Below the pieces are notes generated by a model. That model saw only the letters and a list, made by a program, of their open reading frames with translations, was not told where the DNA came from and made no database searches. A DNA stretch of 64,000 nucleotides, taken from assembly GCF_037975245.1 (NCBI RefSeq), contig NC_092562.1, positions 31,560,554 to 31,624,553 on the forward strand, read 5' to 3'. This stretch comes from Apostichopus japonicus (taxonomy: Eukaryota > Echinodermata > Holothuroidea > Aspidochirotida > Stichopodidae). This document shows, in pieces, positions 1-64,000 of this stretch. Positions within the stretch are counted from its first letter, which is position 1. Each line of letters starts with the position of its first letter. The translations under genes and the position numbers were made by a program.

Positions 1-1842
1 TTTTTTAATGGTTTGTTACCTGGCAAAGTGACAACAATTTTGCATGTTTTGTAAATGTACCTATATTTTCAATGCCAAACTGTCTCTGACTTTTTCTGAA
101 AATTGTGCTCTATAATACGTCAAGTTCTTTTCTTTCATTGATGCTTAAAGGAGATGAGTATTTCCGTTGAATATGCCAAAATGGTCATCCACATTCAAAC
201 TTCAGTAACCATAGAGCGATGTTGACAGCATTGCTTCCACTGGTGTAATTTACTGCCTAATTCAACACTCCTTTGAGGTCGAGAAATCACTCTGGAATGT
301 CAAAACCAGCAAGCAAATTTTTGTGAAAATTCCAGGAGATTGCCTGTGAAAGCAAAGTGTTGGCATATTGTAGCGTTATAATTTAGGATGCAAAACTGCT
401 AACCTTTAAAACTGTTGTGTATATATGTTAAGAAATGTTGGAATTGTTTCAATCAATGATGTCAATGAAAGTGATTGCTTCTTTCTTTCTTAGGTAAAGA
501 TAAAGTAATATATTTTTTGTTGGCAGTATTTGTACTAGTTGAGTTAGTAATTTGACGCTCCCTTCATCATATGATTGTTGTAGTTATTCCTTCATTCATG
601 AATATTGTGAGTCTTGTTTCACATCAGATTGGTGATCTTTGTAAGTATGCAAAAAGTACTTTGCCAGCAACTTTTAAAGTTAGTGCAATGTAACGTATGT
701 TAATGGTTGTTTAATCAATATATTACTATATATAAATAAATCCATTGTTTGTTTTGCCTATTTTTGCTTCATGATTTAAAGCAATATTCTCATCAAATAT
801 CGTTTCAAATTAAATGACACACCATAACTGTTACAAGGGCAAGATTTGTTTTGGTCGGTAATCAATCATTTTCTGATATTCTAATTTAAAAAAAAACTTA
901 GTTGAATAGTGTAAAATGATTAAATTTGCATATTCTTATTGGGAATAGTTGATGCACCAGACCAGTAAATATCTCAGGGCTCTTACCTGTTACTTCAACT
1001 TTTCGGTGCCCCTTCTTTCCCCCTTCGAAGGCTTGTTCCCCCCCTATTGGCTTTCCCTGTTACAATTTATTGGCCCTGTTAGGCCCTACCATTACAGTTG
1101 GATTCCGCTATTGGTTCTGCTATTGCGGTTGTTTTCCCATGTTAGTGTTGCCGTTGCCCATGCATGAACACAAATGTATTGCTAGATTTAGCTGCATTGC
1201 CGACACAACTTCATCGGTTACCAAGAAAATATATCAGCCTCAAAAACCAAATATCTCTGGCCAATACATCCCAGGAGATAAACCCAGTCCCAGGGATTGG
1301 TTTATTTGAAGGGAACAGAAGTTGTTGCTCTTGGCAGAATTCTGAACAGAAATACCCATTACACTGGGAATTTTGTTTACAGTAAGCATTGATTGTAAAG
1401 CAGACTGTGCATATTGTGTGAACTTGAACACTTAGGCCAGGCAACATTGCACCGTTAAAATCAACTACTTGCCGTTTACAGTGTATCTGAAATACAAGAC
1501 ACGGCGGAACTTCTACTAATAAGTTCTACCAGCGAGTCCACTTGGAGTCCATGTTTCTGTCAAGTGTAACCCTAATGACATTTAAATTTAGCATTCCTTT
1601 AACTCGGTGAGGAATGTTACAGAGAGGCAGACATGCGAAGCTCTCCCTTACCTCCCTATCCCAAGGTGTTAACCTGTGGATTTCTAGGGAACTGTGTAGA
1701 ATAACTATTTGTTGATTTTATCGCGCAACTGGTTCGAAGCTATTTTAGATGGCCAAGACTTACACATATACTGTATATATACTGTATATACCATTTAGTT
1801 GCGAACGAGCGTGACTGCGGATATCTAGCCTTTTCAGTTGTA
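1..1842. other. Non-coding stretch, no gene recognised
   Basis: I see no convincing exon here on either strand. An AATAAA hexamer at 735-740 on the plus strand could be the polyadenylation signal of a gene ending left of the window, which would make the first 0.7 kb a 3' UTR. This is only a possibility, because no stop-terminated reading frame can be tied to it. Confidence 0.4.
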
Positions 1843-1889
1843 AATATCCATGGGATTTGATAGTTGTGGAAAACTTAAGCCCAATCATG
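1843..1889 (+). promoter_or_regulatory. Candidate promoter block upstream of zinc-finger gene 1
   Basis: A short block containing AATATCCATGG, then AAAACTTA and CCAATCATG, is repeated with smaller spacing at 11952-11987 upstream of zinc-finger gene 2. The surrounding DNA is not obviously similar. CCAATCA matches a CCAAT-box (NF-Y) core. A possible donor (ACAA then GTAAGC) follows near 1940, so a 5' exon could start here. The promoter role is inferred. Confidence 0.3.
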
Positions 1890-2746
1890 TATCAAGAACA
1901 TTGGACGCCCATCTGATCAGAGAGGCAGCGCTGAACAAGTAAGCACGGAAACAGACTCAAAGAGAATCTTTTAATAGATTAGTTAGTTTATAGAATCCTG
2001 GGCAGTACCAGTTGGCTAAGGACATTTCTATCCAATATGTCGTAGGCCTAGGGTAGAACTTAAAAGTAGAAGTTTCCTATCGACAGGCTATACGGCCAGC
2101 TGAAGGCTATATACCATTACTAGTATTGTCTAACTTAGGCTAGCTTACATGTCATGAAGCCAATAATTATTGCAAGACCTTTAGAAATGAAACTTTACGT
2201 AGCCTAACCAGGCTATGCGTACACTGTACTTAGCCTAGGTTGCCCTGCCTCAATGTAACGTTAAATATCAACAATATATAGGACTAGGCCTAGCTGAATT
2301 GTTCTTGTCAGTATGACCAACGTGAACTTTAAGTTCCAAGTTATTCCTAAAATTAAGGCATAGCGCTAATGTACACCGTGATTGACACTTCATGTTTACG
2401 GAACTTGTAATACTAACAGATATTGGTATTTCCATTAAGTCTTACTGTATACAAAATAATACTGCCACTGAAGAAGATCAATATTTGTAGCCTTACTAGT
2501 TGTCAGTGATGATTAACTTAGCCTAAGTCTAAATTATAAAGATGAAATCTAACAATTAAGTAGCCAACTATTATTAAATAAACATGATCTTGCCCATGTT
2601 GAGTATAAATCTGAACAGTATAAATCAATTTAATTACATAGCCTAGATTCATTTCTCCTGATTTTATACAGTAACAGTAATTTAGAAATTTTGTAAGGGA
2701 CCGCTATAATCCTATATAAATAAAGACTAGATCCTTCTCCCCCAAT

Positions 2747-2767
2747 CACCCCCCCCCCCCCCCCCCA
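2747..2767. repeat. Poly-C homopolymer tract
   Basis: A run of about 18 C residues lies in the 5' flank or first intron of zinc-finger gene 1. Similar C or G runs recur throughout the window, for example at 6099-6114, 8805-8820, 12308-12326 and 20660-20680. Confidence 0.9.
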
Positions 2768-3628
2768 AATGATCGATGCTTGTATTTAATCAAGGTATTG
2801 ATTGTTTGCTTTGCAATGTGTTTACTTTGCAATATTGAAATTTTTCAGGTATGAATTAATTGAAGCAACACTGGAACTAAATCTGATGTATAGATTACCT
2901 CTTCTGTATGTAAGAATGATAGCAGATGGACATTTTCCTACTACACAAAGGCGCACATAATGTTATGAAGAAATGGTATGTTGGTACTATATTATCTTGC
3001 TATCTGTTCATATAACTTTACCTTTTTCATTATATGAAGTTAGGCCTGTCCTCTCTCTCACCCTATCATACGAAAACAAATATTCTTCCTACGTAGTTCA
3101 GCAACATACATGTTTTAATTAGTTTTTGGGCACTGTCTTGGATGTATAACAGGTTTCATTTTATTTTGCAAAGATGTAAGACATACTATAGTCATTGCTG
3201 GCTTGAAGCTTTCATTTCACCTCAGTTTTTTCACTGTGAAAGGATCAACTTTGCTATCAGCCCCACAAACTATAGCAATGTATCTGGAGAAAGAGTTATT
3301 TTGCCTTGTTCTACTATTTTTACACAATTTGTGAAAATTGTATGATTAGAAACAACATTGTTATTAAGGTTTCCTAATGTGATATTTGTGTGAATATGTG
3401 CAGCTATTATCTCAGCAGCCGTTTTTCTAGAATGATAATTAATTGGTACCAGAAGACATCAACAGAAAATGAAGTGTACGCCAATCTTACAACAGGAACT
3501 AAACTTCATGAATCCCCAACTACTGTATTGTACACTGCCCATTAGTTGTGCATTAGATTTTGATATTATTTGATTAATTCATGATTTAATTTCAATTTTG
3601 AGAAATGTCTTAAAATTTGTTTTTGTAG

Positions 3629-6600
3629 GGGGCCATCCAGGTTGAAGTCAAAATTTTAAGTGGTACTAAACCCATCTTGTTTTCATGGGAGAATCCTCTT
3701 AAGAAGTCTGTAGAGTGTGTCTTGGTGACGTGTGCCTGTCAAGCCCTTGGTTTACGTCACGGCAAGGCCAAGAGAAAGGATCGAACCGCTGTGACTTCTA
3801 GCAGCCAGCAGTGGGCATCTAATCTTGCTTATGCACTGGAGAAAGCTGAAGTTGTCACATATGCTTCTATTGACCCTCTGGAGAGTATAGCTAACCATAT
3901 TAATGTATTCCAAGACACTGATCAGAAGTACTCTAAGGAAGAATGGAAGAATCTCTCAAAAACAGAAAAACAGAAAATAAGAAGGAAGATAAAGAAACAG
4001 AAACAAAAGGAATGCTCAAAAATAAAGGAAGAACAATTAGTTGTTCGCAATCAAGATGAGCAATCTGCTGCGACATTAATTGATGAGGTTTCAACGTCCC
4101 CTTGTGGACAAGATGACAGCGAAGGTATGGAGGCAGCTACAACAGTTGATGAAGAGAAATGTAAACCAGTGGTTCCTAAGGATAAACAAATTGGAGAAGG
4201 TCTATTGGATGTGACATCCAAAGGAGAGATATATTCCACAGGGAAAGACTTTGTGGTTGTCCCTGATTCCAGTGAGGAAGTTACAGAGGTTGATACGTCC
4301 TCAAGAGAAGTTGAAGTTGGGAGAACAGAGTGTGATGTGACAAATGAAATACTACCTGAGACACAGGTTGTCACAATGCATGATGAATCTCAAGGAGATT
4401 TGTTAAATGAAAGTTTAAGCCCAAAATGTATTGAAAGTGAAGGGCTCTCTGTGCCTACCATTGCTTCAATGCCAGCTTCAAACTCTGTTTACCTCAAGGC
4501 CATAAATGATTCAGATGTTCCAAATGGTATCACTTCGGAAAACACTGTTTCAGCCGCAAGCAGCAATCCTGTGACAATTATCTCTGTAGATGAGGCTGTT
4601 ACAAGTCACAAGGGTTCTGAAGTCACTACTGGCAGCTCAGATAACGACACTGTTCAATTTGTAGACATTCAGGGAGCTGTAGTTGTGTCATCTGCTTTCC
4701 CAAGCTCAGTGTCATCCTCTCTCTCTGATGAGCAAACACTTATGAAAGCTATTGACAGCATCATGGACATGTGCCCAGCACCAGAGATGGGTGAATCTCC
4801 AGTGCTTCCTGAGACCATGTATACGTTACCAACAACAACCACAACACCAAATGAATTACCAAGAACTAAAGTGCCATTTATCAGAAACCTCACAGAAGAG
4901 GAACGGAAAAAGATGTTCAAATTCCAGTCAGACTCTGAGAGAGAAAACCAAGCTGCTTTGGAGTCTGGGAATGCTTGTCTTTGTGAACAGTGCGGTAAAG
5001 TTTTTGGTCGGCGTAATTTGAAGAAACATATTCAGACACACCAGAAAGGTAGAGAAAGAGATCTGATTTGTGACATTTGTGGGAAAGGTTTTTTTTTTAA
5101 AAATGGCTTAAGAAATCATCAACAAATCCATAACAAGAAGACATCATTTGTTTGTCGTTACTGTCCCAGAAGTTACAAAACATTCTTTGGACGCACCATT
5201 CATGAGCGACTTCATTTCTCTGTTTACCCAGAGACTTGTCCAAAATGTGGAGGCAAGTTTAAGTGTAATCGAGATCTGAAGAAGCATTTAGCCAGAGGCC
5301 GTTGTGATGGAACAGTGGAAGTTGGTAAATCGAGTGTGTTAAAGAAGAAGAACACGGATGGCTCAACCACCTGCCATATCTGTAAGAAGGTTCTGAGAAA
5401 TGGTTCGTTACCGGCGCATTTGTTGATGCATGAGAGGAAGATGTTCACCTGCCCTGTATGTAACAAGGTTATGGCATTCGGTACCAGATATTACCACTTG
5501 AAAATACATGAAAACAAGAAAGACCACAAGTGCAGTGTTTGTGGAAAAGATTTCAGTACCAAGCAAGCATTGCAGGCACATTTTAGGGTGCACACTGGTG
5601 AGAGGCCCATCAAGTGCAGGTGAGGACAGAATTTATTCAAATGAAGTAACCATGTTGATGAATCCTACTTTGGTCTGGGGCCCCAAGTCTAATAACTTGC
5701 TGTAGATTAACTGTCTGTTATTAGACTGACAAAGTTTCCATGCAGTTTCTGAAATAAATCTTTTCCAATTTAATTTTTTCAACCTTTGAAAGTGGATTTC
5801 TTATCCTAACTTCCATCAGTAATCAGAAATTGTTATGAAATGTTTTCCATATTTTTGAAATTTTCATATAGTCTTAGGATAATCTCATTTTGACCATTTT
5901 TTTCCAGGTACTGCGACAGAACTTTTGCCAGGTATGGTCCTCGTGCAGTACATGAAGCTACTCACACAGGAGAACGGTCCTTTAAATGCACCATTTGTGA
6001 TAAGTCTTGGAAGGATAGGGCCACCTACTGGCTTCATATGAAGAAACATCACCCTGGAGAGTAAGTCTGCTAAACATTTGAAAACTCCCTACCCCCTCTC
6101 CCCCCCCCCCCCCCACCCCTCCCCCCAAAAAATGGGATACTGCCATAGATAAGATGTAAACTGGTGTTAAAGTGAAGCATCTTGTAGGGAATATTTTGGT
6201 GGGAAACAGGTCTGTATACTTCAATATTTAAATTTACAAGGTCAAATGCAGTTCAGGTAGCTCCATTGTCAAGCAGTTTTTAAATGTAGGTTATGAAACA
6301 AATATGGCAAGGCTGTTTATTGTTCAAAAATAACCTCAAAGTGAAGTTTTCTAGTAATATTCGGGTGTGTATAATGGTGGGGAAAGATACAACATATGTG
6401 AGAACTCAAGAATTTAAGTAAGCAGGTATTTTATTGAACTGTATTGTCATGAGAAAGTGAACCATTTGATATACTGTAGAAAGTAACTTAATATAAGAAC
6501 AAATCACATGTGTATGTATGACACGAGATGAATCATTTTCTGAGAACTGTAGAACAGAATCCTAGACCTGACTGACATCCTGTAACAAAGGCTAAGAAAG

Positions 6601-6998
6601 TGATATTGTTTTTTATAGTATATATCTAACCACTGTCAATCAATGGTCATGTTACTATCTATGTGAGGTGCACCTTCAAATAAAGCAACAGAGAAAATTC
6701 TATGTCCCTCAAGTTTAAAATAATGTTTCTTCCTTGTATTTCATCACGAGTCAGATTTATTCTGATTTTGTATGTATGTATGTATGTATGTATGTTGACC
6801 AAGTTATTTTGACCGAGTATTTGACCAAGTATTTGACCAAGTATTTTGACCAAGTTAACAGATGAAATTGTCATGTACTAAACTATTTTCCCTCTCACTC
6901 TCTCCTCCAGACCTCTCTACTACAGGCGACTCTCGGCTCAGATTAATAACCAGCGACTGGCAAAGGCGATGCAACTACCAGCATCACCTTCAGAATGA
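3629..6998 (+). CDS. C2H2 zinc-finger gene 1 (three 3' coding exons)
   Basis: Exons 3629-5619, 5908-6060 and 6911-6998 (stop TGA 6996-6998) join by GT-AG introns into 744 codons without interruption. The first exon follows a TTTTTGTAG acceptor in phase 0 and has no obvious own start, so an upstream 5' exon is missing. Residues 1-91 form a domain shared with the three neighbouring genes, with a CVLVTCACQ core and a W-N motif. Residues about 95-445 are a Ser/Thr/Glu-rich linker with a basic EKQKIRRKIKKQKQKE patch that could be a nuclear signal. Nine C2H2 fingers fill residues 450-740; finger 4 ends in Cys (C2HC-like). Finger 8 is split by the first intron, between KCR and YC. TGERP-type linkers separate the last fingers. 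The product is probably a nuclear DNA-binding protein; targets are unknown. Confidence 0.85.
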
Positions 6999-7654
6999 TC
7001 CGCCAGCAACTGGCAAGGGAGATGCAACTACCAGCATCGCCTTCAGAGTGATCCACGGTTACCACTCATTAGAGACAACAAACTATGTGTGTGCCTTCAT
7101 ATTCAAGTGTACTTTAAATATATTGACAAACTAAATTGGTCTCTCATGTTCTAGTTTACTTAACTAAATATTTAAAAGTCCTCAGGTCTGTTTACGACAT
7201 TATTTTTAATTGCACACACTTTTAATTACATTCTGTGGAGACGGATCAAACAGATTAGAAAAGTTCTGGGGAATATGTCCTGACTTTATACTAGACTGAA
7301 TAAATACTGGCTGAATCATTAATTGATGGTGGAATACCTAGTCCAGTGGTGGGCATGAAATTAACCAGTTTGTGAAGCACAGTGAACTTTGAACCTAATC
7401 TGCAAGACCACAAATACTTAGGGATATTCCTACTGCAGCTGTAGCAAACTAGGTATTAAGAGGGGGTTAAAAAAAAACCTTCTACAGTTATAGGGGCCTT
7501 GCAACTTCAGTTAACCCATGTGTGATCTAAGTCTAACATTCATTTCAATGCAGCTGTGTGAGAGTTAGAAATTAATAATTCCTACTACATACATAGTTTT
7601 ATCATATTTAATATGGATACCAATGTCTACAAGACTGTATATTGAGTAGTTTTC

Positions 7655-7660
7655 AATAAA
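7655..7660 (+). promoter_or_regulatory. Candidate polyadenylation signal, gene 1
   Basis: This is the first canonical AATAAA I noticed downstream of the gene 1 stop, giving a 3' UTR of about 0.66 kb if used. Confidence 0.4.
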
Positions 7661-8404
7661 GGTTTCTATGCCAGCCTGGGTAGTATGCTACTTGAAATAT
7701 AGAAAATATTGCTGACAATCATGTGAGACTCAAACAGCAATTTTTTTGCAGGTAAGATTGTGTAGATACACTTCTACAGCCTTTCTTCTTTGATTTACTT
7801 TACAAGTGGTTTGTGTGGGGGATGGGGGGGGGGGTGAGGGTGGAGAGCTAGATCCTACATTAATCATTTTTTGGTTGTTATTTGGGTTAAGTTTATCAAT
7901 TAATTGCACAATACATATACGTTGCTGTATGATGTTATTTATTTCTATTTGTATTTGAAGGACTTGTATATACCCAACTATTATAAAGGTTATCTGAAGC
8001 GACTATAATAACTTCAGGTTTTCATTATTCAAACTACTATCAGATATTGATGAGAGTCAGATAATTAACTGTCCTACTCAGACGGACAGAAGAATAAATA
8101 TATTAAACTAGTATTTGATGGGAATACTGATTATCTTCTCACACACTTTCAGTGCTTCATTTAATGCCAACATTTCGAAAGGGTAGGGTGTGGCATTCCA
8201 GAGTTGTACCCCCTCCCCCAGTCGTAGCCCCCCCTCCCCCAGTCAAGGTAAATGTTTGGTTTACATTCAGTCTGGGAAGAACTTAAACTTCTATTTGTTA
8301 CCACAACCCCCTTTAAGACCTAACTATGGACCTAATTCGTAGTCTATATATGCCTCAGTATGCACCATTTTAGGTTTAGACTTTTAATTTTGTTTTCTGA
8401 GGCT
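7661..8404. other. Intergenic spacer, no gene recognised
   Basis: AT-rich sequence with a G-rich run near 7820 and C-rich runs near 8210-8240. No exon or RNA gene is supported. Confidence 0.5.
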
Positions 8405-8412
8405 GGACACCC

Positions 8413-8645
8413 GGTTCCCGGACAATTTCCCCCTGGACGATTTCGCCCCGGACGATTACCCCCCAGACGATTCCCCCTCGGACAATTGCCCCCCGGACAA
8501 TTCCCAACCCTGACAATTGCCCCCCGGACAATTCCCACCCGGACAATTGCCAACCCTGACAATTGCCCCCGGACAATTCCCACCCATGACAATTGCCCCC
8601 CGGACAATTTCCCCCGGACAGTTTCCCCCCGGACAATCCCCTTCC
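8413..8645 (+). repeat. Left 15-bp-repeat arm of the foldback element
   Basis: About 15 imperfect copies of a 15-bp unit, GGACAATTGCCCCCC or close variants, end at 8645. The open frames through this array on both strands come from low-complexity repetition and are not genes. Confidence 0.9.
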
Positions 8646-8824
8646 TCGGAAATTTCGACGATTGATTGACAGCCGATGTAGGCGGGGTTTAGGCTATTAT
8701 TCCAGTAAAAATGAGGGTGTGCAACAAGAGATTTCAGTCTTGGTTTCGATGACAATCGTAACCTATGCATTCATGCAGGCGGAGAGTGTGTATGCGTGTG
8801 TGTTGGGGGGGGGGGGGGGGTGTA

Positions 8825-9240
8825 ACGCCTCGCTTGTAAATACGATATCTCAGGAAGTGAAGCTTTGACCAATCTAATATTGGTGTATATGAGTAACACA
8901 TTGGGTAGAAGAACCCTTTTGTTTTGTGGGTAGGTCAAAGATCATTTTGAGTCACCAGGGGCCAAATAGTAAAAACCTTGTAAAGACGATATCTCAAGGA
9001 TGTAAGCTTAAACCAATATCATATTTAAGTTCGTGAGTAGGGGACCACATTTAGGAGCAAAAGCCTCTAGTTTAATGTGGAGGTCAAAGGTCATTTGGGT
9101 TCACCAGGGGTCAAATAGTGTAAACCTTGTAAACACGATATCTCAAGAAGGGAATGTTGAACGAATCTCATATTTAGTATGTAGTTGTGACACGTTCAGT
9201 ACAATATTTTATTGAGATCAAAGGTCATTTTGAGTCGCCA
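8825..9240 (+). repeat. Degenerate tandem repeat, about 120 bp period
   Basis: Phrases such as CTTGTAAANACGATATCTCA and GGTCAAAGGTCATTT recur about every 120-140 bp, three to four times. A related array lies at 27370-27760, so this is a dispersed repeat family and not specific to the foldback element. Confidence 0.7.
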
Positions 9241-9838
9241 GACGCCAAGTTGTGGAAACCTTGTTTATAAGCTACAGTATCTCCCACCGACCAGCCTATC
9301 AGATAACATGTGCGTTACGCCTCGTACGAATAGGGGGCTATTGGCATTGGAAATGAGCTTATGGGCATCCGTAGAATCTAAAACTCAAAAACTGTAAACT
9401 CCAACATACTTGCATTTGCTTAAACCTGCCGCTTGGAAGCCTTACTTTGCGTGCAAAAGGTGTACCATTACTTTAAATAATTCAGACAACAGAGGATAGT
9501 TGTAGCCTTCCTGGATTACAAGCTGGGATAGGGGACCAAATGGAATATTTTTGCCACTGACTTGAGTTGAGCCCACTCTTTTTGAATTTCCTCCTTTATT
9601 TCTTCAAGCAATCTGGGTTGTTCTGATCATTTAGCAGCAAAGTACTACAATGATCAGCCACCCTCCCAATTTCTTCAACACCCCCGATGAATTCAAAGTT
9701 TCGTCTTTTCTTGCTGGCCATAATAAGGGTCAACAATTTGGTAACAGAACTGAAAGTTTGTGGACAAAAGCCGAAGCTATGCCTCATATTACTGACTTGT
9801 GAATTAGGATACAATGTTTTATTGACATGTCAGGTGGG

Positions 9839-9970
9839 CCTTTCTATTCTGTGCAAAAAATATATTTTGTAAGAAATATATATATATGCTGAACAAAGTA
9901 CGGAGCTCTGTAAGTGCCAACTGAGATGTTGGTGTTTCAGTAACTTCAGTGAACAGCTTATTCATTATAT
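9839..9970 (+). repeat. Inner inverted repeat, left copy
   Basis: The reverse complement of this segment matches 10429-10556 over about 130 bp at roughly 90 percent identity by eye, including GTTGGCACTTACAGAGC. The pair lies inside the foldback element and could form a second stem. Confidence 0.85.
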
Positions 9971-10428
9971 TGGCAATAAGTGTGCAAGTACAATGCACTT
10001 TCTTGCTCAGAACCGAAATGCAGTTCAAAGTTAGTGGTTTTGCGACATCACATTGCATATGATATTACGACGATACGATCGACAGCATAGCCTACTGTAT
10101 CTAGCCGGCTTAACAGTCCCATTAACATATCATATAACCAGGGATCGAGCTGTTAGAGTAGCAGCTCCCTGGTATAACATAGGTAACATATATATTGCAG
10201 CAGTACTGCAATCATGGCGTCCAGATACAGCGCGTTAGTAGGATAGTTGGTAGTGTGATGTTAACGTTAGACTACTCTAAACAGCATACTTATTACTTAC
10301 ACTAGGCTAAGACTTAGCATATATTCCACTATTTGCTCTTCTCTAACCACAGTCTTTCAATAATTTGTTGCACTTCTGCAAGGACTCTATACATCAACGG
10401 AAAGAAAGTGGATGTGAAGAAAACAGCA

Positions 10429-10556
10429 ATATGATGAATAAGCTGGTCACTGAAGTTACTGAACAACAAAACATCTCAGTTGGCACTTACAGAGCACCGT
10501 ACTTTGTTTAGCATATATATTTTTCTTACAGAATATATTTTTTGCACAGAATAGAA
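10429..10556 (-). repeat. Inner inverted repeat, right copy
   Basis: Reverse-complement partner of 9839-9970. The roughly 460 bp between the two copies carries no recognisable gene. Confidence 0.85.
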
Positions 10557-10980
10557 CTTTGTTATTAGAGAATATATATTATTTCCTACAAAGAATAAAA
10601 ATTTATTTTTGTACAGACAAAAACTTTTTCTATAGAATATATATATTTTCTGTCACAGAATTTATATATTTTGTTAGAGAAAAATATTTTTCGGTCAGAG
10701 AATTGACATACTTTTTGAAAAGGATATATATATTTCTTTAGAGAATACCTTTTTTTTCTCTTGGAGAATAAATATATTCTTGGCAGAGAAAAAATATTTT
10801 TTTGTGTTAGAGAATATATATTTTTGACAGAATATTTACTGTAAGAGAATATATATTTTTGCACAGAATACATATTTGTTATTAAGAAAATACTTTCTGT
10901 ACGCCTGGAGAATATATAAATATATACTTTAAGGGAATAAATATAATTTTCAGGGAATATATATGTGTAAACAAATATGT
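10557..10980. repeat. AT-rich degenerate tandem array
   Basis: The motif AGAGAATATATAT plus a T-rich spacer recurs about every 25-35 bp. Open frames here are compositional artefacts. Confidence 0.7.
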
Positions 10981-11074
10981 CTAAAATGTATTTTTGAAGT
11001 TAACCATGTATGTATTTCGCAAGTACAGCATATATATATTTGTACGTATATATTCCGCTTTCTCGCGCCATAGC

Positions 11075-11337
11075 AATTGTCCGGGGAAATTGTCCGGGGG
11101 GGGGGGGGAATAGTCCGGGGGGAAATTGTCCGGGAAGGTTATTGACCGGGGGGTAATTGTCCGGGGGGAAGTCGTCCGGGATGGGAATTGTCCGGGGGGG
11201 AATTGTCTGGGGTGGGAACTGTCCGGGGTGGGAATTGTCTGGGTGGGAATTGTCCGGGGGGTAATTGTCCAGGGGGAGTTGTCTGGGGGGTAATTGTCCG
11301 GGGGGTAATTGTCCAGGGGGGGAGTTGTCCGGTCACC
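11075..11337 (-). repeat. Right 15-bp-repeat arm of the foldback element
   Basis: About 17 imperfect copies of AATTGTCCGGGGGG and variants, the reverse complement of the left arm, ending with GTCCGGTCACC directly before the GGACACCC target duplication. Confidence 0.9.
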
Positions 11338-11345
11338 GGACACCC

Positions 11346-11951
11346 AGACCCATTTTATGGTCTGCTTAAAGACCTGCAGGTCTCGCAACCTTCTTGGTAA
11401 GATACTTCATGAGGCTCTACATCAAGTCGGTGGAATTTAGAATTGAACCCCCATAACTTTAAACCCGGTGCAAGGCAATGGTGTTCGCTGATTGTTCACG
11501 TACATTCGCATCACAAAGCATACTTAATTTTTGCATTTCTGGCTTTCCATATAAATGTGCGCAATAGAATAGCGTGTTAAGCGCCATTTTCTTTACACAA
11601 ATAGAGTTAGCGATTAGGTTTTGGTCCTATACAGCATAGGTACGGCTAATCTCCATAGAGCTATAACAAGAATCACCTTACATAAAGTCTGACTGTGTAC
11701 TCCTTGTTACTGACATCGCATATTTGAAATTGCATTGATAAAAGGATAAGACCAACTCATTAGGTTTGTGCTTATTTTACTAACCCAGGCTATGATAGTT
11801 TACGGGAAAAGATGAACATGGTTGCAGCATAGCCTAGGCTGTTACGGAAATTGCGTCATAGCATTTGTATAGATGTGTAATATATATGTATGCTGTGGTG
11901 TGCTATTCTCTATATGATGTAACTTTCGTGGTACATCTCGGTAAGCTGTAG
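11346..11951. other. Spacer, no gene recognised
   Basis: Unique-looking AT-rich sequence without a supported exon or RNA gene. Confidence 0.4.
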
Positions 11952-11987
11952 AATATCCATGGTTTTGAAAACTTACGTCCAATCATG
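11952..11987 (+). promoter_or_regulatory. Candidate promoter block upstream of zinc-finger gene 2
   Basis: Contains AATATCCATGG, AAAACTTA and CCAATCATG in the same order as 1843-1889 upstream of gene 1. It includes a CCAAT-box core. Retention in both tandem units suggests function, or simply shared descent of the duplicated unit. Confidence 0.3.
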
Positions 11988-12122
11988 AAATGAAACAGGA
12001 TCAAATTGACGTCGTCGTGGAAACCTGTAATTTGGAAGACTAACCTCTTACAGTCTTAAACTCCAGAAGTTACAAAGTAGGATTAATATTCGGCATATCT
12101 TTTTTTTCTAATAGGGTTGTGA

Positions 12123-12221
12123 AATGAATGGAATGGTTTGCCTGAGAAAGTTGTACTTGCAAGTAGTGTGAGTGGGTTTAAGAACGCTCTGGACAAGTAC
12201 GGTTTTGAGGAGGAACAGTAA
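12123..12221 (+). pseudogene. LINE reverse-transcriptase C-terminal remnant
   Basis: The frame from 12123 reads NEWNGLPEKVVLASSVSGFK and continues NALDKYGFEEEQ before a TAA at 12219-12221. The pattern N-LP--VV-A-SV--FK--LD is the common C-terminal tail of non-LTR retrotransposon ORF2 proteins (family knowledge). Only about 32 residues survive and no RT core is present, so this is a 5'-truncated insertion. Confidence 0.7.
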
Positions 12222-13732
12222 GGGGCATAGTTAGGCCAGGCCTAAATTAACTATTATAGTCAAGGCTAGTAGTAACATGCTAGTTCGTTGCAACCCTCAT
12301 TGGAGAGGGCGGGGGGGGGGGGGGGCCATGGAGTGACATACTGGTGCAGTCAGAAAACAGTATGAGGCTAGGCTATGTATTTGGTGGATTGGCTTTGGTT
12401 AATGCAGGGCTGGTAGCGTATCTGCTGTAGTTGGTTATTAGGATCATTCCCTGGGGGTTGATTAAAAGTTAGGTTATAATTTACAAAGCCCATACAATTA
12501 ACAGATCATGGCACATTCTCTAAATATAAAATAACTCTGGATAAAATAGTAATAAACAGTGAAAAGTTACCGTTGATTTGTTCTCTTCTCACATATTAAC
12601 ATTGAATCGTGATGTACAATATTGAAGGCTACGTAGTATACAGTAGGCTAGGCCTGAAAGTTGAGAGAGCCTTATTTTATGGGGTATTGTATGCAAGCTG
12701 ATTGGTGAAACAAGGAACACCTCTAACAACATTACTATAGTCTAGTTAGCATGTGCATTGATCCAAAGATATGGTTTAAAACCTAACGTCCCTGATTTCT
12801 GGGGACAGTCCCTGATTTCTGGGAAAGTCCCTGGACTTCATGTGTCGTCTCCAGATAACTAGTATATGCCTGGATATTTTAGTTTCAATTTTTCCAGTTT
12901 GGCCTACCATTCATAGAGATATATAATTCAACCTAGGTTAAGCTGTGATTATATATGCAAAACTAGGCTACAAACATACTTTGTAGTAATTGAATAAAGG
13001 CAACCCAGATCATTTGATAATATCATATAGCCTGTAATGAATTATGGAAAGCAGCATGTTGAACTTAGAAATGAATATTAACACTTAATTTCAGCAACCT
13101 TTACCGTTCTTGCATTGGATTGTTATTGTGGACAAAATACTCGTTTCTGGATGAGGTTTTCTCATAACCTTTTAAGCATTTGAAAACATAGGACCACCAA
13201 AACACTTAGCTTGAGATCCTCAAAATGCCTCTCTTATGGTGATATGTGAAATACGTAGTACTGGTAATAGCGCAGTATTTTAAAAGTTAGAAAATATATA
13301 GATAGGTAGCAGATACACTACTTAGGCTATGCAAGTAATACCAGTGAGTACAGCTGGTCTACAAATTTACAATTTATAGCCACTTGTTAAACGAGCAAGT
13401 GCATAAAATACTACCGGCTAAAGTCAAGTTTCCACTGTCATGTAGCTAACTTATAACACACATCAGTCAGCTTATGGGAGCAGACAAATAATATTTGCTG
13501 ATAATAATTAATAGTAATACTGGGTGCACTATGCTAGGTACAGAAATCACTCCTATTCTTAGACCGGTCATTGTTACTGATAATAAATGCGTTTATGTTG
13601 TTCATATCGGCTGCCAGGAATAACACAAGTACCTTTTTTCTACTGGCAAGGAGTGGAATCCACTGGTCAGTATTTAGCCAGTAAAATAGCCTGAAGTTGT
13701 AATACAATCTGTATTGTGCTTGAATCTTTCAG
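12222..13732. other. 5' flank or intron of gene 2, no gene recognised
   Basis: Contains a poly-G run at about 12308-12326 and a short duplication CCCTGATTTCTGGG near 12790-12820. No supported exon. Confidence 0.4.
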
Positions 13733-13846
13733 ACCATACAAAACCCAGTGCTGCAATCCGCCGAGATGCATCTCTAGAATTGGTACCTGGAATAGCTATC
13801 ATACTATCAGCTGAATCAACAGAACTGACCTACTGTTATCAAGATG
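13733..13846 (+). CDS. Candidate upstream exon of zinc-finger gene 2
   Basis: A 114-bp segment sits between a good acceptor (TTGAATCTTTCAG) and a good donor (GATG then GTAGGT). It is open in the frame reading AC-CAT-ACA, giving about 38 residues that include ASLELVPGIAIILSAESTEL. Both ends are phase 1, so it cannot splice directly to the phase-0 exon at 15385; another exon between them would be needed. No homologous exon was found with confidence in the other units, so it could be fortuitous. Confidence 0.35.
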
Positions 13847-13985
13847 GTAGGTATCCATATCATGTCTCTTTTCACATTCTCACATTTCTTTTACTTTTCT
13901 TAGAGAAAATTGTCATTGAGTTAATGTTTCACCCAGACCAAAGAAAAAGCATTTTGGATGTATGTATCTTGATCTCCATGTTAAC

Positions 13986-14280
13986 ATAGCATTTACTGTA
14001 CCTGAAATTTTGTAAGGTACAGTAAATATTGTATATGTGTGGATATAGCATTTACTGTACCTTAAATTTTGTAAGGTACAGTAAATATTGTATATGTGTG
14101 GATATAGCATTTACTGTACCTTAAATTTTGTAAGGTACAGTAAATATTGTATATGTGTGGATATAGCATTTACTGTACCTTAAATTTTGTAAGGTACAGT
14201 AAATATTGTATATGTGTGGATATAGCATTTACTGTACCTTAAATTTTGTAAGGTACAGTAAATATTGTATATGTGTGGAT
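13986..14280. repeat. Five-copy 59-bp minisatellite with a hairpin in each unit
   Basis: Units start at 13986, 14045, 14104, 14163 and 14222, nearly identical, each beginning ATAGCATTTACTG. Each unit holds a perfect inverted repeat, TTTACTGTACCTTA and TAAGGTACAGTAAA, separated by a 7-nt loop; the first unit has one mismatch. It lies upstream of the main exon of gene 2. Confidence 0.95.
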
Positions 14281-14321
14281 ATACACATACTGTAGTTGCC
14301 TATTTCCAATCACCTGCATGC

Positions 14322-14480
14322 TGTAAATAAATTGCATGGTGGTCATTGGTCCTGAGAGGTGGTACATGATGTCTGGGCCGGTCACAGTTCTGAACTGCTG
14401 TAAACAAATTGTATGGTGGTCATTGGTTCTAAGTGGTGGTTCCTGATGTCTGGGTTACAATTTGAACTGCTGTAAATGAT
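14322..14480 (+). repeat. Two-copy tandem duplication, about 80 bp
   Basis: The segment with GCTGTAAA-AAATTG-ATGGTGGTCATTGGT and TGATGTCTGGG appears twice in succession with small differences. Confidence 0.7.
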
Positions 14481-15384
14481 AGAAACGTGGTTTAAAATAG
14501 AGTCACGACATGTGTAGGCAATGGACAGGTTTAAACAGAAGCTTAACTCAAGTCCAGGCGTCAAATAGTTGCAATTTGTCATTAATTTTATGAAATATGT
14601 TAAAATGCTGACATCTTTCCAAGTGTACAAGTTGACAATTTTATGAAAAATCTTGGAATGACAACTTATTACATCTCTTCATTTCAACAATTTTCTGCAA
14701 AATATTAAGTTACACTTGAGGTTTTACCAAGTCTGTAGTTTAAAAATTTTCTGAAATTGAACAAAAATGATGAGATGGAAACTGATTATTGTACATTTCC
14801 TGATCTCATAAATTTTATGAAAAAGGTTAACGAAGTAGAGTTTATTCTTACATTTATCTTGATGGCACTTTAAGCTGCCATAGGTCACAGATGTTAAAAC
14901 CTTGAGGATGAAACTGAAAGTTGTTTTTTTATGAAGGTCTCCTCTAAGTTTTAGGTCTATTATGCACATCAAAGCAGGGTGTTGAAAGTAATATACTGCC
15001 ATGTCATTTGATTGCCTTGAAAAGGTGAGGATAAAAACTAGTAAGAGTCCTAACAAATCCTGTGTCAACTCAACATATACTATGTGTGGTCAATAGTGTA
15101 CAGTGGCCTACATCTCAAAACTGTAGCTGTTACCATTATTTCATTACATTCTGTGTTTTGTATAGTGTCTAGTTGTAACTATTTTGGTTGCTTTCTGTAT
15201 AGATTCATCATAACTTTACATTCTTCATGCAAATCATTTGATAAATGATAATACACGATGTCCAGTTTGAAATCATCCATTGGACTGGAAAACACTTCAA
15301 AGTACAGTATCCTCCATTTTGACTGAACTGCAAACTTTTTTAAAATTCAATATTTGTTTTTAATTGCTAACTTTATTTTTGCAG

Positions 15385-18300
15385 GGGGCCATCCAGGTTG
15401 AAGTCAAAATTTTAAGTGGTGCTAAACCCATCTTGTTTTCTTGGGAGAATCCTCTTAAGAAGTCTGTGGAGTGTGTCTTGGTGACGTGTGCCTGTCAGGC
15501 CCTTGGTCTACGTCACGGCAAGGCCAAGGGAAAGGATCGAACAGCTCTGACTTCTGGCAGCCAGCAGTGGGCGTCTAATCTTGCTCATGCACTGGAGAAG
15601 GCTGAAGTTGTGACATATGCTTCAATGGACCCTCTGGAGAGTATCGCTAACCATATTGATTTAAACGAGACAGAGGGGGTAGATCGGGAGTACTCGAAGG
15701 AGGAATGGAAACTACTCACAAAATATGAAAGACAGAAAATAAGAAGGAAAAGAAATAGACAGAAACAAAAGGAATCATTAGAGAGACAGAAAGAACAATT
15801 AGTTGTTTGCAATCAAGATGAGCCATCTGCTGCAACATTAATTGATGAAGTTTCAACATCCCCATGTGGACAAGATGACAGCGAAGTTATGGAGGCAGCT
15901 ACAACAGTTGATGAAGAGATGTGTGAACCAGTGGTTCCTAAGGATAAACAAATTGGAGAAGGTCTATTGGATGTGACATCCAATGGAGAGATGTATCCCA
16001 CAGGGAAGGACTTTGTGGTTGACCCTGATTCCAGTGAGGAAGTTACAGAGGTTAATACCTCAAGAGAAGTTGAAGTTGGGAGAACAGAGTGTGATGTGCC
16101 AAATGAAATTCTACCTGAGACACAGGTTATCACAACGCATGATCAACCTCAAGATGATTTGTTAAATGAAAGTTTAAAACAAAACCAGATTTGGAATGAT
16201 GGACATTCTGAGTCCATAACTACTGCTTCAGTCATCCCAACTGCAAACTCTGCTTACCTAGAGACAACTCATGAACCAGAAATAAGTAATGAAGTCACTT
16301 TAGAGGCCACTGTGTCAGCCGAAACCAGCAACCCTGTGACAATTATCTCTGTAGATGAGGCTGTTGCAAGTCACAAGGGTTCTAAAGTCACTACTGGCAG
16401 CTCAGATAACAACACAGTTCAATTTGTAGACATACAGGGAGCTGTAGTTGTGTCATCTGCTTTCCCAAGCTCAGTGTCATCCTCTCTCTCTGATGAGCAA
16501 ACACTTATGAAAGCTATTGACAGCATCATGGACATGTGCCCAGCACCAGAGATGGGTGAATCTCCAGTGCTCCCTGAGACCATGTATACGTTACCAACAA
16601 CAACCACAACACCAAATGAATTACCAAGAACTAAAGTGCCATTTATCAGAAACCTCACAGAAGAGGAACGGAAAAAGATGTTCAAATTCCAGTCAGACTC
16701 TGAGAGAGAAAACCAAGCTGCCTTGGAGTCTGGGAATGCTTGTCTCTGTGAACAGTGCGGTAAAATCTTTGGCCAACGTAATTTAAGCAAACATATGCAG
16801 ATTCACAAGAAAGGTAGGGAAAGAAATTTGATATGTGACAAATGTGGGAAAGGCTTTTATTTGAAGAGTGCCTTAAAAAACCATCTACAAGTCCACAATG
16901 ATAAGGCACAGTTTACTTGTCGTTACTGTCCCAAAAGTTACAAGTCATTCTTTGGACGCACCATCCATGAGCGCCTTCATTTTGCTGTTTACCCAGAAGA
17001 ATGTCAGAATTGTGAACGTAAGTTCAAAAGTAATCGCGAGTTGAAGATTCATTTAGCTAGTGGTCACTGTGATAACAATGTCAAGGGGAAAAGAAAACCC
17101 AAGATGTGCGGCTACACTCGTAAATCATCTGTTCCGATGAAGCACGGCCAGTTTGGCTCAACTACCTGTCACATTTGCAACAAAGTCTTGCGCACTGGTT
17201 CCTTCCGAGCTCACATGCTGGTGCATCAGGGCAAGATGTACACGTGTTCAATTTGTAACAAAGTGATGGCATTTTCAACAAGATATTACCACTTGAGAAT
17301 GCACAAGAACAAAAAAGATTTCAAATGTAACGTCTGCACAAAGGAGTTTCTTACTAAGCAAGCTTTGGTAGCACACTTGAGGGTGCACACTGGTGAGAGA
17401 CCCATCAAATGCAGGTGAGGACAATTAAATCTTCCTCCAAGAGATTCATTTAGATTTAGGATATGAGTCAGTGAACTTACCTTCTCTACCGTGTCTAATT
17501 AGCTCTCTGGTATTAACAACATATCTGTAATCCATGTGAAAGAATATTACTACTTTAAGCTCCAGGTTTTTCTTCTAATATTGATAGAATATTTCTTTAT
17601 ATTAATTTTCAGGCACTGTGACAGAATGTTTTCCAGATATAGTTCCCGTGAGGTTCATGAAGCCTCTCATACAGGGGAAAGGGCATTTAAGTGTACCATC
17701 TGTGATAAGTCCTGGAAAGACAGGTCATCTTATTGGTTGCATATGAAGAAAAACCACCCTGGAGAGTAAGTAGCTGAGATTCCAGTTTCTAAACTGAAAA
17801 GAAATCATTTAACTTTAGTATAAGGAGCAGCTGATGGGGAGAGGAAGAGCTCTTGTGACCTTTCAGGGAATTTATTGAAGCTTCCTCCTTAGTTCCATTA
17901 CTTGCTTTTTTAACACCTGATTTGTTCAAGTTATAGGTTTTTCAAAATTTTTATAAAAAAAGAAATTTGTAGCACAATATGAAACACTATTCTACCAACT
18001 GGACTTTGATAATACGTTGAAAAATTGGTCATTGGTCAAACATGTGTGTCCTCTTATTACTACTCTCTTTTAATATCATTCATGGTTTTTCTAACGGGGG
18101 TGTTTATTTATATATTATTTTCGGAAAGGGGGGGGAAGGGGAGCCACAGGAGGTGGGGAGATCTAGATAAATGTAAGTCTAACAGTTTTTCAGGTGGTAC
18201 AAACTATATTTATTTTGTGTATTAATATATGTATATTTATATTACACCGGACATATTAACTCTATGTTTATTAATTTTGAGCACCAGTGTCAATGAAGAC

Positions 18301-18480
18301 AGATTCAAAGTGTGGCTCTTCAAGCTATCCGATCAAGTATGATCTGTGTGACATGGCCGTATATAATCTGTTTATTCTCTCCTATCTTGTAGACCTCTTT
18401 ACTACAGACGACTCTCAGCACAGATTAATAGCGAACGTAAGACTCAGGGGATTGAACTTCAGCCATCAATTGCAGAATGA
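15385..18480 (+). CDS. C2H2 zinc-finger gene 2 (three 3' coding exons)
   Basis: Exons 15385-17414, 17613-17765 and 18393-18480 (TGA 18478-18480) join in frame into 757 codons. The exon lengths after the first (153 and 88 nt) and all phases equal those of genes 1 and 3. Residues 1-91 differ from gene 1 at only about seven positions. The linker has a basic patch (KIRRKRNRQKQKE) and acidic stretches. Nine fingers occupy about residues 453-753; finger 4 (C-x2-C, then H and C) is atypical as in gene 1, and finger 8 is split by the intron. Within 16435-16755 the DNA is almost identical to gene 1, whereas the fingers have diverged. Probably a nuclear DNA-binding protein with different specificity from gene 1. 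The true start lies in an unresolved upstream exon. Confidence 0.85.
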
Positions 18481-18599
18481 TTTCTACTTTGGGGATGCAG
18501 AGATATCAACACTATTGTGCCTTACAAGAGCTATCAGTGTACTGATGAACAGATCAGCCTGCAATGTACTCAGTGTAATCATTACTACTAACTTATAAG

Positions 18600-19106
18600 C
18601 CAAACTGTGTTGAGTTCCTCCAGGGTGTGTTTACTGCTATTCTACCTCTTGACAACTTTGTTACCTGTGTAGAATACTGTAGTATAACCCAGACAAATAG
18701 ATTTCAAATATTTTTTGACGATTGCTAATTGTAAGAATATTTGCTGACTCGATCTGTTTCCTTTATTGTATAGCTGAACCTTGTTCCTCCATTTTGTTAA
18801 GTTGTTTGCTTATTGAATACTTTATAAACTTGGTACGTTCCATTTTCATAATTTCTGATATGTTGGATTGTTTGCTACCATTTTCTTGATACCAAAACTG
18901 GACATATCAATTCCAAAATAGGTTCCTAATTGAACACCGCTTTGATACAGGTTGATCAGCTCCTTCATGAGTTTCATTATTCTGTATTATACAACACCTA
19001 ATTGTATTCTGGTCATTTGATTGGTCAATTGCTCGTTGATTGCATGCAAAATCCACTCTATTCCACTCTATGAAATAGAACTGTGGGTTATACTTTTTTG
19101 ATAGCA
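18600..19106. other. 3' flank of gene 2, no gene recognised
   Basis: AT-rich flank; I saw no canonical AATAAA close to the gene 2 stop. The segment near 18965-19015 resembles the reverse complement of 19590-19620, hinting at an older inverted element interrupted by the MITE at 19115. Confidence 0.35.
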
Positions 19107-19114
19107 CTTTTTTC

Positions 19115-19494
19115 CAGTGGCGTAGGAAGGTACTTTTGAGTGGGGGGGCTGAAGACTGATGGTCGGCCTGGGGGAGGGGTCTAAGGGGAGGGGTGTCCCC
19201 CTCCCTTTTGGATTTTTTTGCATTTCCAGGTAGCCTTTGATGCAATTTGGTGCAATATAGCACACTTCAACACCGACTCCATTTTGTAAACTAAATTTTG
19301 TATTTTCACCTGGCCTTAGATGCAATTTGGTGCTCCAAATGAGATTTTTTTCTCATTTGGAAATGAAAAAGGAGTTTTCAGACTTGCGAAGCGGGGGGGC
19401 GGAATGATACTTCCGCCCCTCCACATTTTTCACTGGGGGGGCTGGCGCCCTCCCCCCCAGAAACCCCCCCCCCCCCCCGGTTCCTATGCCCTTG
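19115..19494 (+). mobile_element. hAT-like MITE, copy A
   Basis: Ends CAGTGGCGTAGGAAGG (left) and CAAGGGCATAGGAACC (right, reverse complement) are imperfect terminal inverted repeats. The element is flanked by an exact 8-bp duplication CTTTTTTC at 19107-19114 and 19495-19502. An 8-bp duplication and CAG/CAA starts fit the hAT superfamily (established knowledge). Internal sequence is non-coding with G/C homopolymers. A second copy lies inverted at 26959-27281. Confidence 0.88.
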
Positions 19495-19604
19495 CTTTTT
19501 TCAATGGTAAGAGAGCAGAGAAACCTGTCTGTACAAAACAATCTGTTGCATGAGTGCATTTTACATCCAATTATATCCAAATTTGACGGTGTTGTATAAA
19601 ACAA

Positions 19605-19760
19605 ATAATGAATGGTTTGCATTCGTGCAATAGTGCAAATATTTCATTCGTTGAAAGATGTAATTTGTTCCATTCAACTCGGCTGCGCATCGTTGAATGG
19701 AACATTCCATATTTCAACTCATGAAATATTTGCACTATTGCACTCATAACCATTCATTAT
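19605..19760. repeat. Palindromic element, about 70-bp arms
   Basis: The sequence from ATAATGAATGGTT reads nearly the same from the other end on the opposite strand, with shared blocks GTGCAATAGTGCAAATATTT and GTTCCATTCAAC and a central GC-rich loop of about 12 nt. It is likely a palindromic MITE; no clear target duplication is visible. Confidence 0.8.
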
Positions 19761-20627
19761 GTGTATATTATTTCATTGTCAACCAGAACAGCAAATATAC
19801 GTGTACCATGAAATGTTTCACTCCAGGTCAAGAATGTGGCTTGCTTTAATACCAACTCTTTTAAAATATACTGTACCTCTCATTCTCAATGCTTCAAAAT
19901 CCAGTGCTGATTTGTGGAAAGTAGTGACATTTATGTTTTGGAAGGATGGGTATTAAACCTTTTATAATTTCTGAGTACTGTGGAAAGTAGTGACATTAAT
20001 GTTGTGGAAGGATGGGTTCTAATTTTTTTTTTTTTTTGGAGAACTGTGGGATTGTGAAGTCTCCAAATGCATGCAGACATGAATTTGCATATCTTACTCC
20101 GTAATAAATGGAAACAAAAGAAATATTATAATGGAATGGTTACTAAAATTTTTGGTTGTCTTTGTTTTAGACATCTCAAAATTGATAACTCGACCTCTGA
20201 CCTCACCAGAATTAGTCCATGGATGCAGCTGTCATTGCTCCCCACCCCTCCCCCACCCATTCCACCCCCTCCCCTCTTTAACTGCTATTGGGAACAAATG
20301 CATCGGATTCAATCTAACGGCTAAATAAAATGAGATGTGACTGAATCCCATTACTGCCGAATATGTTTACCTCGGTTGAGATAGATGACAACATCTAATC
20401 CATCAAGTTGAAGTCCCAATAAGTACTGGTTTTGTATTTAGAGTCTAAATGACTTGAAAACTGGGCTAAATCTTGTTTAGGGTAGCTACAATTTATTTAG
20501 AATAGCATAAACGAATTTCCATAGTTCTCGTACAATGTTGCATTACTGGACACACCCCAATGTCTCTTACCACCTCTCTCCCATTCCCCTCACCCACCCT
20601 CATCTCTTCTAGCTCAAAATCTATATA
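19761..20627. other. Spacer, no gene recognised
   Basis: Contains a short duplication (GTGGAAAGTAGTGACATT near 19914 and 19980), a T run near 20024 and C-rich tracts near 20240-20280. No supported exon. Confidence 0.4.
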
Positions 20628-20635
20628 ATAATGGC

Positions 20636-20991
20636 CATAGGCGTAGGAGCCCAATTTGATTTGGGGGGGGGGGGGGGGGGCTGTAACAAGTTGCCTGAAA
20701 AATATAACCAAAATTTTCGCGCTCCGCGCGAGTTCAACATCTTTATGTGCATATCATATAGACATGCATCGGTTATTACATCACATGCCAATAACATAAA
20801 ATCATTTGCCGTGTTATTACCCTTCCATATTGGTTATAATTATTGGGGAAGTCGTTACAATAATAATGATAATAATAATATCACTTTAACCATTGAAAAA
20901 CACATTGCAAATTATCTTTCTTTCAGTAGGTGCCCGAAAATTTCTCAGCATATTGCCCGAATTTTCACCAAAAAAAACTCCTACGCCTATG
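20636..20991. mobile_element. hAT-like MITE with perfect 14-bp inverted ends
   Basis: CATAGGCGTAGGAG at the left is perfectly complemented by CTCCTACGCCTATG at the right. An exact 8-bp duplication ATAATGGC lies at 20628-20635 and 20992-20999. The ends are related to those of the MITE at 19115 (GGCGTAGGA core), but the interior differs. No coding capacity. Confidence 0.9.
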
Positions 20992-21078
20992 ATAATGGCT
21001 CATAAATTTGAAAGTGCCATAATAGTCTAAACCATCAACCAGCTTATGGTAACTAGAACATGTCACTTGAAAACTTGT

Positions 21079-21391
21079 CAGGCGTGTAGCCAAGGGGGGG
21101 GGTGGCGAAAGGAGCAGCCGCCCCCATCCCCCTTGAGCATATTTAAAAAAAAAAAAGTTTTTATGATATCGCTAGTAATTTCAAAAGAGAAAATGCTAAG
21201 ATGCAACTTACAAGGCCTGGGAAGTGCCATTTCCAGCGATCTGGGAGGCATTTTTAGCCTAAATTTTCTTGTGCGCTTCGCGCCAATCATGGTGGCGCTA
21301 CGCTTAGATAGTTTGCAATGCCGTTTCTACGGCTCTGATAGTTTGCCTACATTTTCGCCCCTCCCTTGGCAAATTCCTGGCTACGCGCCTG
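21079..21391. mobile_element. hAT-like MITE, GCGTAGCC family
   Basis: Left end CAGGCGTGTAGCCAAGG pairs with right end CAGGCGCGTAGCCAGG (reverse complement). The exact 8-bp duplication AAACTTGT lies at 21071-21078 and 21392-21399. It contains a CGCTTCGCGCC motif and a poly-A run. It sits 87 bp after the previous MITE. Non-coding. Confidence 0.88.
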
Positions 21392-21724
21392 AAACTTGTA
21401 CCTTTGGAAAATTACAAATTTTGAGTGTAGTTTAACAGATCAATGCAAGGGATGTTCTGGTGTTATACACTGTAAATCTAATATTGAAGAGAAAAATATT
21501 CCACTCTGTCAGTTGAAAATACCATCGCAATATCTTGCTCCTAAGTCATAACAGATTGAAAAAAAAAACATTTTGAACAACTAAACTTTTCATTGATCCA
21601 GTAAGTGAATCACAGTAGGTGGTCTCTTATGCAATCGAGGTAAATGTTCTACAGAATCTTTACCAGATGCATTTGGAATTTTTGCTGCGCTGTCAATGTT
21701 CTCTACTGACTCCTCTATTTTTAG

Positions 21725-22912
21725 AATTTCGAAGAAAAGTTTGATCATGAATCGGATTTGTTGCAACACCAGAGTTATGTTATGTGCTCCTTTGAAGTTC
21801 GATTTTCAATTGGCGTTCCATACAAAATAAGCACTACTAGCTACCCTAGACACTTTCTAAAGTTGCATCAAGACCCGGCCTACAATCTTTGTTTGGTTGT
21901 ATCGACAGCAGGAATTGAGATTGAAAGTTGGCGAAGGTAAGTAGGGAGCATTTGGGATTTCAGCCAATGTTTGCTATTTACGTATAATTTTTCAGCTTGT
22001 CTGTCCCACTTTACGCATCGATTGTTTCCTAGGCCTAGTCTAATGTAGTTTTAGCCTAACGTAGCAGGATACAGTAGGTAACGCAAGTGAACAGATTATG
22101 CGAACCGGCATTTAGTCAAAATTTGGTCAATCGGGAGGACATTTACTTATCGAGTTAATGAAAAATTTCGATCAAACTCCGTCCAAAGACACGCAAAAAC
22201 ACAGCTCGATTAAAGTCAGCCTTTTCTAACTGCGAACTGCAAAAGTTACTGAATGGTGGTCAAACGTCTGAAACAATTCTCAATTGAACATATTCAGTGT
22301 CAAGTGAAGGCCTAACTTAATCCTGTACCAAGATTCAAGATAGAATCTGCTCATTCTTAGTAGGCCTACTTGTGATTAAAATGTATCGGTATGACACATC
22401 AATCAAATGTACCATTATACACTAGGGGTCGTTCAAAGTTTTCTGGGCTGAAAACATTTACTAAACTATATTAATGAAAGCAGTCTGAGTAACAAACTGT
22501 GAATGTTGTTGTTATTGTAGATGCTAGAAGTCTGGGTTGAAACATTAACTATGTTATTAATGATAGCTCTGACTTTCTTCCATTCTTGATAATGTTTTGA
22601 CTTTGTCTTTCAGGTACTTTCTAAAAAGAGTACAGTGTGTAGGCTTCTCCTTCAGTGCTAATAATATCTTTGCAACAGTACCACCAGCAAACAGAAATGG
22701 TATGTATTCCATTCAACAACTTACCACCATGTAGTAAAATGAAAGAAATATACTTAAACTGTAAGTTTTCATAGTTAAATCATCAAGTCTGAGGTTTGGG
22801 AAAAATGATGTATGTTTCTTCTAATACAGATGCATCTGGTACAGATATATACAATGGAAAAGATATGTATCGTCTCAACAGATTTTATGACTGGATATGC
22901 ACTTACAAATAG
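21725..22912 (+). CDS. Three-exon reading frame upstream of zinc-finger gene 3
   Basis: Exons 21725-21936, 22614-22699 and 22830-22912 have good splice signals (AG then GTAAGT; CTTTCAG; GTATGT; AATACAG) and compatible phases, giving 126 codons and a TAG at 22910-22912. The segment includes DHESDLLQHQSYVMCSFEVR and VQCVGFSFSANNIFATVPP. No Met start is visible, so a 5' exon is missing. It could be the 5' part of zinc-finger gene 3, with the third exon skipped or replaced, or a separate small gene. I recognise no domain. Confidence 0.5.
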
Positions 22913-23043
22913 GTTCAATGTCTCAGCATGCCAATGAGTTTGGTGTATTCATATCATTGTGCATCTAATTGTAACATTTAATTAGTTGCATAGCATTTAT
23001 GCTAGTGGAAAGTAACATGTTATCATTGTACCTATCTTCACAG

Positions 23044-26000
23044 GGTGCAATTCAAGTGGAAGTAAAGGTACTAAGGGGTAAGAAACCTGTCTTGGTGACC
23101 TGGGAGAATCCAGCCATGAACGTTGTTGAATCCCTCCTGGTTACATGTCCATGTCAGGGTCTTCACTTGGAAATTCCGAGTGTCCAAGCCAAAGGAAGGA
23201 CAGTATATACGAAACGAGCATCTAATCTTGCTCATGCTCTGGAGGTGGCTGATGTTGTTACTTGTGCTTCTGTGGATCATCTGATCAGTCTCGCCGATCA
23301 TCTCCATTTGTCAGATGAAACCAGGGAAGTGACTTCAACGGATGGTCGGCAACCGCGACCAAAACAGAAGAAAAGCAAACTTCACAAAACGTCAAAGAGA
23401 GGGAAAGTTAAAAAGAGAAAGTTTTCAAAGAGTTCAGATGTGTTGGTAAAGACAGACAATTCTTCCTCTCTGGATCATCCTGCATCTGCTTTAGGATTAG
23501 ATACAGAGAGAAAGACCAAAGCAGACAAGTTTGAGAAACAGGAAATAGATTCTCTGGAGGAAGAAATTCCCCATCCTGGGAGTGCAACAGCTTCAGGTCT
23601 CCCTGACGACTGCCGTGATGACAACAATGTTGTTGTTGATGCTGACAGCATACAGATGGAGGAAGTTGTTAACAATATTGTTGTTGATGCTGACAGCATA
23701 CAGGGGGAGAAACTTGTAAACAATATTGTTGTTGATGCTGACAGCATACAGAGGGAGGAACTTGTAAACGATATTGTTGTTGATGCTGACAGCATACAGA
23801 GGGAGGAACTTGTAAACAATATTGTTGTTGATGCTGACAGCATACAGAGGGAGGAACTTGAAAGCAATATTGTTGTTGATGCTGACAGAATACAGAGGGA
23901 TGAACTTGTAAACAATATTGTTGTTGATGCTGACAGCATACAGAGGGAGGAACTTGTAAACGATATTGTTGTTGATGCTGACAGCATACAGAGGGAGGAA
24001 CTTGTAAACAATATTGTTGTTGATGCTGACAGCATACAGAGGGAGGAACTTGTAAACAATAATGGTGCTAATGAATGTTTGGAACAGTCAAACCTGGAAG
24101 CAGAAAATGCAGGAAGAGAACAGACTTTGTTAAGTGATACTTCAAAGAGAATTCATGGCACCATGGATACTTTCATCGATATTTCTAATGTAGAGAACGT
24201 TGTGATACCAGCTTCTTCAACGAGCTCTGATTCGACAGAAGCAGTTATGAAAGTTTTGGGTGGCATCCTGGCATCGCAATCAGAAACGGGCATTCCCGAA
24301 TCAGATTTGACACCAAGAGTTTGTGATTTGTCGATAGGCAGATCATCGAAGGCAAAGGTCAAAGTCATTAAGAACCTCACAGAAGAGGAGCGCAAAGAAA
24401 AGTTTCTATTTTGGTCAGATAATGAGAAGAAGAATCGTTACGAACTGGAACATAATGGCACTAAAGCTTACCTCTGTGAGTATTGTGGAAAGGTCTTAAG
24501 TCAAGGTACAAGGAAGAGGCACTTGCAGACTCATACGTCAGACAGAGAACGAAATAATGTCTGCGAAGTATGTGGCAAAAGATTCTACAGTCGCGAGGGT
24601 CTCAGGCACCACGGTGAAACTCACGACGCCAAGCGAACTTTCAATTGTCGGTATTGTGATATGCAGTACAAAACAATGTATGGACGTACTCTACACGAAA
24701 GGAAACACTTTGCCATTCATGTGGAGAAGTGTGGCAAGTGCGGGGAACACTTCAAAAATCTGGATGATTTGAAAACTCACGCAAAGGCCATTCATAATGG
24801 CGATCATGTCGTTGACGTCCCTACTGCAGTCAAACCAAGTAGAAGGGGACGACACTCGGAAGTATTGAAGGAAGGGCAACCAGGCACGTCTACCTGCGAA
24901 ATATGTCTAAAGGTTGTACTGGACAAAAGCCTGCGTGCTCACCTAAGTCGACACAAAAACCAGATGTTTACATGTCAACTCTGTGGTAAAGTGATGGCTA
25001 ACATGTCCAGATATTCCCACATGAAATTACACACAGGCCAGAAAGATCATAAGTGTGATTTTTGTGGTAAATGTTTCGCCAGTAAGACCACGCTGACCGT
25101 CCATGTAAGAACGCACACAGGTGAACGACCAATCAAATGCAGGTAATGTCCTTTCCTATGTGTAGTATCATACTTGGGCTCTTTGAAAGTAAATAGGTTA
25201 GGCTTTTGAAAAGGGATGAAGAAAACAATAGAATCGGACCAGGAACAGGCTGACTTAAGAATAAATGAGTGTACAAATTATAAGTCTCCCTGGCTGTGCT
25301 TGCCAATTTAACCTAAATACCAACTTCTAATACCCTTTCCAAGGTACTTGCCACTTGGTGCTAATAATTTAAAGTGTGTGGCAATGAAGTGTTGAGTGTC
25401 TAATAGGCTCATCAACATTCATTTGGTGAAGAAATCAAGGAGTTTGTCTTTAGTGTGATCCATTACAGTTGTATTTGGAGCAAACTCTCTGTCCAACCAC
25501 ACACACTAAGGTACCTTTAACCATGCTACATTGTTTGTATACTGATGTTACATGTCCCTATTGTTGTCATTTTGTGATCAATAACTAACTATCATGTACT
25601 GTTCGCTTCACCCTCAGACATTGTGACAGGGGTTTCACTCGACATTATTCTCGTGAGGTTCATGAAGCCTCTCATACAAATGAAAGACCATTTAAGTGTA
25701 CCATCTGTGATAAATCCTGGAAGGACAGGTCATCCTATGGGACTCATATGAAGAAAAACCACCCTGGAGAGTAAGTACCCAAAGTCACAAACACCAACAA
25801 TCAATATAAATGTACACTGGCACTTGGCAGAATGCATTAGTGGAAGCCTGTCAAAGGCACAAACAGGATTGGCAATATTCTTTAGACAAAAGTTTTATAT
25901 CAAGCTGAAAGAGGTGCCAATGTTTGCACTGTATACATATTGGTGATCGGATTCCTTCTTACAGCCAACGTATGCACTGTACATACTGGTGATTGGAGTC

Positions 26001-26180
26001 ATTCTTATAGCCAATATATGTCGCACCTTTATCTCTAGAGTTATGTTTCTAGTTTTAAATCTTTGTATCTGTTTTTTTCTTTCTTCTACCAGACCTCTAG
26101 TCTACAAGAGACTGTCAGCTCAAATCAACAGCCAGCAAGGGAAGTTATCTACCAGGCTGGAGATAATTAATGGAAATTAA
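23044..26180 (+). CDS. C2H2 zinc-finger gene 3 (three 3' coding exons)
   Basis: Exons 23044-25142, 25618-25770 and 26093-26180 (TAA 26178-26180) join in frame into 780 codons. The N-terminal domain (GAIQVEVKVL, LLVTCPCQG) is clearly homologous to genes 1 and 2 but much more diverged. A basic patch (KQKKSKLHKTSKRGKVKKRK) near residues 104-123 is a plausible nuclear signal. Residues 194-337 are nine 16-residue repeats unique to this gene. After the shared RNLTEEER-like block (KNLTEEERKEKF) come nine fingers from about residue 476. Finger 4 here ends with a normal His. Finger 8 is split by the intron exactly as in genes 1 and 2. Likely a nuclear DNA-binding protein. Confidence 0.85.
23623..24054 (+). 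repeat. Coding tandem repeat, nine 48-bp units (16 residues)
   Basis: Nine in-frame copies of NNIVVDADSIQREELV, with the first two the most divergent (MEEVV, GEKLV). Units 3-4 and 7-8 share the same NN/ND alternation, suggesting a block duplication after the initial expansion. The repeat is acidic and lies in the linker between the N-terminal domain and the fingers. The antisense frame through it is an artefact. Confidence 0.95.
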
Positions 26181-26373
26181 TTACTGGAAATTAATGTGAC
26201 CTTACAAGAAATTTCTATGAAGACTAGAGTGTACGGTCACAGCGCGCTTGAAACTAACTTCTACATCCACAAGTACTCTGCTTATAAATGTAAATAATGA
26301 TAATATTGTTAAGCTTCAAATACTGCCAACCTTTTGTATGGTGAACCATCTATTCCTCTGTTATAATATATTT

Positions 26374-26379
26374 AATAAA
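26374..26379 (+). promoter_or_regulatory. Polyadenylation signal of zinc-finger gene 3
   Basis: AATAAA about 195 nt after the stop codon, in an AT-rich context typical of a 3' UTR end. Confidence 0.6.
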
Positions 26380-26458
26380 GACACTTATTATGATTGGTAG
26401 TAATCAACTCACATTCCTTGTTTGGATGTCTTCCTTTGAGTGGACTGATTAATTCACA

Positions 26459-26735
26459 AGGTAGTAACACCAGGCCGCAGTCCATGTCTGCCCCCCCCCC
26501 CCGCACACTCCTTACTGTCCTGCTGCCCTCTGGAGTACCAACACCAGGCAGCAATCCATGTCTCCCCCCCCCACACTCCTTACTGTCCTGCTGCCCTCTG
26601 GGTCTCCCCCCCCCACACTCCTTACTGTCCTGCTGCCCTCTGGAGTACCAACACCAGGCAGCAATCCATGTCTCCCCCCCCCCCCCCCCCCCGTCCGAAC
26701 TCCTTCCCTTCCTGCTGCCCTCTGGTGATCATTCT
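26459..26735 (+). repeat. C-rich tandem duplication, three partial copies
   Basis: The phrase CACTCCTTACTGTCCTGCTG plus CCCTCTGG and a poly-C run repeats three to four times. Low complexity, non-coding. Confidence 0.8.
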
Positions 26736-26958
26736 TACATCCTCTGATTTGAAGTAACAATTCAATACGATAGGATGAAATGCTAGTTTGGCTTGATGAC
26801 ATATACACAGCAGAGAAACATTAGTCAGAGTGACTGAATTACCTAGTCTAGCATGCTGTTAGCCTTCAAAGGCCACAGCCAAAATACTTTATGCACTCTC
26901 AATAACATGTTTAAATGCAATGTTTTAAATACTTGTCATAGATAACATTGCATGAAGG

Positions 26959-27281
26959 CAAGGGCATAGGAACCAGGGGGCTGGGGGCACCAGCCCCCCA
27001 GTGAAAAATATGGGGGGCAGAAGTATCATTCCGCCCCCCGCTTCGCAAGTCAGAAATCCCCTTTTTCATTTCCAAAAGGCCAGGTGAAAATGCAAAATTA
27101 TTTACAAAATGGAGTGGGTGTTGAAGTGTGCTATATTGCACCAAATTGCATCTGAGGCCACTTGGAAATGCAAAAAATTCCAATGGGGAGGGGACACCCC
27201 CTCCCCTTAGACCCCTCCCCCAGGCTGGCCGTCAGTCTTCAGCCCCCCCCCCCCACTCAAAAGTACCTTCCTACACCACTG
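26959..27281 (-). mobile_element. hAT-like MITE, copy B (inverted relative to copy A)
   Basis: Same family as 19115-19494, in opposite orientation. It begins CAAGGGCATAGGAACC and ends CCTTCCTACACCACTG. Flanked by an exact 8-bp duplication CATGAAGG at 26951-26958 and 27282-27289. It shares long internal stretches with copy A (for example GAAGTGTGCTATATTGCACC in reverse complement). Confidence 0.9.
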
Positions 27282-27369
27282 CATGAAGGTCTTTGTGGAT
27301 ACCACTGTGAGAATACTTTGATATTTTCTTTTATTCCTTGCCAGAGGCAGAAGGAATCTATGTTACGGT

Positions 27370-27760
27370 GATGGCGTGCGTGTGTGTGTATGTGACTCTT
27401 GTAAACACTTTAACTCAAACAATTCATGGTGGATTAACTTCATACTTGCTATGTGAATCAGTCTTATTGAGAACAAGACCCCTATTGTTTCCTGTGAAGT
27501 TCAGTAGTCATTTGGGGTGAACAGAGGTCAAACTTTGTAAACACCATAACTCAAAAAGTACATCTTTGTTAAACTTCATACATGATATGCACATCCAGCT
27601 TGGTGAGTAGCCTACAAGAACCCTATTGTAATTGGAGGTCAAGGGTCATTTGCAGTCAACATTTAAGAGTTTAGAAGAAGCTTGTTGTTTTTCACAGTGG
27701 TCTAAACTCATTTGAGACCAACATAGGTCAAAGTTTGAAATATAGTGAACTCCAAAAGGA
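27370..27760 (+). repeat. Degenerate tandem repeat related to 8825-9240
   Basis: Recurring phrases CTTGTAAACAC-TAACTCA and GGTCAAGGGTCATTTG at about 120-bp spacing, preceded by a short GT-rich stretch, as in the foldback element. A dispersed, low-identity family. Confidence 0.6.
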
Positions 27761-30700
27761 AACATTAAGTGAATCTCAATGATAATATGCAATCAGAAAG
27801 TCAGAAACTTGTGTGAAGTCTTGTTAAATCTGAAATAAAACGTGGCATGTAATCACAAAGCCTGTTGGTTTTCTGGTCTAATAATTTGACTTTTTGGACT
27901 GACATGTGAACATAAAAGTCTAACACAAAGTGATATGTTAGCTGTTATATTCTGATCGATAAGATCTTGGAGTTCATGAGTGAAGGTGGGATATAGATGT
28001 TACAAGCTTGTCACTCAGTTCTCGGGATATTCTAAGTATGAAAAGAGAAGTCATGATATGAAGTGATCTCACTGATACACGATCATAACAGATAGGCTCG
28101 GGATTAAGTGAGAGATTGGTGAATGTATCCGTACCCATGGTGTTCATTAAACGAAAAGGATCATCTTCGGAACTGCTCACATACACCTGAACGGTCGCCT
28201 TTCAATATAAACTTGGAACCGTAGTGGAGTCATATATTTTCTAATAATATATATTGTCATATAACTTCAGAATTCATTTTTTCCACAGTTAGCGTATTGT
28301 AAGTTATTTTAGACCTAAATGGCCACCCATGGTATTTACTTTCTTCGTAAGATTAAAGATGACTACCAAACTTTGAAAGAAGGGAAAGTCATTTGAAAAG
28401 AATGCTGGTTAGTTCAACAAGCGGTATTATGGAGGAGACTACTTTGTGGGATGGTATCGAAAATTATTTTTTTGAACAACTGTTACACATCTTGATCGCA
28501 TTTCCCCAAATTATCATAGTGCGTGTTGAAAAAATATTCGAATGTCCTTATAATGCGTGCGCATGTTTGCGTTGGCCAACGTTGCTGTTGAATGTGTTGC
28601 CACAGTGTTCTTGTTCCAAAGCTCCATACCTTCAGTTGAAACGGTAGGGAAATGGACCCTGACTCTTCAACATCAAATCTTCGGATTTAAATGAGGGAGG
28701 AAGAAAGTTATAAAGTCATGTCTTTTCGAATTAACTCACCCAGCTTCAGTAGTAGTAGGAGTAGTAATGTGTTGTTGGAGTCGGTCTACCTTGCTCATCT
28801 AATCTATCATCAGTGATGTGTCAGCTGACGATTGTTAAGTGAGGGCGTGCTACCAAATATACATCACTGCACTGTGTCGTAGGGTACAGCTGCCGTGACA
28901 GAATAGGTGCTGTTCTTTCCTGGTTTACTATCCTTGAACAGATCAAGTTGACTTGGCTTGTAAGAGGGATTTAGCGGTTTATCCAAAATTTGTTGGACTT
29001 CAAGATCACAAGAGGGTTAACATAACATCGAATTTTATTCAATGGTTTCAAAAATAGAGTAGTCTACTTTCATTTTCAAACACTGATTGGAAAGGTTTAA
29101 TACACAGTCTGTATGCCTTCTTTAGAACCGCTAACCTACCCATAAAAAGGATTTCCGAAGCCTATCCTATATGTGTAACGTCGGGCGAAAACTAAGAATT
29201 AAAATATGAGTTTTGGGTTGAGGTGGACTATGAAGGTTATGAATATGAGCAGTAGCATTGTAACTGGTGAAACTTAAAGATACACTAAGATTAAGAACAG
29301 AGAAAGTAAGAAGAAAAATAGAAGTCAGAATATATTTATATATTACCTATGCCTAGCCTAGTATATATTAGGCCTAGCCTTGTAATGACTAATGGTATGG
29401 CTCGTTTTACTGTTATGAAGTTATGTATAACTTTAAAGGCTTACAATGATTTTTCCACCGCTACTTGGACTCCAGCAAAATATGTCCTTGGCTTAGGCCA
29501 CTAGTCCTAGTATGGGGCGTGTCATACTCAGAAGCATTTATGTGTCGTTCTCCTTTGCAATTATGAAGTGTACATCTAGGCCTATCTATTCTAAAAATGG
29601 TTTCCCCCACCACGATAAAAGGCAAAACAAAGTTAGAAAGATGTCTATTCTAAAAAGCCTTGAAGATCTGTTTTATTGGCGCCAATTATAGCACGCTATA
29701 GCTAGGAAAGTTTTGTGATTATATTGTAATCCACCTGCCACGGTCGTAAATCGACCACAGGCTCTACAATTAGCCTGCATAGATTCATAACACCATTAGG
29801 TTGTTAGTGTTAACATTGTGTGGAAATATGTTCATGTCTACAGTATAGTTAATCGTACAGCGTTCACACAAAGACCCTCATACAAGAATAATTAATATGT
29901 GGCAGGCCTTGCAGACTAATTGGTAAAAAGAGGTCCTTTCAAGACCAAGGCAGGTCATTAACGTAATCTCAACTTTTCCATGATAGGGTGCTATGGTTGG
30001 GGTCTATAGAGCAGACCTTTTTAGGAAGAAAAATAGGCCTAACAAGTCTTCCACTGCGACCCGACTCCAGCAAAACATACCCTGTTAGGAAGATGTTTCA
30101 TTCATTCTGTTTATGAAGTAGTATATAGCCCTGCATGGCTATATATCTAATTAATAATGATTTTCCTGCCACTAATGTGACTCAGTTGTGAGATTAAACT
30201 GTTAACATATTGAATGTAAATAGTGAGGGCTACATACCACCCCCACTCCACTGGTCCTGATCTAATTCCTTGTGGTATGGTAGCAACTAAATCCATAGGC
30301 CCATATTTATCGAATGGAAGTCATGCATTAATATACATTCTAGGCTCAAATAATAAATATCGTTCTTATTCGTTATCGTTCTTATTCACCAGGTAGACTT
30401 CCAACCCTGCATCCTTAGATGCGATTAATTGAAGGGTTTATACTGAAGATCAACGTGACAAGTGATATAAATCATTATCATGGTATGTATCTCATCATAT
30501 CTTAAAGGATTGACAGTTAAAGATATTACTTGTAAGCAAGTCTTGCTTTTGACAGATAGCAAAGAGTCCAGTGCAGGGCAATTTTTAATCATCATCTGAG
30601 ACGACAAATTTCTGTTCAGACGACCAAAATCAGCTCTGAAGGTCGTCTGGCGGAGAACTACTGTAGTTCTCTTCAGATTGCATTGTAAACTTATTTTGTT

Positions 30701-31764
30701 GGTAGCAATCCTCCATCACTATGGAGATATTGAAATGCCAGAATATAAAGAAATAAACATAGGATCCACTCATAGGGGAGTTTTTGCTTGCCCAAAGCTG
30801 GTGTTCTATTCACCAGATCTGTACATCCTTCTGACTCATATTGGTCATAGTTTACTATTTTGCTGTTTTGACAATAGAAACATTAAATTAAAAAACCCTT
30901 TAAAATTTGCCCAGCAGTGTAGTGCCTTGTTGTAGGTGAATGTTCATTGAGAGTTACGGTTGTATACTGAAGTAATATGGTGGCCTGGGATCAATTGTGG
31001 TGCAATTAATAACTGAACAAATTTCAAGTTTAATATTTCTAGCTTTTTGCAATATGTTAATAACATGACTTGTCTGTTTATTATATGTATTGTATATACC
31101 GTGCTAAAATAAATTGATAAAAATGTTGACAATTTCCTTAGAAGTACAGTATATTCGTTAATAATGGCGCCATTTCGATAGCTACTGTTTTATGGCCACA
31201 GTCAACTTAAAAGAATGGACTCCATATGATATTAACTGGCATGACCTCAGATGAGTTACAAATAGTAACCTGGAGTGCATATATCACAAATATAATTTAT
31301 AAAGGTTTGTCTGAGTAATTGCCTATATCCTTCATCGTTTCAAAAGTTTCCATTGAACTCAAACACTTAAGAGTTGTTCTGATGTAGTAAACCATCATGA
31401 AATACTGTATTACTGGATAGGGAATAGTTAGATGTAGCTTTGCAAAGGTTCACTGTTTGTGAACAGCACAGTGAGAGACAGGGAGAGACAGGCGTTGGCT
31501 TAACTTTCTGCTGTAATACGGTATAATCATGATGTTCCAAAAATGTGTCATAGTAGGTACCTTGCCATAAAAGGTCTCTATTACAGAAGCAAGGTCTAAT
31601 ATTTTCAGAGCACTACTTTGCAGTACGAATAACATAAGAGAAATTAAAAAATATGACATTTGAATGTAGTAATGTCCTATCTAGTCTCTGATATGCATTA
31701 GTGTTCTATTTATAACATACAGTAGCATTAATTTTGTTTGTATTTTCTTCTTTTCTATTTTCAG
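27761..31764. other. Spacer and probable 5' region of gene 4, exons unresolved
   Basis: About 4 kb with no exon I can support. The segment 28402-28643 has an ATG-led open frame followed by GTAGGG and could be a first exon, but its phase does not fit the exon at 31765. The rest is AT-rich with scattered AGGCCTA motifs. Confidence 0.35.
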
Positions 31765-34700
31765 TTAGAGCTGAATTTATCCGTCAAAGTGCTGGATCGT
31801 AAAGCACCTTACCTCTTCGTTTGGTGGAACGAAAACGATGGTTGTGCGGATGGCTTCTTGGTGACTTGTGAATGTCAGAGCTTTCATCTAGGAAAGGATA
31901 AACCTGCTCCCAAACAAGCGCCTACAGATAAATCGTCAGCGTGGTACGGTAGCCTTGCAAAAGCCATGCAAAATGCCGAGATCGTAACAGTTCATCCACA
32001 GCGGAGTGGGACAAGTCTGTGTAAGTTGAGTGACGTGGTGGAGGTACAGAGTAACAAGGCGAAAAAGAAAAGAAAAGGAAAGCAATGCAAGAAAAAGACA
32101 GAGAAGAAAGAAACACAGGAAGATGAAAAGAAGGAAGAGGAAGAAGATGAAGAAAATGCTGCCTCGAATGGTCACCATGGTGATGATGAAAATGATGGAA
32201 ATGAGAAAGAAGAGGTGACTGAAGAGACGAGTGAAGAAGAAATAAAGAACCCAATAGATGTTGACATCTTCCAGAGTGACATGGAGATGGGCAAGGAGAT
32301 TAGAGACTTTGATATCAGCATTGGCATGGAGACAAATGTAACCACAACTATAGACTATGATCAGGGTGAAGAAGGAGAAGACATCTCAGACCCAAGAAAT
32401 GAAGAGACCATCGCAGCTGTTCCCATATCAATCGGCTCTATGTCTGATGCTATCCAAGATATGCTCTCACCGTCTGCTCTGGTTACTGAAGAAACAGTTC
32501 CAACCATTTCGATTTCAGCTCCCGCAGATGAACTTGACCTAGATAGTATTAATCCCAAAGCCCAAGAGAAAATTGCTCAACTTAAGGCTCTGAAAGACCA
32601 GCAATACTTGGAAAGATACAATAGAAAAGTCAAGAATCGCAAGATAACTTTCATGCTCTGTGAAATATGTGGAGCTGCTGTTTGCAACAAGAGTTTCAAG
32701 AGACATATAGAAGCTGTGCACTATAAAGGACAGAGAGAAGGCCTATTTGCCTGCAGCATTTGCAACAAAAAATTCCTGTACCCGACTAACGTTAAGAGAC
32801 ATGAACTGATTCACGCTAATGCCAGATTCCACTGTCGTTACTGTGAGAATACCTATGCTCAAGAAGGAGCATGCAGGGTAGGTAATATCCAAATGTATGA
32901 GGACTTGAAGGGTCCTTGACAAATAAGCACACTGCTGGAAAGAAAGATAGGCCAGTGGTATATGTATATATAAATACACTTAGTAGACACACAGCTGTAT
33001 ACTAGATACATGTTGGTTGTGTTTGTACATACACTTAGAAGACACACAGCTGTATACTAGATACATGTAGGCTGTGTTTTTACATACACTTAGTAGACAG
33101 TAGACACACAGCTGTATATTAGATACATGTAGGTTGTGTTTGTACATACACCTAGTAGACACACAGCTGTATACTAGATACATGTAGGCTGTGTTTGTAC
33201 ATACACTTAGTAGACACACAGCTGTATACTAGATACATGTAGGCTGTGTTTTTACATACACTTAGTAGACAGTAGACACACAGCTGTATATTAGATACAT
33301 GTAGGTTGTGTTTGTACATACACTTAGTAGACACACAGCTGTATACTAGATACATGTAGGCTGTGTTTTTACATACACTTAGTAGACAGTAGACACACAG
33401 CTGTATATTAGATACATGTAGGTTGTGTTTGTACATACACCTAGTAGACACACAGCTGTATACTAGATACATGTTGGTTGTGTTTGTACATACACTTAGT
33501 AGACACACAGCTGTATACTAGATACATGTAGGCTGTGTTTTTACATACACTTAGTAGACAGTAGACACACAGCTGTATATTAGATACATGTAGGTTGTGT
33601 TTGTACATACACTTAGTAGACACACAGCTGTATACTAGATACATGTAGGTTGTGTTTGTACATACACTTAGTAGACACACAGCTGTATATTAGATACATG
33701 TAGGTTGTGTTTGTACATACACTTAGTAGACACACAGCTGTATACTAGATACATGTAGGTTGTGTTTGTACATACACTTAGTAGACACACAGCTGTATAC
33801 TAGATACATGTAGGTTGTGTTTGTACATACACTTAGTAGACACACAGCTGTATACTAGATACATGTAGGCTGTGTTTCTACATACACTTAGTAGACACAC
33901 AGCTGTATACTAGATACATGTAGGCTGTGTTTGTACATACACTTAGTAGACACACAGCTGTATACTAGATACATGTAGGTTGTGTTTGTACATACACTTA
34001 GTAGACACACAGCTGTATACTAGATACATGTAGGCTGTGTTTGTACATACACTTAGTAGACACACAGCTGTATACTAGATACATGTAGGTTGTGTTTGTA
34101 CATACACTTAGTAGACACACAGCTGTATACTAGATACATGTAGGCTGTGTTTGTACATACACTTAGTAGACACACAGCTGTATACTAGATACATGTAGGC
34201 TGTGTTTGTACATACACTTAGTAGACACACAGCTGTATACTAGATACATGTAGGTTGTGTTTGTACATACACTTAGTAGACACACAGCTGTATACTAGAT
34301 ACATGTAGGCTGTGTTTGTACATACACTTAGTAGACACACAGCTGTATACTAGATACATGTAGGTTGTGTTTGTACATACACTTAGTAGACACACAGCTG
34401 TATACTAGATACATGTAGGTTGTGTTTGTACATACACTTAGTAGACACACAGCTGTATACTAGATACATGTAGGCTGTGTTTGTACATACACCTAGTAGA
34501 CACACAGCTGTATACTAGATACATGTAGGCTGTGTTTGTACATACACTTAGTAGACACACAGCTGTATACTAGATACATGTAGGTTGTGTTTGTACATAC
34601 ACTTAGTAGACACACAGCTGTATACTAGATACATGTAGGTTGTGTTTGTACATACACTTAGTAGACACACAGCTGTATACTAGATACATGTAGGTTGTGT

Positions 34701-37700
34701 TTGTACATACACTTAGTAGACACACAGCTGTATACTAGATACATGTAGGCTGTGTTTGTACATACACCTAGTAGACAGTAGACACACAGCTGTATATTAG
34801 ATACATGTAGGCTGTGTTTTTACATACACTTAGTAGACACACAGCTGTATACTAGATACATGTAGGCTGTGTTTGTACATACACCTAGTAGACAGTAGAC
34901 ACACAGCTGTATATTAGATACATGTAGGCTGTGTTTTTACATACACTTAGTAGACAGTAGACACACAGCTGTATACTAGATACATGTAGGCTGTGTTTTT
35001 ACATACACTTAGTAGACACACAGCTGTATACTAGATACATGTAGGCTGTGTTTTTACATACACTTAGTAGACACACAGCTGTATACTAGATACATGTAGG
35101 TTGTGTTTTTACATACACTTAGTAGACACACAGCTGTATACTAGATACATGTAGGCTGTGTTTTTACATACACTTAGTAGACACACAGCTGTATACTAGA
35201 TACATGTAGGCTGTGTTTTTACATACACTTAGTAGACACACAGCTGTATACTAGATACATGTAGGTTGTGTTTTTACATACACTTAGTAGACACACAGCT
35301 GTATACTAGATACATGTAGGCTGTGTTTTTACATACACTTAGTAGACACACAGCTGTATACTAGATACATGTAGGCTGTGTTTTTACATACACTTAGTAG
35401 ACACACAGCTGTATACTAGATACATGTAGGCTGTGTTTTTACATACACTTAGTAGACACACAGCTGTATACTAGATACATGTAGGTTGTGTTTGTACATA
35501 CACTTAGTAGACACACAGCTGTATACTAGATACATGTAGGCTGTGTTTTTACATACACTTAGTAGACACACAGCTGTATACTAGATACATGTAGGCTGTG
35601 TTTTTACATACACTTAGTAGACACACAGCTGTATACTAGATACATGTAGGCTGTGTTTTTACATACACTTAGTAGACACACAGCTGTATACTAGATACAT
35701 GTAGGTTGTGTTTGTACATACACTTAGTAGACACACAGCTGTATACTAGATACATGTAGGCTGTGTTTTTACATACACTTAGTAGACACACAGCTGTATA
35801 CTAGATACATGTAGGCTGTGTTTTTACATACACTTAGTAGACACACATCTGTATACTAGATACATGTAGGTTGTGTTTGTACATACACTTAGTAGACACA
35901 CAGCTGTATACTAGATACATGTAGGCTGTGTTTTTACATACACTTAGTAGACACACAGCTGTATACTAGATACATGTAGGCTGTGTTTTTACATACACTT
36001 AGTAGACACACAGCTGTATACTAGATACATGTAGGCTGTGTTTTTACATACACTTAGTAGACACACAGCTGTATACTAGATACATGTAGGTTGTGTTTGT
36101 ACATACACTTAGTAGACACACAGCTGTATATTAGATACATGTAGGCTGTGTTTTTACATACACTTAGTAGACACACAGCTGTATACTAGATACATGTAGG
36201 CTGTGTTTTTACATACACTTAGTAGACACACAGCTGTATACTAGATACATGTAGGCTGTGTTTTTACATACACTTAGTAGACACACAGCTGTATACTAGA
36301 TACATGTAGGCTGTGTTTTTACATACACGTAGTAGATACACAGCTGTATACTAGATACATGTAGGCTGTGTTTGTACATACACCTAGTAGACACACAGCT
36401 GTATACTAGATACATGTAGGCTGTGTTTGTACATACACCTAGTAGACACACAGCTGTATACTAGATACATGTAGGCTGTGTTTGTACATACACCTAGTAG
36501 ACACACAGCTGTATACTAGATACATGTAGGTTGTGTTTGTACATACACTTAGTAGACACACAGCTGTATACTAGATACATGTAGGCTGTGTTTTTACATA
36601 CACTTAGTAGACACACAGCTGTATACTAGATACATGTAGGCTGTGTTTTTACATACACCTAGTAGACACACAGCTGTATACTAGATACATGTAGGCTGTG
36701 TTTTTACATACACCTAGTAGACACACAGCTGTATACTAGATACATGTAGGCTGTGTTTGTACATACACCTAGTAGACACACAGCTGTATACTAGATACAT
36801 GTAGGTTGTGTTTGTACATACACTTAGTAGACACACAGCTGTATACTAGATACATGTAGGCTGTGTTTTTACATACACTTAGTAGACACACAGCTGTATA
36901 CTAGATACATGTAGGCTGTGTTTTTACATACACCTAGTAGACACACAGCTGTATACTAGATACATGTAGGCTGTGTTTGTACATACACCTAGTAGACACA
37001 CAGCTGTATACTAGATACATGTAGGTTGTGTTTGTACATACACTTAGTAGACACACAGCTGTATACTAGATACATGTAGGCTGTGTTTTTACATACACTT
37101 AGTAGACACACAGCTGTATACTAGATACATGTAGGCTGTGTTTTTACATACACCTAGTAGACACACAGCTGTATACTAGATACATGTAGGCTGTGTTTTT
37201 ACATACACCTAGTAGACACACAGCTGTATACTAGATACATGTAGGCTGTGTTTGTACATACACCTAGTAGACACACAGCTGTATACTAGATACATGTAGG
37301 TTGTGTTTGTACATACACTTAGTAGACACACAGCTGTATACTAGATACATGTAGGCTGTGTTTTTACATACACTTAGTAGACACACAGCTGTATACTAGA
37401 TACATGTAGGCTGTGTTTTTACATACACCTAGTAGACACACAGCTGTATACTAGATACATGTAGGCTGTGTTTGTACATACACCTAGTAGACACACAGCT
37501 GTATACTAGATACATGTAGGTTGTGTTTGTACATACACTTAGTAGACACACAGCTGTATACTAGATACATGTAGGCTGTGTTTTTACATACACCTAGTAG
37601 ACACACAGCTGTATACTAGATACATGTAGGCTGTGTTTTTACATACACCTAGTAGACACACAGCTGTATACTAGATACATGTAGGCTGTGTTTGTACATA

Positions 37701-40458
37701 CACCTAGTAGACACACAGCTGTATACTAGATACATGTAGGCTGTGTTTGTACATACACCTAGTAGACACACAGCTGTATACTAGATACATGTAGGTTGTG
37801 TTTGTACATACACTTAGTAGACACACAGCTGTATACTAGATACATGTAGGCTGTGTTTTTACATACACTTAGTAGACACACAGCTGTATACTAGATACAT
37901 GTAGGCTGTGTTTTTACATACACCTAGTAGACACACAGCTGTATACTAGATACATGTAGGTTGTGTTTGTACATACACTTAGTAGACACACAGCTGTATA
38001 CTAGATACATGTAGGCTGTGTTTGTACATACACCTAGTAGACACACAGCTGTATACTAGATACATGTAGGCTGTGTTTTTACATACACTTAGTAGACACA
38101 CAGCTGTATACTAGATACATGTAGGTTGTGTTGTACATACACTTAGTAGACACACAGCTGTATACTAGATACATGTAGGCTGTGTTTTTACATACACCTA
38201 GTAGACACACAGCTGTATACTAGATACATGTAGGCTGTGTTTGTACATACACCTAGTAGACACACAGCTGTATACTAGATACATGTAGGTTGTGTTTGTA
38301 CATACACTTAGTAGACACACAGCTGTATACTAGATACATGTAGGCTGTGTTTTTACATACACCTAGTAGACACACAGCTGTATACTAGATACATGTAGGC
38401 TGTGTTTGTACATACACCTAGTAGACACACAGCTGTATACTAGATACATGTAGGTTGTGTTTGTACATACACTTAGTAGACACACAGCTGTATACTAGAT
38501 ACATGTAGGCTGTGTTTTTACATACACCTAGTAGACACACAGCTGTATACTAGATACATGTAGGTTATGTTTTGGCTTCATTTCACTTCTGTATACCTAT
38601 GTCATGGTTTTGACCTGCTTTGACATACAATTATGTGTGATTGCAATGACAAATAAATGTAATGGCAAATAAATATAAATTAAATGATAATCAAGCAGCT
38701 TTGCCATGTCACTGTCAAAGATGTAATTTATTGTACATGAAGTTATAAAGTAGTAAATGATACTAAAAAATGAACTAAACACATTCATATTCAGAATTAA
38801 AATAAAAGTAATATTGATGTGCGGGCAAACCATTCTCATTCTCTGTGTTTGTATTTTATGTCACCATTAATCTTCACGAGCCCATTGTTGTTTTATTGTC
38901 TTTCTTCAGTCTCACGAGAGAAAGTGTCATAGTAGCGAAGATCCGAAGAATGAGGAGGCAAAGATGACCGTTACCAAGATGACAAAACTGACCGCTTGGC
39001 CTCATTATAAGTCTGCGGACAGGGCGACCAAGATCGTTGAATGTCAAATCTGTAAGAAGAAGATGAAGAGGTCTTCGCTGAGACATCACATGGAGACTCA
39101 TAATCCAGAGGGTGTGGCTTGTCCAATCTGTCATAAAGTCTATAGTTCAACGTGCAGCCTCAGGACTCACACACAGACTCACGGGGAGAGGAAGTTCCAT
39201 TGCACGGTATGCGGTAAGAGGTTTCACCAGAGACAAGGCCTAGTAACGCACACTCGTATACATACCAATGAAAAGCCACTCAAGTGTCGTATGTGCGGGG
39301 AAGCATTCTCACGACAGCAGGCTAGGATAAACCATGAAAGACGACACACCGGGGAGAAGCCATACTCATGTACCATCTGTGTGAAAGACTGGAGAGATAG
39401 GACCACGTACCTCCACCATATGAGAAGGAACCACCCGAACGAGTAAGTGAAGAACAATAACCACCATCATCTAAATATGTAATGATAAGTAACAATGGGT
39501 ATGATATAACAACATAAGTGGGTCTTTGAACAATGGGTGTGATATAACAACATAAGTGGGTCTTTGAACAATGGGTGTGATATAACAACATAAGTGGGTC
39601 TTTGAATAATAGGTGTCATATAACAACATAAGTGGGTCTTTGAACAATGTGTGTCACATAACAACATAAGTGGGTCTTTGCACAATGGGTGTGATATAAC
39701 AACATATCTGGGTCTTTGAACAATGGGTGTGATATAAATGGGTCTTTGAACAATGGGTGTGTTATAACAATATAGTGGGTCTTTGAATAATAGGTGTCAT
39801 GTAACATCATAAGTGGGTCTTTGAACAATGGGTGTTATAACAACATAAGTGGGTCTTTGAACAATGGGTGTCATATAACAATATAAGTGGGTCTTTGAAC
39901 AATGTGTGTCACATAACAACATAAGTGGGTCTTTGCACAATGGGTGTGATATAACAACATATCTGGGTCTTTGAACAATGGGTATGATATAAATGGGTCT
40001 TTGAACAATGGGTGTGTTATAACAATATAAGTGGGTCTTTGAACAATGGGTGTGATAAAACAACATTAGTGGGTCTTTGAACAATGGGTGTGATAAAACA
40101 GCATATATAAAGTGGTTTTCTTATGATTTGGGTCGTTGGAAATTTCAGGCAACTTTGTCAACTAAACAACAAGATAGTTAAGTAAACATTGGGTTCATGG
40201 ACCTGTTCAGCTTATCCTATTCAGCTTATCCTATTCAGCTTATCCTATTCAGCTGTGTATTAGACAACCTGATGTGGGCACAACATCCAACAATGCACCC
40301 ACATTTAAAAGTATTGCAGTCTTCACACTGCTTAATACTGCTGAGGCAGTTTATTAAAGGGACAACAAGAAGCTAATATGTGTTTTGCATTTTTCTTTAT
40401 TTGCAGGCCTGTGATGACATTGAAGAAGCAGTACTTAAGAAGCAGAGTGGACCAGTAA
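31765..40458 (+). CDS. C2H2 zinc-finger gene 4 (divergent paralogue)
   Basis: Exons 31765-32877, 38910-39442 and 40407-40458 (TAA 40456-40458) join in frame into 566 codons. The first exon starts in phase 0 after TATTTTCAG. Residues 1-80 are a diverged version of the family N-terminal domain (LNLSVKVLDRKAPYLFVWW, FLVTCECQ). A Lys-rich stretch (KKKRKGKQCKKK) and a Glu-rich stretch (EEEEDEEN) follow. Eight C2H2 fingers span about residues 298-548; the atypical fourth finger of genes 1-3 is absent. Finger 3 is split by the 6-kb first intron (CENTYAQEGACR then SHERKCH), whereas the later finger split by an intron in genes 1-3 is continuous here. The final intron (GA/G then P) is conserved with the family. 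Confidence 0.85.
32970..38565. repeat. Minisatellite of about 100 copies of a 55-bp unit
   Basis: The unit ACACAGCTGTATACTAGATA followed by CATGTAGGYTGTGTTTKTAC and ATACACYTAGTAG recurs every 55 bp for 5.6 kb, with some 62-bp units carrying an extra AGTAGAC. It fills over 90 percent of the intron between exons 32877 and 38910 of gene 4. Three diagnostic variable sites (C/T, G/T, T/C) occur in repeated combinations, showing higher-order units of about four to five monomers in the 36.3-38.5 kb part. Each monomer has ACACAGC and GCTGTGT facing each other around TGTAT-ATACA, so it can form a hairpin. Minus-strand frames here are artefacts. Confidence 0.97.
39495..40105 (+). repeat. Minisatellite, about 38-bp unit, ~16 copies
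   Basis: Unit GTGGGTCTTTGAACAATGGG followed by TGTGATATAACAACATAA, with deletions in some copies. It begins about 50 bp after the donor at 39442 in the last intron of gene 4. A block from about 39640 to 39780 recurs at 39880-40040, indicating a secondary duplication. Confidence 0.93.
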
Positions 40459-41657
40459 TGACTCTGAGGTTATTTCTATTACATACAGTCACACATGATC
40501 TTATGATGATAATATTGTAAATGTCAAACAGGTGTTTGATGTTTCTATAACTTCATATTTCATATCCAAAATGACTTCCATTTCCTAATGTCTTGACTTC
40601 CTTTTATATCATTCCACCTTTGATGGAACAACTAGTAGCGTTAAAGTGTTTCTCAAGATTCAAGCAGTTCATTTAAGAATATGAAACATTCACACTGCAA
40701 GCTGCTTTTAGATGCTGCAATCACAGTGAAGAGCTTAGTTATGAAAATCCCCCATTTGAGGGTGTGTGGAGGGGTCGCCTCGTACACTTAATCAGTCCAG
40801 CCCCCTCCCCTCCCCTCCCCCCAACAACAAAAGCCAAGGACGGAACAGAGTGATCAGCAACTAACAATACTACTAAATTCCCTTTGATGGACTGAGTTAT
40901 ATGAACAGTGGTACAATGATGCACCATGGTCAGTTTTGAAATTCATTCACATGTGGTCATTGGAGGCTGTAATGACATGCAGCATGTTAATATGATAAAT
41001 GCCTTATCCCTCCATGTGATGTATAATTAAGTGATATCATGCAGACAGCATGCCTATCCCAAGTTCCCAACAACTTATTTTTGTTTTTGACATCTAATGG
41101 GTAATCAGATATTACTGTGTGAAGGATACCAGTGCTGTGTGAAGGAAAGCATTATGATGAAGTAACAACATCAATAGTAAATAGTGGTTGTAATTGCAAC
41201 AATGGAAACAAAAAACATGGCCCATCACAGTGTGCAATCTACTTTCCCTTAGATGAAATGAAGAAATTTACAATTTAATTCTATATCTCATTATAGGAAC
41301 AAGCTATGTCAACAGGGACTGTGTGTCTGTGTCTGTTATTGCTTGCTCTGTATATTGTCATGGTTATCACTGATACATCATTAAATATGTCACCTGCTGG
41401 AATTATAATGAATGAGCTATGAGGTCAGATGAGATGGGGTAGGAGAGGGTGGGGGAGTAGGGTACAGATGATTTCAAGTGATGTAACTCTCATAAGTCTA
41501 ACAGTTTTGTTGCCTTTGGTTTTACTTATTCTGCCCCAATTACTATATGCAAATAAGGGTAGAAATATGTACATCAGGTATGCATGGGTTGATATTTGTT
41601 TGAAAAGGTAACATGGTTTTTTGAGGTATCATATATTTTGTATATACGTCACAGATC

Positions 41658-41663
41658 AATAAA
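41658..41663 (+). promoter_or_regulatory. Candidate polyadenylation signal, gene 4
   Basis: AATAAA about 1.2 kb after the stop codon of gene 4. The distance is long, so an earlier non-canonical signal is possible. Confidence 0.35.
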
Positions 41664-41684
41664 AATGCTTCATCATTATCAATT

Positions 41685-41935
41685 GTTTGAAATCCACTCA
41701 CTTCGTTGGTCAATTGTTTTAAGTGGTCAGATCCTTTGAATACACTCACTTTTTTTGGTAAATTGTTTAAAGTGATCAGATCCTTTGAATCCACTCACTT
41801 CGTTGGTCAATTGTTTTAAGTGGTCAGATCCTTTGAATACACTCACTTTTTTGGTCAATTGTGTGAAATGATCAGATCCTTTGAATCCACACATTTGGTC
41901 AAGTGTTTGAAGTAATAAGATCCTTTGAATGCACT
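41685..41935 (+). repeat. Tandem repeat, about 50-bp unit, five copies
   Basis: Unit GGTCAATTGTTTTAAGTGGT followed by CAGATCCTTTGAATNCACTCAC, with growing divergence to the right. Confidence 0.85.
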
Positions 41936-44225
41936 CCTCTTTTTAAAGGAAGTTGATTTTGATCAATTTGAAGCTATTCGAGACTTAATATCCTATAACA
42001 ATTTTCAACAAGTTTTGATTCAAATGTTGAGTAACAAGCCATAGGTCTTTAAAAATCAAGCAAACTTTAATGGTTGCTTTTATTGCCCTTTCCAATCACT
42101 CTTGAATCACTCTTTAATAATGGGCATGTAGCAAATGATATGGCCAAAGCCAATACTCGGTACCTTCTAACACTTTGAAATTAACCAGAAAGCCAGCAGG
42201 CTTAGTGATTCCTTGCAAGATTATATATAGAATCACCTGATTGATGGAGCAACTGAGGAAAATGTGTCCTGAAGTCAAGTACCAGAAAATCATAATGGAC
42301 AGGTAACAGTCATTAGTGAGAGTGGAAACCCTCTCAGCCACTTAAAAGAGGAAAGGTCAAATGCTATGACAGTGATACAGAACAGCCATTCATCATACAA
42401 TTGAGTTTGCAAGCTTACAAGGTTTCCAGACTTTGACCTCATTTGAATTCAAATGACCTTCCATCAGCATCATCTTTGGGCAAATATTTGGACAATATCT
42501 GTCACTTAATGTACTTTTTGTAATAACACCACTAATAGGGGCTACTTTAATCCACTACCTCCCTTGAGATATCATGTTCACATCGATGAATACGAACAAC
42601 AATCCCAAACCAGTTCTAGCCCAGGGGAACTTACATACCAAATATGAAATGTACCTCAGTTATCCTTCTGAAGGTAAGAGCGTTTACGAGCAAGTGTCAC
42701 ACACATGCCAGCACCATCGGCAAGGAATAACAAACTTTCCAGTTTCAATTGACTTGAAGCTATCAACATGACCACCGGAGGGGAAGAAAAACAGGATAGA
42801 AATATTTGTTGGAAAACACAACAACTGATTATTTTGCCATTTATTTTATTTCTACTTGACATTGCAATATTTCACTGAAGGCAATTCACACAGTTCTAAG
42901 TAAACATTAAATTCAAACAGTGATGTCCAATACTCAAAAAATATGATTCAGTCTAGTTGGTTGCTATGCACAACACCTGCTGAATGAGAGAAATCTATGA
43001 ATGCAAAAATAACTATTCTTCAAAGAAATGAAGTAGCATGGTACTTAACCTTTTAAATTTAATTAATATCGAATATTTATTATTTTAAGAACTAATTATA
43101 ATTCATAGCATTAACACTCATGCCAGGTGCTTTGAAGAACCATCACCCAAGACAGCCTAGCTGCAAAAAAACCCACAGAACTCATCCACTCTTAACTGAA
43201 GTCCCCAGTCTGGCATTCACTATTAACTTAATTGTCAGTGTTCATAATTTTATATATTTTCATTGTTCTGAAATTCTAGAATTTGATATTCAAAAGCAGT
43301 AAAGTTAACCCACAGAGCTGTTTTAATTAAGGAGCCTCAAAGCTCTGGGTATTAATATAATATCAGTATTTTATTGACAAGCTTGAGGACAGCTAGTAGA
43401 TAGAACAAAAATAAACAGGATACATTTGTACTTTATTTATACATTACCTGTGACCTACTTAAGAAATGTTAAACTTCTAACCTTCATTGCATTGTATACT
43501 CATGATATAATGACAAGACCCAATCATAGCATACTATATAGAGCTGAGGGAAGTATGTTTTAAACCAGCAGCATTTTTCCTACTTAGTATTTCTATATAG
43601 TTCAACAAAACTGAAAATAAGTAGATTAATATGGAGTATAGAATGGATACAATGTATCATAGACATGATTTTATTTTTTGCAATATGTTGCATTCAACAA
43701 TATAATTTTTGCGGATATATCTTGGCCTGGTTTGATAACAAGCAACTTTGAAAAATGACAGAAACAAGGTAAAGTATAGGAATAATTGAAAATTAAAACA
43801 TAGCTAGCAGAACCAGTGGGTTATTGAATGATGAAGTAAGGTATTCATGTAAGTTTGTAACAGATCACCAATATTGAGATGATTAAAGGCACGAAGAAGT
43901 GACAAACCTGAAAGGCTAAGCTAAAGAAATAAGAACCACAAGAAAAAGAGAGAGAAGGGTATAATTACTAGATAATCCTAAGTCTTGAAATGACTCTGCA
44001 ACAAGTCTATGCATAAAGTTTATTACTGTAACCTCAAACAAAGAACCTAGTGAGAGAAGTAAGCAAATGTTAAAGGCCTGTGACGTCGCATCAGTCACAA
44101 TATGTACCGATGGATGAACACACTATAAACATGACAGAGTTTGTGAGAGCTGTACAGATTGATGGAGACCTATGCATAGTATTGAGCTAGCTTGAGAGGG
44201 CTATGTTAAGTTAAGCACTACTGGA

Positions 44226-44391
44226 GCATATGACAACAAACAATACATGTATTGAAGCAGTTAATAAAATACCTCTCTGACTACTCACAAATACATAGTA
44301 CATAACATAGCATATGACAACAAATAATACATGTATTGAAGCAGTTAATAAAATACCTTTCTGACTGCTCACAAATACATAACTTGGCATA
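44226..44391 (+). repeat. Two-copy 83-bp tandem duplication
   Basis: GCATATGACAACAAANAATA and the following 63 bp are repeated once with only a few differences. Confidence 0.9.
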
Positions 44392-45648
44392 AAATCCATC
44401 ATTTCATAAGAAACATGTCTTTGTACAAGACGTAGCTAAGTAATGGATAGTAAACTTACTATTTAGAGATCTTTGAGTAACATTCACAATATAAACTTTC
44501 ACTAACATGGTACATGATTATAATGGTTTCCATGGGAACCCATTCAAATCCAACTTGGATGAAAAGTGAGACATCGTCATTAATCCTGTCACAGAGATCA
44601 AAGATAATGATATATATACATGAGCTAGATAAATGGTCTCTTGGAGAAAATAAACTAAAACTTTCATATCTACGACTGTTACCTTGTAAGTGAATAAAAT
44701 GACGATTATGCTTTGGGTCATTGGAACGTGGACGTTATCTAAAAGTCCAATTCATTGCAGAATAAGAACAAGAATAAAGCAAAAGAAAATACATATTATA
44801 ATCTTTGATTGTACTGGTATCCCATAATCCCAAGCCCAAAAAAATACACAGAAAAATGATTTCCTTTGTAGATGTACTTAATACTTCCCAGTGACAATTT
44901 CCCGTAGTCCAGCTTTGATGAAAACAATAATACCTTTAGCAACGAGTGGTGAAGACCAGTTAATTAGAATGTCACGATTATTAATAACGTAAGTACCCTG
45001 TATATATCTTAATATCTATTCTTATTCAAATATCAATTACACATGATTAAGCTTATTTCTTAAAAAAGTAAATTTGTTTATTACTTTGAAAACCTGATGA
45101 ATGAGAGAAAAAGTTATGGCACGAATTAGTTTTTATTTGTTATAGAGATGAGCAACCAACCAACAACGATTGAGAAAAGTATGTTATAGCTCACAAACTG
45201 AAAAAGCCTTTTTAAGAGTGAATTTGCATTAATTTCAAATATGATTTCAAATATATACTTATATACATATATGGCCAGCTGGTCACCAAAACACACAAGA
45301 GAATGATTTGTATATGAATATACTAAAACATCAATATCAAGTTGGTTGTAGTTTATTTAGGAGATATAAATACTTTCAGAAAAGGTGCATGATCGAAATA
45401 ATGAAGATGATCAGAAGGCTATGACCTAGCCATTTATTAATAGCTCAAACTGGTCACAAAAATGTGTCTTGTGTAACTATCGAAGCTTTATGAATATATA
45501 ATAGGCACTGCAACAATAGATTTTTTTCATTATACTATTCTAGTCATAAATATTTACAAACGCTAAACTTTACAATGAATAGCTAATACTATCAAAATAC
45601 AAGTACTTCAAATGTTTTGTATGAACAACGTGTCCTGTCAAATCTAAT

Positions 45649-45845
45649 TTGAGTCACTCCAAGATTAATGTATGTCATCCAGTTACAGATTTGTTGACAA
45701 TTGACAATTCATAATCATGGACGTTAAATATGAATCTAAGAGACTGACTTCGGTCAGCTTGCGGCTTTGATAAGCCAATGAGGCTTCTTCGAGAGTTCCT
45801 GCTTGCAGGAGGATCTAAAAATACATACAAATACATACATACAAA
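45649..45845 (+). mobile_element. SINE, 5'-truncated copy
   Basis: Matches 48425-48620 from TGAGTCACTCCAAGATT to the ATACATAC-rich tail, at roughly 90 percent identity by eye. It lacks the tRNA-like head, as expected for truncated reverse transcription. Confidence 0.8.
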
Positions 45846-46131
45846 ATAAACTCTTGTGTGAAAAAAACAATTCATTCCTGCTTCATTGAAAACAACAGAT
45901 CAAATTTGCCTTAATATTCATTGCTTCCATATGATCCACCTTAGGTATAAACTATCCTTCATTTATTGACAAGAGTGACATATCCGATCCTACAATTCAT
46001 TATCTTAATACTCACGTTTCTCTTGGTAAATGCTATATATGCTAGCAATGGACAAAGATACTAGTATATATTTATCGAATCCATGCCATCAAGCAAGTAA
46101 TATTAAACTAAAAACATAACAAAACATCTAC

Positions 46132-46720
46132 CCGTCTTGTGATATTTTACGTATGGTACGGTTTTCCTCTACCTCATAGCTTCCTGTTCTTGTGTTATTT
46201 TACGTATGGTACAGTTTTCCTCTACCTCATAGCTTCCTGGTCTTGTGATATTTTACGTATGGTACAGTTTTCCTCTACCTCATAGCTTCCTGTTCTTGTG
46301 TTATTTTACGTATGGTACGGTTTTCCTCTACCTCATAGCTTCCTGTTCTTGTGTTATTTTACGTATGGTACAGTTTTCCTCTACCTCATAGCTTCCTGGT
46401 CTTGTGATATTTTACGTATGGTACAGTTTTCCTCTACCTCATAGCTTCCTGGTCTTGTGATATTTTACGTATGGTACAGTTTTCCTCTACCTCATAGCTT
46501 CCTGGTCTTGTGATATTTTACGTATGGTACAGTTTTCCTCTACCTCATAGCTTCCTGGTCTTGTGTTATTTTACGTATGGTACAGTTTTCCTCTACCTCA
46601 TAGCTTCCTGGTCTTGTGTTATTTTACGTATGGTACAGTTTTCCTCTACCTCATAGCTTCCTGGTCTTGTGTTATTTTACGTATGGTACAGTTTTCCTCT
46701 ACCTCATAGCTTCCTGGTCA
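46132..46720 (-). repeat. 53-bp minisatellite containing the GLDC stop-codon region, 11 copies
   Basis: The phrase TTTTACGTATGG occurs at 46145 and then every 53 bp to 46675. On the minus strand each unit includes ACCAGGAAGCTATGAGGTAG, which in the first transcribed copy is the last coding sequence and stop of GLDC (TAG at 46699-46701). The other ten copies therefore lie in the 3' UTR. Units differ at a few positions only (A/G, G/T), so the array is young or homogenised. Confidence 0.95.
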
Positions 46721-49700
46721 TCTACATAATCCCCGTAAGAGTCCATACTTGGGCAAGTACAAATCAGGTTTTTATCCCCGTATAAGTCATCGACGCGACC
46801 CACCGACGGCCAAAACTTGCTCTCAGGCTTCACAAAGGGCTATGGAAATACATAGAATATGTAATTTAACAGTCAAGGACATGTAGGTTTGTGAAGCTCA
46901 TGTTATAATCTACAGCAATACATAATACAGACGCTTGCTCGGATGATAGCATCATGGTAACTTAATAAGGACCATTTCCTTGCTGGACTGACAATTCCTA
47001 ACTATGTTAATAGGTATGCATGATCTTATCATTAACAACCAAAACATGAAACTCTTGGACGTAGGTTTCCAAGGAACAAGAACTCTGCTACTCAATGAAG
47101 TATTTGTTCCAGACAATATTTTCAGCATTCATTAATATCTATACATACTGATTTAACCATGATAAGTATAACACAGTCTGGTCTATGAACCATGATAGCT
47201 TCCCATTACTGCTCATCATCACTGACAAACTAGGATACAAGCTTCAGAGGGATGAGGGAAGGGAGAAATCAACAGAGATCCAGTTTACACTTTTGCTTGG
47301 TATGTTGGTCTTTAAATCTATGAATGATTTGCAGTGTGACAAGAAGTATTTATGTTAAACTAATTATGACTGTTTAGTTTCATTCCAGAATCTCTATCTT
47401 AATTATTCATGTAAGACTCACCAATGGGAATGCAGCTTGTTCTCTACTGTAGGCCTTCTCCCATTTACTGGACATAACCACTTGAGCAGTGTGGGGAGCA
47501 TTCTTCAGGGGACTGTCTTTGACATCAACAAGGCCATCTTGAATATCCTGGATCTCATCTCGAACATCTGATCAGAGAAGAAACAGATCAACAATCACCA
47601 GTTAGAGAATCCCTGGAAACACCACCCATCTTAGAATGTCACAAATCCATGATAATATGGCAACACCCATTTTAGAATGGAATGCCACAGTTCTAGTACA
47701 TACATATGTTAATCATCCTTAGCAACACCCATCTAGTATCAAATGACACAGCTCTAAGGTCACATAATAATCACCCTTAGCAACACCCATCTAGTATCAA
47801 ATGATACAGATCTAAGGTCACATAAAAATCACCCTTAGCAACACCCATCTAGGATCAATTGACACAGCTCTAAGGTCACACTGCAATCACCCTTAGCAAC
47901 ACAAATCTAGAAACAAATGACACAGCTCTAATGTCACATAATTATCACCCTTAGCAACACCAATCTTGAATCAAATGATACAACTCTAAGGTCACAGGCA
48001 ACCACCCTTGGCAACACCAATCTAGAATCAAATGACACAGCTCTAAGGTCACATGGAGATCACCCTTAGTAATACCCATCTAGAATCAAATGATACAACT
48101 CTAAGGTCACTTGGCAATCACCTTTAGCAACACCCTTCTCAGAATCGATACAAAACTACAATTGGATCATATGACACTTAAGTCCCCCCCAATTGTTATA
48201 ACAAACATGCTATCTTCAATTGCATTTGGCAATGCTGTCTGATTTACCTTACCCCCCTCCCCTCCGCCTCCCCACACACACCTATCCTTCCTTAGTTTTC
48301 ATACCCAGATGAACCTTAAGACTCCTAGCCCCCAACCTCTGTAATTCGGCCAAAATGTTTAACAAGGAGTGTTAGCTCAGTGGTTATAACGCCGGTGCCT
48401 TCCAATCATAAGGTCCCTGGTTCGAGTCACTCCAAGATTCGATGTATGTCGTCCAGTTACAGAGTTGTTGACAATTGACAATTCATAATCATGGACATTA
48501 AATGTGAATCTAACAGACTGACTTTGGTCAGCTTGCGTTTTTGATAAGCCAATTCGAGGCTTCTTCACGAGTTCCTGCTAGCAGGAGGATCTAAAATACA
48601 TAAAAACATACATACAAACAATGTCATATTCATTCTGCATTCATTAAATATATCCGATAATAGCTAAGTCATCATTTTAATTACTATTCAATTACTTACA
48701 CAGAAGTGCATCACAAAGTCTGTCTAACTCATCCTTGTTTTCACTTTCTGTAGGCTCAATCATTATCCCAGTAGAGACCGGAAAGGAGACAGTTGGAGCA
48801 TGGAAGCCTAAATAGAGAGAATACAAGATTATACACTGTCAGCAATCTATTAACTGACCAATCAATGAGGTGGCATTTATCTAACTGACCAATGAATGAG
48901 GTGGCAGTTATCTAACTGACCAATGAATGAGGTGGCAGTTATTTAACTGACCAATGAGGTGGTTGGAGCATGGAAGCCTAAATAGAGAGAATACAAGATT
49001 ATACACTGTCAGCAATCTATTAACTGACCAATGAATGAGGTGGCAGTGATCTAACTGACCAATGAATGAGGTGGCAGTTATTTAACTGACCAATGAGGTG
49101 GTTGGAGCATGGAAGCCTAAATAGAGAGAATACAAGATTATACACTGTCAGCAATCTATTAACTGACCAATGAATGAGGTGGCAGTGATCTAACTGACCA
49201 ATGAATGAGGTGGCAGTTATTTAACTGACCAATGAGGTGGTTGGAGCATGGAAGCCTAAATAGAGAGAATACAAGATTATACACTGTCAGCAATCTATTA
49301 ACTGACCGATGAATGAGGTGGCAGTGATCTAACTGACCAATGAATGAGGTGGCAGTTATCTAACTGACCAATGAGGTGGTTGGAGCATGGAAGCCTAAAA
49401 AGAGAGAATACAAGATTATACACTGTCAGCTATCTATTAACTAACCAATCAATGACGCGACAGTTATCTAACTGACCAATGAATGAGATTGCAGTTATCT
49501 AACGCACCAATGAGGTGGTTGGAGCATGGAAGCCTATATAGAGAGAATACAAGATTATATACTGTCAGCTATCTATTTACTGACCAATGAATGAGGTGGC
49601 AGTTATCTAACTGACCAATGAATGAGATTGCAGTTATCTAACGCACCAATGAGGTGGTTGGAGCATGGAAGCCTTAATAGAGAGAATACAAGATATTACA

Positions 49701-52700
49701 CATCTGAACTCTTGCAATGTGTAACCTATGTGTACATCTATATTTATGAATGCTGATCAAAATTTGAAGAATTTATGAATTTACGGTCAATATTTAGAGG
49801 TAGGCCTATGTATTATGGGAAAATTACTTGAAAATGCATCTGAGACTCACATGATGTGAATTACAGCACTTGAGGAAGTTTCCTTCATTGTTAACATTTG
49901 TAATCACCAAAAGAAATTTCGTTGGCATAACCTAGCCAACAACATGCTGAAGAGTCGTGATTTGGAGCTAGATTTGGCAACATTAAATCAGCATTTGACT
50001 TTTTTGAGAAACACATTCAGAGAGTTGCTAGCCACAATTCTAGCAGGGCATACTTAGCATTGCTTTAGCAAACTGATGAAGATTTCTGAAAATGTGCTGT
50101 ACTATATATAGTGCCATATTAGGTCCCAAGACTATACACATTAATACAGTGCAGTATTAGGTCCCAAGACTATACACATTAATACAGTGCCACATTAGGT
50201 CCCAAGACTATATATGTTATACAAAACATCACATTGCTCAATTCTCTAGCAACAGAAATCATGCCTTAATGAATCTGTAAAATTAACAGCTTGTAGCTGA
50301 ATGGATACCACACGTATTCTGCGACATAATGCATCATATGCACTATGAAATCAACAACTTACCAAAATCCTGCAGCCTTTTAGCGATGTCACCAGGTTCA
50401 ACACCAATTTTCTTAAATTCTTTGAGTTCGAGGATAAATTCATGAGCAACAAAACCTAGTGATTTGAAAAAGCAGATAATTTTGTAATAGTGTCTGTCCA
50501 GTCCATGTTTACTTAGCTAGTGATCCCATCGTATTACAATGAGACAACCTTCATGGATTAATCTGAAGTTTTAGTTTTACTATTCGACTGTAACCATAGT
50601 GACAGGGTACAACTCATGTTTTGTGGGATAAGTTGCTGTCTTTATCTTAAAGAAAACGAAACACTCTGGGTGTCAACATCCTTTGAACAATGTTTTCTCA
50701 TCATGTCTCAGAAGTGTGTATGCCATGGCATACCATGATACTACACTGGAAGATACTTCATAGCAACAATAAGGAGAAACTGTGGAATTGTTGATGTAGT
50801 GACAAATCATACTATCTTACTGAACTTATCAACAAAAATAACATTGCAGTATTTTACAATTATGAGTGGCTGGATATCTGATCCACACAGACCAGAGGTC
50901 AGAACAATGTAGGCTTGACTGTATCAGGATATGTTTTGGCTACATGCATATTTCAAGTATTGCCCCCACCCCCCCCCCCGCCCTTCATGATTAAAAGCCA
51001 AATAATGGTTCTGATGCCCAATGTTGTATGTCTAATTGTTTAGAACGGATACCCCTCAAAGAAATAACTTGGAGGAAAAAAACCCTTGAGGAATAGTTTT
51101 TGGAATTTTTTATCAATTTTCAAACTGATGACTTGTATGAACAAGCACACTTTGTACTATGTGTACACTGTGTGTACTATGTGTACACAGTGTGTACACT
51201 GTGTGTAAACTATGTGCACACTGTGTTCTATGTCTCACCATTCTTTCCAGTAAACAGGATTCTGTATGAGTTTTCTAGCCTATTAGCCATATAATTAGCA
51301 TTTAAAATGGCCACCTCTGTAGCCTGTCTCAGTCCACGGGGTCCCATCATCTGTAGACAAAGCAAGAAAATATCTCAAATAATAAACAACGGTGGACATA
51401 ACTAACAACAAAGGTAATTACAAACAGGAACCACATAACTAACAACAAAGTAATCACAAACAGGAAACACATAACTAACAACAAAGTAATCACAAACAGG
51501 AACCACATAACTAACAACAAAGTAATCACAAACAGGAACCACATAACTAACAACAAAGTAATCACAAACAGGAACCACACAACTAACAATGTAATCACAA
51601 ACAGGAACCACATAACTAACAACAAAGTAATCACAAACAGGAACCACATAACTAACAACAAAGGTAATTACAAACAGGAACCACATAACTAACAACAATG
51701 TAATCACAAACAGGAAACAACATAACTAACAACAAAGTAATCACAATCAGGAACCACATAACTAACAACAAAGTAATCACAAACAGGAAACACATAACTA
51801 ACAACAATGTAATCACAAACAGGAAACACATAACTAACAACAAAGTAATCACAAACAGGAACCACATAACTAACAACAAAGTAATCACAAACAGGAACAA
51901 CATAACTAACAACAAAGTAATCACAAACAGGAACAACATAACTAACAACAATGTAATCACAAACAGGAACACATAACTAACAACAATGTAATCACAAACA
52001 GGAAACACATAACTAACAACAATGTTATCACAAACAGGAAACAACAAACAATGTAATCACAAACAGGAACCACATAATTAACAACAATATAATCACAAAA
52101 TAATGCAATTAAGCCAAACAAATGTAGCAGAAATGTCAGAAAAGTAAGTAAGAGCAACTTACTTTGATGTAGGTCCATGTGATAGGCAAGATAGAGCTAG
52201 ATCCCCATGGTGCAGCACTAACAGCGCCCCCATTTCTACCTTCACCAACTCCAACTAATGGATGACTTGGAAGGTGTGGAATGAGATGCTTCTTGCTGTC
52301 AAAAGAATAAGTCATAAAACCACCATAAACACATAAAACTATAAATTAATATTAAATTTAATCGAGTAGTGCAAACAGAGGTAATTATAGAATGTCAACA
52401 CAATAAATCATATTTGCACATAAATGCACTTTGAACGGAATTTAAGAAAAACCCGGTAAGCTGCAGTACAGCCATGCTAACTAAAATCCCGGAATATCTG
52501 GCAGCAATCTGATATCAATCTGTGGATCTGTGAACTCCAGTAAGAATTCATTTTCAGTTTTTGATTGTATTATTCCTCAAGGTCTTAGAATACTTTGAAG
52601 TTTTGGTAACTGTTAGCAAGTTATAGAACATTTAGACCTGAAGTTACACTCATGACATTTTAGACTAGGTAAAGGGCGCCACCATTATTTACCATGCACA

Positions 52701-55700
52701 CTAGCCTGATAAACTTACACCCCAATAGGTCCCATTCCTGGTCCACCTCCCCCATGTGGAATACAGAAAGTCTTGTGGAGGTTGAGGTGAGAGACATCAG
52801 CTCCATAGTCTCCTGGTCTACAGAGTCCCACCTGGGCGTTCATATTGGCGCCATCCAGGTAGACTTGTCCACCATGATGGTGAATCAGTTCCAGCACCTC
52901 TCTCACATCTTCCTCAAAGATTCCGTTAGTGGATGGGTATGTTATCATGAAAGCTGCGAGGCGATTGTTGTACTTTTCAACCTGTAAACAACAACAACAA
53001 GAATAAAAGCTTCACAAATGTCATTTTGTTTGAGTACATTGGAAAGTTGTGTTGTTAATGAATCTGCGGCATTTGGTGAAAGGCATGACAAGAAACTTGT
53101 CAATAGAACCAATAGACTACAAAACCCATCAATCACTTAAAACCATGGAAGCCACAATAACACTTAACACTTACAATAACACTTAACACTTACAATAACA
53201 CTTAACAGGGAAAAGTATTCAAAAACAGGGGAACCCGGAATGACTAATATGACTAATTTTGCAGTCCAGCAAATCAAACACATTTCAAAACAGTGAGTAT
53301 ATAATATCTATCAAAATTCACAAAATAATGACATATGAAGGTCAATTTAATTTAAAGTGGTAATAAACTTGAAGCATCTTTCAAGTGTGAACTTTTAAGC
53401 TTTTAGCTTTGTTCAGACAGTCCAAACATTTGTTCAGACATTGCCAACATTTGTTCCGACAGTCCTAACATTCCCAATACATTTTAGTTTCTGGTATCAT
53501 GACTATCATGACAAGTCGCTTGCAGGACAGCTGGTAGCCGGGTGAGATATGGAGTTAACGAGTCGCCTCGTTTGACTTGAGGACAGCTTACCTGACGTTT
53601 GAGGTCCGCAAGGTCAATATCTCCATTTGGTGCAATCTTGACCGGCTGGACCTCCAAACCTGTCATGTTGGCGCTGGCTGGGTTGGTTCCATGGGCTGAT
53701 GTAGGAATCAAGCACACCTAACCAGGCACAAACAAGAAAGACAATGAATGATGGCTATTAACATAACATAATAACAGCATGCAAGAACAATTGATAGGAA
53801 CGGTACATAGTACCAATATATTTAACTTGATATCCTTACTTTGATGTTCTACATATTTTCAGACTATCATTAAATGTACTAACTATCGCATGAAAAAATA
53901 CTGGTAATGTTAAACAGTTTCACCGTATTGCAAGCATGCATTAAAAGACCTCAAGAAAATGTTCATTAGTAATGCCCTGAGAGTGCACAACATATATGAG
54001 AACTTAGGTGAGAAATATGAGAATACATGACTATGGCCTGTACTGGCCAATGGTAACACTTACATCTCTATGGTGGTCGCCACGGTGATGGTGATAGTTC
54101 ATAATGGCCATCAGTCCGGCATATTCACCTTGAGCACCACTGTTGAAGAGGAAAGGCAGATGATGAATGACATACCATGATATCATATAAATGTAAAACA
54201 TAATTACCAAATGAAATAACGTGACAAGGCATGACATATCTGTAAGCTCTACATAAGACTTCCCACAAACTGACAATGTTTGTAACTTACAAACACAAAA
54301 TTGACTGGGTAAGTATACACCAATTTTAATGAGCTAAGTAACAATTTGATAGAACAAGTTTTAAATCAGAGAACTTGTGATGATATGATGCAGCTTTTAA
54401 TTAGTTGCTGGCAATCCCTATATATCCATTACTTTCCCAGTGGAGGCAATAGGTTGCCAGTCAACAGCCACAGTAAACCTTGTAATACTTGGAATTAGCT
54501 GGGATCATATTTTCTTGTTTTCACTCAATTATTAAAGCTAGATTGCAACTGGGAAGAGATTTTTCCAGACTCTGTCTGAAAATTGTTGATAACTTTTAGA
54601 TCCTCATTCACCACGTAAAGTAATCCCACCCTCAATTCTGTTAATTACTTTTCTCTGATAGCAATAATAAATATAAAGCTTATCATACTTAACTGGCTGC
54701 CACTTTCATATTTGTGAAAGCTAATAAAAAGGCCACAGAGAGTTGACACATAATTTACATACCAGCAAGATAATGTTAATTTGCATTCTACAGGTAGCGA
54801 AAGTTTTATATATTGATATTTCACACAAATCGTTATTTTGTACCTGTTAGGCTGCAGGGATATTCCATCAAACCCTGTGATTTCACACAAATCTTTCTCC
54901 AAGTCTTCAAACATTTGCAGGTAGCCACGGGATTGCTCCGTTGGCACGAACGGATGGATTGCAGAAAATTCTGGCCAAGAAACGGGCTAAATGGGTCAAT
55001 ATTGAGAGGAAGATGTTAATCATACTGTAGACATGTACAAGTGAAGCTAAACTAATACTTAACTAGCATACATGTATTAATATATCACACAAGCTTATGG
55101 CAATAGGAAGGTGTTGTTCCAAGAGCTGGTTTCATTGCTAAGAAATGAAAAGCTCAAAGTTAATTCAGTTGATCTAAAAGCTGCACTGAGCAATAATCTG
55201 TTGCATGACCTAGGACAGGCATATCAAATTTTCTTGGTTTTTTGGTTCACTAATTCCATTCAGGCTCATTAACAGTTGTATTTACAAATGAATTTATCAT
55301 ATCTGGCAACCATTACATAGAAATACCTTGCTACAGTAATGTAAATTTCCAAACTAATATTAATGTCATTTCAGTTTTGTAGTCTCTCCTTCATATCGTT
55401 CTCAATTGGAGATTTTATTTCCCTCTAATCCCTGAAACACCTACTTCATCTATTGTAGTGACAGAAAACAATAAGGCTATACTCAATAGCTTAGCTCCAC
55501 ACATCATCCAAGCATTCATGTTGAAGTGACCAAGTATAGAGTAATATTCTTCACAAACCATGGTCTCACACACATACATCACAACCCCTCCCCCCTCCTC
55601 CCCCACACACAACCACCATCACGCTTGATTAAATTCTGTTTGCATTCAGCAAGGAATTAAATGGATCTCATGGAAGAAAAGCTGTACCGCCTCTCAGGTA

Positions 55701-58700
55701 ATTACAACATGTAATGCTTTTGAGGAAAGAAGGTTTGGTACACCACTTACTATAAGTTCAACTGTAGCATTGAGTTTCATGGTACAGGAACCCAATGGAA
55801 TCATTGAGTGTGCAAGAGAGAGGTCTTTGTTCTCCAGTTGCTTCATATATCGAAGGAGAGCCGTTTCTGAATGGTGGCTGGAAAATTAAAATCACATCAT
55901 GATAAACCATGCATGATACTTAAATAAGGTTGCAAGGCTGTGTACATTTTAGTGGTCATATCTAACACTATTTTAGTGTACAATAATTACTGGATACATA
56001 GTATGTGCTTCCTTTATACTGTCAATGTTATTTAAATTCCTCTGTCTCAATTGTGACAAATGTTTCAATATGTTCATGTCTGTCATTGTTTATATTCTGT
56101 ATACTGTACATATAAGTCAAACTGTTGACACCCGGCAGGCTTGTTTTATAGGATTCTGTAACATGTTTTCGTCTGATACTTAGATGGCTTGTTGTCTAAG
56201 ATTCTGTAACATGTTTTTGTCTGATACTTAGATGGCAAGTTAACGTTTAATGGATGAAATCAGCTTAGCTGTCTCCCGAAATCTTACCTATGAAATACAG
56301 GATGACTGAGATAAGAGGTCTTCCTCTTAAATGATGAGTTACTGATACTTTTCAGGTTTCCTTTGCTTTGCAAATCACCTGCAATCTCCTCCTAGTTAGA
56401 AATGAAAACAAACACGGTTTATATTAAGCACAATGGATACTGTTTAAACAAGCTGTTGAAGGTTTGAGAAATAAACTATAACTCCCCGCTCCCCCTACTC
56501 ACATCTACCCATCTAAGCAGAATGGATACTGTTTAAACAAGCTGTTGAAGGTTTGAGAAATAAACTATAACTTCCCCTCCCCCTACTCACACCTACCCAT
56601 TTAAGCAGAATGGATACTGTTTAAACAAGCTGTTGTAGGCTTAAGAAAGAAAAAGTGTAACTCCTCCTCCCCCCATACCTCCTCCTCCCACCTACCCAAT
56701 TCCCAGAATTGCTAAAACATTGAAGAAATTCTCTGGTTGTATATCGCTATAAATGTCCTGTAATTGTAGCAGTTTTTCATACAAAGGCAAAGATTCTCTG
56801 AATTAGTCAAAGAGTTTTGTTAAGACTAAAACTAGTGTTATGCTGCTGATAAACTCTGGCATAGCCCAACATATCTAGTATAACATTACCAGCAGTTCAT
56901 GACAATTATAAATGACAATACATACTAAGACTAAACAAATACTAAGCAACAAAAATAAACTTGTTCAGCAAACCAGAAAGAACAATGAAAACATAAAGGC
57001 AGTCTTTACCGCTGATGATTTGCACTCAAAAATCCTCAATAGGTCGTTGAGGTCTGCCTCTTCCACTGTTTCATCCAGAGATATCCCAAACTGTAAAAGG
57101 ACAACACTGATTGGATGAAGCTGGTCATGTGACACAAAACATTGTATATGAAGCAGTAGATGCTGTCAACAGTCATGAACTTGTCAGAGCTAATTTGCAA
57201 TTGTTATTCAATATGGATGAGCTATAGTAATGCATGAACAAAGTATCAAAACATCATGGATGACATCACAACGTTGCATCATGAATATGGATGAGTAATA
57301 ACACAACTGTAATCATGAATATGGATGAGTAGTAACACAACTGTAATCATGAATATGGATAGGTAGTAACACAACTGTAATCATGAATATGGACGATGTG
57401 GTTTGCAGTCAGAAATTAAAAACAGGGATAAGATTGAATCATGAAAGTAAAAGAACTTCAACTGAAGCCAAGATAACTTACGCTTCCATCATCAAATTGC
57501 CGAAGGTTTATTTTATGATTATCAGCCTGCTGCTTGATGCCTGCCTTAAGACCATTACACTGAACTCTGAGAGTATCAAAGAATGTGTCTGTCATCATCA
57601 GTTCATGGCCAGCCTGCTTCAGACCTGAGAAAATAATACACCAGATTCTGCATATATCATCATGAATATAATAAAACCACATGTAATAAATTATTCAACT
57701 TTATCATTGATGAAAACTTGCAAAACAAACAACCTAACATGTGATTCAGGTGGGTGAGGTCAGGGTGCTAGGGCTTGAAGATTTTACTAGACAGACACAC
57801 CAGATATATATTCAGTTAATTACCAGTGCCATTATTTAATAACACTAAGAAAGACGTTATCAAATTACATCTAGTACACATCTTTCTGTATGGAAACCTT
57901 GAAGTACCATCAAAATGTTAATATCTTTTATGTACATATATGGGAAGCAATATTCAACACAATAATGAAATGCTTAAACAAGTAATCAGCAAACAAACTG
58001 ACAAATTCCATACTCTTCACAGGTGAGAAATTCATGGTTTACAAACCATGTAACCCACATTTTCCCTGTGCATTTAGACTGCAGCATGACAAATCAATTG
58101 CTTATCACATATTGTGAAACTTGTAAAACACAACTTTGGCAAAACAACTTTTAAATATCAACGTATAAATCATACACATAAACCAGCGCTGCACTGGTTC
58201 GAATCCCGTCCTAGCCGTAAATTTCTTTGCTTTTGTTTTGCTTCTCAAAAGAACAACAAAGTGTACAGTTTTTCTGCATATAATGTCAGCATATTGCAGA
58301 CAATTCTTATCACATTTACATCGACATAAACCTTTTGATTGCACCTCAACGTTTCCATACTTTGTGACCTTGACACTGATTACTCAACCTTACCTTCAGC
58401 TAATATGAGGGTAGAATTATGGATTCTATGTGCTATGTGTTGCAGTCCCTGTGGTCCATGGTAGATACAGTACAGCACACTCATATTGGCCAGCAGAGCC
58501 TAGGAACAAGATAGGAAACATAGAAAAGCTGTTAAGCCTTGAGTAAGAGAGACCTACATGCAACCACAAACAGGTTTCAACTGATGTTCTCACCCCCTTA
58601 CCCCTGCCCCACCCCCAATTAATCCAATCATAATTAATCCTCTCCTCGCTCTCTCCATGCCTGTTCCCACCCCCCCTCATTACCCCTGCCCACCCACTCC

Positions 58701-61700
58701 ATTAATCAAATCATATTTATTCCTCTCCTCCCTCTCTCCATGCCTGGTCGCCCCACCTCCCCATTACCCCTGCCCCACCCCCTCCATTAATCCAATCATA
58801 ATTATTCCTCTCCTCCCTCTCTCAATACCTGGTCCCCCCACCTCCCCATTACCCCTGCCCCACCCCCTCCATTAATCCAATCATAATTATTCCTCTCCGC
58901 CCTCTCTCCATGCCTGTTCCCCCTCCCCATTATCCCTTACCCACCCCTCCATTAATCCAATATTATTCCTCTCCTCACTCTCTCAATACCTGGTCCCCCC
59001 ACCTCCCATTACCCCTGCCCCACCCCCTCCATTAATCCAATCATAATTATGCCTCTCCTCCCTCTCTCCATGCCTGTCCTCCCCTAAATGATTCACTTAA
59101 TATCACAACTAATATTGTGTTACTTTACACAATGCGTGATTCTATAAGCTGCTGTGCTGTGACTTACACTGGATGACAGCATTTCAATTTCTCTTGTACT
59201 TTATCTTAGTTTATCTTTTAAATATGATGATAAAGCCCAGCGATATTGACAAACAATTGATTATCAGGACATCAAAGCATAAGCAGCAAATACAGGCCTA
59301 GGTTGTAAAGATAACTGCTTAGTGTACATAATTATTGTGTAAACATAAGACAAACTAGACAATGGCTTTACATTGCGCAAGTGGTGCTAGGCACCATTTA
59401 AATGGCTTACAATATTCTCCTGTTTTAGACACGATAGAGAAAGCTCATTAGTAAGCTTAGCAATAGCTAAAGACAATTCATCAGTCCTCAGGGCTCACCT
59501 TATGATTAGCAATGTTCACATGTTAATTTGAAACCTCTCACATATTTCTACCACCCCACCTCTCCCTTCCCATCCACAGTTCATCCCCTTCTCTTTTCAC
59601 AGTTATCAAAGCTGTGTAGCCTTTTCTGACTCGGGTTACCAGACCTATGGTGGTATCTTCTGGAAGCCTTCTTCCCCATCCCATAATTTACCTGAGCTCT
59701 ACCCCATCCCATAATTTACCTGAGCCTTCTCCCCCATCCAATAATTTACCTGAGCTCTACCCCATCCTATAATTTACCTGAGCTCTACCCCATCCTATAA
59801 TTTACCTGAGCCTTCTCCCCCATCCCATAATTTACCTGAGCCTTCTCCCCCATCCCATAATTTACCTGAGCCTTCTTCCCCATCCCATAATTTACCTGAG
59901 CCTTCTTCCCCATCCCATAATTTACCTGAGCCTTCTCCCCCATCCCATAATTTACCTGAGCCTTCTTCCCCATCCCATAATTTACCTGAGCCTTCTTCCC
60001 CATCCCATAATTTACCTGAGCCTTCTCCCCCATCCCATAATTTACCTGAGCCTTCTCCCCCATCCCATAATTTACCTGAGCCTTCTCCCCCATCCCATAA
60101 TTTACCTGAGCTCTACCCCATCCTATAATTTACCTGAGCTCTACCCCATCCCATAATTTACCTGAGCCTTCTCCCCCATCCCATAATTTACCTGAGCTCT
60201 ACCCCATCCTATAATTTACCTGAGCTCTACCCCATCCCATAATTTACCTGAGCCTTCTCCCCCATCCCATAATTTACCTGAGCCTTCTCCCCCATCCCAT
60301 AATTTACCTGAGCTTTCTTCCCCATCCCATAATTTACCTGAGCCTTCTTCCCCATCCCATAATTTACCTGAGCCTTCTCCCCCATCCCATAATTTACCTG
60401 AGCCTTCTTCCCCATCCCATAATTTACCTGAGCCTTCTTCCCCATCCCATAATTTACCTGAGCCTTCTTCCCCATCCCATAATTTACCTGAGCCTTCTCC
60501 CCCATCCCATAATTTACCTGAGCCTTCTCCCCCATCCCATAATTTACCTGAGCCTTCTCCCCCATCCCATAATTTACCTGAGCTCTACCCCATCCTATAA
60601 TTTACCTGAGCTCTACCCCATCCCATAATTTACCTGAGCCTTCTCCCCCATCCCATAATTTACCTGAGCCTTCTCCCCCATCCCATAATTTACCTGAGCC
60701 TTCTTCCCCATCCCATAATTTACCTGAGCCTTCTTCCCCATCCCATAATTTACCTGAGCCTTCTTCCCCATCCCATAATTTACCTGAGCCTTCTCCCCCA
60801 TCCCATAATTTACCTGAGCCTTCTCCCCCATCCCATAATTTACCTGAGCCTTCTCCCCCATCCCATAATTTACCTGAGCTCTACCCCATCCTATAATTTA
60901 CCTGAGCTCTACCCCATCCCATAATTTACCTGAGCCTTCTCCCCCATCCCATAATTTACCTGAGCCTTCTTCCCCATCCCATAATTTACCTGAGCCTTCT
61001 CCCCCATCCCATAATTTACCTGAGCCTTCTCCCCCATCCCATAATTTACCTGAGCCTTCTTCCCCATCCCATAATTTACCTGAGCCTTCTCCCCCATCCC
61101 ATAATTTACCTGAGCCTTCTCCCCCATCCCATAATTTACCTGAGCCTTCTTCCCCATCCCATAATTTACCTGAGCCTTCTCCCCCATCCCATAATTTACC
61201 TGAGCCTTCTCCCCCATCCCATAATTTACCTGAGCCTTCTTCCCCATCCCATAATTTACCTGAGCCTTCTTCCCCATCCCATAATTTACCTGAGCCTTCT
61301 CCCCCATCCCATAATTTACCTGAGCCTTCTTCCCCATCCCATAATTTACCTGAGCCTTCTCCCCCATCCCATAATTTACCTGAGCCTTCTCCCCCATCCC
61401 ATAATTTACCTGAGCCTTCTTCCCCATCCCATAATTTACCTGAGCCTTCTCCCCCATCCCATAATTTACCTGAGCCCTCTCCCCCATCCCATAATTTACC
61501 TGAGCTTTCTTCCCCATCCCATAATTTACCTGGGCCTTCTTCCCCATCCCATAATTTACCTGAGCCTTCTCCCCCATCCCATAATTTACCTGAGCCTTCT
61601 TCCCCATCCCATAATTTACCTGAGCCTTCTTCCCCATCCCATAATTTACCTGAGCCTTCTCCCCCATCCCATAATTTACCTGAGCCTTCTCCCCCATCCC

Positions 61701-61866
61701 ATAATTTTCCTGAGCCTTCTACCCCATCCCATAATTTACCTGAGCCTTCTCCCCCATCCCATAATTTACCTGAGCTGTGCAGATGTTGCTGGTAGCTTTC
61801 TGTCTTCTGATGTGTTGTTCTCTAGCTTGTAAGGACAATCTGTAAGCCTCATTACCAGAAGAATCC
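46699..61866 (-). CDS. GLDC: Glycine dehydrogenase (decarboxylating), P-protein, partial
   Basis: Sixteen minus-strand exons join in frame, 5' to 3': 61866-61770, 58499-58394, 57624-57482, 57090-57010, 56391-56288, 55877-55751, 54986-54844, 54139-54064, 53717-53592, 52981-52719, 52295-52163, 51350-51239, 50455-50363, 48807-48700, 47567-47422, 46839-46699. They encode about 665 residues, starting at a phase-2 junction; roughly the first third of the usual ~1000-residue protein lies beyond the window. The enzyme decarboxylates glycine and passes the aminomethyl group to lipoylated H-protein in mitochondria. Diagnostic motifs are [66 protein letters not shown], the PLP-lysine motif [16 protein letters not shown] (Lys codon 52772-52774), [24 protein letters not shown] and [11 protein letters not shown]. 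All exons look intact. Confidence 0.97.
47600..48150. repeat. Minisatellite, about 60-bp unit, about nine copies, GLDC intron
   Basis: Unit ATGACACAGCTCTAAGGTCA followed by CATAATAATCACCCTTAGCA and ACACCCATCTAGTATCAA, degenerate. It starts about 30 bp from the acceptor of the exon ending at 47567. Confidence 0.9.
48366..48620 (+). mobile_element. tRNA-derived SINE, full length
   Basis: The head has an A-box-like TAGCTCAGTGGTTATAACGC and a B-box GGTTCGAGTCAC at tRNA spacing, followed by a 150-bp body and an ATACAT/ACATACAA tail. It lies in the GLDC intron between exons at 48700 and 47567, in the opposite orientation to the gene. A body copy occurs at 45649-45845. Confidence 0.85.
48790..49685 (-). 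repeat. 139-bp minisatellite carrying copies of a GLDC splice acceptor
   Basis: GGTTGGAGCATGGAAGCC occurs at 48961, 49100, 49239, 49378, 49517 and 49656, an exact 139-bp period. Each copy reproduces, on the minus strand, the end of the intron (CTCTCTATTTAG) and the first 16 nt of the exon starting at 48807 (GCTTCCATGCTCCAAC). Inside each unit is a 31-bp subrepeat, ACTGACCAATGAATGAGGTG followed by GCAGTTATCTA. Six decoy acceptors precede the real one in the transcript. Confidence 0.95.
50111..50212 (+). repeat. Three-copy ~41-bp tandem repeat, GLDC intron
   Basis: TTAGGTCCCAAGACTATACA and the following CATTAATACAGTGC recur three times. Confidence 0.9.
51150..51235 (+). repeat. Degenerate TGTGTAC simple repeat
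   Basis: Interspersed GTGTACACTGTGTGTACTAT motifs lie immediately next to the donor of the exon ending at 51239. Partly palindromic (GTGTACAC). Confidence 0.8.
51395..52095 (-). repeat. 36-bp minisatellite, about 19 copies, GLDC intron
   Basis: Unit CACATAACTAACAACAAAGT followed by AATCACAAACAGGAAC, with 1-8 bp indels. The array nearly fills the intron between exons at 52163 and 51350, ending about 45 bp from the acceptor. Long minus-strand frames are repeat artefacts. Confidence 0.95.
53155..53210 (+). repeat. Short ~19-bp tandem repeat, three copies
   Basis: ACAATAACACTTAACACTT is repeated about three times in a GLDC intron. Confidence 0.85.
56153..56236 (+). repeat. Two-copy 48-bp duplication, GLDC intron
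   Basis: ATTCTGTAACATGTTTTCGT and the following CTGATACTTAGATGGC start at 56153 and again at 56201. Confidence 0.85.
56432..56700 (+). repeat. Three-copy ~89-bp tandem repeat, GLDC intron
   Basis: AATGGATACTGTTTAAACAA starts at 56432, 56521 and 56609, each followed by a CCCCTCCCCCTACTCAC-like tract. Confidence 0.9.
57278..57395 (+). repeat. 34-bp tandem repeat, 3.5 copies, GLDC intron
   Basis: ATCATGAATATGGATGAGTA followed by GTAACACAACTGTA, starting at 57278, 57312, 57346 and 57380. Confidence 0.92.
58165..58245 (+). mobile_element. Possible SINE fragment with a tRNA B-box
   Basis: GCACTGGTTCGAATCCCGTC resembles the T-arm and 3' end of a tRNA. No A-box or acceptor stem is visible upstream, so it is not an intact tRNA gene. 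It lies in the GLDC intron 57625-58393. Confidence 0.4.
58575..59085 (+). repeat. C-rich ~85-bp minisatellite, about six copies, GLDC intron
   Basis: Unit ATTAATCCAATCATAATTAT followed by TCCTCTCCTCCCTCTCTC and CCCCACCTCCCCATTACC. It begins about 75 bp from the acceptor of the exon ending at 58499. Confidence 0.93.
59655..61769 (-). repeat. 30-bp minisatellite carrying copies of a GLDC splice donor, about 70 copies
   Basis: On the minus strand each unit reads GGCTCAG/GTAAATTATG followed by GGATGGGGGAGAA. The first unit begins exactly at the donor of exon 61866-61770 (GCTCAG then GTAAAT). Interspersed 28-bp variants (GAGCTCTACCCCATCC on the plus strand) occur in pairs near 59760, 60110, 60200, 60585 and 60880, dividing the array into higher-order blocks of about 300-390 bp. 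Because 30 is divisible by three, the minus strand shows long frames of a ten-residue repeat ([10 protein letters not shown]); I read these as intron, not protein. Confidence 0.96.
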
Positions 61867-62250
61867 CTAATGTACAAAGAGAACAAAAATGTTTATTGAT
61901 ATATGTTAACCATCATCAAGGATGGACAAACACAACTTAATTTACCCTAGTCAAACTCATTAAAACAAGTACTTATCTTATTAGGACATAGCGAGAATAT
62001 AAATATATCACACTTGCATAAATACTAACAAAATGGACAAAGGTTTATATGACTTTGAATACCTTTGTATGATAGGCTTCAGTTGAATGATGTTAACATG
62101 GACTGGTAACTAGAAATACACTATAAAGCAACATCCCAGATTACTAAGTTTGACACTTGATGTAAGCAAGTGCAAAAACATACAATTTTGTGCTGAACAT
62201 AATGCAATGCTTTATGCTGTTTGAGGTGTAACTACCCTACAGAATGCTTG
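61867..62250. other. GLDC intron sequence
   Basis: AT-rich intron upstream (minus strand) of the exon 61866-61770. I looked for the preceding GLDC exon here and to the right edge and did not find it. Confidence 0.5.
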
Positions 62251-63511
62251 TTAAAAGGATTGTCTGGTGGCCCAAAGAAGTTACCTTAAAAAATAGTAAA
62301 TAATTTTCCAAACATGTTGTCAAAGTATGAGAACGCTAATGTTGCGTTTGACAGAGAAACGATTTTTTAATCGTTATGGATAGACATTTCAAATATGATT
62401 TGAACAGTACAATACGTGACGTCAGCTCTGCCATAGCAGATTGCGTCATAACCCACCCTCCGCACAGTACCTATACGGTAATCACAACAAAAACAGCGTT
62501 TGTATACAGATAAATTTCTTCCTTAATTTCCGGTGAAATTTCTTAAAAAATTAGATATGTTTTCAAAAACTCCTTAAGCCGCCATGTACTTGAGCGGTGG
62601 TTCCGTGGTCTTTGTGTAACACAAGGTAAATTTTAACAGCAGACTCTGAGTTGTTCAGGCTATACATCGCGCTATCCAGCTCCAACGCGAAAAATGTTCG
62701 CATGTAGGCTGTACTCAAACGTTGACAATCGGACAGTTCTGCGAAGCCTAAGCTTCTCAGTGCTATATTCTGCTCTGACAACGATTCGATCAATTTCTTC
62801 AATAATTTCCGGTGAAATTTCTTGTAAATTAGATATGATTTAAAAAACTCCTTAAGCCACAATATATGTAGTAGATCGGTGGTTTCGTGGTCTTTGTGTT
62901 ACACAAGATAAGTTTTAACAGCAGGCTCTTCATTGTTTATACATCGCGGTATCCAGCTCCAGCGCGAAGAATGTTCGCGTGTATAGGCTACTCTAACGTT
63001 TACAATCGGACAGTTCTGCGATGACATCGATCCCGCCAAGTTTCATCTTTCGGTTTAACGAATACTTTACAAGTTTCCTTTACTGTTAATTTGATCCGTG
63101 AATTTTATTTCAGCGATTTCGAAGAACAGTTAATGAACTGTGGTTTGAGTGTGAGTGTACTATGTGTAAGGCTATACAAGTACACCAACTGAGCATCGTA
63201 GTATATACGTTCGCGAGTATGTACGTTATATATATGAGGCAATTCAATGTGCTTACACGTGAGTTATTTTGCTGCGGAATTGGGAGTGCTAACTTCAAGT
63301 CGCCTGTTTTGCCTATCTGCAAGCACTACGTCAATCACCATATTGAAGCGTTCGAACAAACGGTACTTTTGGTGAGAAACTGGTGAATTTGAAAACCAGA
63401 TTTCTACAAGAAGAAAACGTCGAATGGGGACAATTTTTACATGGTTAGAAAGAGAAAAATAATAACTACAAGGACAATGTATCAAAATCTTCCACCAGAC
63501 AATTCCTTTAA
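62251..63511. mobile_element. Candidate TTAA-flanked DNA element, 1.26 kb
   Basis: TTAA at 62251-62254 is followed by AAGGATTGTCTGGTGG. At the other end, AGGAATTGTCTGGTGG (reverse complement) precedes TTAA at 63508-63511. The ends match at 14 of 16 positions, as terminal inverted repeats with a TTAA target duplication, the target used by piggyBac-type elements. The ends lack the CC start common in that family and no transposase is visible, so the superfamily is uncertain. It contains a 279-bp tandem duplication. Confidence 0.55.
62514..63030. repeat. Two-copy tandem duplication, 279-bp period
   Basis: TTCCGGTGAAATTTCTT occurs at 62528 and 62807, each followed by similar sequence ending at GGACAGTTCTGCGA. 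Copies differ at perhaps 15 percent of sites. Confidence 0.85.
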
Positions 63512-64000
63512 GTATATTCACGAAACACTGATTAGTGTTCTACAAAACAATGTTGACCTCCACCAAAACAATATGCTTCTGGCACTGAAACACAGGGCAT
63601 CAATATCAGGGCATCAAATATAACATTTGTTCAACCTTAATGTTTCAGATCCCTATGCTTACAAGTGTTTCAAATTTGTTACCTCTGCTGATATCAAAAG
63701 TCCTTTGAATCACCAAAAGAGATACCATTCCTTTGTTCACCACAGGACATCCCACATTATGGCAACCGCATACACCCAACTTAAACCAAATGTAAAACGT
63801 TGACATGAAATCCTGCAAAGAATTAGGTTTAACTTCCTAGTAACTAACTTGTGTCATGGTTAAGGAGTACCTTAGGGTGTCAGATGAAATGCTATTTCAT
63901 TCTTTAAACAATTTAGGGAGAGGAACGACCATTCTCCTTTAATGAGTACACCATTACGGCGACAATTTATTTAAAAATTAAAATGCTTCATGTTAATAGT
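63512..64000. other. Non-coding, probably GLDC intron
   Basis: No exon, RNA gene or clear repeat recognised up to the window edge. Confidence 0.4.

Follow-up and report, generated by a model that had tools for sequence, protein, structure and literature searches.

Seventy tandem copies of an exon-intron border in the glycine decarboxylase gene of an echinoderm

In the glycine decarboxylase gene (GLDC) of an echinoderm, one exon-intron border is followed by 70 tandem copies of itself. We regard this array as very probably a "mirage" minisatellite lying within an intron, which arose by a tandem duplication spanning the border and whose copies are spliced out with the intron. The window, by which we mean the whole stretch of 64,000 nucleotides analysed (C2:31560554-31624553), carries the 3' part of the gene on its minus strand, and the features discussed here are listed by window position in Table 1.

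Table 1. Position and basis of the GLDC exons, arrays and array parts in the window
Feature	Position	Strand	Basis
First GLDC exon in the window (97 nt), with the border GCTCAG/GTAAAT	61770..61866	-	tblastn match, AG/GT borders, homology to GLDC chain 6i33_A
Next GLDC exon, acceptor TTCCTAG/GCTCTG	58394..58499	-	tblastn match, AG/GT borders
Donor array, 70 complete units and one partial, overlapping the last 6 exon bases	59665..61775	-	TRF, unit split
Unit 1, open in frame, ten residues, donor copy at its end (61740)	61740..61769	-	Junction and unit analysis
Unit 2, in-frame TAG; followed by the one donor copy that is broken, CAGGAAAAT	61710..61739	-	Junction analysis
Two adjacent identical 10-unit blocks, 296 bp, inside the donor array	60368..60959	-	Sequence comparison
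Acceptor array, units of ~139 bp, copying the start of GLDC exon 14 together with its acceptor	48808..49701	-	TRF 48882-49701, copy search
Stop-codon array, 53 bp x 11.1, starting in the final codons of GLDC (QEAMR-stop) and extending into the 3' untranslated region	46134..46719	-	TRF, copy search

The array and the exon at its edge

The window part of GLDC was modelled as 16 exons between 61866 and the stop codon at 46699 on the minus strand. The model has AG at 16/16 acceptors and GT at 15/15 donors, and its joined frame comprises 665 open residues followed by a stop. The pieces match chain 6i33_A, which we take to be human GLDC, with an E value of 8.7e-110, and other solved glycine dehydrogenases also match; an earlier note on this DNA had called the gene GLDC, and the match to 6i33_A bears out that call. 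The exon at 61866-61770 is flanked by AG before and GT after and encodes 32 residues. At its true border the exon ends in ACAGCTCAG and the intron opens with GTAAATTATGGGATGGGGGAGAAG, after which the tandem array follows. A direct check of coordinates and sequence confirmed the border GCTCAG/GTAAAT that had previously been placed at 61770.

TRF describes the donor array with a period of 30, 71.1 copies and 95% matches. Cut at the junction, it resolves into 70 complete units of ten kinds, the two commonest being represented 32 and 20 times; 59 units measure 30 bp and the other 11 measure 28 bp. The commonest unit of all reads GTAAATTATGGGATGGGGGAGAAGGCTCAG. Each unit holds the last 6 bases of the exon and the start of the intron. 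The exon bases GCTCAG recur in all 70 complete units, in one of them as GCCCAG, and CAG/GTAAAT is present at 70 of the 71 junctions (the true one and its 70 copies), so that 69 of the 70 copied junctions are intact. From -6 to +18 the first copy matches the authentic donor at every base. The earlier note had described about 70 units of 30 bp, a length divisible by three, every unit being a potential 5' splice site. The number of units holds, as does the length for 59 of them; the 28 bp units depart from it, and the donor after unit 2 breaks the series.

When the array was compared with the 671.6 Mb, 35-contig assembly, 29 matches were obtained, and all 29 lie inside the donor array at its own locus. 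No dispersed element was therefore seen in this search, which scores the best candidates only and skips very common words, and other copies may exist. The two adjacent identical blocks suggest a recent internal duplication or turnover. Neither Rfam at gathering thresholds nor ARAGORN reported anything in the window. A role for G-quadruplexes was also considered and rejected, as a four-run G3 motif with loops of 1-7 has no match in 59650-61790 and the segment 61560-61790 folds in the same way whether or not G-quadruplexes are allowed.

The direction of copying can be judged from the protein. At the border the residues are TAQALLANM in the window GLDC and in 6i33, TAQVLLAVM in 4lgl, presumably a cyanobacterial chain, and TSQVLLANI in 9uz6. 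The exon end GCTCAG codes for Ala-Gln, and the corresponding place is TAQ in chains 6i33 and 4lgl and TSQ in 9uz6. Because the Ala-Gln codons are thus kept in 6i33 and 4lgl, which points to coding constraint, the exon is most likely the source and the repeat a copy of GCTCAG. The seeding of the repeat by the exon, as put forward in the earlier note, is in this way supported as the most likely course, the six exon bases being part of the unit.

We propose that a short tandem duplication across the border, taking in 6 exon bases and about 24 intron bases, would have come first, and that slippage or unequal exchange would then have multiplied it to 70 units in this chromosome region rich in arrays, presumably in that order. 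The array would reach the very edge of the exon because intronic arrays are tolerated up to coding sequence and not into it.

Arrays and gene borders across the window

Two further arrays in GLDC copy other parts of the gene. The acceptor array, which TRF placed at 48882-49701, was extended down to the true acceptor before 48807. The exon 14 acceptor has six extra copies there, at 49672, 49533, 49394, 49255, 49116 and 48977, none of which has more than 1 mismatch over 24 bases; AG is kept in all six, an in-frame stop is reached from all six, and CTGAC, which we take to be a branch-point-like motif, lies upstream of five. The stop-codon segment of the gene has 10 extra copies in its array.

Whether splice sites are specially affected was judged with a local copy test, in which a 24-base window counts as copied when it recurs within 3 kb with at most 4 mismatches. 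In the GLDC stretch this was the case for 5129/12824 intronic, 5/1630 exonic and 36/690 border 24-mers. Counted by border, 3 of 32 have local copies (one of 15 donors, one of 16 acceptors and the stop), a figure for the window part of GLDC; the window also holds zinc-finger genes. Of 5000 24-mers drawn at random from the window, 1104 had a local copy. Since arrays make up 40% of GLDC intron sequence in the window, splice sites are probably not preferentially hit; borders are hit less often than introns, and special seeding at splice sites is unneeded as an explanation and was rejected. The special amplification of a splice site, as the earlier note had it, thus finds no support when one copied donor and one copied acceptor are set against 40% of intronic 24-mers. 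A lower rate at borders would be expected if arrays arise anywhere and selection halts them at exons. To lie in a repeat is common in this window; the locus is set apart by an exon-intron border that was copied 70-fold.

As controls, three CCT genes (L037-L039) were taken for their compactness, and none of their 19 exon hits has a tandem array over a border. The copy test flagged two exon ends in these genes, one with a two-copy duplication just inside the intron and the other with a repeat that starts within 9 bases of the intron start and recurs once more at another place in the locus. Another six 5' exons of GLDC located by tblastn, which are part of the 5' exons, likewise have no border array, the closest array lying 22 bases from the end of one hit. 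Arrays counted by TRF (period of at least 10, at least 2.5 copies) cover 14020 of the 64000 bases of the window (22%), compared with 8995 of 180000 (5%) in 18 stretches that are hand-picked places and no random draw; in the next two stretches beside the window they cover 3729 and 4250 of 10000 bases. Some 0.94 Mb separate the window from the end of its 32.56 Mb contig.

The tandem-duplication model of intron gain builds on an AGGT core, and the intron itself might by this route have been born from the duplication. Such a model has been put forward for lancelet globin genes (PMC3087553), and AG/GT is indeed present in the unit. Against it, the acceptor end of the intron lies about 1.2 kb past the array and carries no array sequence, and the 24-mer around 58499 has zero local copies. 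We therefore hold a birth of the intron from the array to be extremely unlikely and keep to the duplication of a border that already existed.

Reading frame, donor strength and splicing

Use of the authentic donor at 61770 gives normal GLDC, and use of the first copy at 61740 would add ten residues with the frame kept and no stop, as the earlier note had pointed out. The same note had found that a TAG in unit 2 closes the frame for longer insertions, and this too was confirmed: all 68 intact copies past the first lie behind it. A stop-free product can consequently come only from the authentic donor and from the first copy, that is, from one of the 69 intact copies. The 28 bp units shift the frame, though far beyond the stop in unit 2.

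Donor strength was assessed as pairing with U1. It comes to -8.3 kcal/mol at the true donor and equally at the four intact copies listed, and the remaining intact copies share the 11 bases of the U1-pairing region with the true donor. Within the gene the true donor ranks sixth in strength among 15 donors, whose pairing ranges from -5.5 to -11.0. Because the bases that pair with U1 are the same in the authentic donor and the intact copies, they leave the choice of donor unexplained. For the same reason the locus offers, in one place, a natural test of exon context, order of transcription and distance in donor choice.

The spliceosome would most likely take the true donor, which is backed by an authentic exon, and the copies would then leave with the intron; exon definition and the order of transcription may both favour this outcome. 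GLDC is thus probably spliced mainly at its true border, in keeping with the lancelet mirages, which have the same anatomy and are reported to leave regular splicing undisturbed (PMC3087553, PMC3902484). If the first copy were used now and then, ten residues would be added, and a later copy would lead to a premature stop and then probably to decay of the mRNA. Any role of the donor copies in splicing is hypothetical. A low level of the form with ten added residues is possible, since human IFI6 is reported to use two downstream repeats as donors (PMC4526556), and one of the lancelet studies remarks that the AG/GT of a mirage might serve as a cryptic splice signal (PMC3087553).

The IFI6 precedent, in which repeat donors yield protein variants, could be taken to mean that the array works as a source of alternative GLDC, with the first copied donor used appreciably. 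Its identity with the true donor over -6 to +18 and the open frame behind it are in line with such a use. However, the insert would interrupt a stretch conserved with distant relatives (TAQALLANM, TAQVLLAVM and TSQVLLANI), and 68 of the 69 intact copies yield no open product, which makes an appreciable use of this kind unlikely. A broader version, in which the ladder of 69 intact donor copies, spaced every 28-30 bases, is not just tolerated by the gene of a central mitochondrial enzyme but may be exploited, one rung giving the ten-residue variant and the others stop-containing mRNA, is in our judgement quite improbable. If it were true, array length would tune GLDC output between individuals, and the locus would reveal the rule that leads the spliceosome to the exon-adjacent site.

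The array could also act as a dial, leaky use of the stop-containing donors reducing the amount of productive GLDC mRNA proportionally to the length of the array. The position of all intact copies past the first behind the TAG would suit such a function, and so would the exon 14 acceptor array, where every copy likewise leads to an in-frame stop. The reports of undisturbed splicing at lancelet mirages speak against it, and we consider a dial very improbable. Finally, each unit might be a recursive splice site, with acceptor and donor back to back and the intron removed stepwise, as CAG/GTAAAT of an intact unit formally holds both AG and GT. In the commonest unit the 20 bases that precede CAG include just 4 pyrimidines, which means that there is no acceptor tract, and recursive splicing was rejected on this ground as scarcely conceivable. 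Removal of the copies with the intron remains the preferred reading, and an array without function would still indicate how closely such a repeat in an intron can crowd an exon.

Host lineage and known relatives

The mitochondrial genes indicate that the host is most likely an echinoderm, either a sea urchin or a sea cucumber. Amphioxus, which the mirage literature had brought to mind as a host, was rejected on their code and order. In COX1 (contig C35, 16,099 bp) AAA stands opposite Asn in 9/9 cases, TGA opposite Trp in 11/11 and AGA opposite Ser in 4/5, and ATA is opposite Ile in 12/22 and opposite Met in 2, a pattern that fits code table 9, echinoderm and flatworm. The genes lie on one strand in the order COX1, ND4L, COX2, ATP6, COX3, ND3, ND4, ND5, CYTB, ND1, ND2 and large rRNA, which we take to be the order of echinoids and holothuroids. 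The kind of structure described here is already known from lancelet mirages and IFI6, and the idea is not new in kind. With an echinoderm as host, border-spanning minisatellites apparently extend to a new phylum and to a donor ladder of 70 copies, as far as a limited literature search goes. That search of open-licence papers returned no echinoderm or GLDC case of a border-spanning minisatellite, which is weak evidence of absence.

The minisatellite of human IFI6 (6-16, G1P3) was reportedly described by Turri et al. 1995 with multiple splice donors, and it is said to begin at the exon-intron border and to keep the frame. The GLDC array resembles it in that minisatellite units offer splice donors to one transcript, and at least one downstream donor with an open frame is found here as well, in the first copy only. 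Unit, gene and lineage are unrelated, and the open stretch in GLDC ends after one unit. In contrast to IFI6, for which use of repeat donors has been reported, the GLDC array is known from its sequence.

Intron gain by tandem duplication, for example in potato RdRp (PMC4974935), shares with the GLDC array the tandem copying of a gene segment. A new intron arises in the potato gene, whereas the GLDC array copies an existing border inside an intron. Earthworm metallothionein combines intronic minisatellites with exon duplications (PMC12783039), and no border-spanning array was seen in the accessible part of that study.

The closest relatives are the lancelet mirages, minisatellites reported from Adh3, TnC, globin and PGBD5 genes, with units of 10-72 bp in Adh3 and 150-160 bp in globins (PMC3087553, PMC3902484). 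Like them, the GLDC arrays consist of tandem copies that span an exon-intron border, at a donor or an acceptor, and of which many keep AG/GT. The units of the donor array overlap the border and include exon bases, and the signals are kept at 70/71 donor junctions, the true one included, and in 6/6 acceptor copies. Mirages have been reported from cephalochordates, a range that does not strictly define them, and the GLDC array lies outside it. The lancelet globin gene BflGb6 has 6 and 3 mirage copies in two haplotypes (PMC3087553, PMC3902484). Compared with these, the echinoderm GLDC stands apart in having 70 copies at one donor and, in the same gene, an array that copies its stop codon.

Zinc-finger genes and their arrays

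The C2H2 zinc-finger coding stretches of the window (see table) look, from their sequence, like a local gene family, since three of them have an N-terminal stretch in common (GAIQVEVK...). The 48 bp repeat in one of these frames is an array tolerated within coding sequence, and the 55 bp array is the longest in the window according to the TRF listing.

Arrays and coding stretches in the window
Feature	Position	Strand	Remarks
C2H2 zinc-finger coding stretch	3629-5623	+	Pfam
C2H2 zinc-finger coding stretch	15364-17418	+	Pfam
C2H2 zinc-finger coding stretch	22975-25146	+	Pfam
C2H2 zinc-finger coding stretch	31732-39446	+	Pfam; piece 31732-32919 below Pfam cut-off only
Tandem repeat, 48 bp x 9	23623-24061	+	NNIVVDADSIQREELV repeats, within a zinc-finger reading frame
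55 bp x 101 array	32974-38572		between two zinc-finger coding stretches
Acceptor array, GLDC exon 14	48808-49701	-	acceptor and first exon bases copied six times
Stop-codon array, GLDC end	46134-46719	-	11 units

Minisatellite cover of the region

Minisatellites cover 22-43% of the window and of the two 10,000-base stretches next after it (together G000:C2:31560554-31644553), versus 5% in 18 hand-picked stretches. The contig end lies about 0.9 Mb from this dense region. On a small contig of the assembly, G000:C29 (31,219 bp; stretches L010-L014), COX1 pieces were seen at 14745-16086 and 30842-31219, split over frames; this contig is perhaps a mitochondrial concatemer or an assembly leftover.

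Further repeats at GLDC

Upstream of the GLDC exon that runs into the donor array, a 277 bp unit is present in 1.8 copies with 83% matches (62509-63021). Beginning in the final codons of GLDC, the stop-codon array carries repeated copies of the stop codon on into the 3' untranslated region. The exon 14 acceptor array is a 3' mirage, that is, a lancelet-type minisatellite with tandem units over the exon-intron border, in the same gene as the donor array.
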